Positions 1 through 64,000 of a stretch of 64,000 nucleotides of DNA are shown piece by piece. Source of the DNA: Atopsyche davidsoni. Lineage: Eukaryota; Arthropoda; Insecta; Trichoptera; Hydrobiosidae. The notes under the pieces were generated by a model. The model saw nothing but the letters and a program-made list of their open reading frames with translations, was not told the origin of the DNA and ran no database searches. The stretch spans positions 2,892,501 to 2,956,500 of the forward strand of contig JAILWY010000002.1 in NCBI GenBank assembly GCA_022113835.1, written 5' to 3'. The translations under genes were made by a program, and so were the position numbers. Positions within the stretch are counted from its first letter, which is position 1, and every line of letters starts with the position of its first letter.

Positions 1-42
1 CGTCGGTTTAGAGAAATCAAAAAAGTCGTTGACTTCGTCCAT
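1..42 (-). CDS. Possible 5' end of a divergent gene running off the left edge
   Basis: Read on the minus strand, an ATG at 42-40 opens a frame of 14 codons to the window edge (MDEVNDFFDFSKPT) with no stop. The context just upstream of the ATG is AAC with G at +4, a reasonable animal start context. I do not recognise the protein. It would be transcribed away from DLST, with the two start codons about 1.27 kb apart, so the two genes could share a divergent promoter. Fourteen codons are too few to exclude chance, and the segment could also be an internal piece of a larger exon. Confidence 0.38.
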   Translation of the reverse strand, partial: MDEVNDFFDFSKPT

Positions 43-1308
43 GTTGAAACAAATGATATTTTGCAAAAGTACCGGCGATTTTTGTTCTTCTCGTCGATAG
101 CTGAAAAACTGACGCGGAAACGTTATATTAAATTAAAAATGCTCTTCATCACTACATTACGGTGCCTTCTTTCTCGATTTATCGCTAGAAATCAATGACA
201 ATCAATAACACAATACATATACAGTGATTCGCGTACTGAATTTTCCCTCCCTGACCGATGAAATTCCCAACAATAACAAAATACAATTTTACAATCCACA
301 AATGAGAGTTCAGTGTTGCCAGAAAGATGGCTGATAAAAATTATTATCTCAGCACCAAGTCGAAAGACAAAAAAAAAACCAAGCAGCTTAACACCCAAGA
401 AAACCTACAAACATAGCGATAAAAAAATTTTAAACGCTCATTGATATTATTTAACTGAACCATCACCATCAGAAATCAAATTGTTAAAATGTCGTTTTTC
501 GTTTACTATATTGGTTAAATTCTTGATGGACAAAAATTTTAAGCATTTTTTTACAGATAATGCATTATCACACTTGCACCAATTGAAATATTAGATTGAT
601 CAAATGAATTCACTATAACCAAAGCTTATTAATATATTTAAAAAAATATTATAACTATGGGTATTAAAAAAAAATTTCACATGATGCAAATATTGTTATA
701 ACGTTATGTTTATAGTGATAACTCATAATTTAATTTTTAATTATAATTTGGTTTTAATTTTTTATGCAAAACAATGTGACTTATTAAATCTAAATTTTCA
801 TTTAAAAATATGTACACTGTATTGCTAGTTAAATTTTCAGCAAAAGTATAATATTTTAAAGTACAATTTAGTATAAGTAACTTTTTGGTGACAATTTGAT
901 ATAAATTATTTACAAAAGCAGTTAAATAGTGAATTAAAAAAATTTCAAATGTGGCAGTACTGAATTAAATAATATTAATAGACAAAGGAATGCACAAATC
1001 AGAGACAATAATTTCAACAACACGTGCTTTCATAAAAATTTGATTTTTATACTATTTAAAAAAAAATATATATTCATGATTTTATATAATAAAAAAATTA
1101 TTCACACACCAATTGATTTCCATTTATCAAATCAGTAGGTAATTTTGGGATCGAACTAGAAAGGTTGTCTTGCCGTTGTCTTTTGGCAACACTGAATTCA
1201 CCGTGCTGTAGTTATATGTATTTTTGGCAATGAAGGTGCGGAGGGGTGAAGGATATTAGAGCGTTCAGTGGTACTTCAAATTGTGATAAAAATATTAGAT
1301 TATTTCAA
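43..1308. other. Intergenic DNA upstream of DLST, possible divergent promoter
   Basis: This is AT-rich DNA without open frames of note. The stretch 421-1140 is strongly A/T with many homopolymer runs. The last ~170 bases before the DLST start are less AT-rich and include a purine-rich GGAGGGGTGAAGGATA segment. No TATA box is evident at a sensible distance from the start. Confidence 0.5.
1265..1269 (+). promoter_or_regulatory. Candidate initiator for DLST
   Basis: The pentamer TCAGT matches the arthropod initiator consensus and lies 42 nt upstream of the DLST ATG, a typical short 5' UTR distance. There is no TATA box, which suits a housekeeping gene. The motif is short, so it could be chance. 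Confidence 0.3.
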
Positions 1309-4300
1309 ATGGCGACCTCATTTCTTTTAGGAAATGCCAGGCTTTTGAGGTTGTCAACAGGGGTGAGCATATTTACAGTTTGTGTTCAATTATTTTAGTT
1401 GACATTATGTAATGATTTTTTGCATATGGATTTATCGCTATAACTTTACTTATTTAATTAACTGTAATATTTAGGTTTCAAAATTGTGGTCACCATCGGG
1501 AGCGTTCAGGCAGTTTGAACGAAATGGGCGAGGTTTCTGCGTCGCGGTGTTACACAAAAAGCCCTCCCCGGTCGGCGGCACAGGTGCCGGAGAATGGCTA
1601 GTGACGTACGGCAAGTGAGTGACGGGAATATTGCACAAACCGTGTCTTTTATCGACAAATTTCTGATCGAATTTTAACCAATTTTGTAATTTTAGGTTCG
1701 CATCTGTTGCTAATTACAATAGGAACATCCATCTGTCCGCAGCGTTACTGGAATCGCGTGACGTTCTTGCCCCAACTTTCCCCGATTCCGTATCCGAAGG
1801 TGACGTCAAGTACGTATCTGTCAATTAGACTATGATTTATTGCGGTAGCGGTGCCGATTTAATGTCGATCGATTGACTTATCAGGATTGACCGAAAGCCC
1901 GGAGAGAGTGTACAAGAAGATGAGGTTGTTTGCGAAATCGAAACCGACAAAACTGCCATGCCGGTTATGGCGCCGACCTCGGGAGTCATCGAGGAGTTTT
2001 ACGTGCAGAGTGGAGATACTGTAAAAGCTGGCCAGAAGCTCTTCAGATTGAAAGTGGGAGCTGTAGCAGCCAAGGCTGCATCCCCCGCTGCCAGTGCGCC
2101 TCCTCCGGCTGCCAGTGCGCCTCCCCCGGCTGCTGCTCCTGCTGCAGCTCCGTCTGCACCTAAGCCTGCTTCAATGCCACCTCCACCCCCAACTCCCAGG
2201 GTCAGTATATCAATTCTTAAGATTCATGCTTTTAAAAGTTAGGTACATGCAACTTTTTATCAATAAGGTTCTTTTAAAAATTATCATTAATTTAATCTTC
2301 AATCCCCTTAAATATATTATTTTCTCATGGTATTAATTGAATTAACTTTTTGTTTATGTAATCTATCACGGATCAAGATTGATCTGGTAATGTCGAAAGC
2401 CATGGGATTGATTTTATTTTGTGAATTTCTATTACTTTCAAAAATGAACATGAAATATTATAAAATATTAATAATAGTATTTTTTTGTTTAGCCTTCATC
2501 TGGTCCAGCAGCGTCTATTCCTGTGGCGGCTATTCGCCATGCTCAAGCAATCGACTCAGCATCAGTGAAGGTACGAATGATTTACTATTGCACCAAACAA
2601 TATTTAAAACATTGAAATAACCGTAGTAATGATTTTTATTCGGTAGTAACCTTCAAAGTCTCGCAAGTCAAAATTTTTGGCTGGTAAAAATCTGTCTGGT
2701 CAAATCAGAGTAAAACTAGAATCATTTGAGTTTTAATATCAGTGATATTTCACTGGGAATATATATAATACACATCTTAAATGATTATATTTGCATTCAG
2801 ATCCCCCCTGCAGACTACAGCAAGGAGATTACAGGTACGCGCACAGAGCAGCGAGTGAAGATGAATCGTATGAGGCTGCGTATCGCTCAGAGATTGAAGG
2901 AGGCTCAGAATACCAATGCCATGCTGACCACTTTCAATGAAATCGATATGAGGTACTCTTTTGCACAGCTTTATTTACCTTTAAGTACCTTGAGGTATTC
3001 TTTTTTTACTTAAACACTAAAATCATTAATCTAGATTTATTAGTCATTTTATATGCAATTTTAATGCTGTCCTTATTATTAAAATTGTCATTGACCTGGA
3101 TAGTTTTTTCCTTATACAACTGTTATGAAAATATCTTAACCTTTATTGTACTTTTCTTTTTATCTCTAATGAGATAATATTGTTCTTGACATTGAATGTT
3201 TTGTCTAGAACTTAGAAATAAATGACGATAGTGATATATACTTTTGACCCCATTATTACTCGTATCTAATATTATCGTCACTCTGTTGAATTAACCTAAT
3301 AATTTATCACTTGATTTAATTTCTTTTATTTAAAAATAATTTTATTTAAACTATCAAATTTCAAATTTATCTTTTCTTCAATAAAAAAATCATTGATTAT
3401 ATTTATTATTGGCCAGCGGTTTTTATTAAAATTTTACTTGACTTATTTCATCTTTGTAGCCAAATTATGAGCTTCCGGAAAGCAAATCTTCCCGCCTTCC
3501 AGAAGAAGTTTGGACTTAAGTTGGGTTTTATGTCTCCCTTCGTGAAGGCCGCCGCTTACGCTCTTCTGGACCAGCCCGTTGTCAACGCTGTGATTGATGG
3601 AAATGAAGTTATTTACAGGTACAAATATTTACTTTCAAGAAATATTTAATTTATCTTTTTACAATATTCCATCTAATTAATCACTTTTTTTTATCTCATA
3701 AAATACTGTTTATATTTTACTTACCATTATTATTATTTCATATAGAGTTTTGTACATATTTTATTAATTAATATGCCTGTTTTCTAACTACATGTGTCCG
3801 TTTGTCTCTTGATGCTATTTTCAGAGACTTTGTGGACATTTCGGTTGCTGTGGCGACTCCCAAAGGACTCGTTGTACCTGTCCTGCGTAACGTTCAGGAC
3901 ATGAACTACGCAGACATTGAATTAGGAATTGCAGCTCTTGGAGAAAAGGCCAAGAACGGTAACATACTTTACAATCCTTTTTGTTGATAAAACTTTTAAA
4001 TCATTGTCATGGTGCAAATCAGTTTCAAAATAATATCGTACCATACTACGAGCTCTAAGCCTAGCTCCACATTGTCAGGCAACTGTGCTATTTTTGGTGT
4101 GCTCATGACCTTGGACCCAATCAATCTTCAATCATAACAAGTAATTTATTGATGTGACAGAATTTCGTCGCCTGAGAACGAGTTTGATTTATTAATTTAT
4201 TTGTTTCTGCCTGTGAAATATTTGTGAATTCTTAAAAATGATTTTTTTCGTATATTTGATGATCTAAATTTACTACGCTATATTCTCGCATAATGATACG

Positions 4301-5119
4301 TAGAACTTATACAGCTATTTTTAGTTTATATGAGCTGTCAATTACTGTCCAATTATTACATCAGTGAATGTTAAAGTAATTGCTTTGAAGTATTTTATTC
4401 ATATTTGAGGGATTTTAAAGTACAAATTTACTTACTGGATATGTTAATAAAGAAATTCTTCAATTGTATCTCTAAGCTATTGAATGTTAAAATATGGTTT
4501 CTAATGCTGAGTATCTCTTAGTTTGTTCATGGTCATAAAGTCAATTTTTTTTATCAGGACAACTTGCCATTGAGGACATGGACGGAGGCACCTTCACCAT
4601 CAGCAATGGCGGAGTATTCGGGTCCCTTATGGGCACTCCCATCATCAATCCTCCCCAGTCAGCAATTTTGGGGATGCATGGAACCTTTGAGAGGCCCGTC
4701 GCTGTCAATGGACAGGTAACTTCAAAGTTATATTAATGATGATATCACCAGTATTTATTTTAAATAAGACGTGGCTTCAACTTCCAAACGTGTCGCAAAC
4801 GTTCTTTCTTTGACCCCATTCGTCTGAATTTGTTCGGATTTGTTGGATTTTTGGCAGTTAAACTCTCAATATTTTTCTCTTGGTCACATTCAATGCATTT
4901 ATACTTTTTAGTTATTTTAAATGTTATCGTATTTATATATATATATTACATCTTCTGTTTCGATCAATATATTTACTATTTTAGGTTGTAATCCGGCCAA
5001 TGATGTATGTAGCCCTGACCTACGATCATCGACTGATTGATGGTCGCGAGGCTGTGTTGTTCCTGAGGAAGATCAAGGACGGAGTGGAGGACCCAAGGAC
5101 CATCCTGGCCGGTCTATAA
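1309..5119 (+). CDS. DLST: Dihydrolipoyllysine-residue succinyltransferase, E2 of 2-oxoglutarate dehydrogenase, mitochondrial
   Basis: Ten exons: 1309-1362, 1475-1614, 1696-1809, 1885-2200, 2493-2570, 2801-2952, 3460-3618, 3825-3958, 4558-4715 and 4985-5119. All introns are GT-AG and the exons join in frame to 479 codons plus TAA. The enzyme is the core of the TCA-cycle 2-oxoglutarate dehydrogenase complex; it transfers succinyl from lipoyl-lysine to CoA. Residues 1-70 are basic and poor in acidic residues, as in a mitochondrial presequence. A lipoyl domain (about 87-160) holds ETDKT with the lipoylated Lys125. An Ala/Pro linker (about 163-235) follows without a peripheral subunit-binding domain, as is normal for DLST. 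The catalytic domain (about 245-479) carries DHRLIDG with His450 and Asp454. The start is the only ATG before the presequence. The length is close to the usual 450-470. I am very sure of the family; exon ends rest on splice consensus and phase. Confidence 0.97.
2090..2131 (+). repeat. DLST: 21-bp tandem duplication inside the DLST linker
   Basis: Two adjacent 21-bp copies (2090-2110 and 2111-2131) differ at one base and encode two consecutive AASAPPP units of the Ala/Pro-rich flexible linker between the lipoyl and catalytic domains. The repeat keeps frame. Linkers of this type tolerate length change, so this is probably a benign slippage or unequal-exchange product. Confidence 0.85.
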
Positions 5120-6022
5120 ATCAATCTGCTAGCGAGCCCTTACAAATTTGATAACTTATACTAATTAGTAGTGGCTGATAATATATTAGGTGGCTAAAAT
5201 ATCACTTAAATCACTATTATGCACATTTCTGAGCCTTATTGATTTAAAAAGAATATTGCAAGGATATCAGCCCATCGATTGATTATATACTGAAATTCTG
5301 AAAACAGTTCACGGAGAAGTCACAATTTCATCGACCATACAGCATATTGTAAATACTTAAAGGAACTTGAATCCTGTTATTGTTCTCATAAAGCTATTTA
5401 TATTTGTTAACTATTTAATTATTTATTTGTCCATCCATCGTTAAACATAACTTTGTAAATCATAAGTATTACTCGTTTTGCTGTCAAGTGGTGAATTTTC
5501 GGAAAATTGATGATTCCTTATCTTGTTTGAAGAGTTAATGAATTTTTTGTATAAAATACAATAATTTATTGCTGGCCACTACTTTGTGTCCAACTTCCGG
5601 GAAATATTTCCATTTTCCTTTGATTCATTTCACTGCCCATCTGTGTATTGTCTTGTCTATTTTTTTTAGTTTTTTTTTTCTAGTTAGATAATTATACATC
5701 ATAATTGCAAGTTTTACTTAGCAGCGCTTGGCAGCATGATCACAAATTCGAGTCCCGAAGCAACAATAACCCTATCATTTTATTTTTCTAAAACAGTTCA
5801 TCAGTTTTTGATTAGTAAACACGAAGTACATCAAATTCAAACGATTAAAACAAACATCATTTTAGTTCATATAAATGTGAGTATTATTTATAATATTTAA
5901 TTTTTTTAATCTTTATTTCAAATTTAAAACTTATGCTTTTATAAGTTTGTATGTATGTACAGATCTTTGGTACATGTAGTGATTGATGCAGTCGCCCAAT
6001 GTAAAATAAGTAACATAATAAA
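5120..6022 (+). other. DLST: DLST 3' UTR and downstream DNA with candidate poly(A) signal
   Basis: The first clear AATAAA after the DLST stop is at 6017-6022, in an A-rich context. This would give a 3' UTR near 900 nt. A variant signal nearer the stop is possible, since the region is AT-rich, and the true end cannot be fixed from sequence. A weak tRNA-like segment at 5715-5770 (TTAGCAGCGCTTGG, then TTCGAGTCCC) may be an old SINE fragment. Confidence 0.4.
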
Positions 6023-8699
6023 AAAAAACATTAAATAATCAATCTTTTTATTACAATTCATCTTGATTTTTAAAATTATATTTGCACACACTATGATCTT
6101 AAACAGACTCCGCTACATGATTTAGAGCAGGGTTATACGGGTTATGTACTTTGCTCCGTCGAACAATAATCAGATATTATGTGATGATGGTTTATTTAAG
6201 TCGGCTACACATGCTGCGACACACATCTGAATGGCCAAGCGTTTCTTTATTTCTTATGGCTTTGTCTGAGTTGACTACAATAAAGAGGACGCTTCTGGTA
6301 AGTTAGTTGCAGCGTGCGTAGTCGGCTCTTTAATACTACACAGTGGACATGGCTTTTGGTCTTATAGCAAGTCAATATGTTCCCGATTTAGGCTGACAGT
6401 TTAGGATATGGAAAGGAGTAAAATTAATAAACACAGTTTTTAAAAAAAATTCATTATATTTTATATTCAAATTACATTTTGCCAACGTTGACAAAAAAGC
6501 AAATGAGGAAATAATAGTAAATTATCAACATAAATAAAATCAAACTCAAGTATTGAAAAAATATAAAATATTTGAAACAGATAAAACGTAGAAACATATG
6601 TAACATAGTTTTCCATGATTTATGAGAAAAATCTCTTCGTAAGTGAGTGATTGGCGGTAAATCGACAGGAATTTAATTGAAGGTCAAACACATTGTCTTC
6701 AAATGGCAGAGACCAGTGGCTACTGTAGTGTAATTGCTATATATAGTGAAACATATAAATTAGATATATTCCTGTGTTATCCATTAAATTATAACAGTAG
6801 AAAGACAAAACAAACAATGAAATGAAATCAATGGATCAATGCATCAATACTTTTGGGTTTCATGTCTGTAGACATATCGAATGTTGATAAATTCACAAAT
6901 AAGTTTGATTACATCATTATTCTTGTCTCGAGAAAAGAGAGGAAGAAGCCAAGCATGTTACACCTGAATAAATGCTGGATAAACTCGGATACTTGGTATT
7001 ATACTTCCCTTGCAGGGGCATTTCTGAAAATTTATTTCTAACATATGGAAATAACTTTATTGAATTTTCAATATAGCAAAGTGTCGTTAATTTTTTATGC
7101 TACAAAATCGTAAAAAATATGGTGCATTTTTTTCTTTGGGTAATAATCTATGAGTTTTAAAACATGAGTTTATGGAGTAGTTGCTTATGAGTAAAGATTT
7201 TATTTTTTGTCTTTTTAAGTTATTTTTTGAAGCATCGCTGACGAAAATCTGACCTATTAGATTTCGACCAGAGCAGAGAGCGCGCAAGGCGATAGTTTTC
7301 AGCCAACAGAAAAAAAGAAGGGGAGGAACCCCGGGGGTGTCTTCCGCCCCGCCAGGCTTCATGAATACAAATACGATTACTTATCTCCGTGCGAGGGCTA
7401 ACTTGAGACATTTCTATGCAAATGGGGCGCGGGTGAGGGTGGAAAAATCCGCACCCTCGCGACTGTCTTCTAGACCAGGGGATGAAGAACAAGGAAGAGG
7501 AAGTCGGACTGAGATATTATAGGTTTTCGTGGCGTTCATCTTGGCAGGTAATAACTGCGTGGGATGGAATATTACGCGGAAACGCCGAAGAGGCCATTAG
7601 GGTTTAAATAATTCAGAGTTTAAATACGCGTTATATGAAGATCTTTAGAAAAGGCTACAACTATTCGTCTTAGCAAAAATCTGTTTAAAATTTTTCTTTC
7701 GTAAAGAATCTGACCAATGAGATTTCTATTTGTATTTTTAGAAAATATCAATGGCAAGGGAAAATTCTTTGTTCAGGTAGATCGACTATGGTGATAGTCC
7801 AAGAAAAATCTGAAAATAAATTTCTTCAGCGTGATCATCACATATAAACGCCTGAAAGTAGTCGTCCAAATATTTATTTATCCATACCATACCTCAAAGG
7901 TATGTAATTGATTTTATAATATTTATATAAATATTTATTTGGTCTACTCCAGAAATTTCCAGTCAAATGGTGAAAAAACATGATTTTACTGAAATATGAG
8001 ATATATTTTAATCGGCTTATTAACATATGTTTGATAATATTGTATTGATAATTTTTACTGTGATAATTGTTAATTTATAATCTAGAATGTAAATGGAATT
8101 TGCACAGTGAAAAAATATATTTATTATTTATAATAAATATCTATTTGAGTTCTGACTTGTGATTGAGCCAATTCTTGCAAAACGTATAGTATAATTGGAT
8201 TTCTAACTAACTGAAATTGAAACGTTGAATTTCGGGTCTTCTTTATAAACTATGATATAAAATATTGATATCGTATTACATGAGTAAATTTATACATTCG
8301 TTGTGGAAGGTACTAGCATGTATTTTTTCAATTATTTATAACATAGTTATCATGGGGCGGCATGAATAAGTTTGCATAATATATAATATACTTTCCTTCC
8401 GTTTTCGCTGCATTGCCTACCTTAGACAGAGTAGTTGTGGGTCAACTTACCCTGACACAACTGACAATCGACCAAGGAATTGCCACCAGGAATTTTTCGA
8501 CAAAATATTTGCCGTTTACAATGCGATTATTACCAAAAAGAATTTGGTGTAAATATTTGTTGCTGCGGGTGTAGGGCGCTTCACAAGCACGGGGTATGAT
8601 TACGATCCACACATGTATAAACGGATATAGTAAAGTAGGGTTGGGCAAAATTAAACCAGCGGATATATACGATGATATTTTGAGTAAAATTTATTTATG
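6023..8699. other. AT-rich intergenic DNA
   Basis: No convincing gene. A GC-rich patch at 7255-7520 includes purine-rich and GC-rich runs. Otherwise the segment is AT-rich, with short related motifs at 7239-7262 and 7708-7725 (both containing ATCTGACC followed by GATTT) that hint at a degenerate repeat. Confidence 0.5.
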
Positions 8700-9025
8700 C
8701 CATTCTGTACCCTGAGCGTGTGTAAAGGATCGGTAATGGAGAAGTGGACTTGGAATTATTGTGGAGGGATGTGCTCTGGAAGTACGAAAGCTTGCTGCAG
8801 AAGGAGTATCAGACCTAAACGCCAGAGCTCTGTAAGGAAAGGATTATATAATAATGCTATTGGAGAGCAGCTATACGTAGATTTCGAATATAAAACAGCG
8901 GCGTAGAAGAACCCGGGGACCCATTACACTATTTTCCCCTTAGAAAACCATGAACACTGGTTCAGGATGAGTAGGTATATGGTCAGTGAAATTCTCAGGA
9001 GAGACACTCGAAGAAGAAGAGTTGA
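8700..9025 (+). mobile_element. Interspersed repeat family A, long copy
   Basis: This sequence recurs about a dozen times in the window on both strands. Landmarks in order are CATTCTGTACCCTGAGCG, AAAGGATCGGTAATGGAG, GTGGACTTGGAATTATTGTG, CTAAACGCCAGAGC, AAGGATTATATAATAATGC, AATATAAAACTGCGGTGTAG, then a 3' module with ATTTTCCCCTTAGAAAACCA and CTGGCTCAGCATGAGTATA, ending near GAGGAGAGGCACTTGATGAA. Copies are truncated at either end, and I find no terminal inverted repeats or obvious pol III boxes. A SINE or non-autonomous element is likely; the superfamily is unknown. Confidence 0.75.
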
Positions 9026-9289
9026 AAAAGTATCGATTCTTATTGATCTTAGTGGCCAGATTCTTTAGATATACTGAATCTTGTAGTGAATTTTAAACAT
9101 ACTTATATAGCGATAGGTAAAATCTATTATTACTACAAGAATGACTGCTTACAGTGAGTTTCTATACAAAATCGTATCATGGTGATAATTTAAATGAGAT
9201 CTGTTTATTAAGCCGTTGAAAGTTTTGGTTAAAAGTGAGTATTATTATTACAGTAAAATAGCACCTGCCATGGTTTTTTTTTATTCGAT

Positions 9290-9600
9290 GGTTGCCGTTC
9301 AGCCCTGGAGCAGCGGGTGTTGGCCGCAGTTATGGCAACTCCCCGGGCAAGTTCCGCCTGCAGTCCGGCACTTTCGGGACTTCGCTGCATTTCCTAAAGC
9401 TTCGCTGCAAAACGGGGGCTGCTTACGTTCCGCCGGAAGTTCGCAGTCTTAATATCGCGCCGGACTTAATTGCAGGGAGACCAGACCCGCAAGCAGAGCT
9501 GACGCCGAGCCCGATCCGGTCGGCTTAGACCGCCGATAGTTTGCTCCAAGTTTCTGCAGCCCCCACCAGCCTCCGAGTCTCCACCCCCCCCCCTGGCTTC
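9290..9600. other. GC-rich non-coding island
   Basis: A roughly 300-bp GC-rich block sits in AT-rich flanks. It is rich in CpG and CCGG, has short open frames in two overlapping registers but no recognisable protein, and ends in a C-run near 9585. It does not match any repeat family seen elsewhere in the window. Confidence 0.5.
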
Positions 9601-9685
9601 ACCTCAGATGCAACAATCATACTTCCAACTATTACTTACTCAGCGAAAACAGCTTTGAGGGCCATTTTTTCGGGCGATTTGTTAA

Positions 9686-10233
9686 GGCAGTTGCTTCTAG
9701 CCTTTTCTAGCCGAAATCGTGTCATTTAATTAATTTAATTGTCACTTTATTTTTCTATGTCGAAAGTTAATTTTTTTTACCAAGTATTAAGAAAACTATA
9801 AATTATATTTACCAATTTTTTATTATTTAATTTACGTCCATTTTTAGGGTAAAATAAAATTTTGAAGATGTTAAAAAATTGGATAAAATGACGACTTTTC
9901 AAAACCAAAGTTTGTTAAAGATTTTTTTTTTTTTAATTTTTAAATTTATAAGACGCACATGGTTTATATTTAATATTTCAATTCCAATTGAAAAAAAGAC
10001 TTTTAAATGTTTAGGATTCTTGGAAAACGTACCGTACGAATCTCCAAATTCCTACACTTTAATCGGAAAAACACATATTTATCATATTAATAGTAAATTT
10101 ATAAGAAATAAAAATATATTGTGTTCGGAAGAAGGGATGTATCATACTTTTTGCATTTAAATATTTTTGATTGGTGCATTCGCAAAACGGACTAGAAAAT
10201 GATTAAAAAAAATCGATTATGGGACCTAAACCC
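9686..10233 (+). mobile_element. TTAA-flanked element family C, copy 1
   Basis: The element starts GGCAGTTGCTTCTAG after TTAA (9682-9685) and ends GGGACCTAAACCC before TTAA (10234-10237), so a TTAA target duplication is preserved. It is 548 bp, AT-rich, and includes a long T-run at about 9920-9940. Three other copies lie at 15.1, 43.9 and 51.2 kb, all in this orientation. TTAA targets are typical of piggyBac and Kolobok DNA transposons. The termini share only GG with each other, so the superfamily is not settled. A 93-codon open frame inside is not preserved in the other copies and is not taken as a gene. Confidence 0.75.
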
Positions 10234-10237
10234 TTAA

Positions 10238-11455
10238 TCGGTTGTTAGTTGTGACGCAAAGTATGCAGAGGGTTTAAATTTTCAAACCACCTTCAAACCA
10301 ATTTATTAATTAATATTTTAATTTTATACTATTTACACTCAGCCATAGCATCGTATGAGAAAATATATACACAAAAATTGATGCCATATCTTTTATGTTG
10401 ATACCTTGCCTATATACTTGCGAAACAAGGGGACATATGTATAAATATCAATAGCATCCGAACTCTCCGCATTCGTACGATTTAATAACAAGTCCATACA
10501 TTTAAGTGCCTTTTTATGATAATTGGGTAATTTATGGCAAAACAAATCTCTTCTTGCAGAATCCGCCCAAGAAACTTTGGTCGTTACAGAGGCGGAATGC
10601 GCAGCCGAGAGGAAGGGGGAGCTCGCCCCTCAGCACCCCTACAGTACCAGTGCAACCCCCCGATATTATAACGATGCTTTATAAAATGGCCGATATTTTT
10701 GCACACACACATAAAACTTACTAAGGGTGACTTCTGTTAAAAAAAAAACACAAGAATTTAAAATAATTTTTTGTGTTTTTTTTTTAAACTCATGAACGGT
10801 TATTTAAATCTCTCACCAGCTACATTTCAAATAATCAAAAGTAAATATTACAGTGTTTTCGTATATATTATATAAGGGCTTTAAATAATATTTCTCTCTA
10901 TTTTATTCTCCGCGTATAATAAATATTTTTTAAGATTAAAATTAAGTCTAATTATAAATGAACTGCTGGTAAAATGACACACATGCTTTGGTAAATTCAC
11001 TGTAAGGAAAAGATATTCAACATTTTAAAACTCTTGAAGAAATATTAGTGAATTTTTACAGTAAAATACTTTACAATTACAATCAATATTATATTTTTAT
11101 CGACTCGATATGAATTTGAGGAGTGACGTCACAGTACACAGTTGGCCGGGTCAGCCTAGTTGAACGTTCACAGCCAAACTAATATTAATGAATTCTCTTT
11201 GTTGGTGTCTCGTGGCTCGTGACAGATCAAAGAAGCCCGAAGCTGGCCATAAGTTGATCCTCATGAGCCTCGTTGCCAGGGGGCGAAGCACCAGGCCGAC
11301 GTCCAGTCTCTGATCAATTGATCAATCGAAATGGCTAACGAGCTATCAAATATATTTCACGAATTGAAAAAAATCGCTGTTTTGGTGATTACTCAAAAAA
11401 ATTAGCCACCAATTTATTTCCCAGTTTCCGTCAAAATGACCAACGCAAGTCAAAC
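10238..11455. other. Intergenic DNA with a possible conserved block
   Basis: Mostly AT-rich. A small GC-rich patch lies at 10560-10660. The block 11115-11345 is more complex and balanced in base composition, with TGACGTCA (CRE-like) at 11125-11132, TAATATTAATGAATT, and TGATCAATTGATCAAT near 11310. It looks like non-coding sequence under selection, but this cannot be tested here. Confidence 0.35.
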
Positions 11456-11457
11456 TA

Positions 11458-12000
11458 CAGTGTGTCCAAAAAGAGCATCGGGTATTTGTTAGTTCAGTAA
11501 AATAAAAACTACTTGTAATCAAGTATTTTTTTAAATGTTGATTATAAGAATACTAAATGAAAAATTATTTCAAAAAGACGATGTTATCCAAATGATGACC
11601 GTTATGCTGCTGGTACTCTTCTAATCTGGAACAAAGATTGCTGATAACACGCTGATACATAGCCCTCGATATTGCTGCCATTTCTGACCTGATGTTTTGT
11701 TTCAATTCCGTTAGGTTCGTCGGATTATTCTCATAAACTCTACTTTTAAGGTATTTTCATACAAAATAGTCAAGAGGGCTAAGATCGGGGCTTCTGGGAG
11801 GCCAGTTGATGTTAGCTCTACGTGAAATGACCTTATTAGGGAATAATTCGTTAACAGCTACAATTCATTGATTGGATGTATGGTTTTGTTGGAACCACGT
11901 GAAACCTTGAAACTCCTGCAACTCTGGGCCCAAAAATGTTCGCAGCATATCGCAATAACGGTCACTATTCACATTCACTCGATACTCTTTTTGGACACTG
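11458..12000 (-). mobile_element. Internally deleted Tc1/mariner-group element with short inverted ends
   Basis: The left end CAGTGTGTCCAAAAAGAG (11458-11475) and the right end, read inward as CAGTGTCCAAAAAGAG (12000-11985), form near-perfect inverted repeats. A TA dinucleotide flanks each side (11456-11457 and 12001-12002), as expected for Tc1/mariner insertion. The interior is the decayed 3' half of a transposase on the minus strand. At 543 bp the element is far shorter than an autonomous one, so it is a deletion derivative. Confidence 0.8.
11565..11990 (-). pseudogene. C-terminal transposase remnant (DDE/D, WPPRSPDLSP type)
   Basis: Minus-strand translation gives, in order, VNSDRYCDML, WFQQNHTSNQ, NINWPPRSPDLSPLDYF, a KYLKSRVYENNP segment, ELKQNIRSEMAAI and GHHLDNIVF, ending at TAA (11567-11565). 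This order matches a common arthropod transposase group of the Tc1/mariner superfamily. Two in-frame stops interrupt it: one after TSNQ, and one after DYFV where a Trp-Gly pair is usual. The second catalytic Asp, normally in WFQQDGA, is replaced by Asn. It cannot encode an active enzyme. Confidence 0.85.
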
Positions 12001-12059
12001 TATATTGAAAAAAAAATATTTCAGTCGTAAAATAAAAATATATTATTTGAAGGTATTGA

Positions 12060-12300
12060 ATATTGCGCGAGGAGCAGACGCCTCCTTACGTGGTGCGAGG
12101 GGGTTGGGGGTTGGGGGTTGGGGGTGGGGGTGTATTGAAAACGGCCGTCCAAGTTCTTGACCGTGTAATGAGATTAGCCCCGCCGCCCCCGCCCCCGCCC
12201 CGAGCAGCCCCGGGCGTCTTGCCCCCGGAGGTGGGCCCGGGGCGCCGCGGCTGGAAATGCGTCTGCTCTTTCAGGACCCTTCCGATAAGCAACCTTCTTA
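12060..12300. other. GC-rich island with G- and C-runs
   Basis: GGGGGTT is repeated about four times at 12098-12130, giving a G-rich strand able to form quadruplex-like structure. It is followed by a CCGCCCCCGCC run at 12180-12200 and GC-rich complex sequence to 12260. No recognisable coding content. Confidence 0.55.
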
Positions 12301-12704
12301 GAATTACGAGCCCCTCTCGTCAAGGTCAAGTATCTATTTTATACTAACGCAAAAAAAAAAAAAACGAAATATTTAATAAAAATTACACGTCTCTGTTTTA
12401 TAAATAACAGAGATCAACAGTTACTGACGCATTAGTTTTTTAATATTTAATAATTCTATTTTATTTTAAAAAAAAAAACAACATTTGCTCATCCATTAAA
12501 AAAATTCCTTTATTTTATTTTAAAAAAAGCTGCAATTGATCTCGTTGTATTATATTATACTTCAGCAATTTTTATGTTTGTCATCAGTGAAAGCATCTGA
12601 AATTAATTCAGGAATTAGAAATATACAGAGTATTAGTATGTTAAATACATAGTATTGATAAATCACTAGGCATTTTAATAATTTAATATGTACTATTGTA
12701 TTCT
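12301..12704. other. AT-rich spacer with poly(A) runs
   Basis: Short A-runs at 12350-12364 and 12468-12478, otherwise plain AT-rich sequence. Nothing else seen. Confidence 0.5.
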
Positions 12705-12708
12705 TCAT

Positions 12709-13060
12709 CAAGTGCCTCTTCTCAGAGAAGGTTGGCGACCATTTCACTGAACATATACTCATGCTGAGCCAGTGTTCATGGTTTTCTAAGGGGAAAATAG
12801 TGTAGTGGGTCCCCGGGTTCTTCTACACCGTAGATTTGAAGGAAAAGTTTGCGTATTGCTGCTGTATAGCAATATTATATAATCTTTTCCTTACAAAACT
12901 CTGGCGTTTAGATCTGATACTCCTTCTGCAGGAAGCCACAGAAACCCTTCACAATCATTCCAAGTCCACTACTCCATTACCGATCCTTTACACACGCCTA
13001 AGGTACAGAATGGCAGCTTTGCACAACCAACAGAATGGGGAGAGCGGGGAGGTGTACAAT
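12709..13060 (-). mobile_element. Repeat family A, near full-length minus-strand copy
   Basis: This is the reverse complement of the copy at 8700, from the GAGAGGCACTTGATGAA end (12709) through the TTAGAAAACCATGAACACTGG module, the AAGGATTATATAATA segment and CTAAACGCCAGAG to the CATTCTGTACC start. It continues into CCTCCCCGCTCTCCCCATT (to about 13060). This defines about 50 bp of 5' sequence missing from the 8.7-kb copy but shared with the copy at 27.66 kb. Confidence 0.75.
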
Positions 13061-13199
13061 TGTATATGTATGCAAATCTTAAAAAAAAAAAAAAAATTAC
13101 GTGTACATCCCCTTTTGACATTACAAATATAAAGTTTGTACCGTTGTATTAGTATATATAAAACTGAAAGAATTCCTAGATCACGATCAAAGGCAAGAT

Positions 13200-13640
13200 T
13201 TCCCAAAGCCCTCAACAAGTCGGAGCTCGCAGTGCCGGCGCCCACTCTCACCCCATCTCCACCCCATCCCCACCCCCTACCCCTACCTGTTCAGAATTAA
13301 TCCAAGTTCTCATAAGCGAAGAAACAACTTGGCCAGTATTTAAGTCCGGGCGGAACATTTCGCAAACTGACCGTTGGCCAACTGGCCTCAAAGGCTTAGG
13401 GCGTCGATTTATGCGCGGACTTGCCAATGCCGTGAGTTATTGCGCATTTGGGTGCGGCTATGAATGTTGGATGGTGTCTCCGGAACTTCTCAGGCTTTAA
13501 TACTTACTTTGTGAATTTATCGCTCGCCAGGAGGAACTTTGTGTGGACTTGGAGCGCGGAGTGTGTGGACGGCGGGCAGGCCGGATGTTTGGTTATTTAT
13601 TATTGAGCTCGCTGGCCCCTCTGCATAATATATCGCTGAA
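13200..13640. other. Long GC-rich complex island
   Basis: About 440 bp of GC-rich, non-repetitive sequence between AT-rich flanks. It contains a CACCCCATCTCCACCCCATC direct duplication near 13240-13275 and homeobox-type motifs such as GATTTATGCG and GAATTTATCGC. No sustained open frame or recognisable protein. A candidate regulatory element. Confidence 0.45.
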
Positions 13641-13835
13641 GGGATATCTTGAAATTTTGAAGGTTGTATCGATGTAAAAATGTGCTAAGTTGTATTGTTC
13701 CTGACGATTTAAGGCAATCGCATCAAAGCTTTAAATTAATATACTGCACTAAATAATCCTTTCAATGCCATCTATAATAAATCGAAGAACTCAACGGAGT
13801 CGATTAAAATATACATGCCAAGTTGTATTTTGTGA

Positions 13836-14418
13836 ATTTAAACCATAGGTTCCCAAACTATTTTGTCCCGTAGATCCCTTGTTGAGTTTTCCTGTTTTTC
13901 GTAGACCCCCTGCCTTGTTAATATTGCATTTTTACAAATTCATCAACTTCAAACATATTTTTGACATCTTATATAGAACAACTCACTTTCATAGGGTTTA
14001 CTGTACAATGGATTTAAAACATGTAAAGTTAATTATACCTATATTAATTAAAAACACACAAAATAAAAATATAGGAACATTAAAAAAATCTACATTTTTG
14101 ACAGAGAGTACTTGGTGGAATTCCATTTTAATGTCTTAAATAGAATAAAATACTTGAAATGCCAGCGTGAATGGTTGGCATTATAACGAATTCTATTCGT
14201 CACAAAGTACATAGGTACAATCTGTGTTCGGTGCATTATGACATTTACGGAATGCCTAAATTTCGGTGATGACCTGTTTAAATGGGATCCACTCTCGTAG
14301 ACCTCCATTTACAGTTCGTGGACCCCCGATGTAATTTTTCGCTGTCATAGACCCCTTGCAGGGCGGAATCGACCCCTGGGGGTCGATATTGACCACTTTG
14401 GGAACCAGTGATTTAAAC
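13836..14418. mobile_element. hAT-like short element with 8-bp target duplication
   Basis: The element 13844-14410 (567 bp) begins CATAGGTTCCCAAAC and ends TTTGGGAACCAGTG, the typical imperfect inverted ends of hAT superfamily elements. It is flanked on both sides by the perfect 8-bp direct repeat ATTTAAAC (13836-13843 and 14411-14418). It also has subterminal TAGACCCC-type repeats. No intact transposase frame is present. The internal piece 14088-14128 recurs at 29.15 and 40.02 kb. Confidence 0.88.
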
Positions 14419-15055
14419 GGTTACACTACATTTCATTTAATTAATTTATTTTTAGCGATAGTCACAATTATAAAAAAATTCATAGAACTCAGCTGTTAAA
14501 TGTATTATTTAAATAATAATAATCACATGTTTGTGTATATGATAAAAGAAAGGCTGGTGCCAGAAGGTGTTATTTAATATTCATTTTCAGATGTCTAATT
14601 TCGTTACATTTCATTGGCAACTAATTGAAGTACTTCGCTGAGGACCGGTCCCATGTGGGCTTGCCCAAAGGAGCTCGCTGCTGACAGGGTCCTGCGCTTC
14701 CAAACCTGTGTTTCCCGGTGCTCAAAAAGGTGGCACCTCCTCACCGAACCGCAACATATATTTAAAACCCAATAAAAAAAATGTTATGGTCAATTTTATA
14801 GTAGTTGCTCGTAAGGGGATAAAAGCAGGCCTTAAACATTTTGTGCCAAATAAAATGTACACAAAAATAAAAAAAAGTAATGTAACGTATGTAAATGTAA
14901 TGAAAAACGCATGTTTTAGTAAAATAATTTTTATTGAATCTTTTTCAAACTTCTTTTGATATTATGTGAACATATGTTACGCCTTAAGGGTCTTGCTATC
15001 TAACCTTGTTTGGCGTCCATCCCCCGTCTGCCACAAAAAAGGACCGTATTACCTA
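14419..15055. other. AT-rich spacer with a small GC patch
   Basis: A GC-richer patch at 14635-14755. Otherwise AT-rich. The 83-codon frame here is of low complexity and Lys/Asn-rich, as expected from AT-rich DNA, and is not called. Confidence 0.5.
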
Positions 15056-15558
15056 GCGAAATCGTGTCATTTAATTAATTTAATTGTCACTTTATTTTTC
15101 TATTCCGAAAGTTGATTTTTTTACAGAGTATTGAGAAAACTATATATTATATTTACCAATTTTTTATTATTTAATTAACGTCCATTTTCAGGGTAAAATA
15201 AAATCTTGAAGATGTTGAAAAATTGGATAAAATGTCGACTTTTCAAAACCAATGTTTAATCTTTTATTTATTTCAATTTATATTTAATCTTTTAATTCCA
15301 ATTGAAAAAAAGACTTTTAAATGTTTAGGACTCTTAGAACAGGGACATGACGAATCTCCGAATTCCTACACTTCAATCGGAAAAACACATATTTATCATA
15401 TTAAAAGTAAATTTACAAGAAATAAAAAAAATATTTTGTTCAGAAAAAGGGATGTATCAAACTTTTTGCATTTAAATTTTGTCGATTGGTGCAGTCGATT
15501 TTTCGCAAAACGGACCAGAAAATTATTAAAAAAAAACTCGAGTATGGGACTTCGACCC
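15056..15558 (+). mobile_element. TTAA-flanked element family C, copy 2 (5' truncated)
   Basis: It matches copy 1 from AAATCGTGTCATTTAATTAA to the terminal GGGACTTCGACCC, followed by TTAA at 15559-15562. The first ~40 bp including GGCAGTTGC are missing, and the preceding sequence is unrelated. Confidence 0.72.
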
Positions 15559-15562
15559 TTAA

Positions 15563-17360
15563 AGGTTGAGAAGCGCGGGTTTGAAGAAGGAGGCTTTAGT
15601 GTATGTGGGGCGGGCACTGCAGGCAGATTCCGTGAGGAGACATTATAGGGGCGGGGGAGGAGGTGGACTTGCTTGTATGAAATTAATTTCAGCCCTGATT
15701 ACATTCGGCGGACAGGGGGAGGCGTGGGGGATTTTTGGACAAGACTCAATTGGGAATAGATTCGCAGTAGGCCTCGACGGGGCAAGACGGACGGGGGTTG
15801 AAGGGGGATGGCCGAGGGGGTGGGGGCAATTAGGCAGAATATTCACTAAGGAGCTCCTCTCTAATTCATTACGAGATGTGCCGAATGAAATGACTATTTA
15901 TGGGCTTCGTTTGCCATTAATGTGCCGCCGAACAGTCTAGAATCTAATCTAATCTGTAAACTAATACGTTACAATCATACAAAACAAATAAATTGTTTCA
16001 AATTCAATCTCAAAATATCCATTTTTTTAGTAAAAAATATTCGTGTTATTAATAAAATATTACGAATATAATTTATTGATGTATTCAAATTATACAAACA
16101 CTGTAACAAACATTTGTTTATTAAGGGATAAATAATGAAAACTCAAATAATAAATAATGTAATCCTTAAACAATGAAAAAAATACAGACAACCATATTTA
16201 AAATTTTTATCTGATATGTTTTATATTGAAATATTCTGATATTTGCTAATTACTTGCTTAATTATATGAATTATACGTTCAATTATTTTTAACATGCTAC
16301 GATAAAACTACATATTTTGGATTAAAATTTACAATTATTTTATAGGAGTCATCATTCAAAGTACTCATAAATTTTAGTAAGATCTTTTATCTTATATTAA
16401 ATACATATTATGAATAAATTGACACTATAATTATATCTTGTTTATAGTAAAATAATGTATCGTAGACTTAAAAACTACTACTATATTTTATTCTACAGTA
16501 CTGGAATCTAAATTGCACTCACGAATGCTTGTGACGTCATGTCGTACTTTATTATTTTCAATGGATGTATTTTCATAACTGAATAGTGTCTACGAGTCAC
16601 AGATTTGGTAAAAAAGAGTAATGTAAATTATTTAATGAATTTTCATTAAAATATCGCAAGTACTGTGCAAATATTAATACCTTGTACAGATAAACCTTCA
16701 CTAGTAAAATTTACTTCGTAAATTCAAAGTTTCGGTATTTTTTTTTTCATGAAGGTTTGAATCGTATTGTTTTCATACCGGAAGTCGTTTTTTGATCTTA
16801 CATCAAGCTGGGGGTGTATCGTAAGTCAGTGCCGGCGGGTTGAGCAAGTCAACTGTAGCTGGAAGAGTCGTTAATTTACCTATCACAACAAATCTGAAAT
16901 CCGGCGGGCGAGGACAAAGGCACGCCGGGGGGCGGGGAGGGGGCTCAGGGGGGCTCAGGGGGGCACAGGGGGGGCTCAGGGGGGAGTATCGCAAGTTATC
17001 TGGGGGCCGGGGGCTGACTTCTCCTTAACGACAACTTGCAAGACCTTATCGAAGTTGGGGAGCGCCCCTCCTCCCCCGCCAGACAATGGACCGCCGAGGG
17101 TAGCGCAAGGATTTTTTGTCGGAGGCTTCGTTGGATTGCGGGACTATTTTTAAATTATATGTAATGTAAACATATTCAAGATCGTTGAGTTTAATCTGAG
17201 TACAAAAAAATCACGTAAAATATATATTTTTTAAATTTTTGATATAAAAATATATAAAAATATGCAAATTTCGCACATAAATGTATGTGCATAAAAAATT
17301 GTAAACCTAATTTCTCATCGCAGATCTATTAGGAAAATATATTTCGATACAACACAAATA
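15563..17360. other. GC-rich and G-rich islands around an AT-rich core
   Basis: The region 15570-15850 is G-rich, with GGGGGAGG-type runs that leave open frames in two registers but no recognisable protein. The core 15930-16800 is plain AT-rich. The block 16830-17110 is GC-rich, with a G-run minisatellite described separately. Nothing gene-like was found. Confidence 0.5.
16922..16986. repeat. G-rich minisatellite (CTCAGGGGGG unit)
   Basis: About five 10- to 11-bp units of the form (C/A)(T/A)CAGGGGGG in tandem, with single-base variation. The closely spaced G6 runs would favour quadruplex formation on the plus strand. Confidence 0.8.
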
Positions 17361-17369
17361 TAATTAATG

Positions 17370-17580
17370 ATAAGGGTAATAGTTTTGGCATGACTAGTTT
17401 TTACCAACAGACTTGACAAACCATCCAGTTTTGTTCTGCATCTGATGATGATCAAGTCTGTTGGTCGAAACTAGTCATGCTAAAACTATAATAAACTCAA
17501 AGTGAAGGAAGTATAAAAAGTTACCCATATCATTAATAAAAAAATGGATCTTCGCTAATCAAATGCCTTGTCCTCTAACA
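17370..17580 (+). mobile_element. Hammerhead-bearing foldback element (family B), copy 1
   Basis: An imperfect palindrome. TAGTTTTGGCATGACTAGTTT on the left pairs with AAACTAGTCATGCTAAAACTA on the right, and ACCAACAGACTTGA pairs with TCAAGTCTGTTGGT inside it. The right flank carries the family landmarks AAACTCAAAGTGAAG and AATCAAATGCCTTGTCC. The hammerhead motif is in the right arm only; the left arm lacks the CUGAUGA core. Confidence 0.75.
17438..17480 (+). ncRNA. Minimal type I hammerhead ribozyme motif, GUC cleavage site
   Basis: CTGATGA lies at 17442-17448. A short stem II follows (GATC at the 5' side with GGTC at 17463-17466, one G-U pair), then GAAA at 17467-17470. C-TA-G then gives a two-base-pair stem III, followed by the canonical cleavage triplet GUC ending at 17476. 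Stem I is GCAT (17438-17441) with ATGC (17477-17480), 4 bp. One spare base lies between CUGAUGA and stem II, as I recall for Penelope-like element hammerheads. Stem II is weak, so activity is uncertain. Confidence 0.6.
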
Positions 17581-17624
17581 TGAAAAAATATAATTATATT
17601 GTACTTAAAATATAAAATTGCGCT

Positions 17625-17757
17625 ATAGAAAGACTCGGGGACCCACTATACGATATTCCCATAGAAAACCATGAACGTTGGCTCAGCATGAATATATGCT
17701 CAGTGAAATGGTCGCCAACCTCCTCTAAGAAGAGGCACTTGATGAAGAAGAGATTAT
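17625..17757 (+). mobile_element. Repeat family A, 3' module fragment
   Basis: It covers only the 3' third of the family: AGACTCGGGGACCCACTA, the CCATGAACGTTGGCTCAGCA segment and GAGGCACTTGATGAAGAAG. Confidence 0.7.
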
Positions 17758-19080
17758 ATAATCGGAGTGTGGAATGTATTTGATTTTATTATTATTAAAT
17801 AAAGCATTTAAAATTGTGTCACTTTGAGAAAACATAAAACAAAACAACTTATTATTTTATGGATGGAAAACTAGGTTTTTGATAATCTAAAATAAAATTC
17901 TCACCTGTTATTTATATAGATAAATCATTAGTATTTTTCTTCTAATTTAATTTGAAGTGTCCAATTCATATTTGCGGATTACCCAATAAACCGCCCCTAA
18001 TCCCGCGTACCTTCTCGAGGAGGGAAGGTGTTTATTGTTGTAGTTGTTAGCGGCGGGCTGGAGACCCGCGGCCGATTCTGCCACCCACCACCCGACTATC
18101 AGCTGTTCAGGTATTAACCCACACTAATAATTAAAATAAATATAATGTTTACCACAATTGTTCGTATTTTTAATTATTAATTTTATTCCAGATGCAGATT
18201 TAATAATACACTGTAATAATAGTCTATTTTACAAGTCTAAACATCTGATTATCAAAGCGTCTAGTGGGTGTGAAATTATTATACCGATGCGCAGTTTAAT
18301 CGTTGCACCAATTACTATAAATTATTTAATTAAGACACAAAAAAATTCTGTTCATCGATACTTCAATATATATATTTTTTATAATGATTGTTTAATTATA
18401 ATTGTTTCGCAGAGTTTCCGGTTCCCGCTGGCGTGACGGAAGCCCTTCGTTTCAGCCAGGCTCGTTGGCTTGTCGGCTGGCTGTTCCGATAGGGGTGCGG
18501 GCCGAGGAGCCCTGCGGGGTATCTCTGAGAAACTTGTCTTGGGAGGTTTTTGAGTTGAGATAGTTATAACAAGCAAACAAGACCCCTGTCATAATAACTT
18601 TGAGGTATAGATATCTGGGGGAGGGGGTGGGCGCCGGGGGAGGAGGGCACCCTGGCTACGAAATCGCGAAGGATACTACCGAAGCACCGATAAAAAATCA
18701 GAGCCTATTAATTTAACATACAATAAATATCTATTATACATTTACATTAGAGTTATTATGGCGAATTCTTCCTCCTAGACTAAAATCTTTTATCAAGAAA
18801 CATACTAAAAGATGGAACAATAAAATGTTTTTTTTTATAATGCTGAGCAATGTGCCAACGAATGATGAAAAAATAGTCCATGTCCTTGAAATCTTGTGAC
18901 ACAATTCCCGAAGGACTCCCGCTAAAAATCTGCGTCATCATATATGGAATCAATTTTTTAAGCACGGGATCACGCTGAAAATACAAATACTTGTATGGTT
19001 AAAGCTGCCTATAGATGTTGCTTCATAACCGACAACATAAGTGTTACTAGCTAATATTATCTTTATTTATGTTGTTATTT
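17758..19080. other. AT-rich DNA with two GC-rich islands
   Basis: Islands at 17990-18110 (with GCGGGCTGGAGACCCGCGGC) and 18410-18665 stand out from AT-rich surroundings. No gene or repeat family was recognised between 17760 and 19080. Confidence 0.5.
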
Positions 19081-19081
19081 T

Positions 19082-19146
19082 GCCTCTCCTCAGAGGAGAC
19101 TGGCGACCATTTCACTGAGCATATACTCATGCTGAGTCAGTGTAGT
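19082..19146 (-). mobile_element. Repeat family A, short minus-strand fragment
   Basis: It matches the last ~65 bp of the family (CTCCTCAGAGGAGACTGG, then the CATTTCACTGAGCATATACT segment). It abuts the pogo-like element that starts at 19180. Confidence 0.65.
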
Positions 19147-19179
19147 CCGGTTTTTTTAAAATACACCCAAAATGGAGTA

Positions 19180-19455
19180 CAGTAAAACCTCGATATAATG
19201 GACCAATTGAGGAGAGGGGGGTGTATGTTAAAGTCGAAATCCCTTATATATAAAAATAGGTTTAAAATAAATTTTGAAAATACACTGTATGTATTTAGTT
19301 TAATTGATTGTGTTGAAATTGTACAACTCACGAAAAAAAAAAATATTTTTATACATTTTCGCATTCAAAACGTTTTTATTATTTTTTTTCATTTAATCGG
19401 ATTTTTTGTCCGTTATATCCGTCACATAGGGGTCCGTTATATCGAAGCACAACTG
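19180..19455 (+). mobile_element. pogo/Tigger-like short element, right end degraded
   Basis: The left terminus CAGTAAAACCTCGATATAAT follows TA (19178-19179). The right side ends GGGTCCGTTATATCGAAGCA where CCGTTATATCGAGGTTTTACTG would be expected, so the right end is damaged. The same terminus is intact in the element at 61667. The CAGTAAAACCTCG(A)TATAACGG signature is characteristic of pogo/Tigger elements of the Tc1/mariner superfamily. The interior is too short and AT-rich to encode a transposase. Confidence 0.75.
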
Positions 19456-19539
19456 ACTACAAAATGGTGGCAAGGTTTTTTGGAATTAAAAAAAAATATT
19501 TTAGGGGATGTTCGGTTGTCTGTTGTGTCGCAGTGTGAG

Positions 19540-19790
19540 CTGGAGGCTTTACGGTACAGTGTTTGCGATTCCGCGCCCACCGTGTGCCCAGGGCTATGGG
19601 GGTGGTGATGGGGGCAGTGATGGGGGTGGGGGTGGTTTAAGCCAGCGCCTTACATGTCGGCGGCTCCTTGGAGTTGTCTTGAGCCGGCGGTGGCTGAATA
19701 CATTTACCTTTGTGCTCCGGGGGCGGGAACTAATCGCCCCCCAGTGTTTGCGTTTAAGCCGCCCTAAGTATCCTTCCCGCAAAGAATAAT
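19540..19790. other. GC-rich island with GGGGGTGG runs
   Basis: A G-rich stretch at 19598-19640 (GGTGATGGGGGCAGTGAT-type repeats) followed by complex GC-rich sequence to 19790. No recognisable protein. Confidence 0.5.
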
Positions 19791-20600
19791 AAACTCGACT
19801 CCCGTGTAATACCAGCTAAGAACATAGTTTTATGTTATTGTTTTCGTGAGATTTTATGCTTGATTATAATTATGGTAATTAGCGATACTGTGATAACGAT
19901 TGAGAGTTTCAGTATTTTTTTTAGAAGACTAGGTATATTGATCTCACACTTGCTCATAGCGATTCGGTGGTTTATTGGATATATTGAAAGTTGCGATACG
20001 AAATCGCGAAGATTTTTAGCGTCGTTTTGTGTGTGTATTGATTTCCTAATAACACAACCCAAAATACAATGTTTCGTATGTATTTAATATTATTTTTGAT
20101 GACACTAACTGAAAAATACCTATGAATTTTTCATATGCAGATAGTGCATTGATTCAATTTTGCAAAAAAAACGGGCTTGCTCATTTTCGGATGTTTATAG
20201 ACTGCTTATTAAAAATTCACGTGACATTCGTACGGATTGAATAATAGTTATTAAACTCTATTTGATAGGGTGTTCTTAAAGTTTAATTAATCATGATATC
20301 GATAAGTATGCACGCAGACGTACTACACTGAAGTTATTCAATAACTTTGAATAACTTTCAGCAGCATCAGATATGCACTCAGTGCGAAACATTACAGGAA
20401 TATCTTGAATTTTGCAGCCAGTCTGGCGTGTGGATCACGACCCCCAATTTAGAAATCACGATTTCCAAAGGGGTCGGCGTATTAATGAATATTAGTGTCT
20501 CGTCAGGGCGGGGGCGGTCATCAATATATATGCGCCTCCGTATTTAAGATTCATGGTGGTATCTTGAGAACGCGCTAATAGTACACGAGAAGGGGTGCCA
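19791..20600. other. AT-rich intergenic DNA
   Basis: Nothing gene-like or repetitive was recognised apart from a modest GC-rich patch at 20410-20560. Confidence 0.5.
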
Positions 20601-20605
20601 GCACC

Positions 20606-20665
20606 CTGCCCCCTCCTGCCCCCTCTTGCCCCCTCCTGCCCCCTCCTGCCCCCGCTTGCCCCCGC
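20606..20665. repeat. C-rich minisatellite, six 10-bp units
   Basis: Six tandem copies of (C/T)TGCCCCC(T/G)C in perfect 10-bp register. The complementary strand has regularly spaced G5 runs, a classical quadruplex-forming layout. Confidence 0.9.
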
Positions 20666-20819
20666 CACCACTGGACCCCCATCTTATCTGGCTCTTGGAA
20701 AAGCGATATCCTTAATTATTATCCACACAGACGGGGGCCTTCATAACTAATGTATTTGTTCAGAGCGCCGGATGATTTGCACAAGACGCCGGTTGTCTTC
20801 GAAGAATGAACATTGATTG

Positions 20820-21031
20820 GTACCCAATGAAAATTGTTATTGGTACAAAAGTTGACATGTTGAGAGCTCAAAAAAAAATGTTGTATACACTTCAGCGATA
20901 TGATATATACTGAAAACAAAAGCGCAATAATGACGCTTCACAATAAAATGTTAAAATATAGCCTGATGCGATTCAATAGTGGTAACGCCATCTCTTAGAA
21001 AGTCCGAAAAAATTAATGCACACACCTTATA
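20820..21031 (-). mobile_element. 5' end fragment of a mariner element
   Basis: Read on the minus strand, the fragment begins at 21031 with TATAAGGTGTGTGCATTAAT and a TTTTTTCGGAC segment. This matches, in inverted form, the right terminus of the mariner at 50711-50740. About 170 bp further on, an ATG at 20858-20856 opens MSTFVPNN, which resembles the conserved mariner transposase N-terminus. Similarity fades after about ten codons. This is a truncated insertion of the same family as the 50-kb copy, which lacks its own 5' end. Confidence 0.72.
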
Positions 21032-21108
21032 GTATTTTTGTTGTTCCGATATTTTTTTTAATATGCTTCGAGATTCGCTAAAACTAATAACTAAAAATAA
21101 TAATATAC

Positions 21109-21202
21109 ATACATTTGCAGTTCAAGTTCTATTCTGTAATAGAACTTGAACTGCAAATGTATAGTAACTGTAAATAGTTACAAAACTGTTTTTGTAACTA
21201 TT
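21109..21202. repeat. Two tandem perfect hairpins with CTGT loops
   Basis: Hairpin 1 pairs 21109-21133 with 21138-21162, 25 perfect base pairs around a CTGT loop. Hairpin 2 pairs 21173-21185 with 21190-21202, 13 perfect base pairs, also around CTGT. They are separated by 10 bases. No match to other repeats in the window was noticed. Confidence 0.88.
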
Positions 21203-21429
21203 GGCTTACTCGCCGGTCTGCTATCAGTTGCATTTCAACGCGAATAAATATTTTTTTATCTCGAGATCAATTTAATTAAAAAAAATATTTCACAAAATAC
21301 AAAGTGTGAGTTCAAATAATTCAAAATAAATATGCATTGATAAAATTTTGATTATATATTAAAGTACATCGTGTATGACGGTTGACTTTTTTATTTGTCG
21401 ATTTTTAGCAAGGGGTGGGTTAGGTTAGT

Positions 21430-21615
21430 ATGGTAAATGAGTCTGTGAAGGCACGGCTCTGGGGGTGGGGGAAGGCTGTATATTTCACGATTCGTTCCTC
21501 TGCGACCCCTCGCGATATTCGCGACCAGCAACCCCGATCGATAGGCGGATACATCGGCACCTGCAGGATCCCAACCCTCCACCCCTTTCCGTGCAGGGGG
21601 CATCAAAATGGTCGC
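21430..21615. other. GC-rich island
   Basis: GC-rich complex sequence with CGATCGAT near 21535. No recognisable protein in any frame. Confidence 0.45.
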
Positions 21616-21744
21616 TGAGCTGTAACTTCAGTGTTACTTTCAATAATAAAAATAATATTTAAGTACACTTTAATCTCAACTTTTAATATTTAATAATTTT
21701 TTAAAATAAATTAAAATATTATATACATTGGTACTATTGAGTTA

Positions 21745-22012
21745 TAATGATAAAAGTACCTTTGTATTTTGTCTTCACTTTGAGTTTATTAAAATTATTT
21801 GCATTACTAGTTTCGACCCAATACACTGGGACATCATCAGATGTATAACTAATCTTTAGTTATGCATCCGATGATAACTCAGTGTTTTGGGTCGAAACTA
21901 GTAATGCAAATACTTTTAATTAACTCAAAGTGAGAACAAAATACAGAGGTACTTTTATAATAATGGATCTTCACGAATCAAATGCCTTGTCCCTCAACAA
22001 GGTACTATTGAG
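21745..22012. mobile_element. Hammerhead foldback element (family B), copy 2
   Basis: A palindrome whose arms run from TAAAAGTACCTTTGTATTTT through AACTCAAAG or its inverse to GCATTACTAGTTTCGACCCA, centred near 21853. It ends with AATCAAATGCCTTGTCC and a CTCAACAAG tail. Each arm carries a hammerhead-like motif, head to head. Both motifs here have core or stem changes. The plus-strand one (21861-21908) has CCGATGA instead of CTGATGA. The minus-strand one (21801-21848) keeps the core but has a mismatch in stem II. Confidence 0.8.
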
Positions 22013-22439
22013 GTTTCAAAGTAAAGTAGAGGTTAATTTAAAAACCACCTAAAACCATCAAAACTAAAAGCAGTGAATTTTATGTAATAATCAAAAATAA
22101 TTTATTATTCTCCGATTACTAAATATTTTTTTTAAAAGTAAGATCATTTCTATAACAATGATTTAAGCTGTAACGCCACATTGAAAATATATAATTTATT
22201 ATCATTACTTTCTGATTTGACATATCAACATATGTCTAATATTTAAAAACACTTAACGCTTGTATATCTTTAGCTGTGCTATTATAAAAATAATTTAATT
22301 TTTTATTAGTTCAATAATAAAAATAAAATAATTGATTTAACCGAAATCGGTTAAGGATGACCTTGACCCACAATCAAATTCAGCACTGCCTTGATAAATA
22401 CAATGTACTTATATAAAACGTTTCCAGCATTTGAAACAA

Positions 22440-22498
22440 ATATATATATATATTTTTTTTTATATCTATATATATAGATATATATATATATATATATT
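22440..22498. repeat. AT microsatellite
   Basis: A (TA)n run interrupted by TTTTTTTT and CTATATATATAGATATA. Its counterpart in the right arm at 38850-38948 is longer. Confidence 0.9.
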
Positions 22499-22499
22499 A

Positions 22500-22618
22500 A
22501 GAACCCGAAGACGCACTAGACTATTTTCCTTAAGAATACCATGAACACTGGCTCAGCATAAATACATACACAGTGAGATGGTCACCAACATCCTCTGCGG
22601 AGAAGCACCCAAAGAAGA

Positions 22619-22653
<35 letters not shown>

Positions 22654-22835
22654 TTTTTGAAAGGAAATAATTATATAATACTGCTATTGGGCACCAGCAA
22701 TACGTATACTTTTCCTTCGAATATAAAACTGCGGTGTAGAAAGACTCGGGGATCCAATACACTATTTTCCCCTTAGAAAATACTGGCTCAGCATGAGTGA
22801 AATGGTCGCCAACCTCCTCTGAGGAGAGGCATTTG

Positions 22836-22838
<3 letters not shown>
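22500..22838 (+). mobile_element. Two adjacent repeat family A copies split by an AT microsatellite
   Basis: A 3' module at 22500-22620 (with CAGCATAAATACATACACAG) is followed by a (TA)n run at 22621-22651. A second copy at 22655-22838 runs from GGAAATAATTATATAATACTG to GAGGAGAGGCATTTGA and an A-run. Another short minus-strand fragment lies at 22866-22920. Confidence 0.72.
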
Positions 22839-22866
<28 letters not shown>

Positions 22867-22926
22867 GGGAAAGTTGGTGACGATCTCACTAAACATTTCT
22901 CTATGTATGTTCATGGTTTTACATTA

Positions 22927-23311
22927 CAGTAATACCCGGCTTTACGCGACCCCGTTATGCGCGGTTTCACTATAACGCGAATTTCAAATTTCGCGTTAAA
23001 ACGCCTCGCATTACGCGAATTTCTTATTTTAAGAGTGTGTATGAACAAAATGCAGTCATTGACTTCTCTTAACGATTAAAAACAGCGTTGGGTGTTATGA
23101 ACGTATTTTACGAGAACGTAAAAGAAACGCTACCCGAAAGGCAATTTATGTATTTTTCAGTAAAAATAACATGTAATACTGCATAAAGTGTTTTGTATTT
23201 TTTTGTATTTGACTATGTATGTATGTTTAATCGTAAACCCTGATATACGCGAATTTCACTTAACGCGATTTTTTCCGGAACGTATCCCTCGCGTATAGCT
23301 CGGTATTACTG
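22927..23311 (+). mobile_element. pogo/Tigger-like short element, complete
   Basis: It begins CAGTAATACCCGGCTTTACG and ends GCTCGGTATTACTG, giving imperfect inverted ends. TA lies on both sides (22925-22926 and 23312-23313). The length is 385 bp. Subterminal ACGCGAATTTC motifs recur in both orientations. Tigger-type elements share the CAGTA(A)NACC ends. No transposase frame. Confidence 0.85.
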
Positions 23312-23399
23312 TACTATATATGTATAAATTTCTTCGTTGATTTAAATTAAACATATATGTCATTTGTAAAGAAATTAGATAGAGTAACGAGTACCAAGA

Positions 23400-23770
23400 T
23401 GTCATTGAGATCCATCGGCGTGGAAGCCTGCGAGATGAATCGGAGATCTCTTCAGAGGAGCTCCGCGGGCGGGGGTGGTCCGCGCGTCTCGGGGTTGGGA
23501 AATTAATATTCCCTGAGTGCTGGCGACACCGGAGCCTCCTTTGCCAACTTTCCCTCCTCTTGTCTTGGGGTGGTTTAGCGAGTGCCGAGTGTACCGCACT
23601 CGATGGGGAGACTTCAAAGTTCTCATTTCTGCTCCATTTATGCGGAGGACTGATCTTGGGGCGCGTCTACACCTGACAGGTGCACAGTAGTCGACACGCT
23701 CTCCTCATTCCTCCCCGAATGCCTGATGCTTATGGTGAAAGCGCTTATCACCCCCTTAACGACCCAACGA
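23400..23770. other. GC-rich complex island
   Basis: About 350 bp of balanced to GC-rich unique sequence with no repeat match. No convincing coding frame. Confidence 0.45.
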
Positions 23771-23840
23771 ATAAAATTTATTTATCAAACAACGCGACGA
23801 GCCGTTTCCGAGGTTTTAATATCATTTTTTTTTTGTTCTT

Positions 23841-24046
23841 GTTGAGGGACAAGGCGTTTGATTCGTGATAAAAGTACCTTTGTATTTTGTCTTCACTTTG
23901 AGTTTATTAAAAAAAATTGCATTACTAGGTGCATCTGGTGTTAAGTTATGCATCTGATGATGACCCAGTGTATTGGGTCGAAACTAGTAATGCAAATAAT
24001 TTTAATAAACTCAAAGTGAAGACAAAATACAAAGGTACTTTTATCA
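23841..24046 (+). mobile_element. Hammerhead foldback element (family B), copy 3
   Basis: It begins GTTGAGGGACAAGGCGTTTG and continues with the TAAAAGTACCTTTGTATTTT arm. The centre is deleted, so only the right arm retains a complete motif. The right arm then runs out through AAACTCAAAGTGAAG to GGTACTTTTATC. Confidence 0.8.
23949..23994 (+). ncRNA. Type I hammerhead ribozyme motif with intact core
   Basis: Core CTGATGA lies at 23954-23960 and GAAA at 23980-23983. Stem II is GACCCA (23962-23967) with TGGGTC (23974-23979), six perfect pairs around GTGTAT. Stem III is A-C with G-U around TA, giving the cleavage triplet GUA ending at 23989. Stem I pairs TGCAT (23949-23953) with ATGCA (23990-23994), five pairs. 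One spare base precedes stem II. The stem III segment ACTAGT is self-complementary, so two transcripts could form a continuous 6-bp stem III. Hammerheads of this minimal form are known from Penelope-like retroelements. Confidence 0.82.
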
Positions 24047-25683
24047 TTATATTTTAAAATCATGTTTAAATTTATCGGCAGTGGAAATATGAAGTGATTA
24101 AAAATATGGAATCGGTTAAACTCAATATAAGCAAGAGCTTCGATGCAATCAGATACAGTTACACACTTGGTCGGCCAGTTACGTCTCCAGCATTTGGTTT
24201 GCTCTATATGTTTACATTTGAGCGTATAAATCGACGCCCGGTGTGATCGGACCTCAACCGATGGGCTGATGAAAAGACCATCCGACCTGGACGGGTCGTG
24301 ATGGAAGAAATTAAATGTTGCGGTGGGCGCGACCGCAGCCTGCCTGAGAAGCCTTCGCTTGCTCCACAAGGAATATTCAGAACCGCCCCCGCCCTTCGCA
24401 CAGGGAATCCCTAATCATCCCCGTCCCCACCCCCTGCTTTATGGGGGCGTTTTTTGTGGGGTCGGAGGTCGCGTATTGTCTCAACGGTTTTTAGTTAATA
24501 AGGACTTAATCACAAACGTTTTTAAACGTAGGAATATATATATATATATATATATAAAAAAATTGATCAAAGCTTTTGTTCTGTTTCAATCTCTGTATAA
24601 AGTTTCAGCACTATTCAACTGTGTATTTTTTATCTGGATAAAGCTCTTAGAGTCTATTCTGGTATCACGTCGCTTGTTGGAAAATACCGAAGCTCGCCAA
24701 ATGGGTTTTATTACAAAGAAAATATGTGGTGACGTAAAAATATCCACAATGGTCGTTGGCAGGTTATTTCCAGCAATTGTGTGGCTGTCAATTAACGACC
24801 GGACGGTTGCGTAAGCCATTCTCTCGAAGTAGAAAATATACCAGCTAATTAATACTTTATATAAAACAGCTGATAGATTTAATTTGAGGACTGTATTAAA
24901 AAATCATTGCGTTGTTTTAGAATTTAATTTCTGCGAGTGTTTTAACAAAACAGCGTTGAATAATAATCTTATATGTGATATAAAAAAATGTTGTTTATTT
25001 TCAGCGTAATGAACATTGTCAAGCTAGTTATAATTCTTAATTATTGCTATCGGAAAATTTGTTACAAAATTTATAACGATGTCAAAATTTACATCGAAAC
25101 GATATATGAGTGTTAATTGTAATGGGGTTTTGCCCAAAAGACGTTGTTTCAAATCGCATTAGTGATTTTTTTAACGGTAAAGATCAAGCTTGTTAGACTG
25201 AAAATACGATTTGATATTATGCAGTACTAAAATAAATCAATATACATACCATAAAAAATGAAAAAAAATATGTTAAAATTAAAAACGTATATAAAGCTAT
25301 TTTATTGAATTATAAAAAAAATATTAGTCGCAGTCATAGATTGATATTCCAAAAGACTTCTCGGCTCGCTCGCTTTCCGAGGGGTGTTACACAGAAGCGA
25401 GGGGTGGTAAGACGCAGGGGGCGGTAGAAGGGGCCCCTCGAGTGGGGAAGGGTAGGGCAGGGGAAGGCAGGGAAAGGCAGGGAAGGGCAGGGGAGGGCAG
25501 GGGAGGGCACCCTCTCAATAAATCTGCCACGCGATACAAGCATGCCATATATTTACTCACGGCTCGCGCATAAAGCCATTGCAGTTTTCGCGATTCCATG
25601 CGTCATATATTTATTATGCACCATGTCTCGGGACATTGATAATAAAACAAATAACGAATTTATGGAAATATGGAATAAATTTC
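24047..25683. other. AT-rich intergenic DNA with two GC-rich islands
   Basis: A mixed island at 24180-24470 has long open frames on both strands (142 and 163 codons) but no recognisable domain, and the two overlap antiparallel. A (TA)n run lies at 24535-24556. The region 24820-25330 is plain AT-rich. The island 25355-25520 contains the minisatellite described next. Confidence 0.45.
25447..25509. repeat. G-rich minisatellite, GGCAGGGGAA-type units
   Basis: About six tandem 10-bp units (AGGGCAGGGG / AAGGCAGGGA) in register. Confidence 0.88.
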
Positions 25684-25957
25684 CTCCCCGCTCACCCTGT
25701 GAAGGATCGGTAATGGAGTAGTGGACTTGGAATTATTGTGGAGGGATGTGCTCTGAAAGTACGTGATATTGCTTATGTATCAGATCTAAACGCCAGAGCC
25801 TTACGGAAAGGATTATATAAAAATACTATTGGGCAGCAGCAATATGCAATACTGCGGTGTAGAAGGAATCACTACTCTATTTTCCCTTTAAAAAAACATG
25901 AAGACTTGTTCAGCATGAGTAAATGCTCAGTGAAATGAGAAGAGGAACTTGATAATG
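25684..25957 (+). mobile_element. Repeat family A copy
   Basis: It runs from CCTCCCCGCTCACCCTG, skips the CATTCTGTACC segment, and continues through GGATCGGTAATGGAGTAGTG, the CTAAACGCCAGAG and TATTGGGCAGCAGCAATATG landmarks to the 3' module. It has small internal deletions. Confidence 0.72.
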
Positions 25958-26879
25958 AAGAAATATATTTAATGTAAATAACTAGTAAAGCCAGTTACAC
26001 ACGTTGACTTGTGTAGAATACGGGGAGAGTTTTTAAAAAAGCCAAGTTTTGTTTTTACACAAAATAAAATAAATAAATACAGGGATCAGTGTAAATTCCA
26101 AGATGCCGTCCGGCTGTCCCTCTCGACCCCCTGTTTCTGCGAAAAACAACGCAAACAGGAGATAAGTGAGGCTCGCAGGCGGGGGGAGCTAATTTTCCAC
26201 TACATCGGTTTTGTGAGATTAATTAATACCGGCCGTTCTGTCCGGCGCACAGTTCGCCAAGTGCGGCCCGCGGGCCCGAAGTCGCGGCCAACTAACTTTC
26301 CCGATACAAAACGACCGCAGGTATTCTTCTGATACGCACCGAACTATTCAAGTGCTCCGATAAATTTAAGATCAGCGTTTCGGTCGCGATACCGCGAACA
26401 TCTTCACGGATGAATAAAAAATATAATATTGCGATGCGATCGGGTTGCGATAGAATATCGCCGGTGGTTGGATTCGCCGATGTGACCTTTGAGGTTTGGA
26501 GATCAATATGGTTATTTCGTTTATAATGAAAGGGAGAGGACCGAAGACGGAGGGAGACGGGGCCGGGAGTGAATGGCGGCGCTGATTGGCAATTGTTATT
26601 CCGTGTTTATGGAGCGGCCGCTTGTTCCAGAAGGGATCTGCACCGGGATTTGTTCCTTTAATAGAGACGCATGTCTTTTCTTGTAGGCCGCGCGATTGGA
26701 TCTTGTAACCGTACCCTAAGGACGTACCCCGAACTGAGCACGAGTTGTGAAATATTTTTACCCCACCGAACACAGTAGACATAAAAAATATCCCAAAAAA
26801 GTTATTTAATATAGTATTTAAAATACTAAATTTTGTCATAACGAACATAACACTTCACTGTGTGGATTTAAATAATAAA
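25958..26879. other. GC-rich complex islands
   Basis: The segments 26100-26330 and 26370-26720 are GC-rich and non-repetitive. The latter holds an open minus-strand frame of 158 codons (26372-26848) that I do not recognise. It shows no domain and its composition follows the island, so it is not called as a gene. A homeobox-type GTTTATGGAGCGGCC occurs near 26607. Confidence 0.4.
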
Positions 26880-26976
26880 ATATCTTCTATAGAAGGACCC
26901 ACTGCACTATTTTCAGCATGAGTATATACTCAGTGAAATGGTCGTCAACCTCCTCTGATGAAAGGCACTTAATGAG
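26880..26976 (+). mobile_element. Repeat family A, 3' module fragment
   Basis: CAGCATGAGTATATACTCAG and ATGGTCGTCAACCTCCTCTG identify the 3' module. The CCTTAGAAAACCATGAACACTGG part is deleted. Confidence 0.68.
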
Positions 26977-27661
26977 GAAAAAGTCTTCTGGTAATCGTTG
27001 TTTTATTATTTTATAAAATTGCATTAAATAAATTTAAATATATAGTACAGTAGTTGCGATGGCGCGAGTATGAAAAAATCGAGTTTCATTTTAGTAGACA
27101 TGTAAGATTTTACCAGCCATTACGAATTCGAGTTTGCGTTATATATATATGCAATTAAGTAGGTTTTAAGATAATACGTATAATTAATTAATTACAAATA
27201 TGTTTAGCTCGGGCCCGAGTGCCTCCCCGGAGGACCACAACTCAGCGCCCCTGTCGGCTCCTGTCAGCGCCATGTTGTTTTATTCTCCGCCATGTCACCG
27301 CAAGAATTTATTTCTTCGGCCCAAGTCGAATAAATCGGACAAGTCCGATACGCGGGGGTGGTGGGGGGGGAGATGAGGGGGGGGGGAGTGAAGGCTCCCA
27401 CGGGGGGAGGCAGGGGTCCTGACTTGGGGCGCAAGTGCCCCCGAGGGGTTGTCTCTCCACGAGGGAGCACCGAAGACGCTTGTTATTATTAATGTGATGA
27501 TACTCAGATTATGTGTACTTAGAAGAAAAAAAAAATTTACAATTAAAAAATTGAATATTATTTAATTATTAAAAAAAATATATAATTTATATCACAGAAT
27601 CAATACTGCATGCGGCTTAAACATAATAATCGTATCGTCATTATTTGTACGTTTGAAGCGT
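26977..27661. other. AT-rich DNA with a CpG- and G-rich island
   Basis: The island 27205-27480 contains a G-run block (27350-27390) and GC-rich unique sequence. Its flanks are AT-rich. No gene seen. Confidence 0.5.
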
Positions 27662-27925
27662 ATTTCCCCGCTCTCCCCTTTCTGTTGCTTGTGCATGACT
27701 GCCATTCTGTACCCTGAGCGTGTGTAAAGGATCGGTAATGGAGTAGTGGACTTGGAATGATTGTGGAAGGATGTGAAGGATGTGTTTCTGTAGCTTGCTG
27801 CACAAGGAGTATCCGATCTAAACGCTAGTGCTTTGTATGGAAAGGATTATATAATAATGCTATTGGGCAGCAGCTTAGAAAACCATGATCACTGGTTCAG
27901 CATGAGTATACGCTCAGTGTAATTT
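27662..27925 (+). mobile_element. Repeat family A copy with 5' sequence
   Basis: It starts TTTCCCCGCTCTCCCCTTT, then CATTCTGTACCCTGAGCGTG, and runs to a shortened 3' module. Together with the 12.7-kb copy it fixes the 5' portion of the family. Confidence 0.75.
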
Positions 27926-29059
27926 TAAATTGAAAAGCTTTTTTCATAATTGCGAATAATTTAGATCTGTTGACTGTTGCAGTAGGTATATTTTTTTAAA
28001 TTAAATAATATATTTAAAAGGTTGCCGTCTCCCTCGCGGTGTCTCCAGCACACATGGCCCACAGCACCCGCAGCTGGAGATGTCTCCAAGTCTGCTGGAT
28101 ATTTATTGAGGCAATTGTGTACCGAATTGATGACACTGTAGGAGGCACGGCGTCCACGTGCGGTCAGGCTATAAGGAATGATATAACCATTCACTTTATG
28201 TTCTACAACTGGGCGTACCCATTCCCCATGGGCTCATGGCAGTCATAGGTTCCTGCTGGGATATATTGCACAGTAATTTCACGTATCCGAACATCGGTAC
28301 AATCAGATGCACTGCCCATGAAAATTATATTGAAAATCTCTTTGAGTAAAAATTATTTTATTTTTTACTTAAAATAATTTTATTAATGCAGAAGCATGGG
28401 TAAAAAAAATAATACCCTCAACCCTCAAGTGTGTTAAAATTAAAAAAATATATATTACGATATAAATCACAGGTGGTATTGAAAATATACTTTTGCAATA
28501 CTCATCGTGCCCAAAAATTTTAAGTTATTGTCTTGTAGTTATTGAGGATCGAGGGGGTGTTTGTAGTGTCTAGGAAGGGTGGAGGGTGGTGCAAGGGGTG
28601 GTAACGAAAGACCAGTCCAGCGGAAGGCTCTGCATTACTTTATCGTTGTCATAAACATGTCGCATTACTCCAGATTTACAGACGGAGCGCCTCATTTTAA
28701 AGCGATGTTACTCCTTCAACGAGCACTCACTAAAGCTTACATTAAATCAGATTTATCACTTGAGCTTAAGATTGATAATTTCACTGTACTGGAATGATTC
28801 TATATTTTATTTATCTGTAATTTTATTTTGTATTATTAAAAAAAAAAAAAAATACTATCTACATCATAAATATGTAACTTTGAACAAATTTATACAAAAG
28901 GTATTTTACAGATCACCTCATGTATAGGTATTTAATAATATAATTTATGAATTCATATTAGTAAATATTTTTATTAAGATTACCAAGATATTTATTAATA
29001 GGTATTTTTATGAAAAAAAAATAATACGCTTGGAATTATATACTTTATTTTAATAGTTA
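27926..29059. other. Intergenic DNA, mixed composition
   Basis: The block 28015-28260 is balanced in composition and non-repetitive. The block 28550-28720 is mildly GC-rich. The remainder is AT-rich, with an A-run at 28840-28853. Nothing gene-like. Confidence 0.45.
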
Positions 29060-29061
29060 CA

Positions 29062-29192
29062 ATATTTTTGAGTAAAATACTTGAGTGATTTTCCCCGTGT
29101 TCGTTTTTATTTGTGACCGGTTCACTCAAGTATTTTACTCAAAAATATCAAAATGGAATTCCACCAAGTACTCTCTGTCAAAAATATTGAAT
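29062..29192. repeat. Hairpin repeat related to sequences at 14.1 and 40.0 kb
   Basis: ATATTTTTGAGTAAAATACT at about 29066-29085 pairs with its inverse at 29131-29150, leaving a loop that contains CGTTTTTATTTGTGACCGG. The next ~35 bases (AAAATGGAATTCCACCAAGT, then ACTCTCTGTCAAAAA) recur at 40017-40050 and, inverted, inside the hAT-like element at 14088-14128. The loop recurs inverted at 39957-39980. Confidence 0.7.
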
Positions 29193-32100
29193 TTCATAAT
29201 AGTTACAAGTAATTAAATAATGGAGATGTGATCTTATTGTTGTAAGAAAGTTATTAAACTGAATGTATTTAAACTATGGATAGTTGTGAAAGAGAAAAAA
29301 TGTTTTAAATAAACAAATTTTTAAATATTTAAACTTTTACTTACAATGTAAAATGTAAAATAAGCTGCAATTTTAAAACCACTAAGAGATTTTTTAAGTT
29401 CAATATACACTGAGTTAAATTAATAAAGCATTTATTTAGCTAGTAAAGTATTTTATATAAAAGTTTGTCTAAGAAATATGTTTTTGATCTATATAAAATA
29501 CTTTTTAAATTAATTTTTAGTTAAAAAGACATTGTAGGTATAACAGCAAAAGACATAAAAATTCAAATAAAAAAATATCACTTCTTACTTATTGACAAGC
29601 ACCAATAATAAAGATTTTATAATAATTTTTTTAAAGCACATATATGCACTATTGTAAGATTAATGAATATGATAAAGTAAATTTAAAATACGTACTTTAT
29701 ATAAATAATAAATTCACACACAAAGATTTAAACACTTGAAAATGTACTGTGCCAATACAATAGAAATACTTTCTTAAAAGAAGGTTTCTTTATGAGTTTA
29801 AAAAATTAAAAATTGAAAAAAAAAAGCACAGACATGGCACCCAAACAGATCGAAAATTTAGTGAATACTGATCTGAAACAGGCAGGGGCTCTGGGAGCGG
29901 AGGCTGCTGATCCGGTTTGTGGTCCGCAGATGTGCCCAGCATCCGTCGATTCCGGAATTGTCGGTTTGTGGACGGGAGTCCCGTTTTCAGGAGTGCGCCG
30001 AGCCCGGGACGACTCAGGGGTGGGAACCGGTTCCGGGATGACACACTCTGGACCGTGAAAGAGTTCAAACTAGAAATATATTTATAGAAAATCGTTAATA
30101 ACCGCGCCGTTATTGTGAGATCCAGATAGCTAACGGATGCTGGCCTGTTTGAATGCCAACCGGTTTTGCGTGTCCGGTCCATTTTTGTTTGTTCTTGAGC
30201 GGGCAGCTGGATTTTTAGAATTTAGGGTGGATTTGTTATTTTTCTGGTTAAAGTTCTGTAAGCGAGTTTGATTGACTCTACATATTTGTTTTTGAATAAT
30301 CAAAAAATTCTGGTTTAGTTTTTAAGATGTTTAATTGAGGAAGTTTCAATTGACATCTTCAAAATGATGTATTATATAGATTTTTAAAAGATTTTATTTT
30401 TTTGCTATCCAAAAACTAGTATCATAGAATAAATCAGTTTAGAAGTATTGTTTTAGTTGTGAGTGAGGCTAATAACAAGATTATATTATTTAAGATTAAT
30501 ATCAAATTTTTTTTAAACAATATTTCGTTTAACTCCAAATTTACGATTTTTTTATTTATTTATTAGAGCAAATCCCATAATTTTTAATTAAATATGAGCA
30601 AAATAACTATTTGAAAATTTAAAAAATATAAAATTTTAACAAATTTGTACCTAAAATAATTTCTACAATATATCAATTCAAAAAGTGATATATAACTTTG
30701 AGTAAAATATTTCATATAATTTTATTTGTCTCACAAACAAATGGGCAAGTATTTTATCGGTTTGTTTCTAGACTAAATTAATATTTAAGAATAAAATTTA
30801 TAACGAAAATTATTAAAACAATAAAAAAATATTACATTACATTTAAAAATAATATTGAAATATTTTTTAATGTTTTTTTTATTTATTTACATTAAGAGAC
30901 AAATAAAAATAACAAACAAAAACAACTACGACCACGGTATTTTAGAAAATGCTTAAAAAAAAAATTCCAAATCTTATTATTTATTTAAAATATATGAAAA
31001 ATTTGTATTTAATTTTACAAATATTTCATGTATTTTTTAAAAGCCAAATAAAGGCCTAATAATTTTTTTAAAATAAATTATTATTTCTCAAAACGCATCT
31101 CTAGTCGAGTAGCAAAACTAAATTGCGGCCACTTTACAGACAACAGATGGCACTGTGCACCTTATTTTAAGATGGATTCCTAGTATTGTAACAGAATTAT
31201 TTATATTATATTTCAAAATAAAGTAATTAGTGAAAATTAAATAATATCCATTGAAATAACATAATAAATTGTAAAATGTCCAAAAATTTATTTTTAAATA
31301 AAAAAATTATTTCACTCAACCAGAATCAGGTTTTTATTCAAAATCACTCGTTAGTTTGTTCATTCACATTTTTTTTATACAAACCAGACCACAAAAATAG
31401 CAAAGATACTCCATTTAATTTATGGTAAATAGTTTCGATTTTTACTATTCTTTATTGGCTATTGAATTTTTATCTACACAAATAATTTTTTTTTTTTTTA
31501 TACTAACATGTTTTATATTTTTACTTCGAAGGGTTCATCAATCTAGGGAAGTTTATTTTATTTGAAAGCTTTATTTATAATTTATACGAATATATTTATA
31601 TGTATGTATTCACATACAAACTAGAATTGTTATTTGTTAAAAAAATTAAAAGCTGTTGAAGAAGAAATTAATAAAATGTTTATACAAAAAGTTGAACATT
31701 TGATTATTTGCATTTTGTTTATGGCAAATAAAATACTTGCAGAGAAATAGTGTGATAATTATTTTTTATGATGTTTTATCAGAACATTATTAATAGTTTT
31801 TTGATGATCGACACATATATCTAAATATTTTAAGCTAATTATTTAATTAATTTTTAAAAAAAGCTACAATCAATTTGTTAGGCTGTATTATTTTTTCAAA
31901 TGTATTATTACTGCAAAAGATTAAGTATTGTAAAAAATATGTATACTTTAATATTTTAGCCCTTGCTATAAATACTAGCAGTTTGCAATTGAAATTATTT
32001 TTTAATAACAAATTTAACTATTCTATGATGGAAATACTGTATTATGATTTGTTTTTTTTAAGACATACATAGTTACTAATTATTGAAATATTCATAAGCA

Positions 32101-32560
32101 TGCATTCGTTTACAGAAGTTTTACAAGTTATATTATATTTATTATACATAACAAATAATATAAATTAAACACCTAATTTTTTTGTATTACTAGCAAGACT
32201 TTATGCCTAGAGTTAAGCAGTAAAAATTTTTTTTATACAGTTTAATACATAATAATAACTGAGAACTCATACAGACCATATAATTTACAATATAACATTC
32301 CTAAAAATATTTTAATAAAACGTGAAGTTCTATTTGCAATAGTTAATACATTATTTGTTAATACATTACAATGATTCATAACACGTCCAGAAAAATGGAA
32401 AAAATTGTATTTTAGCCACTTGTAATTTATTATCACGTCCACGGATAAAATGCATATATATAAAATTATTATTACCGGTCTTTAGAATTTGTGGTAATAT
32501 TAACGTTAAGAATGCAAGACAATTAATTTCTTCAAAGAAAAAAATATCTACACAAGTAGA
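29193..32560. other. Extremely AT-rich desert with one GC-rich island
   Basis: Mostly A/T with homopolymer runs, no gene and no recognised repeat. The exception is the 29870-30180 island, which is GC-balanced and contains overlapping open frames on both strands without recognisable domains. Confidence 0.55.
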
Positions 32561-35500
32561 GCGCATGTATGGTTGGGGTAAGTTTTGTTGTATGAAGAAG
32601 GGTGCGCTAGAAGAAGGGCGCAGGGGTGAGGGGTGGAGCGGGAAACCCCCCTGACGTTAGGGGCTTAAAGTGTTAGGTGTCCAGGGGATAGAGCCCTGCG
32701 ACGGAGTAAAATAGATATTATAACTCATGACAACTGAAAATATTAAATAAAATAAATATGTGATGTTTATCATATATAAAAGTTAAAGTTCATTCATTAA
32801 AAATATAGATATGAGAAAATAAAATGTAGCAGCTTGATTTTTCATCGTTTCTTTCTTAAAATTTGAAGAGCGTCAATTCATTAAAAATATCAAATTTAAA
32901 AAAAAAAAAATTGTTTTATAATTAAATAATTTTGACGAAGGCTTTTTGCTATAAATTATAAAATCTGTATGAAAAAAAATGAGTGTAAAAAAATAAAACT
33001 CATAAAAAATTGTTTCCAGCTTCTCCGATGGTGTTTTCGTCGCAAGACTCGGCGATTCTGGTAGAAACATAATAAGGGTGGTTGGCGAGGGGTGCGGAGA
33101 GGGTGGAGGGGGGCAGGTGGGCGGGGCCTGTGCCCCCCTCTCCCTTTTATCAAATGAACACCCCCCGAGCCTCCCTGCCCGGCCCGCGACACCCTCCACG
33201 GTCTAAGCTCGGGTCTTCGGAGAACTATCACGGGGAGGGCGGTAAGAAACGGGACGAGGGAGAAATTATTCTCAAAATTAAAGGACGATTCTTCCAGCAA
33301 TTTTCAACATTCAACATTTTATTGCAAAAATATATATTTCGGCCCAATAAAAAAAAATATGATTTGCACGTAGTCGTGAGCATTATTTGTAACCTCTATC
33401 ATATATCATGCGATAGAGGTTTTATATAGATACTGTTAGCGAGACGTATTATTAATCAAGAAATAGCTTCAGATGTGTCTATTTTTACTTGTTTTATGTG
33501 CTTAGATTATTATGTGATAAAAGCGAGAGGTGTACAAAATTTGATGGCGCGATGCTTTCAATATTTTTTTTATGTATTTTTGAGTGTAGTGCGGCCCGAA
33601 TCGGTAAAGTTTGGCAACCGCTGCGGCGGAGGACGCGCCCGGGGGGGCAACACTTGAAGGGCCTGCCGGGCGGGGTGGTAGGGGGGTGCTGCGGACGGAG
33701 GAGCGCCCGGCAAGGAGGTCCGCGGCTCTCTGCACACATGACTGGCCGCCTCCGGGGGAGAGGCTGACACGCTGTGTTTCTCGTTTGTCCACTAGGTTAA
33801 CCTGAATGTGACCGAGATGAAATTAAAATTTAAAAAAATACAAGTAATTAACGATTTCTGAAGGACTCATTAAATTGAACGTTAAAAACGTTACTACTAC
33901 TAAAAAAAAAAAAATTCGAGACAAGAGAAACTGGAGTTGTGCCCAACTCAAGCATACGAAAGTTAAATATATAAACAATAAATATTACTTCGTTTGCAAT
34001 GCGGATGACCTTGGTATTTTTTTTTGTGTAGCCACAGACGAGAAAATATTTATATTTGGAGAGAAGCACATTTTTTTTAGTACCAAAATTGATGCTTTCT
34101 TACAAAACAAGGAGCAAGAATTTTTTTTTTTATATTGGACGTGTTGATTCCCATTTTAGTGACAGAAATATATATTTTTTTTAAAATTGTGAATATATTA
34201 TGTAAGGTGTTTTGAGATATTAATTTATTTCGTATATATTTAAAAATGATATTTGATATTCTTGTTAAAAACAAAGATATCAGCATACACACTTTACAGC
34301 CCAATTCCAGTGATAGATGTGAGAAGTTGTGGCCAGAACACATTACGCGGAGTGTAGAGTGTGAAGTGTAGAGTGTGGAGAGAGCAGCTCACCTTTCTCT
34401 CTTTGGCTGTTGTTTTGGCTCGGTCCTCGCAGGGGCGGGGGATGGGGGCGGTAAATGTAGGTTAGGCGGGAATTTTCAGGACTCCGGAAGGTCTTCAAGG
34501 GAACCGCTCACAATGACGGTAGGCGGAATCCAGGAAAACAGTTATTCCATCCAGTAGAGAAATACATTACATTCTAAAAACCAAGGCAGTAAACATATTT
34601 TAACATCAAAGATAAAGATTTGATTAGTGAAAATATTACTTGCTTCTTGTTTATATAAAAAAATATATATAGTATATCAGGATTTGTACACAAAGAAGCA
34701 ATCAATGGACATCCCGAGCAAGTCAGATCTCCTTATTTGCGATTCACTCAACAGATTTAATAGGACGATTTGGGGTGGGTTTCCATGGTTACCTTTTCGG
34801 AGGCATGTAAGATATGGGGTAGCAAGACGAGGGAGGAAGGGTCCATGTTCAGGGTTTTAATGTCGTCCTACGGAAATATGCGAAGAATTGAACCAAGGGT
34901 GTTGCAAAAAAGTATGTAGGTGATATCTGTAGCACCCCTCTGAAAATTATTGTAGTAAATTAATTTAACACGTTATGTTTAAAAAAACAATAGCTAAATG
35001 CCATTTTAGACCAATGAAATAAAATTATATCTCAAAAAACTTTTGGGCATCGATCGAAACTGAACGTAAGTACTAGTAACCAAAAATAAAAATATTTCAT
35101 ACATGAATCAATGATCGCGACGTTTACGTACATTTTCTAGATAAACTATTATTAATACTTTGAAAATATATTTAATAAATCTAATCAAAACGCATTGACT
35201 TTATAAATTTATCGCCATAGTGGTTGGACTGATGATTCTTGATAGAGAGGTTTTTTCGGTTCAATTCCCATATCAATAGGTGAATTCAGAATTGATGTCT
35301 TCATAAGCATATCTTTATAAGTTTTATTTGTGGATTGAACGTCAATCAAGTGCGTTTTAATTACCTTTACAGGCTTATATTACTTACTGCACATTGAAAA
35401 AGATTTCAAAGAAACTCTCAGAAAAACATCATCGAATCCTACACAAGTCACGATGTGCCTAATCATATTTTATTAATGATACAAATTATTAGTGTTTTTG

Positions 35501-36240
35501 AATATTTTGAGATCTGCTTGTGTCGTATATATTAAATGGAAATATTTCAGGTTATTTAAATGTTACATGTTTGAAATTTTCAAATACTAAGAAATTTAAT
35601 ATTTAGGTTGTAGCATTTCGTCTCGCTACCCTTGTAGTGGAGTAGGGGAGGCCCCCATGGCCCCCATGGCCCCCATCCACCCCCTGCCCACGTAAGAAGG
35701 GTGACTGACCCGCCCGCTTCCTTTCCGCCCTCCCCACAAGTCTTACGATCAATACCACATTTTCAGAACAACCAACCCTTCTGCTAGGGCTCTGTTTGTT
35801 CATTCCGCTCTTAAGACTCAAGATGGACGCGTGAAGGATTCTGCCTCGTGATAATTGTCTCAGTTTCAATTACAGGATTCGTTAAACTCAATAAAACCGT
35901 TTTAAAGTTGTCTACACATTCAAACTGCAAATTACCTGTTATTGTCAAAAGCTTATACATATTTTTTTTACAGCTTAATGAACAACACAAAAAAACGGAT
36001 TGGGTCTAAATGAGTGAAGGCTTATGATATTAAAAGCATACTGTACTTTCTATAAAGGTTAAAAAAAATTAATAGAAAATAATTATTTACCAAAAATATA
36101 ATTTTTGGATGCACAGTGTTTCAAATATTGATACTTACCATATTATAAAATATTTTTCCCATCATATTCTGCTTAAATTCAGATGTTCTGTATCAACTTG
36201 GCGAGATATGGAGACATTTTTTAAATATCTGTATATTAAT
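32561..36240. other. AT-rich DNA with several GC-rich islands
   Basis: Islands at 32570-32710, 33050-33260, 33590-33770, 34390-34530 and 35630-35750, each unique. A 10-bp-stem hairpin lies at 33391-33421 (AACCTCTATC with GATAGAGGTT). The segment 35645-35675 has GGCCCCCAT repeated three times. Overlapping antiparallel open frames of 90-115 codons in the islands have no recognisable product. Confidence 0.45.
35205..35480 (+). mobile_element. tRNA-derived SINE fragment (family E)
   Basis: A tRNA-like head has CATAGTGGTTGGAC as the A-box region and GGTTCAATTCC as the B-box region (35269-35279). It is followed by GTGGATTGAACGTCAATCAA, the GTGCGTTTTAATTACCTTTA block and a tail with CACAAGTCACGATG. 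The latter two blocks recur at 41.15 and 42.31 kb. Confidence 0.6.
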
Positions 36241-36255
36241 CTATATATATATATA

Positions 36256-38653
36256 TTAGGGTGTCCCTTATATGACCAAAAAATTTTTTTTTTCAAATTT
36301 CCAAATGGGTACCCTCTACTTTTTTTAGTAATGCTATAAGAGTCTTAAATATAAAATTTCATCTTTCTAGCATAATTGCAACCAGTGCCGACCGAGCTTC
36401 AAAGTTTAGTAAAAAACGTGTTTTGTCTTGATATTTCGGTCTGGTATAAAATCATTATAAATGCAATAAATTAAGTAAATAATAGTAAAAATTCAATTAG
36501 ATGAACATTAATCTTTAATCAAAAACATAAAGTAATAACAATCAGCCAGGGTAACTTTTTTTTAGAGTTGTTTTTTTACAGTCCGGATACAATTTTCTAT
36601 GTTCCTGGACACAGCGCAGCAAGAACTGTTTTTGTTCTTCTTCAGCCGTGATAAGTCCGTTAAAATCTTGCATCATTTTAACAGCCCTTTCAGCAGTATC
36701 ATTCACAATTCTCAAATAACAATTTAAATATATCACAAAAAGTCAATTTAACTTACTAAACAACCTTTGAGGCAGTTCTTCCTTTGACGGGTCATAGCGT
36801 TTGCTAAAATCTGAGGTTTTGTCCCGGTTGAAGTTGGCAATCATTTTCTTCTTAGTTTGGTTATCAACTTCATCATCAAACAGTGATAGAATAACTGTCT
36901 CTTCACATAAATACCACAAGTGATGGCTAAACTTGCTTATAGAAGCATTAGAAATTGTTGCGTCAACTTTTTCGTACTCTTTTAACATCTTCAAGAAGCG
37001 CAAATCTTGGTTAGGTGCTTTGATCGCCACTGTACATTCGAGCCAAGGTTTAACATACAACACCACGACAAATAAGCAAACATCTTGTAGAGCCTTTTTG
37101 TCCTTCGCAGTTATTCTGCATTGTGACTGAAGTGAACAAAGAATAGATCGCTCTCGCCATCCAGCGAGCCTGATGCATTGCTCCGGGGGGCCTTAGTTTT
37201 AATTTTTCCTCTGTGTCTCCTCCCAAAAATATTACGCACAGTTCGACCAATTCGCGGTAGTCATCTCTTACATAACCTTTGTTTAATTCTGCCTTATAAA
37301 ATATTAACAAAGCTTGAATGTCTGTCTCGGCAACACGTTGTTTTACGAAATTAAGAGATGGTTCAATGTTACTAGAGTCGATGTTTTTCCAATTTTCTCT
37401 GAACTTTTTAAACATTGGAGTATCTGGGCTACTAGTAATTTACTTAATTTTGCTTTCAAAGACAGCTTTTAGGACCAATTCATAAACATGATGACGACAG
37501 ACGAGCAGCAATTCTCTTCCTAAAGTTTCTCCAAAATAGCACAAGCTCCATTGAAACGGCCAGTATTGAAAGCTGTTGTGTCGCAGCACATTATTTGTAC
37601 TTTATCGTGAAGGTTCTAGTCAAAGAGAGCTGTTGAGACAGCCTTAGCTTGATGTTTTTCAGAAGAATGTTCTAGTTTTGGCACTGCAAGAAGCTGTTCC
37701 TTATCGTCAAACGAAGCAATAACTGGCAAGCGTTCTTCTTTAGAACTTCGTACATCCAACCTGGGTAATAGTGTTCCATCCCAATGGACTGTGACTACGT
37801 CGGGTACATTGTTTTGGAAGTCAGATTTTAATGCTTCTGCCCTTGATTTTCTAGTTTCAGCAGCTAGTGATTCTCTTTGTCTTACAACCCTTTCCTCTTC
37901 TTCCATTCGTCGTTGTTTAGATCTCTCTTCTTTTTCCGACAATTTTTTATCAACACCACCTAAGCATCCTGGTCGATCTGGCTCTCTCTGTTTCATTAAA
38001 AATAATTTATCTTACTCTATTTTCATTCTCTCAAAAGCATCAGCATGTGCAATATCAAACAAATTATCAAGATCAATTTTGAAATTGTTCTCACGGCTCT
38101 TGAACGTAACCTGAGTTTTCTTACAATTTTTTTTGCAACTCTCTCCAAACATGATATAAATCAACAAGTTTCTTCACGCAGTTAGGATATGCCCTTGTTG
38201 GAATTCTTGTTTTTTCCCAATATATGATGCACTCCCTAATCACAAGATTTGCACTTTCACTAACAATCAGTTTAACCTCACGAATATTGTAAAATAGGAC
38301 CGAGGGAATTTGTCGATTAGATGGTAATTTTGCACCATTTATTTGATATCTAGGCAAACCGATAAGGAAATTATTTTGTTTATCACTCCGTAATTCCACC
38401 GACATGTTAACGCACTAAACAATGGAGCACTACTAATCTCAAAAATCACGTATGAAATGACAAATAAAACATGCAGTTACAAGTCACAGCGCAGTACTTA
38501 CGCAACTTGTATGGACAAGTTAAAATCGCAAGTCGGCACGGGTTACCGTTTATAAATCGAACTAATATTTTTTTCTAGACAATATAGGGTTATTACTAAA
38601 CTTTTAAGAAGGTACGCGTAAAAAAATATTGAACTTGAATTTTAAGGGACACC

Positions 38654-38657
<4 letters not shown>
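36256..38657 (-). mobile_element. 2.4-kb DNA transposon with inverted ends, inserted in an AT microsatellite
   Basis: The left end AGGGTGTCCCTTA (36258-36270) and right end TAAGGGACACCCT (38643-38655) are perfect inverted repeats. The flanks are TATATATA on both sides, compatible with an 8-bp or TA target duplication but not decidable inside the microsatellite. The interior is a decayed transposase on the minus strand. The element lies at the end of the right arm of the inverted duplication, so it either inserted there or marks the duplication edge. Confidence 0.82.
36542..38405 (-). pseudogene. Decayed RNase H-like (DDE-type) transposase
   Basis: Minus-strand pieces in order are 38405-38121 (starting MSVELRSDKQNN), 38090-38000, 37996-37616, 37590-37440, 37415-37050, 37066-36743 and 36736-36542. 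Recognisable landmarks are VTVHWDGTLLP (first candidate catalytic Asp at 37780-37778), CCDTTAFNTG (second Asp at 37582-37580), LLLVCRHHVYEL, PPGAMHQARWMARAIYSL, and a C-terminal RIVNDTAERAVKM with EHRKLYPDCKK. I know this set of motifs from a protein family scattered through invertebrate genomes and read it as a hAT-like transposase, but the superfamily name is not certain. At least three frameshifts and two in-frame stops (after LFD at 37616 and after MKIE near 38006) make it non-functional. Confidence 0.8.
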
Positions 38658-38721
<64 letters not shown>

Positions 38722-38724
<3 letters not shown>

Positions 38725-38842
38725 TCTTCTTTGGGTGCTTCTCCGCAGAGGATGTTGGTGACCATCTCACTGTGTATGTATTTATGCTGAGCCAGTGTTC
38801 ATGGTATTCTTAAGGAAAATAGTCTAGTGCGTCTTCGGGTTC

Positions 38843-38847
<5 letters not shown>
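38722..38847 (-). mobile_element. Repeat family A, 3' module
   Basis: Reverse complement of the copy at 22500-22620, including its private change CAGCATAAATACATACACAG. It is flanked on both sides by (TA)n. Confidence 0.75.
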
Positions 38848-38909
<62 letters not shown>

Positions 38910-39379
38910 ATATATATAGATATAAATATATATATATATATATATATTTGTTTCAACTGCTGGAAACGTTTTATATAAGTACATTGTATTTATCAAGGCA
39001 GTGCTGAATTTGATTGTGGGTCAAGGTCATCCTTAACCGATTTCGGTTAAATCAATTATTTTATTTTTATTATTGAACTAATAAAAAATTAAATTATTTT
39101 TATAAAACCACATCTAAAGATATCCAAGCGTTTAGTGTTTTTAAATATTAGACATATGTTGATATGTCAAATCAGAAAGTAATGATAATAAATTATATAT
39201 TTTCAATGTGGCGTTACAGCTTGAATCATTGTTATAGAAATGATCTTACTTTTAAAAAAAATTTCATAATCGGAGAAAAATAAATTATTTTTGATTATTA
39301 CATAAAATTCACTGCTTTTAGTTTTGATGGTTTTAGGTGGTTTTTAAATTAACCTCTACTTTACTTTGAAACCTCAATA

Positions 39380-39645
39380 GTACCTTGTTGAGGGACAAGG
39401 CATTTGATTCGTGAAGATCCATTATTATAAAAGTATCTCTGTATTTTGTTCTCACTTTGAGTTAATTAAAAGTATTTGCATTACTAGTTTCGACCCAAAA
39501 CACTGAGTTATCATCGGATGCATAACTAAAGTTTAGTTATGCATCTGATGATGACCCAGTGTATTGGGTCGAAACTAGTAATGCAAATAATTTTAATAAA
39601 CTCAAAGTGAAGACAAAATACAAAGGTACTTTTATCATTATAACA
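39380..39645. mobile_element. Hammerhead foldback element (family B), copy 4
   Basis: It runs from TTGTTGAGGGACAAGGCATT to GGTACTTTTATCATTATA, with a long palindrome centred near 39535. The left arm holds a minus-strand motif (39475-39528) with CCGATGA in place of the core. The right arm holds an intact plus-strand hammerhead. Confidence 0.82.
39540..39585 (+). ncRNA. Type I hammerhead ribozyme motif with intact core
   Basis: CTGATGA is at 39545-39551. Stem II is GACCCA (39553-39558) with TGGGTC (39565-39570) and a GTGTAT loop. GAAA is at 39571-39574, and the cleavage triplet GUA ends at 39580. Stem I pairs TGCAT (39540-39544) with ATGCA (39581-39585). The motif is identical over its whole length to the copy at 23949-23994, although the surrounding element differs in structure. 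Confidence 0.82.
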
Positions 39646-39879
39646 CAATAGTACCAATGTATATAATATTTTAATTTATTTTAAAAAATTATTAAATATT
39701 TAAAGTTGAGATAAAGTGTGCTTAAATATTATTTTTATTATATATATTATTTAAATTTAATACTGTGATGGATTCTTTAGGGCGGTCCTTTTGCTTTGAA
39801 TTATGATTTAAAATTTATATTGATAAGTATTTATCAACGGAGCAGTTTTTATAATATGACATATACCAGAGTAATTATT

Positions 39880-40055
39880 AGAGTGATATATAATATTTCA
39901 TATAACCTTTCACGTTGGCATTATCAAACACTCTGTTTGGTGAAAGGTTGGCGAAACCGGTCACAAATAAAAACGACATGTGGAAAATCACTCAAGTATT
40001 TTACTCAAAAATATTAAAATGGAATTCTACCAAGTACTCTCTGTCAAAAATGATA
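39880..40055. repeat. Copy of the hairpin repeat seen at 29.1 kb
   Basis: It contains CCGGTCACAAATAAAAACGA, the CACTCAAGTATTTTACTCAA segment and AAAATGGAATTCTACCAAGT. The upstream CTTTCACGTTGGCATT resembles the inverse of the hAT-like element interior near 14160-14175, suggesting that all three derive from one hAT family. Confidence 0.6.
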
Positions 40056-41139
40056 TATGTGTAAAATATTTAGAAAAAAAACCTTAGTACTACTAAGTAG
40101 TAAAAAATGGATATGCAAATATATTATAAAATTATTACGTATCATATAGAATATATTTTTTAATTTTAATATTAAAATAAATTTATTAAGAATAAATAAA
40201 ACAAATTTTGAAAAAAATATATAAAATTTACTTTAACCAGATCACACGATATCATATTTAGTATTTTAATGTGAGATCTGATTTAAAACCGTGCGCGGAG
40301 CACGAGCATGGACACGTTTGCGAAGGGGGATGCTGTTTGGAGGGGTGCAAATCCAAATCTAAGATGGCCGCGTAAATAAGATTAACAAAAGGGTGGGAAG
40401 CGCCACGGATGCCGGGGGTGGGGGAGAGGGAGCAAACCAATTAAAGGCGCAAGGATGGACGCCAAATTAGATCGGGAAATTGATATAAAGCACACAACTC
40501 AAGAGCGACTGTTGGAATAAATATTTGTCTAATTATCGTGTCCAACAGTCTCAGACACTGATGATGGAGAAAAAATATACTTGTTGTTATTTTAATTATA
40601 CTAATTATTTTTACGTTTAAGGGTGACTGCTTCAATCGTGCCTTTATTGGCAGCAATATTATTAAAGATTGTTTTAAACAAATACAAATTATCGGATTGC
40701 GCGTTACTGTACAAATGGTGTAAAATGAAGTTTATAGTAAACAAAAAGATAATGTTTTATTAAATAATATATGTACGAGAAGATACTGTTTTAAAGACAG
40801 CTGTGCAAATTAATTGCTTATCTGAATAATTTATCTAAAAATGTATACATGTTTTATTATAACTTACTCTTATTTATAAAAATATATATTTTCTTATTTA
40901 AATAAAAAAAACGTATTTTTAATAAGCACGAGTTAAATGCTTTTATTTGTTCAAATACTTTAATATATTCACTAAATACACCACGAAGGCTCTAATTAAT
41001 GAATGTGATGAAATTAATACAAATCACATATAATGAGTTCTATGATGTTGTGATGCGATTTTTTTTTTTTAATTCAAACGTTTCGGAATCTTCACAAACA
41101 CACCTTCAGGGTTTTTATGTGGATTTGAGCGCAGCACAT
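40056..41139. other. AT-rich intergenic DNA
   Basis: A GC-richer island at 40265-40440 has a G-run near 40410-40430. Otherwise nothing recognisable. Confidence 0.5.
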
Positions 41140-41420
41140 ATATGTCTATTTTTTGGATTGGACGTCAATCAGATGCGTATTTATTACCCATTACGGGTTT
41201 ATTATATTATTAATATTGGTTGGCCTGGGCACATTGGTTCATATGTAGAGTATGATTGTTAAAAATTCTCGATAAACGGAAGTGATTCGTTAGTACAAGG
41301 GTTAGTACACCGGCCATGTAAGCCAGGGGATGTGGGTTCAAATCCCACACAAATCACGATGATATTTTTTTGATGAGAGTTTCTTTAATCATCTTCTATG
41401 TATGAACTAATGTGCCTAAT
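41140..41420 (+). mobile_element. tRNA-Thr-like SINE (family E)
   Basis: A leader block (GGATTGGACGTCAATCAGAT) is followed by a tRNA-like head at about 41285-41362. This has GTTAGTACACCGGCC, an anticodon-loop-like CATGTAA and the B box GGTTCAAATCC (41335-41345), flanked by GTGG and CCCAC that can pair as a T stem. The match is closest to tRNA-Thr(TGT), but the acceptor stem does not pair, so it is a SINE head rather than a gene. The 3' part contains ATCACGATGATATTTTT and GAGAGTTTCTTTAATCAT, shared with the other copies. Confidence 0.72.
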
Positions 41421-42304
41421 CATATTAGTAATAAATGTATATATCTCCGTTTACGGTGGTAATTTGATCAGACACGCACACGCTTCCGTGTGTCCTGCTG
41501 TAGTAGGTTGTAGAGCTGTAGGCGTGCGTGCCAGGGCTGTCCAACCCCGGGCTTTAAGAACTACCTGCGGCCTGAATGCGACCCAATTCAAGTTGTGCAG
41601 GGGCGCCCAACTGCGTGAGTGGGGCGCTTCCCGCGGGCTGACAGCTGTCACGGCCAGGGGCCCGAGTGGCCGCGGCCCCCGCTTGGGAGCCGCTGGCGCT
41701 GATGGCTGACGGATGGATGGAGATCTTTCGGATAATCGCCTCTGGAGTGGACCGGGCCGAGAGTCATTAAGAAGTCCAGGTACGCTCAGGTGCGGTCCCG
41801 GCTTAATTAAGACTCGAGTCCCGATCCATCGGGTGTAATGGAGATTGGAGGAAAGGTAATTGTGATTGTGGATAGTTTTATGGACACGGCCAACGTGGAA
41901 TGCATGCCGGAGTGGAATAAAATATTCACTAGGCGCAGTGTATTATTTATTTTCAGCATTTAAAACACACAATACAGGTGAACACATAGTGCAAGTGATA
42001 AAAAATATTCAATATACCTCAGCCGACCCTTTCGTTGATTAATGTAGTTAAATGGTCAACCCGCAGACAATATCCATTACATAGGGAGGACCTATGACGT
42101 CATCACAATTATTTTTTAAATTTTATATTGTAGACCCGTTAATAAAATTGACGAGGTCTTCAAATGTTCGGCATAAAGTTTAGTACATGAAATATTTAAA
42201 AAAAAAAAAATACATAATTGTATTTAGTTTCTAAAAAATGACAATTTTTACTATACAGGTATACATCAGTGGCGTGTAATTTATATCAACGATATCTTAA
42301 AATA
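41421..42304. other. GC-rich island and adjoining complex DNA
   Basis: The block 41465-41760 is GC-rich with antiparallel open frames and no recognisable protein. The block 41760-41920 is balanced and contains GGCTTAATTAAGACTCGAGT, GTGTAATGGAGATTGG and AGTTTTATGGACACGG, which look like homeobox-type sites. A candidate regulatory block. Confidence 0.4.
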
Positions 42305-42475
42305 TATGTCTATTTTGTGGATTGAACGCCTATCATGTGCGTTTTAATTACCTTTACAAGCTTATATTACTTACTAATATGATTAGGCACATTTTATATC
42401 CTACACAAGTCACGATGATATTTTTCTGAGAGTTTCTTTAAATATGCCTTATCATATTAGTAATATCTTAAAACT
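42305..42475 (+). mobile_element. SINE family E fragment without tRNA head
   Basis: GTGGATTGAACGCCTATCAT and GTGCGTTTTAATTACCTTTA run directly into CACAAGTCACGATGATATTT and AGAGTTTCTTTAA. The tRNA-like part between the blocks is deleted, as in the 35.3-kb copy. Confidence 0.62.
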
Positions 42476-43895
42476 CACTATTTGGCTGTATAGAAATATT
42501 TATTTTGCTGATCGCACGCCACTGGTAAATATGTATATATATATATAAAAGCATCATAACAAAAAAAAAAGCATGTCGAATATAATTTCTATTGCGTTGT
42601 TACAAAACGGTTCCGCTGTCGCGACAGTGACAGCTCCGAGCGTCCGGCCGTAGTTATTTCTTGGCGACGCCGCCGCTGCCAACCAGGTGCGCCGCCCCGT
42701 CCCGAGACGGCGGCTCGCGTTGCATAAATTAAACACTCCCCGATAATCTGTTTGTCCGGCGGGCTCTCCGCTGTTTGCTCGGCTCGGGTTTCTCCGGCCG
42801 GGGGGGGTTTTTTTTTTCTTCGGTTAACGGTCAACAAAGTTAAAAAAAAAATAAAAAAAACGGTGTTTGAATTGTAATTACAAGTGATTGAATATCTGAG
42901 AAATGAAATTTTATACTTGAGTTTGTTTTATTACCTATCCTTATTGAGTTACGCTCGTACGTTTTAGAGTGGAGCTGCTTGAAGCTTTCAGTACTGTACT
43001 GTGACAATTTTCAGGGATTTCCTCATTACATTTATTTTGATAATTTATATTTCTATGGATTGTTGGCCAAAATTTTTGTGCCAACATTGCTTTCAGCAAG
43101 CCATTACGGATAGCATTTTTTGAGTGTTTTTTTATGTTAACTGTTTATTGTTGTTCTTCCCACGAACAACCGCATTGCAAACAAAGTTGCGAAGACTAAA
43201 AGCGAACCTCTTATTTTTAAATGTTATTAAATTTGACTATGACTAAAAGTTAAAAAAAACTACCCAGATATAAATAGCGGCGACCGGGCAGAGTTCAAGA
43301 GCCTCGGAGGGTCAGCCCCAACAGGTTTGGACCCCCTCGGGGCCGAGCCCCGCATTGTGCACCCCTGCCCCTCTAAATGCACTCTGACCGGGTCCTGACA
43401 TGCACCGAGTACTGCATCCGATCTTTTTTGCTTTCATTCTCCTATTTTCACTTCACCCTGTGTAATAGCGTGACTTTTTGATCGCAATGACCGGGGATCA
43501 AACAGGGTACCTTTTTATAAACATATAATACGTTCAATGAAAAATGAATACTGTCACTAATCGCTGACCTTAAATTATGTTTTATTGGGTGCAGTATAAA
43601 TAATTACGTTTTATTTCATCCCGACTTTCTGATTCTCATGGGTATCAAGATATCATGATATACACTGAACAGTTCGATTTTTTGTAGGATGATTGTGTAA
43701 GTTATTTGAAGTTTCAATCCGCGTGTTGGGAACACATCAGGGAAAAATCAGAAGATGGTCCCAGCACAGGGACTAAAATAAAATTTGTAGCAGCTCATCG
43801 TATACGTAATAAAGAAGCACGCTAGCTACTAGACAACGCGATGGTTATACTACTTGCGTTGAAAAGAATATTGTATAATTAATCTATTTACTTAA
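42476..43895. other. GC-rich island followed by AT-rich DNA
   Basis: The island 42600-42810 is CpG-rich and ends in GGGGGGG next to a T-run. A second small island lies at 43270-43410. Nothing gene-like was recognised. Confidence 0.45.
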
Positions 43896-44443
43896 GGCAG
43901 TTGCTTCCAGCTTTTAAATTGCCTCTGGTGTAAATCGTGTCATTTAATTAATTTAATTGTCACTTTATTTTTCTATGTCGAAAGTTTATTTTTTTACAGA
44001 GTATTGAGACAACTCTAAATATTTAAATATTTATCTATTTTTTATTATTTAATTCACGTCCATTTTCAGGGTAAAATAAAATCTTGAAGATGATAAAAAA
44101 TTGGATAAAATGATGACTTTTCAAAACCAAAGTTTGTTAAAAAAAATTTTTTTTTAATTTTTAAAATAATAAATCGCAGAGGGTTTATATTTAATCTTTT
44201 AATTCCAGTTAAAAAAAGATTGTTAAATGTTTAGGACTCTTGGAAAATGTACCGGACGAATCTCCAAATTCCTACACTTTAATCGGAAAAACACATATTT
44301 ATCATATTAATAGTAAATGTATGAGAAATAAAAATATATTTATTCGGAAGAAGGGATGTATCAAACTTTTTGCAATTACATTTTTTGATTGGTGCATTGG
44401 ACTAGAATATGACCAAAAAAACTCGATTATGGGACATAGACCC
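43896..44443 (+). mobile_element. TTAA-flanked element family C, copy 3
   Basis: It starts GGCAGTTGCTTCCAG after TTAA (43892-43895) and ends GGGACATAGACCC before GTAA (44444-44447), a single-base change from TTAA. It is the same length class as copies 1 and 4. Confidence 0.75.
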
Positions 44444-47400
44444 GTAAGTGTTTTCGAGAATCTTATCGCTGTAAAGTGCAGAGATTAGCATGTCGGTCGG
44501 CGCAGCGGCCTGGCCTAACGAAGCAAATTTTAAACAGTTTTGAAGAGTCCCCGTGTATGTAAATAAATGTAAAAAGCCGGCAGGTCGTGGGTAATTGTCT
44601 AAAGCAGTGGTGAGCGCACATCAAACGGAGGCCGCAGGGGCTGAAGTCGCCTGGCAGGCTCCGAGGCCCGGCCTGGGCGCGCGCCCTCGCTCCGCGCCCT
44701 CCTTCAAAGCACCCTCGCCCTTAACGACGACACCTGTGATATTGCTTATATTTAGATTATTAACTGAGAAAAACGTTTTTTTTTTAATTATTATTTTTCA
44801 TACTTTAACGAGCATGCGAGACAGCCATCGCGCACCACGTAACGTGGCTCTGAGACAAGATTAAATATTTCGAGGCGTGTAAGCTCGTGAGCTCGATGAC
44901 ATCCCTTGGGAGTTGATTTAGGCACCTCTCGGCCAAGATTCAACGGGCTTTTTATTTGTGGACTTATTGCAGATGTCAGGGTATCGTGCAGCTGGCCAGA
45001 GTAGGCGCCAGGTCCCGAGAATTTCCCATTAGGCGGGGTGATGAGCCGGCGGGTAATCCGACTATGAGCTGTAAGGAAATTGATTTTGCGGCGCGGGGGC
45101 GGGTCGGGGCGGAGCGAACGATTTCTTTGGGGGCTCAGGGTGGAGACCAAGGGTCGTACAAAAAAAAAAAATGAAACTTATATTATACATCAATATTTTA
45201 CTAAATTTTATTTCCTACATATTTGAATCGAGTATCTAAGGCAAAGCTTAGATACTCGCGCTTTAGCTTCTGCGTTTTTCTAAAAATATCTAAGACGATT
45301 ATGATTTTTATTAAGTATGCTTCTCATTGTAATTGGTAACTATTGTATTTTGATATTATATATAATGTATTAAATATTACTTGAAATTTTAAAAGTTATT
45401 TACGTAAATTTGGCTTTATTTCAAATATAATACACCCTGAGCACTGGTCAGACGGGAGACGTCCTAGTAATTCAGTTACCGTATTGATGATTGAGTGTCG
45501 CCGATTGTGAGGTCTGAGCTGCTTCAGGATTCTCATGTCGCTGAAAAGATGCTGACCTTCAGTGACCCCGAGGTACAATAATAGATATATAAAAAATTCA
45601 ATACACATTAGATTTCTAAAATGAACATCTTCGTATTCCCAAACTTCAGATCTTACAGCTTTCAGAATTGCTTACAAACAGGTGAATGTTTATAAATTTC
45701 GTAGAGATCAGACGGATTTAATATCATAGTCAAATCTTTGAGTATTTTTAGGTACACTTCATCAGAAAGAAGAAAAGAGTGTACTTACAAGACAAGCTAT
45801 TGGTATATAGTAAAACAATTTGCTCGTGTATTATTTCTCGTTCTCTCTATTATTACGTTATCAACTCATTACCGTTCAGATCGCGCGGTTTTGGGTGAGT
45901 TCTACTCTTTGATGTCTGTACTTTAATTTATTAAATTTTTCAATTGATTTTTTCCTGTTTTAAAAAATAAGTTTCAGTGTTGCTTTATATTTATAAATTA
46001 TATCAAAGAGAAAAAGGGGGGGGGGTTAAAAAGCAATGTTTGCCTTTAGGGTAATAGTAAAAATAAAATATTATGACTTCGTTTTTTCAACTGGTTTTAC
46101 TTGTGGTATTTATACATACGTATATTTTAAATGAAATAAATAAATATATCTATACATTGTATGATATATACTATGTATTATGGGTATAAATAAGATGAGG
46201 TAGTTGTGACTATGCGACTGGCAGAAAAATAGTAAGGTAGGTAGGGCGGGGGAGGAAATGGCTGTGAGGCAGGCCACCCTTACGGCGGGGGAAGTCGCCC
46301 GTGCAACTCACACTCTCTATTTACAAGGATATTTATAGAAGCAACTTACATGGACGACCATACGAGTACGTTGACACCGGCATCAGAGAAATCCACCACC
46401 AACCATGTGGATGAATCAGCCTTATCCGTACTTACGTAATCAAAAATCGGTTAAATCCCCAAAAAAAAGAAAGACAAATAAAAATCATATTCAAACTAAA
46501 ATTTTGCTAACGTAATTTATAAAGTTTTGATATGTATAAAAATTGGCACAGGTTTTTTTATATTACTAACGATAACAATTATGCTTTTGCTTCAAAGTTA
46601 ATAGTATTAAAGTAACGACTGAAATATCTGCAGTGTCAAGATTTTCATTTTTGACAATAAAGCGAAGAAATGTTAAAGCTTTATCTGAAGAGCAATATCT
46701 CTAAAGCTCTTATAGTTATGATATAGCTAGACGGTAAACTTAATCAATAATGCGTCTAAAATTAGCTTGTATAGTTAAGAAATTTGACATTTACGGGTTT
46801 TATATAATAATAAGCGATATTATTGAAGTGTTTGAATGTGTTGATACACATCTTATAATAAAAAAAACACCACAAAGATAAATTATTCGCCACTGCAAAA
46901 ATGATTAAATAATTAAGATATATTTGCATGAATTTTGACTGTGAAACAATAATAATCTTTTGTAAAGACTTTTACTAAAGCAGATCCAATAAAAACATGG
47001 TTTATTTACGCTATACCTTACCATACCCCTTGAGTCAAAAAGGATGTAAAATAATATATTCAAATGTGGGCTGTGACGCCATACAATCATGGTTTTAGTA
47101 AACCTGGATAGTGAATGGCTAATTTATGAGCTTAATTTATTTTTCTGCTATTATTTTTTAAAACTGAAACAGTTAAACGAGGAATTAAAAATTAAATGTA
47201 TTCATTTAATAACGATGAAATAACCTCTTCAAAAATTTATCTCTAAGCTTAATGTGAAAATCAATTTTCTTAATATTGTATGAATGCTATTTTTAATTGA
47301 TTAAAAAAAACCTGAAAAGCGAATTCGCGTCTTGAGGTTTGGAATGTCTCGGTGCAGGTATGCCGGGTGTGTCAGGTGAGCGCCTCAGGTGTGAACAGCC

Positions 47401-48139
47401 AGTCACTCAAATGCACATCCCCTTCGCACACCTGCTCCTCCATCACTGTAACCAATTTCCCACCCTCAGCATTCAAACTGTTGGCCAATAGTCAATTACG
47501 TATACCGAGTCGTCCATTTTCAATAAAGACCTTGAATTAAATCTTAATAACTGGATCTGGAATGTTTGAAACAACATTGCATCTTTTGAGAAAAAGGTAA
47601 ACACTTGAATGGTATGAAAATAAAAAATAATTAAAAAAAAAAAAAAAAAAAAAAACTACCACCATCTCCTAAAATATCAGCAAAGAGTAATCGGTTATTA
47701 TAAAATATTAATTTTTTTATTTAAACATCTACCGATTATGGTATGTGTGTTTATTGAAATGTACACGTATATAAAGCATACAGTTTTCTGTATAATGCTT
47801 TCAGAGTGAATAGAACGGTTGTTATGAATACACCAGTATATATTATCGCATTGTATGGAATGGAGGCTAGGTGGGAACAGGGGGCGGGGGCGGTTACGTC
47901 CTCTAAGAAAAGGCAGCTGGGGGTGGTCGGGGGAGGGCCGGGAGAGGATCAATACAGCGGAGACGCTTCCATCCTCAAACTTTCTGCCCAGCCAACTGGA
48001 GAGGTCTTAGCGAGAGAGAGGGAGAGGTAGCGCCTAGAGAGAGACACGGCTGGGCTTAAGAGAATATCCACGGAGTATTAATATTAATTTATAGTAGAAG
48101 ACCAGCTTAAACATCAAATTTATTCAATAACAGAATTCT
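44444..48139. other. Intergenic DNA with several islands
   Basis: GC-rich islands at 44490-44740, 44880-45160, 46230-46320 and 47860-48060. A 12-bp-stem hairpin lies at 45229-45258 (CGAGTATCTAAG with CTTAGATACTCG, loop GCAAAG). The block 47330-47540 is balanced in composition, and about 90 bp further on an A-run of roughly 25 occupies 47632-47656. No recognised gene. Confidence 0.45.
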
Positions 48140-48395
48140 CGACAACTCGTTCGATATGAAATTTATATTCATGTCTGATAATTAAAGAAACTCTGAGAAA
48201 AATATAATCGTGATTTGTGTGGGATTTGAACCTACATACCCAAGCTTACATAACCGGTGCATTACCAATTATACCAACGAGTTTTTTTAATCAATTTTCA
48301 ATATTTTAAAAAATGTACTTAATCATTATCAATCAATGAAACCTGTATAGGCAAAATTCCTGTGAGACGGTCTTCACAAAAATCAATTTTTTTTT
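48140..48395 (-). mobile_element. tRNA-derived SINE (family E), minus strand, with leader
   Basis: Read on the minus strand, a leader with GTGAAGACCGTCTCACAGGA and CCTATACAGGTTTCATTGAT leads to TAATGATTAAGTACATTTTT. It then enters a tRNA-like head: TCGTTGGTATAATTGGTAAT (A-box region), ACCGGTTATGTAAGC, GGTTCAAATCC (B box, 48235-48225). It ends AATCACGATTATATTTTTCT and AGAGTTTCTTTAAT. The same leader is present at 58140-58210, which shows it belongs to the family. Confidence 0.75.
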
Positions 48396-49859
48396 TTTTT
48401 TTTCAAAATATGAACTTTAATTTAGTAGTTACACCACTGTCAACATATTTGCAAAATTTAAACTTTATATGAAAATGGTTTGTATGACAACGCGGCTCGA
48501 TACCTAAGAAAGCGATTTCATAATCAAAGCCTGCTTAAACCTGACCTTAACTGATATTCATAATAGATCGAAGCTGTTTTGTGCGGTCTGCTTTATGTAA
48601 GCTTGCTGAGGGTGGTGGTGGTGGTTGCGAGGGTGGCGAGGGTGTAAATCACCCCCGAAGTAACGGGCGATCTTGGTGACGAGGATACGAGCGTCACCCG
48701 CGGGTGATTGGATCAGAAGGGAGGCCCGCCATTTTGAGTCACCTCTGCACCCCATTGTGCTGCGGATTATTCGAGGTATGTTTTGTATTCAAATTGATAG
48801 TCACCGCGGTCATATTCAATACATGGCCGATGGGTAATTGGAATACTTCGTAATTTCATTATTAATTTGTTGGATATGCGAGTAAGACAATTAAAGTATC
48901 ATCACTCATTTACTTAGGCCATTTATAATTGGTTCCGTGATATAATGTGAAAGTAAATTCAGCTAAATAACAATGGCCAAAAAATACAGTGAAGTATTTT
49001 CAATCTTTTCTAAATCTGTATTTTTTCTGATGTGCAATCATGAATCATGAATTATTAAATTATTGGCAAGTACGTTAGACCATAGTTTTTTTTTGTATTA
49101 AAAAGTAAAACCTTTTTCTTTATGATTCAAAGGCAATTTAATTTGATATTGATATAGAGAGATTGAGTGCAAATTATTAAAAAAACGACTGTTAATTTTA
49201 CAACTTACAATTTATTGCTGTTATAAAATCAACTCTCTTGGTGCTTGCAACCATTTGTTATTTTCTTTAACATATATTTATATACTTATAAAATGCAAGT
49301 TGACTCTCTACACGTAAAGCTCATCAAGGTATGGTCAAGGTAATATGAGTTTATAGCAAGGGCTGTACAGAAGCAGGAGGAGGGAGGAAAACGACACCCA
49401 ATCATGAATTCACAAATGATTCAATTAATATTTATTTTATGGTATGCATAAAAACAGGCTTAAACTATGTCCACATTAAATCAAAAGCAGATAATAAAAT
49501 ATATTAAATCCACCGCAATAAAAAACCCAAGGTGTTTTGTAGAAAATTCAAATCATACTTCAATCAAATGATATTTATCTGAAAAACTGAATTTTAGATT
49601 GCTGCGTCGTGGAGTTATAATGATTAAATTAATCGAAATGTGCAAATCGTCCACGTCGTCATGTGAATGGGTACGAAGACACGTGTCCGGGTACGTGGGC
49701 GAGTAGTGATCCGCCGGAGCCGGGGAGGTGCTTAGCTTTAATCACATTCCGTAAGAAGACGTGATTGTATGCTCCGAGGGGGTGAATCATGACTGAAGGG
49801 TGGGATTTTTCACAAGCATTTTTGATTAATTGAGTCGTTGAGATGCAAACCTCGCCTGA
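48396..49859. other. AT-rich DNA with islands
   Basis: A GC-rich island at 48590-48770 includes GGTGGTGGTGG. The block 49650-49850 is GC-balanced with a 75-codon minus-strand frame that I cannot assign. No gene called. Confidence 0.45.
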
Positions 49860-50683
49860 GCATTTTTCAATAAAAACAAAATTCATCTAAAATTAAAACT
49901 CAAAGATGAAGAATTAGAGGCATTGCTCGATAAAGACTCGTGTCAAACGCAAGCAGAACTCGCAGAATCATTGGGAGTTGATCGAGCAACAATTTCAAGG
50001 CACTTAAAAGCATTGGGAATGATTCAAAAGCAAGGAAATTGGGTGCCACATGAATTGAAGCCGAGAGACGTCGAAAGGCGATTTTGCATTTCGGAAATGC
50101 TGCTTGAACGCCACAAAAAGAAGTCATTTTTGCATCGTATCATCGCTGGTGATGAAAAATGGATTCGCTACGACAACCTGAAGCGTAAAAAATCATGGGG
50201 TAAGCCCGGCGATGCATCAACGTCGAAGGCCAGGCCATATATTCATGGCGCCAAGGTAATGCTGTGTAATTGGTGGGATCAGAAGGGTGTCATCCACTAT
50301 GAGCTGCTGATACCAGGCCAAACTATCACGGCCAGACAACAATTGATGCGTTTGAAGCGAGCAGGCACGAGTCTGTAATTTTCCATCATGACAATGCTAA
50401 GCCACATGTTGCTAAATCGGTTATAACCTATTTGGAAAACAGTGGATGGGAAGTTCTGCTTCACCCGCCTTATAGCCCAGACCTTGCCCCTTCCGACTAC
50501 CACTTGTTTCAATCGATGCAGAATGTCCTTTCTGGAATACGCTTCACTTCTGAACAGGGTATCAAAAATTGGCTTGATTCATTCTTGGCTTCAAAAGACG
50601 AACAGTTCGTTTGGGATGGAATCCATAATTTGCCCGAAAGATGGGAAAAAGGACTGGCTAGCGATGGACAATACTTTGAATAG
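49860..50683 (+). pseudogene. mariner transposase, frameshifted
   Basis: The frame is open from 49860 and reads EELEALLDKDSCQTQAELAE, a helix-turn-helix region (VDRATISRHLKALGMIQKQG), and WVPHELKPRDVERR, the conserved linker. The catalytic domain follows: GDEKW with the first Asp at 50151-50153, HHDNAKPH with the second at 50390-50392, and YSPDLAPSDYHLF with the third at 50495-50497. Exactly 34 residues lie between the last two, the D34D signature of mariner. The frame shifts near 50350-50380, where about 20 codons are also missing, and the protein ends at TAG 50681-50683 after ERWEKGLASDGQYFE. The missing N-terminus and the frameshift make it inactive. The motif style fits the mauritiana/irritans side of mariner, but I cannot fix the subfamily. 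Confidence 0.92.
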
Positions 50684-50740
50684 AATATATTGTACCAATT
50701 TTTATAATAAATCCGAAAAAATTAATGCACACACCGTATA
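49860..50740 (+). mobile_element. mariner element, 5' truncated
   Basis: The 3' part of a mariner ends at ATCCGAAAAAATTAATGCAC and ACACCGTATA (50711-50740). The 5' terminus and the first ~75 transposase codons are absent; the sequence before 49860 is unrelated. The terminus matches the inverted 5' end at 21031-21001, so both fragments belong to one family. Confidence 0.85.
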
Positions 50741-51208
50741 TAATTTATTATTTACAGTTACTTTGCTATGAATAGCGTTAGTCACTCACAGATTTTCTTA
50801 TTAATGCATTGTGTTAAATCAAAATCAGAATGATACCTAAAATATAGTGTACTAAGAGAATGGCGAAGTGGCGACACATTATAACAATGGACGATAAAGA
50901 AATAAAGCAATACCTCGACAGCGTCCTGCACAATATTAATTGATTACATTATGAATGATAATGCTTTTCAGGAGGCGCCGAGGGCCGCTGAAGGCGTAAA
51001 TTGAATGAGCGGCGGTGCAGCGGGGTTTTATGTCTTTGACCATGGCAAAAAGAAGGAGAGCCGACCACTTAACGAAATTGCTCGCAACAATTTGCAAGTC
51101 ATACGGATGATATTTACAAATGAGACGACGAGAAGTACAAGAAAAGTCGTGCTACTCTACTGTAGCATTTTCTGCCACCAACTACTGAAATTAATTTTTT
51201 TACATTAA
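50741..51208. other. Short spacer
   Basis: Mixed AT-rich sequence with GGCGCCGAGGGCCGCTGAAG near 50973. Nothing recognised. Confidence 0.45.
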
Positions 51209-51786
51209 GGCAGTTGCATCCAGATTTTTAATTGCCTCTAGTGTCCGACCGGACACCAGAAATCGTGTCATTTAATTAATTTAATTGTCACTTTATTTTT
51301 CTATGTTGAAAATTGATTTTTTTACACAATATTGAAAAAACTATATTTTATATCTATATATTTTTTATTATTTAATTAACGTCCATTTTCAAGGTAAAAT
51401 AAAATCTTGAAGATGTTGAAAAATTTGATAAAATGACGACTTTTCAAAACCAAAGTTTGTTAAAGATTTTTTTTTTTTTAATTTTTAAAATAATATATCG
51501 CACAGGATTTATATTTATTCTTTTAATTTCAATTTAAAAAAAGACTTTTAAATGTTTAGGACTCTTGGAAAAGAGACATGACGAATTTACAAATTCCTAC
51601 ACTTTAATCGGAAAAACACATATTAATCATATTAATAGTAAATTTGTAAGAAATAAAAATATATTCTGTTCGGAAGGAGGGATGTATAAAACTTTCTGCA
51701 TTTAAATTTTTTTGATTGGTGCAGTAGATTTTTCGCAAAATGGACTAGAAAATGATAAAAAAAACTCGATTATGGGACCAAGACCC
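51209..51786 (+). mobile_element. TTAA-flanked element family C, copy 4 (longest)
   Basis: It starts GGCAGTTGCATCCAG after TTAA (51205-51208) and ends GGGACCAAGACCC before TTAA (51787-51790). It is 578 bp. It carries TGTCCGACCGGACACC, a small subterminal palindrome absent or shortened in copies 1 and 3, so this copy may be closest to the founder. Confidence 0.78.
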
Positions 51787-51839
51787 TTAAGACATTTTTC
51801 ATAATTCAAGAAATCACTGTGTAAATAAGGGTATGTATT

Positions 51840-52158
51840 CAAAATGTCCTCTCCGCACTTCCCATTATGTAGCTTGTTCATGGTTTCCATTCTGTACCCT
51901 GAGCATGAGGGGGGCTCCTGCTATTGTTTCTGTAGCTTGCTGCAAAATGAGTATCAGATCTAAACGCCAGAGCTTTGTAATAAAAGGATTTTATAATAAT
52001 GCTATTGAGCAGCAACAATACGCAGACTTTTCTTTCCAATATAAAACTGCAGTGAAGAAGGACATTTTCCCCTTAGAAAACCATGAACACTGGCTCAGCA
52101 TGAGTATTTGCTCAGTGATATGGTTGCCAACCTTCTCTGAGGAGAGGCACTTGATGAT
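51840..52158 (+). mobile_element. Repeat family A copy
   Basis: It runs from TCCTCTCCGCACTTCCCATT through CATTCTGTACCCTGAGC, the CTAAACGCCAGAGCTTTGTA segment and AATATAAAACTGCAGTG to GAGGAGAGGCACTTGATGAT. It has a deletion of the GGATCGGTAATGGAG part. It lies about 50 bp after a family C element. Confidence 0.75.
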
Positions 52159-53371
52159 GATTCAAAATGTATAATAATTTTTTTAAATTTATTACTCGTG
52201 AGATTTCATATTAAATCTAACTGCAAGTACAACCGAGAAATGTTTCTAACGTATACTACAAAATAAATTGACCCAAAAAAGGATAACTCTTAAAAGTCAG
52301 ACATTAACTTTTTTTTTAAGTTAAAATATTATTTTTAAGACGTGTATTAATTTAAACTATAAAGCCTTGCAAAATTAACATTGGTTATTTTACTATTTGT
52401 CAGATAAGATGGAAGCAGAACTTGAACAGGTACTAAAATGAAATATGCAAATGAAAATGAAATAAAATAACGGATTTGTTTAGTAAAAATCTAATATACC
52501 AACGAAATATTTAATATTCGGCAGAGTAGTTTATCTAATTAGGAGACACTTACAGCTCGGCTCGACGTTCCTCCTCACAAAGAAAGTGGAAAATGTATTT
52601 TCGTCTAGACGCTGTAAAAAATGGTATTAAGGGACAAGTGGAAAACGCGACTGGAATATTTAACTTGACTTGGCGGCGGCGGGGTGTGACGTCATCATAA
52701 ATGCAAATGGCCGGCAGAAAGTGACACTGAAGCCTTATGGAGCGCAACCACATTAGTGAGCTCTCTTACGACCATCACAATGCTGGGGTACTTTAGGCGA
52801 GTGTGTTGAAACCGAATCTGTAAATGCGTTCGTAGGTTTTGGCAGCCGGTGTTTTTCTATTATCATGAGTGGTTTTTGTCTTCCGATGTTTCGGTTAAAA
52901 TACACCATTCTATAACACCATAGAACTCCCTGAATAAACATGCTAATCTTTGAGTTTTTACAAAAAAATATATTACATACATCTAAGAATGTTGTCGGTA
53001 CTTTTGATGTCCAATATTCTCGACATCCGATGGGGAGATCATGTCCAGTCTTTTGATGGTAGATTTGTTTGCATGAAGACGGAAGATTATTTATATTGTT
53101 ATTTATTTTCTAAACTATTTATGTAATATGCGGGAGCACAAGAAGACGAGACCAGGAGGAGCGCCGAGGAGGCGAAACCTCTCCCCCGGCAGATTAGAAG
53201 AAAGTCCTTGGAGGACGTGGGAGCAGAGTTTTTTTTGTTCGTGTATTTTATATGTTTTTCTCCTTTCTCATGTGCCTTTAAGGAGGAATAAAGGATACAT
53301 AAGCATAAAAAAAAATAAAAAATATATTTGTTTAGTCTTTACACCAATACAGCCGAAGAACGATGATGTAT
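52159..53371. other. AT-rich spacer with small GC patches
   Basis: A patch at 52660-52740 contains TGACGTCA (52687-52694). A purine-rich patch lies at 53130-53225. No gene recognised. Confidence 0.45.
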
Positions 53372-53486
53372 CATCAACACGCAGACTTTTCTTTCCATTA
53401 TAAAACTGCGTTGTAGAAGGACTCGGGGACCCCCTACGCTTACGTCTCAGCATGAGTATAACCTCCTTCGAGGATAGGCATTTTAT
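53372..53486 (+). mobile_element. Repeat family A, 3' fragment with deletion
   Basis: ACGCAGACTTTTCTTTCCAT, the AAAACTGCGTTGTAGAAGGA segment and CTCAGCATGAGTATA are retained. The CCCCTTAGAAAACCATG part is lost. Confidence 0.68.
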
Positions 53487-53569
53487 GAATGATATTTTAT
53501 TCTGCAACTGGAATTCAAAGCGTGGAATTAATAAGTATTATACTAAAGAAAGACGAAACTTGTATGTCG

Positions 53570-54240
53570 CGGTGAATAGTTTCGCGGTGTCCAGCTTAAC
53601 GCACGGCGTGCGCGCCGGGACAGTGGCAAGGCAAAATTTAAATTCGAAAATCAGTTGGAAACGTTTTGGCGGATCCCACACATCATCTTTCTACGTGTTT
53701 GGAGCAAAACCTTTTGTATAAGAAATTAGCATAGAGCGACCCGCCGGCGCCGCAAGTTTCCCCCGCGCGGCGGGCGGCCGGCCCGGGCGGGGCGGGCGAG
53801 ACTTGCGGCGCCCACCGCGCGGACTCGCGCAGGCGGGCATTCCAAACGAAGCATGTTAACTGCGGTCCGCTCGAGGAAATTAGTCCTTATTTATCGTAGC
53901 GTAAGGGCGAGTTGCGCGCGGCAATCGGTTTAATTTGTTCTGGGGCTGTATCGCCGGGTGTTTATTATACAAGGGACCGGACGGGCCCGACTTGTGAGTT
54001 ATATATGGACCGGCCTAGGAAGCCGGCCGCAGAGGAACCGGCGGAATTTATTGGCGCTCATGAATTTTGTGAAATATAATGCGAGGGGGGGGGGCGGCGG
54101 TCCATTGTTGATCGGAGGTCGCCGGGCAGATCTGTCTCCGTCTTAACCGTAACGAGGCAAGCGGACACCTCGGCCTCGGCCCCTCGGAACGAGGCCGCGT
54201 ACTTGTGGACACCCTCAACGTGCCATTCATCACTCATCTC
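53570..54240. other. Largest CpG-rich island, non-coding
   Basis: About 650 bp of GC-rich, CpG-rich sequence. The peak at 53740-53830 is almost all G/C. An inverted repeat is placed there: GGCGCCGCAAGT at 53746-53757 pairs with ACTTGCGGCGCC at 53801-53812. The flanking sequence has GTCCTTATTTATCG, GGTTTAATTTGTT, GTGTTTATTATAC and GAATTTATTGGCGC, resembling homeobox-type sites. No coding frame is recognisable. It could be a promoter or enhancer island of an unseen gene. Confidence 0.5.
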
Positions 54241-55069
54241 AAAATAATTGTTAAACTAGTGCCACTAAAAAAAAAATGTGTAAAGTGAGCTTGCTTCAAG
54301 CTGTCTGTGAACTCTTTTTTCTATCAAAAGTTTTAAGCAGTTTTAAACGCATGAGTTATTTTAAAACTTAAGGCGACTACTGTACTATATATACTATATA
54401 TAAATATATATATCACGCTGTTTAGGTGTAAGTATTCACTGACTAAATATATTTCTGGGCGAAAATCCGGCAGCCCTGCGACCCTGGCTGGCTCAGCGCA
54501 CGTCTTACGGGCGGGCCGGTATCACTACTCCCGTTCTCCCATAAACATAAATAATTAAATAATTCAATTTAGTGTAACGGCCGGTGGGCTTTATTATCCT
54601 GCCTTAGCGATTAGCGGGCCGCTGCAGCGCAACTGCGGCGGTTGTAACTCATGATATGCGATTAATACGCTAATGGTGTATTAATTTGAGTCTTAAATTT
54701 TAAAATTTGCGGCCAAAAATTACAAAAAAAAAATTTTTAAACTCTGTGCCCGTAGCGATATGCTGCGGTAGTCGCAAGTGATGATTATTCATGATATAAA
54801 TTTCTAGTATTGCTTGAGTTAACGCGCAGTTCAAATATTTAATTCATTGAAAATATATAAATATTACTAGAAGACATGGCATTGAATAAAAGTTACACAA
54901 TGCTAATTATCTGATAAATCTTTGTGTATATTGAATACGACATTCCTCTTAATATTTTGAGATTATGCGTAAATGTTATTATTATAGCTGATATGCGTAG
55001 AGTGGAGTATAATATTAAATCTGTAAACTTTAAGACGCACAGTGCATTATTTCGTATGTGAACTGCATG
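54241..55069. other. Mixed DNA with a possible regulatory block
   Basis: The block 54475-54700 combines GC-rich stretches with ATAAACATAAATAATTAAAT, GGGCTTTATTATCC, GCGATTAGCGG, GCGATTAATACGCTAATGG and TATTAATTTGAG. This clustering of TAAT and TTTAT sites is typical of developmental enhancers. The remainder is AT-rich. Confidence 0.4.
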
Positions 55070-55369
55070 CTACTTATTATGAATAAATTTCTTGAAATTG
55101 ACTTTTGTTGTAGGTCTGATGTAGTTGTAGCGGGTCGTAAATTTAGATTCAGCCATTATAGATTCTTCTCCACCGGCTGCAGGTGAGTGCATCGTGACGT
55201 CTTGTCTGGTGGTGTACTTATCTGGAGGCTCTGGCGGCGGTTGCGGTGCTTGCTGCGCCACTATGCATGACCTCTGCGCCTCCTTGACCCCCTCCCCCCT
55301 CCCCCGACCGCAACCCCCGAAGCCTCCCTCCGGTGGCGTCTTTTCATCCGCTCGCTGCTTGTGTCCGGT
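55070..55369 (-). CDS. Candidate unassigned 3' exon
   Basis: On the minus strand a pyrimidine-rich tract and TTCTCAG (acceptor AG at 55371-55370) precede a frame open for 99 codons to TAA at 55072-55070. It begins TGHKQRADEKTPP and passes a Gly-rich stretch, then QAPQPPPEPPDKYTTR and MAESKFTTRYNYIRP. I do not recognise it. A perfect donor consensus CAGGTGAGT on the opposite strand (55179-55187), preceded by a TTGTTGTAG acceptor-like site, offers a competing plus-strand exon of about 70 bp. GC-rich islands elsewhere in the window also hold open frames by chance, so this is only a candidate. Confidence 0.2.
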   Translation of the reverse strand, partial: TGHKQRADEKTPPEGGFGGCGRGRGEGVKEAQRSCIVAQQAPQPPPEPPDKYTTRQDVTMHSPAAGGEESIMAESKFTTRYNYIRPTTKVNFKKFIHNK

Positions 55370-56045
55370 CTGAGAACAAAAGGAGGGCAGCTTAAAATAG
55401 GGAAGACTGCTTGTGAGCGGGCACACCCGCCGAGGGACACTGCCGGAATTAGCATTCAGTGCTAATTCTACGAAAGTACGTGCGCAGCAGTGCACAGTAG
55501 TCGAACAAGAAAATATTGCTGTACGCATATGAACGTTGCAACACACTTTTTATGTGGTTTTTCCAGGTTTGACAACAGCGTGTTAGTAAGTGTAAAAATC
55601 GCTACATTAAATATCAAATTTGTACATCAAGCGTATGAGCACAGGTGATAAGCCAGGTATGCAAAGTGCGGGTGAAATAAGATCAATACCCGTGGATATT
55701 GCTCAGAACTCGGCAAAATAAACATCATTAATAAGCAATCAACATCTGAGTTGTAAAGAAGATCCGGCTAGGGTCGCGCCTGGAGTCCGCACCGACGTTA
55801 TAATCTCAAATTACATTAATTATTTGGTGAGCCTCGGCCTGACGTGCGGGGGGCGGGGAGGGGCGGCCCGGGCGGGGCAGGGGAGGGTTTAAGTTTCGGC
55901 CAACTTATTCGGCGAGCTTACGTATTCAGGACCTTTCAAACACAGAGGTGCTCCAACCTTTTCAATTATAGGCCATCGCGTAAAATAAAACAAAATAACA
56001 AATGCAAGTCACAGGTTGAATATGACTATTGAAAATTTTCGCTGA
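55370..56045. other. GC-rich islands and mixed DNA
   Basis: GC-rich stretches at 55400-55460 and 55740-55960, the latter with GGGGGCGGGGAGGGGCGG. Nothing coding recognised. Confidence 0.45.
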
Positions 56046-56175
56046 AGAGATGTGGGGCTCGCTAGCATAGTTGGTAAAATGCACCGGGCCATGAGAATGT
56101 GGGTTCTCGAATACCACGCAAGCCACGATGATATTTATGTTTCAATGTGTGAAAAAATGAACTTAATCATACTGG
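56046..56175 (+). mobile_element. tRNA-like SINE head (family E)
   Basis: GGCTCGCTAGCATAGTTGGT (A-box region), GCACCGGGCCATGAGAATG, a degraded B box GGGTTCTCGAATACC and CCACGATGATATTTATG. The layout matches the copies at 41.3 and 48.2 kb. Confidence 0.65.
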
Positions 56176-58139
56176 TAAAATAAAACATTGCGCAGATCTT
56201 TGAGGCAACACTATTATTTTTTTATTACAAAATCCGCTTTCGAACTAATGAATATAATTATATATTTATTTCACCCGTAACCGATTCGTATATCAAACAA
56301 TAAAACATCCCACATCTCCATGGGTTAGGTAAGGTTTTTTTAACCCTTTGAACCTCGGACTATTTTTTTTTTTAACAATTTGAATGCGTCCGAATGGCAG
56401 CAATTACTTTGAAAAAACTGACAAAAAGTGTTTATACCTGCACCTAGACTTCTTATAGGGTAAACAACAATCGCCAACTTTACCATGTCGACACATTGTC
56501 GCCATCGGAGTAGAAAGGGTTAAAATAAGTTGAATCTAATTTAAATTTTCCAAGTATTAAATAACAAATATCCATGTATATATCTTCATATGAAACTTGC
56601 GTTTTTCAGTTTAATTTTGATGTTTTGTGTGCGGAGGCAGGTTGGGATCGCAGTTTAGGCAGTTCTGAAGGGTCGGGCGGGTTCAGGGGTAGTGAAAGAT
56701 AAGGCAGGAGGGTCCGCACCGCAAGATGCTCCGGGCCCTCCCCGCCCCGTCCTGCCCCACCCCCTGCGGACCGCTCGGACAGCCAAAACATAATCTGATA
56801 GTGTTGGGTTCGCTATTTCAAATGGAAACTACCTACCGAAATAATCACAAATTTGGAAATCATACCTACCTCCACTGTACATTTAAGTAAACTAAATAGT
56901 ACAAAGGCTGTATTTGTGGAGAAAATACCTGTGCTCGTAGGCGCACGAGCCTTCACAGAAAAGTACTCAAAACATCATTGAAAATTTTAGTTAAATTTAC
57001 TTGGATTTTACATCAGAATTACTGTATGTATACTAGATATTCAAGCAATCATCAGAAAATTAACATATTCTATTGTTTAAATGAACTCATATAGGTAATT
57101 TTTTTAGGGGAATATTTTTTTCTAAATCAAAACTTTAATTATGGGCATAAATAAATATTTTGAATAATATAAGTTTTAGAGTATTAAATTAAAAACTGAA
57201 CAAATTCCAAGCTAAAACATTCTTAAATAATTAAAAAAAAAAAATTATATGATAGAGAAAGGTGTTAATGAGATGTAGTAGTCGTCTTACAGAAACGATA
57301 GCTTTGTATTTTTTATGAAAAAAATAATCATATATGTTCACACATAAACGTATTTGTTCTTTTTTAATAAACTCTATAAAACGTTTTATCAAAGATTTCT
57401 TCTACAAGTTGTCGTAACGTATTTTGCTGTATCATAACAAATATTTATCAAAAAAGTAAATAGAATAATAATATGGTAAACGTGTAGCTGAACATTATTT
57501 TATTGATATTGTAAACAGAAAATATTTTAATTCCAAAAGTCTATCCAGGTGTAAAAATAAATAAACTATAAATGTGTATTTTCTATCCGTTGGAGTGGGG
57601 CTTAGTTTGGCTCTAATCCCAAGCAGCCTTGTATTGACGTCTGTCTCAGGCATTCACAGTCACAGCCCCCTCCAAGTGTCCAACTTTCTCCTCCTGAAGT
57701 CGGAGCAGCCAGTCGCTGAAGTTAGTCGGTACCTGCACAGAGCTGGGGCCTGTTTACCGAAGAAAAACAAACCCACGGACGGGGTTAGTTATTACAATTC
57801 CAGATGTTATCCTTTATTCTAATTAGTGGCCGTGATGAGATGTGGAGACTGTAGGGAGCGTGTAATGAATGTATACATTCATACTTGTTGACTTTCGCGT
57901 TTATGGTTACCTCATCGACTCCAATGAAAATAGCGATTTTTTTCCTGAAAAAATCATAATCGCTTACACTCAGTACTTGAATATCGAAGATTTAGAAACA
58001 ATGTTTTGATCTCTGTGTGAATCTGATATCAATATTGTTTTTTTATTATTTAAATACTTGATAAATTAAACAATTAAAATAATATTTTTAAGCAACCATT
58101 CAAAATTCCTAAAGACAATATAAGTTTATTATTGATTTT
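56176..58139. other. AT-rich DNA with two islands
   Basis: An island at 56625-56790 and a balanced block at 57580-57780 with an 82-codon frame but no recognisable protein. The rest is AT-rich. Confidence 0.5.
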
Positions 58140-58315
58140 TTGTGAAGACCGTCTCACAGGAAGTACGATTTTGCCTATACAGGTTTTATTGATTGATAAT
58201 GATTAAGTACATTTTTTCAAATATTGAAAAATGATTAAAGAAACTCTGGATTTGTGTGGGATCCCACACAAATCACGATGATATTTTTCAATATTTGAAA
58301 AAATGTACTTAAACA
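58140..58315 (+). mobile_element. SINE family E foldback
   Basis: The leader GTGAAGACCGTCTCACAGGA runs to TAAGTACATTTTTTCAAATA, then AAAGAAACTC, then a perfect 26-bp palindrome at 58249-58274 centred on GGGATCCC. It continues with the inverse, CACGATGATATTTTTCAATA to TGTACTTA. The middle of the tRNA head has been replaced by its own inverse. Confidence 0.75.
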
Positions 58316-60471
58316 ATATAAGTTGGTTCAATAATAGATTTAAGGTAGTCGTAAGACTAAAAGAGTTATGGAAGCTATATTTTCATTTTGAACAAAATTT
58401 TCACACTGTGTATTGCCATATTATTATTTAAAATATATTATACATCAACTATTGGATAGAATGGTCTACATGAGTCATTGCTTAGAGCTGTATGTTTAGT
58501 TTTGAAGCAAAGTATTTTTTACACTCAGAATAACATACACTGACAAGTGTAATTTTTCAATATAAGTTTAAAATAAACGCGTTTAGAATGTAACCAATCA
58601 AGATAAAATAGTTTTTAATGCAAGATGGGAATCAGTACAATTAGTCGAAATGTGTTTTAAAACGCTCCCATACACCCTGCGAGGCGACACGGGCCGCAGT
58701 GAAATCCCGGCTAAGCTGTATTTGCGAGCGACACGAGTACCCGTGTCTCCGCCCGCACACGTACACGTACACGTGCCCAGGTGAGTAGTCAGGTGTGCCG
58801 TGTCGCAGCAAGACAGGCTCACATTTTACGAGCGTTCGATCTAATTGGGCGGCAGATTGGTCCAGCTTAGGCGGGCGGGCCGGGGCGATAGGCGATCTTG
58901 CGCCCCCGCCGCCCCCGCCGCCCCAGCCGCCCCCGCCGCCCCCGCCCAACTTCGGCCAACTTTCCTTTGTGAGCGGACTTTATGATCAGTGGAGGTAATT
59001 TAAGCTCGGCGATAGTTGGAAAACTTGAATTTGCTGTTTTAGTAAAGTTGCGCGTCGACCGAGAAGTTTGAGCGCTGCGTAGATTCCAGCAAGATAAATG
59101 GCTTGATTGCGGCTTTATGAGCAGTATATAACGCACGCTGGATAGTTTATGGGGCCAGTAGCGCCTCAAGGGCGCTCGGGGCGAGACATTACTGAGGCCT
59201 TTATGGTATATCTTACTATACAGCTTTTCAAAAGTCTACCTTTGTTTCATTAAATATGTAGAAATTGTCCAGGTTTAAAAAATACGCCCCAGACACTCGG
59301 TTAATCGTAGTTATTTTGAAACTATTAAAATTATAAACTAATTAATCAGAACATGGCACGTTAAGAGGAAGAAGGCATGTTAGAGCTTAAATGATATGAC
59401 AATATAATATTATAAGTTTTATAAAAAAAAAACAGTCTCAACTTCCCGAGTATAAAATTAAACTACGTCATGATCTCTCTATAGTTATAATAAAAAATAA
59501 TTACTAATTAAACCTGTTTTTATAATTATTATATGTGGTTGTTTAATAGTTCACAGGGTAGCATTTTTCAAAAAAATAGTGTCCACATAAAATAAGGAAA
59601 AAAATAAGCGATATATTTATGCTTGTGTGTTTTTGCATTTATTATAGTATGAGGCTAATTAAAAATATTTAATGTTAATGGGCACGTGGGATGATTTACA
59701 CGGGCCGAGCAGGTAAGTGAGGCAATAACTTAAGTGCACAAAGAGCCGATCTGAATGGGCGTTTGTCCGTTGTTGGGGTGTCTCCTTGGCAGTTTCCTGG
59801 AGAAGGCCATAACTTTGTGCCCTTTGGGGGGGATGGTCAGCAGACAGCTCCTGAATGCCGCCCCTCTGCGATACTAACACATATTAATTAGAAGATAAGC
59901 ATGTCATTAGGGACCTGAAGAATACAATTAATGTATTGTTTGTTTGTTTATTTTACAGATATATTTTGAACAAATTCTGTCAAACACAAAGAATTGTACC
60001 AAATTAACCTATGGAGTCGTTTTTCTAAGTTTTCAGTTGTAATATAACTCATAAAACGACGCGAATGGATTGCTCATGCATAGCATAAAATAATATTTTA
60101 TTTAAAGCACTTAAGTCAGATCCCCTTTTTTCTTTATAATTTTAATAAGTACGTATCTAAATTTTATCCAAACAGTAGGCCATAAGTTCCGAGAGTAAAT
60201 TTGTTACTATTTCGAATGAAGCCCAGCGCAGAGAGATTACAAAGAAACTTAAGAGCCCTGCTGCAGTTATGTTCTTATATTGTGTCTCAAACACAATAGA
60301 CTCACGTATTCTGGGCAATCGTAGCAGCATAAAGATAAAAAGCCACTGCCGGCGCCCTACGACAGTCTATCGCGCCCAACGCCCCGCGCCCAACGCCCCA
60401 CGCTCGAGGGGATGCTGGGACAAGGGGTGCGCACGTCGGCAGCTATTCTGCGGACAGGACTTCATCTCACG
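58316..60471. other. GC-rich islands and possible regulatory block
   Basis: The island 58650-58960 contains a CCGCCCCCG tandem stretch (58901-58946). Next to it, 58960-59215 is unique and holds four TTTATG sites on the plus strand within about 225 bp (58979, 59114, 59146, 59199). Smaller islands lie at 59690-59875 and 60340-60470. No gene recognised. Confidence 0.45.
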
Positions 60472-60474
60472 TTT

Positions 60475-60570
<96 letters not shown>
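60472..60570. repeat. Long AT microsatellite
   Basis: About 100 bp of (TA)n with two interruptions (AAATA, TTTATA). One of the longest simple repeats in the window; likely unstable and length-polymorphic. Confidence 0.95.
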
Positions 60571-61666
60571 CTTTGACACTTGTGAATATCGAAGAACTCG
60601 ATTATAAAAAAGTCGCTTAAACCGATTATGTACTCGATTATAAATTTTTATTTTATATCAATGATGAATCCGCTATGAATTGCATACAGTTCTGATGCAA
60701 AAATTGCAAAAAAAATAATTTATACATGCCATTACGATATATTACATTATAACAAAACAACTGAAAATTTTATTTTTAGTCCAAAGCTAAAATAAAAATT
60801 ATGCATTAAGTAAGCTAATATTTTGAAAATAAAATCTTCAAATTTAATTACCAATTGCAGTATCACTTTTAATTTACATTGCCGATTAATTTAAATAGGA
60901 TTCTTGGAAACAGCTTGTTTCTAGAAAACACAAATTTTTATTGATCAAAAGCACCTAATATATATAGATTGAAGATAATAGAATCATGTAAGTTATTGTT
61001 TTTGTATAATACACCAAGGATATTTTGTGCCCGTTTAGTAAAAAAAAAACCCAGGAGTAAAATAGAGAATATACTATAAAATCCTAATATATAAAATCTA
61101 ATCAGTATTAATTATCTTTTATGATATTGAATAACCAATATTTATTGGGATTTTGTTTAATTTGTTTATATTTCTGTTAAGAAGGTGCAGTCTGTGAGCG
61201 CCTTGAATTACTTTCAGTCCACTTGAGTCGGCAGTGAGATTAAGTCTTTATACGTCCTCGTGTGCGCGGTGCACCAGGGGGGGGCCCATGGGGGGCCAGG
61301 GGGGCCCAGGGGGGCTAAGGGGGGCCAGGGGGTCCGGCGCTACTTGCACGTCTCTTATCTGCATGCCCCGCCCGTAACTAAGATAACTTGAAATTCCAAC
61401 GGCGACTCGGACTCTGTTTTCTGTGCGCCACAATACCCCCCGGACAATGGCCGCGGTCTGCTCTCACGGTGCATGTGCAAGCCCGGCGTCTCTAAGATTG
61501 GCACAAGCAGCTACTTGTCATAATATTTTTTTAAAATTAAAAAAATAATCATTTTTTAACTATAAAACTGTATTAATTAACAAAATTTAAAAAAAAGCTC
61601 TACCACATTTATACATTTAGTTAAAAAGTACAACACATTTCATGCTGTGTGAAACGACATATTGTA
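60571..61666. other. AT-rich DNA and a G-rich island
   Basis: The island 61250-61480 opens with a G-rich minisatellite-like tract (61276-61333, GGGGGGCC(C/A)(A/T) units) followed by complex GC-rich sequence. The rest is AT-rich. Confidence 0.5.
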
Positions 61667-61998
61667 CAGTAAAACCTCAATATAACGGACCGATTGGGGA
61701 GAGGGGGTGTCCGTTAGAGCCGAAAGTCCATTTTTTTTTGAAAATACACTTTATTTAGACATAAATAATAAATATATAACACAAACAAAATTCTATTTAA
61801 TTGTCTTGACGTTGCTGTTTGATATCGACGCGCTCGCTTTCAGTAATCCTACTAAAAAGGAATCAAATTTTTGTTTGCACTTATGAATTTTGCTGTTTTT
61901 TATAATCTACTCTCAAAAATTACGATTTTTTACATTTAAAACGTTTTTATTTTTTTTACATTTGACCGGATTTTTGTCCGTTATATCGAGTTTTACTG
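61667..61998 (+). mobile_element. pogo/Tigger-like short element, both ends intact
   Basis: It begins CAGTAAAACCTCAATATAAC and ends TTATATCGAGTTTTACTG, good inverted ends of about 20 bp, with TA on the left (61665-61666). Subterminal TCCGTTA motifs occur near both ends. It is 332 bp with no transposase. It belongs to the same family as the degraded element at 19180. Confidence 0.85.
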
Positions 61999-62828
61999 CA
62001 CTTCTATGTAATACGCTTTCTATAAAAATAGTGATGGGAGTGAGGGTGAGATATTCAAAAATATTTTGAAACATACTGTAATGAGCTTATAGTTTATACA
62101 ACATAAGTTTGGATAACAAACCGTACTTTTAGAGTACTAAATAAGAAATGAACTAATATCAAGCTAGAACATACATTGGTTTTTTTTGTGTCGTGACAGC
62201 AGAAATTTTAAAAGAAATATTTATATGATGAAGTGACAATAAAAGTTAAATAAACTGGTATAAATGATGTGCAGTAAGAAATTATAGTTAATCAATTTGT
62301 ATCATTACTAGATAGTTTATACTCCGCAGGTATAAAAAAGTTATCATATACGTTCATACGACTCATTTCATGCTGTATTTCTATGTAATATATAATTGTT
62401 TGTAGAAACAAATTAAATATACGTTGGTCAGTTTTTATTGATGAAAATAAGCTCCGGTGATAAAGGCAGTCTGCGTACATTTCATCATCACAGAGTGTGA
62501 CATAAAGTGGAGTTTTATTAGGTATATTTTTCCGGTCGCTCGGAGGCGGGCAATCACATTAATGGAGTGCAGACCGTCCCCGGCGGCCATGCTGCAAGCC
62601 GTTAAGTTTATGTAAATAATTAAGCGAGAAGTTATCTTCGCGATAATGGAGTGAAGTGTGCGGGAAAGTAATTCCGATGTTGCAAACGACCCGTCCTTCC
62701 GTGCAGCGTTGCGGAAAACTTAACACACTTGCCCAGAGCCAACGCCGCTGCACTCGTCGGCATCTCTACACAACACGCTCCATGGAAATGCTTGTTTGTT
62801 TCATCAACATGTCTGCGATTGGGAAATA
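61999..62828. other. AT-rich DNA with a possible regulatory block
   Basis: The block 62525-62780 is unique and GC-balanced, with CACATTAATGGAG, AAGTTTATGTAAATAATTAA and GCGATAATGGAG. The frames are open on both strands but unrecognised. Confidence 0.4.
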
Positions 62829-63025
62829 TTCTACAGCAGTGGTTATCAAACTTTTTGAAAACGCGACCTCTTTGTGAGTAAAAAAAAATTCAGGCGATCC
62901 CCGTTCAGGGCCTTAATAAAACTATGTCAGTGATTTGTCAAAATTTGTTATTTTATTTTAACCGCGAACCCCCGAGTAAGGCATTGTGGGTCGCGACCCA
63001 CAGGTTGACACACACTGTTCTAGAG
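62829..63025. mobile_element. hAT-like short element with 8-bp target duplication
   Basis: The element 62837-63017 (181 bp) begins CAGTGGTTATCAAAC and ends GACACACACTG. Direct repeats TTCTACAG (62829-62836) and TTCTAGAG (63018-63025) match at seven of eight positions. A GGTCGCGACCC palindrome sits near the right end. It is too short to encode anything. Confidence 0.82.
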
Positions 63026-64000
63026 AAGCAGTTGTTATTTTATTATACCAAGGCGCTCTGTGGAGGGATATTTGATTTGACGTTTGAGTGTTATAAAACC
63101 TGGATTGAATTTTTTAAGACCATCGTATATTTACGTACAAAAAATGAAACATATTCGCTCTTTTGTGGTGATGTATCAAATTGTTAAACACATGTGTATA
63201 TTGTTGTTATAAAGACGTAACTTTGATTGTTGTCTGTTGGAGAAATGTTGACTATCAGCCTCTCCAAATATTATTGGATCTGCACAAACAACCGCGTCCA
63301 GCGTGGAAATAATTCCGATCTTTGCGGTGCCTCCCGCCCCTACCCTCTGGCTCGCCCCCCTCTCCTCCTTGGACTATCTTCCTCGGCCGATACCACCCCC
63401 GCTCCCCCGACCCCCGCTTTAATCACCCGTCCCCTAGCAACCGACCGACCAACCGACACCCAGCCACCCTTCCATAATTAAACTATATAAAAGGGGTGGA
63501 TAAGCTGAGGCTCTCGAGTAATGCCTCCCGGCTCCGGGAATTGAAAAACTGTTTTTGATGATGACATGCAATCGAAGTAAGTAATATTTCATAAGAACAA
63601 TTATATTATAAAACAAAATGCCAAATGTGAAAAACAAAAAAACAAAAAAAAAACTATATGTGATTGTATCACACCTTAATTGTGAACCCTTCTTTGATTT
63701 TTCAAGTAGAAACTGAGTATTAAAATATTTGAATTTGATGAATATTTTATTTGATAATTTAATTTAAAAAATATAAATATAATATAAGGAATGCTTTTAC
63801 TCAAAAATATTTACTCATTATTGACATCAAAAAGTGTTGTTTAAAAATAATTGAAATATGTGTAGCTTCTCACAGCAATAGATAAAAAGAATACTGTAAC
63901 GCTGAAAATAATATTTTAATGAACACATGTGTTCATTCACAAATAAATTAAGTGTAATTACTCAAAATGGTTGGCCGTCGCTGATTTATAACCGTTCTCC
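63026..64000. other. Mixed DNA to the right edge
   Basis: The island 63290-63530 is C-rich with CCGACC tandem motifs at 63440-63460 and ends in TATATAAAAGGGG (63484-63496), a TATA-like motif without an identifiable gene downstream. The last ~450 bp is AT-rich. Confidence 0.4.

Follow-up and report, generated by a model that had tools for sequence, protein, structure and literature searches.

The hammerhead-type motif at positions 23949-23994 (+) of the window, by which we mean the whole 64,000-nucleotide stretch of Atopsyche davidsoni DNA analyzed here, is real. Inspection of the sequence identified a complete set of hammerhead core residues, and the preliminary description of this locus was correct in its coordinates, in the order of the elements (CTGATGA, GAAA, a GUA triplet, and stems I and II), and in the stem lengths of 5 bp for stem I (23949-23953 with 23990-23994) and 6 bp for stem II (23962-23967 with 23974-23979). 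CTGATGA occupies positions 23954-23960, GAAA 23980-23983, and CTAG 23984-23987, followed by U16.1 at 23988 and A17 at 23989, after which cleavage is predicted. The motif had been called intact, which holds for the core residues but not for the junction of A9 and stem II, where one base (T23961, i.e., U23961 of the RNA) sits before the first stem II pair. This inserted U is common to six out of six arms aligned from the four insertions described below, these being all of the eight arms except the partner arms of A and D, which carry no recognizable core. Canonical hammerheads require stem II to adjoin A9 directly; on its sequence the motif is thus best classed as a hammerhead type with an insertion and not as a canonical member. 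Together A9, the inserted U, and G10.1 form an ATG, which in insertion A starts 30 nt upstream of the predicted cut and opens a frame with a stop after 19 codons (hand count); as a guess, formation of this ATG may explain the inserted U. A type III hammerhead with the left arm of insertion A as its stem III was rejected on inspection, as there is no UH between that strand and any stem I.

Searches of the window with a generic type I descriptor, which allows one base between A9 and stem II, returned exactly three loci, all on the + strand and starting at 17442, 23954, and 39545. In 100 dinucleotide shuffles the same descriptor gave one match in total, and none with a stem II of at least 6 bp and a stem I of at least 5 bp, while the pattern GCATCTGATGA-N12-22-TCGAAACTAGTNATGC matched three times in the window and never in 100 shuffles. 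The descriptor gives stem II lengths of 7, 7, and 6 for A, C, and D, the closing G-U being counted for A and C. The hammerhead of insertion C (39540-39585, +; predicted cut after 39580) is identical to that of A. A fourth locus at 21800-21845 (-), with CTGATGA to GAAA at 21840-21811, lies outside the three strict descriptor loci and keeps the core with one mismatch each in stems I and II. The minimal type I order of CUGANGA, GAAA, A15.1-U16.1, and an NUH triplet is found in A, C, and D and also in B, with stems I and II of 5 and 6 bp in A and C and of 4 and 6 bp in D. The diverged hammerhead of D (17438-17480, +; GUC triplet; predicted cut after 17476) retains all core bases and the NUH triplet, and its stem II, though with changed pairs, still has 6 bp, while the D arm is 81/100 identical to that of A. 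If the gap in D is placed in the loop and not where MAFFT places it, its stem II would show one C-G to A-U and one C-G to U-G change, which is our reading of the alignment and not a test. No hammerhead model of Rfam matched the whole window at the gathering threshold, nor did any match positions 23700-24250 at E<=10, and both results count against the motif. The microRNA-precursor matches in the latter search were far under their gathering scores and derive from the palindrome. Two more palindromes, at 21106-21166 and 58196-58319, contain no hammerhead by the type I descriptor.

Self-comparison of the window and alignment of the loci showed that each hammerhead copy sits in a pair of head-to-head arms, here termed insertions A to D. 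The arms measure about 100 bp when complete (103 positions compared), one arm of each pair bears a tail of 27-38 bp, and 11-12-bp target-site duplications are present at the outer edges of the pairs. The preliminary description had missed this host element, with its head-to-head palindrome, duplications, tail, and degenerate second hammerhead, as well as the other three copies and the inserted U. Insertion A (23814-24063) is composed of a tail-less, pLTR-like arm with the hammerhead (23944-24051, +), an inverted tail-bearing arm without a hammerhead core, which starts inside stem III at CTAG (23866-23928, -), a tail of 27 bp with its first part missing (23839-23865, -), and target-site duplications at 23814-23825 and 24052-24063 which match at 11/12 positions. 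Insertion B (21730-22012) has, besides the hammerhead on the - strand, a degenerate one in the tail-bearing arm (21863-21908, +; U4 to C, G10.1 to A), a 38-bp tail ATGGATCTTCACGAATCAAATGCCTTGTCCCTCAACAA (21963-22000, +), and the exact target-site duplications GGTACTATTGAG (21730-21741 and 22001-22012). The whole pair of insertion C with its tail lies at 39373-39655 (-), with target-site duplications at 39373-39384 and 39644-39655 (11/12), and that of insertion D at 17356-17596 (+), with a 37-bp tail at 17544-17580 and the exact target-site duplications AAATATAATTA at 17356-17366 and 17586-17596. The tail reads ATGGATCTTCACGAATCAAATGCCTTGTCCCTCAACA or similar, with 38 bp in B, 37 bp in D, and 27 bp remaining in A, and is followed by an A-rich run in A (on the - strand) and in D. 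The stem-loop of the tail is only partial; its 3' strand in B is made up in part of the duplication, and the fold predicted for D lacks this stem-loop.

The significance of the duplications was judged by the fraction of random window positions reaching the observed length, with 2000 draws for each locus. When one mismatch was allowed these values were 0.0105 (A), 0.0015 (B), 0.0095 (C), and 0.003 (D); for exact matches the lengths were 6 in A (0.395), 12 in B (0.003), 10 in C (0.0085), and 11 in D (0.003). Target-site duplications are therefore present at all four loci of this family, in A and C with one mismatch, and these four represent three independent insertions (A, B/C, and D), because B and C are two copies of one insertion within a larger duplicated segment, with 97.3% identity over 857 bp and a further matching piece to 22654 / 38689. 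The inverted copies of this approximately 1-kb segment (21643-22654 and 38689-39741; 97% identical) also contain AT microsatellites and a dispersed repeat, and the segment may represent a segmental duplication or else a mobile unit of larger size. The second hammerhead of B and C, on the arm with the tail, shows CCGATGA and lacks the first pair of stem II, and the second arm of D, which is the tail-less one, has lost both core blocks. A viroid-like reading with working hammerheads on both strands finds no support in the window, as the second arm is degenerate or coreless in each of A, B, C, and D.

A second family, with another arm and a tail that likewise begins ATGGA, occurs at three loci (29062-29184, 39952-40052, and, on the - strand, about 14080-14200). 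The first of these is insertion E (29051-29208, +), with head-to-head arms shorter than those of the first family, the tail ATGGAATTCC... on one arm only, and exact 12-bp target-site duplications TAATAGTTACAA at 29051-29062 and 29197-29208 (null 0.0033). The second is a single arm with tail (39952-40052, +) and carries the 3' half of a hammerhead (GAAACCGGTC, with a palindromic CCGG), in which no CUGAUGA was seen; while the first family has a hammerhead in the pLTR, the second thus has only this half, in one arm. By translation the tails of the two families could encode similar N-termini, MDLHESNALSLNK and MEFYQVLSVKN, which would fit the arrangement of a pLTR with a tail reaching into the ORF given in the relevant part of a published account (PMC3846280). 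The reading frame of the D tail has a stop at codon 5.

The specific hammerhead patterns gave no match in viral contigs, and a looser pattern picked out 11 viral contigs in which the stems were unconvincing by eye (visual inspection only). A 17-base word of the tail is contained in 11 viral contigs, and in these no matching sequence was present beyond the word, short extensions, and stretches of 13-19 bases; the best match, 25 bases at 96% (E 7e-6), was taken as chance. A phage collection searched with the B locus and a plasmid collection searched with one protein of the window gave no match. Elsewhere in the window a repeat of about 530 bp is present in four copies with 84-88% identity (9713-10237, 15058-15562, 43932-44447, and 51259-51790), and a dispersed repeat of about 250-300 bp is found at 8698-8992, 12701-13015, 25698-25937, 27665-27923, and 51926-52157 and as further fragments, with roughly 74-89% identity. 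Positions 49860-50683 hold the remnant of a mariner-type transposase in two overlapping frames (Transposase_1 above the cut-off, DDE_3 below it). A tRNA-like match of 51 bits at 41284-41356, the sequence of which is partly repeated at 48177-48259, possibly represents a tRNA-derived SINE. ORFs without a Pfam match lie at 36743-37439 and 37616-38011 (-); a protein search with the ORF 37050-37439 (-) gave 46 matches, of which 12 name an organism (10 from the spider Araneus, 1 from the moth Eumeta, and 1 from the brine shrimp Artemia).

The two-pair stem III of the preliminary description did not survive analysis of the fold, in that the second pair would close a 2-nt loop, which is impossible in the energy model; stem III of the monomer consists of A15.1-U16.1 alone, capped by the palindromic tetraloop CUAG. 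As had been claimed, ACTAGT (23983-23988) is self-complementary throughout, and the palindromic stem III loop does favor dimers, with -30.2 kcal/mol for a dimer with stems I and III both in trans against -11.6 kcal/mol for the monomer, computed without stem III. The minimum-energy fold of the dimer (-38.6 kcal/mol) differs from the hammerhead dimer, and in the 61-nt minimum-energy fold, which keeps stems I and II, core residues are occupied by non-native pairs, the inserted U pairing with G12 and CUG with UAG. The tandem setting that had been imagined for dimerization is absent here; the adjoining copy is inverted, and a transcript thus forms a long hairpin instead of tandem units. The 196-nt fold of A is a long hairpin of -103.8 kcal/mol (z -18.2), and the hairpins of the whole pairs reach -145.9 (B), -145.1 (C), and -76.7 kcal/mol (D). 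The long hairpin should compete strongly with the ribozyme. Palindromic stem III loops have already been published as the basis of such hammerhead dimers, as noted in a section of PMC6466107 citing Lunse et al. (2017), and for axolotl a single stem III pair under a palindromic tetraloop is given in the part of PMC7229834 that concerns it.

The anatomy of the inverted pairs, with their arms, tail, and duplications, matches that published for Penelope-like elements (PLEs), and for this reason we judge them to be PLE-derived pLTR pairs. The motif is likely to represent a minimal type I hammerhead belonging to a PLE and residing in non-autonomous head-to-head pLTR pairs in which one pLTR carries a PLE tail; the PLE-like home and the minimal type I form proposed in the preliminary description are both supported. 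Head-to-head arms with a tail of 30-40 bp are present in B, C, and D and, with shorter arms, in E of the second family, and the partly deleted tail of A, at 27 bp, is under the 30-40 bp of PLE tails. A motif search of stop-free stretches of at least 40 residues found no PLE reverse transcriptase or GIY-YIG gene in the window; two matches to YxDD, in stretches of 64 and 54 residues, had no reverse transcriptase family match in Pfam. A PLE reverse transcriptase encoded elsewhere in the genome would have copied a pLTR-containing RNA into a staggered, mostly AT-rich cut, with one side presumably copied from the pLTR end onward and the opposite side from the tail end. A tandem transcript of the PLE would allow the hammerhead to dimerize via its palindromic stem III and cleave after GUA or GUC, perhaps assisted by the PLE protein, and in inverted pairs, if transcribed across the whole pair, the opposite arm would pair with the ribozyme and leave the copies mostly silent. 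A 2020 review (PMC7761336) describes the function of the hammerhead in PLEs as a mystery. As a class the motif is ordinary; its mild interest lies in the extra U, the inverted arrangement, and the divergence of the arms. A PLE-hosted hammerhead is to be expected; more informative is the difference between the mirror halves.

Counting substitutions only, the tail-less arms of A and C, which belong to separate insertions, show 0/103 differences, the two arms of C 12/103 (Fisher 0.00035), and the two arms of A 5/66 as compared with 0/66 for the tail-less arms of A and C on the same columns (0.058). In B the two arms are separated by 11/100 substitutions and in D by 11/63. Because the tail-less arms of C and A have accumulated almost no changes since copying, the arm difference in C must for the most part predate its insertion. 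Between the tail-bearing arms of A and C there are 11/66 differences, and that of A sides with the tail-less type at four of the five diagnostic columns it covers, so A and C do not derive from a single composite. In a tree of the arms the tail-bearing arms of B and C were grouped with a support of 0.999, and the tail-less ones with only 0.59. The comparison covers three independent insertions, with gene conversion between tail-less arms as a possible influence. On this pattern of substitutions it is improbable that one arm of C served as the template for the other at insertion, and those of B/C seem to have been about 10% different already on arrival. Unless the template was already composite, the arm difference in C thus weighs against self-priming on a single template, and it fits either two templates used at the same staggered cut or sequential insertion. 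The way in which PLEs produce inverted pLTRs is unsettled, and the Discussion of PMC3846280 prefers self-priming. As a tentative proposal, the PLE reverse transcriptase may extend both cut strands simultaneously on two different RNA templates, with the cDNAs meeting head to head, one having started at the pLTR end and the other at the tail end. Such two-sided integration, if true, would count against an origin of inverted pLTRs in PLEs by self-priming (snap-back copying), since snap-back arms would be identical at birth.

Sequential insertion, i.e., a young tail-less pLTR next to an older tail-bearing pLTR as the result of two events, concerns the manner in which the pair arose and can hold together with the PLE explanation. 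It draws on the same counts, with the tail-less arms of A and C 0/103 apart and their partners differing from them by 5/66 and 12/103, and on an element known as PAc (Poseidon of Anolis carolinensis), which is considered capable of nicking its own pLTR (PMC11167929). However, the duplications lie at the outer edges of the pairs, and at the junctions of A to E no third duplication was detected, as no repeat with the outer flanks rose above chance (longest exact match 6, smallest null 0.231). A second event would moreover need to have hit the same junction at each locus, and we consider this scenario unlikely. As records of integration such short pairs are simple, having clear target-site duplications and arms that can be told apart, and genome-wide statistics of arm pairing could separate self-priming, two templates, and sequential insertion.

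The remaining alternatives concern the nature of the element itself. Long inverted repeats dominate every locus (z -18.2 in A) and a mariner-type transposase is present in the window, as would suit a foldback or MITE-type DNA transposon with a hammerhead-like sequence fortuitously located in its long inverted repeats. This is nevertheless improbable, because the ends are not inverted copies of each other (in each of A to E the tail is confined to one end), the tails of A and D lead into an A-rich run, and the duplications are of 11-12 bp. The target-site duplication of mariner is TA. Equally improbable is a metazoan retrozyme, a small non-autonomous retroelement spreading through hammerhead-cut circular RNA. 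The small size, the type I hammerhead, the AT-richness, and the target-site duplications are shared with retrozymes, for which a possible dependence on PLEs is raised in portions of PMC7229834 and PMC8969392, whereas those described have canonical hammerheads and consist of direct tandem repeats of about 150-400 bp, and here we have inverted singles with a minimal motif; Tandem Repeats Finder detected no array at any hammerhead or pair locus. Finally, a chance look-alike in repetitive DNA with no ribozyme function, as might be supposed from the lack of an Rfam match, the inserted U, the favored non-native folds, and the sequestration of the copies in hairpins, is very improbable given a frequency above that in shuffles and the retention of core and stem II in D, the arm of which is 81% identical to A.

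The putative PLE-derived pair has its closest counterparts in four published systems, compared here on the parts of each account that describe the relevant features. Minimal PLE hammerheads (PMC7761336, PMC6155905, PMC6466107) are alike in the core, the near-absent stem III, the palindromic loop, the dimer logic, and the location in retroelement repeats, and differ in that here a U is inserted between A9 and stem II and the neighbors are inverted, not tandem. For metazoan retrozymes the corresponding sections of PMC7229834 give a type I hammerhead as here, with one stem III pair and a palindromic tetraloop in axolotl Amex1, in direct tandem repeats yielding circular RNA. For PAc, the pertinent sections of PMC11167929 report that the tail (30-40 bp) is the sequence between two reverse-transcription start sites, that both DNA strands are cut and extended, that targets are AT-rich, that the hammerhead lies across the ORF start with its cut 26 bp beyond the ATG, and that cleavage took place only with protein added. 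The insertions resemble PAc in the hammerhead near a start codon, the tail, and the AT-rich target, and its two-strand cutting and extension would fit the pairs seen here, with the difference that PAc is autonomous, tandem, and studied in vitro and here there are non-coding pairs only. The Adineta vaga Penelope copies treated in PMC3846280 include one in which an inverted pLTR lies next to direct pLTRs and the duplication is of 9 bp, others with 8- and 10-bp duplications or none, and an optional 31-bp tail on one inverted pLTR. With these the pairs of the window have in common the head-to-head pLTRs, the optional one-sided tail, the short duplication, and the palindrome at the junction, whereas the arms here are of about 103 bp compared with pLTRs of 181-218 bp, the duplications are of 11-12 and not 8-10 bp, no ORF was seen between or beside the arms, and the arms of one insertion differ, at 5/66 to 11/63 positions.
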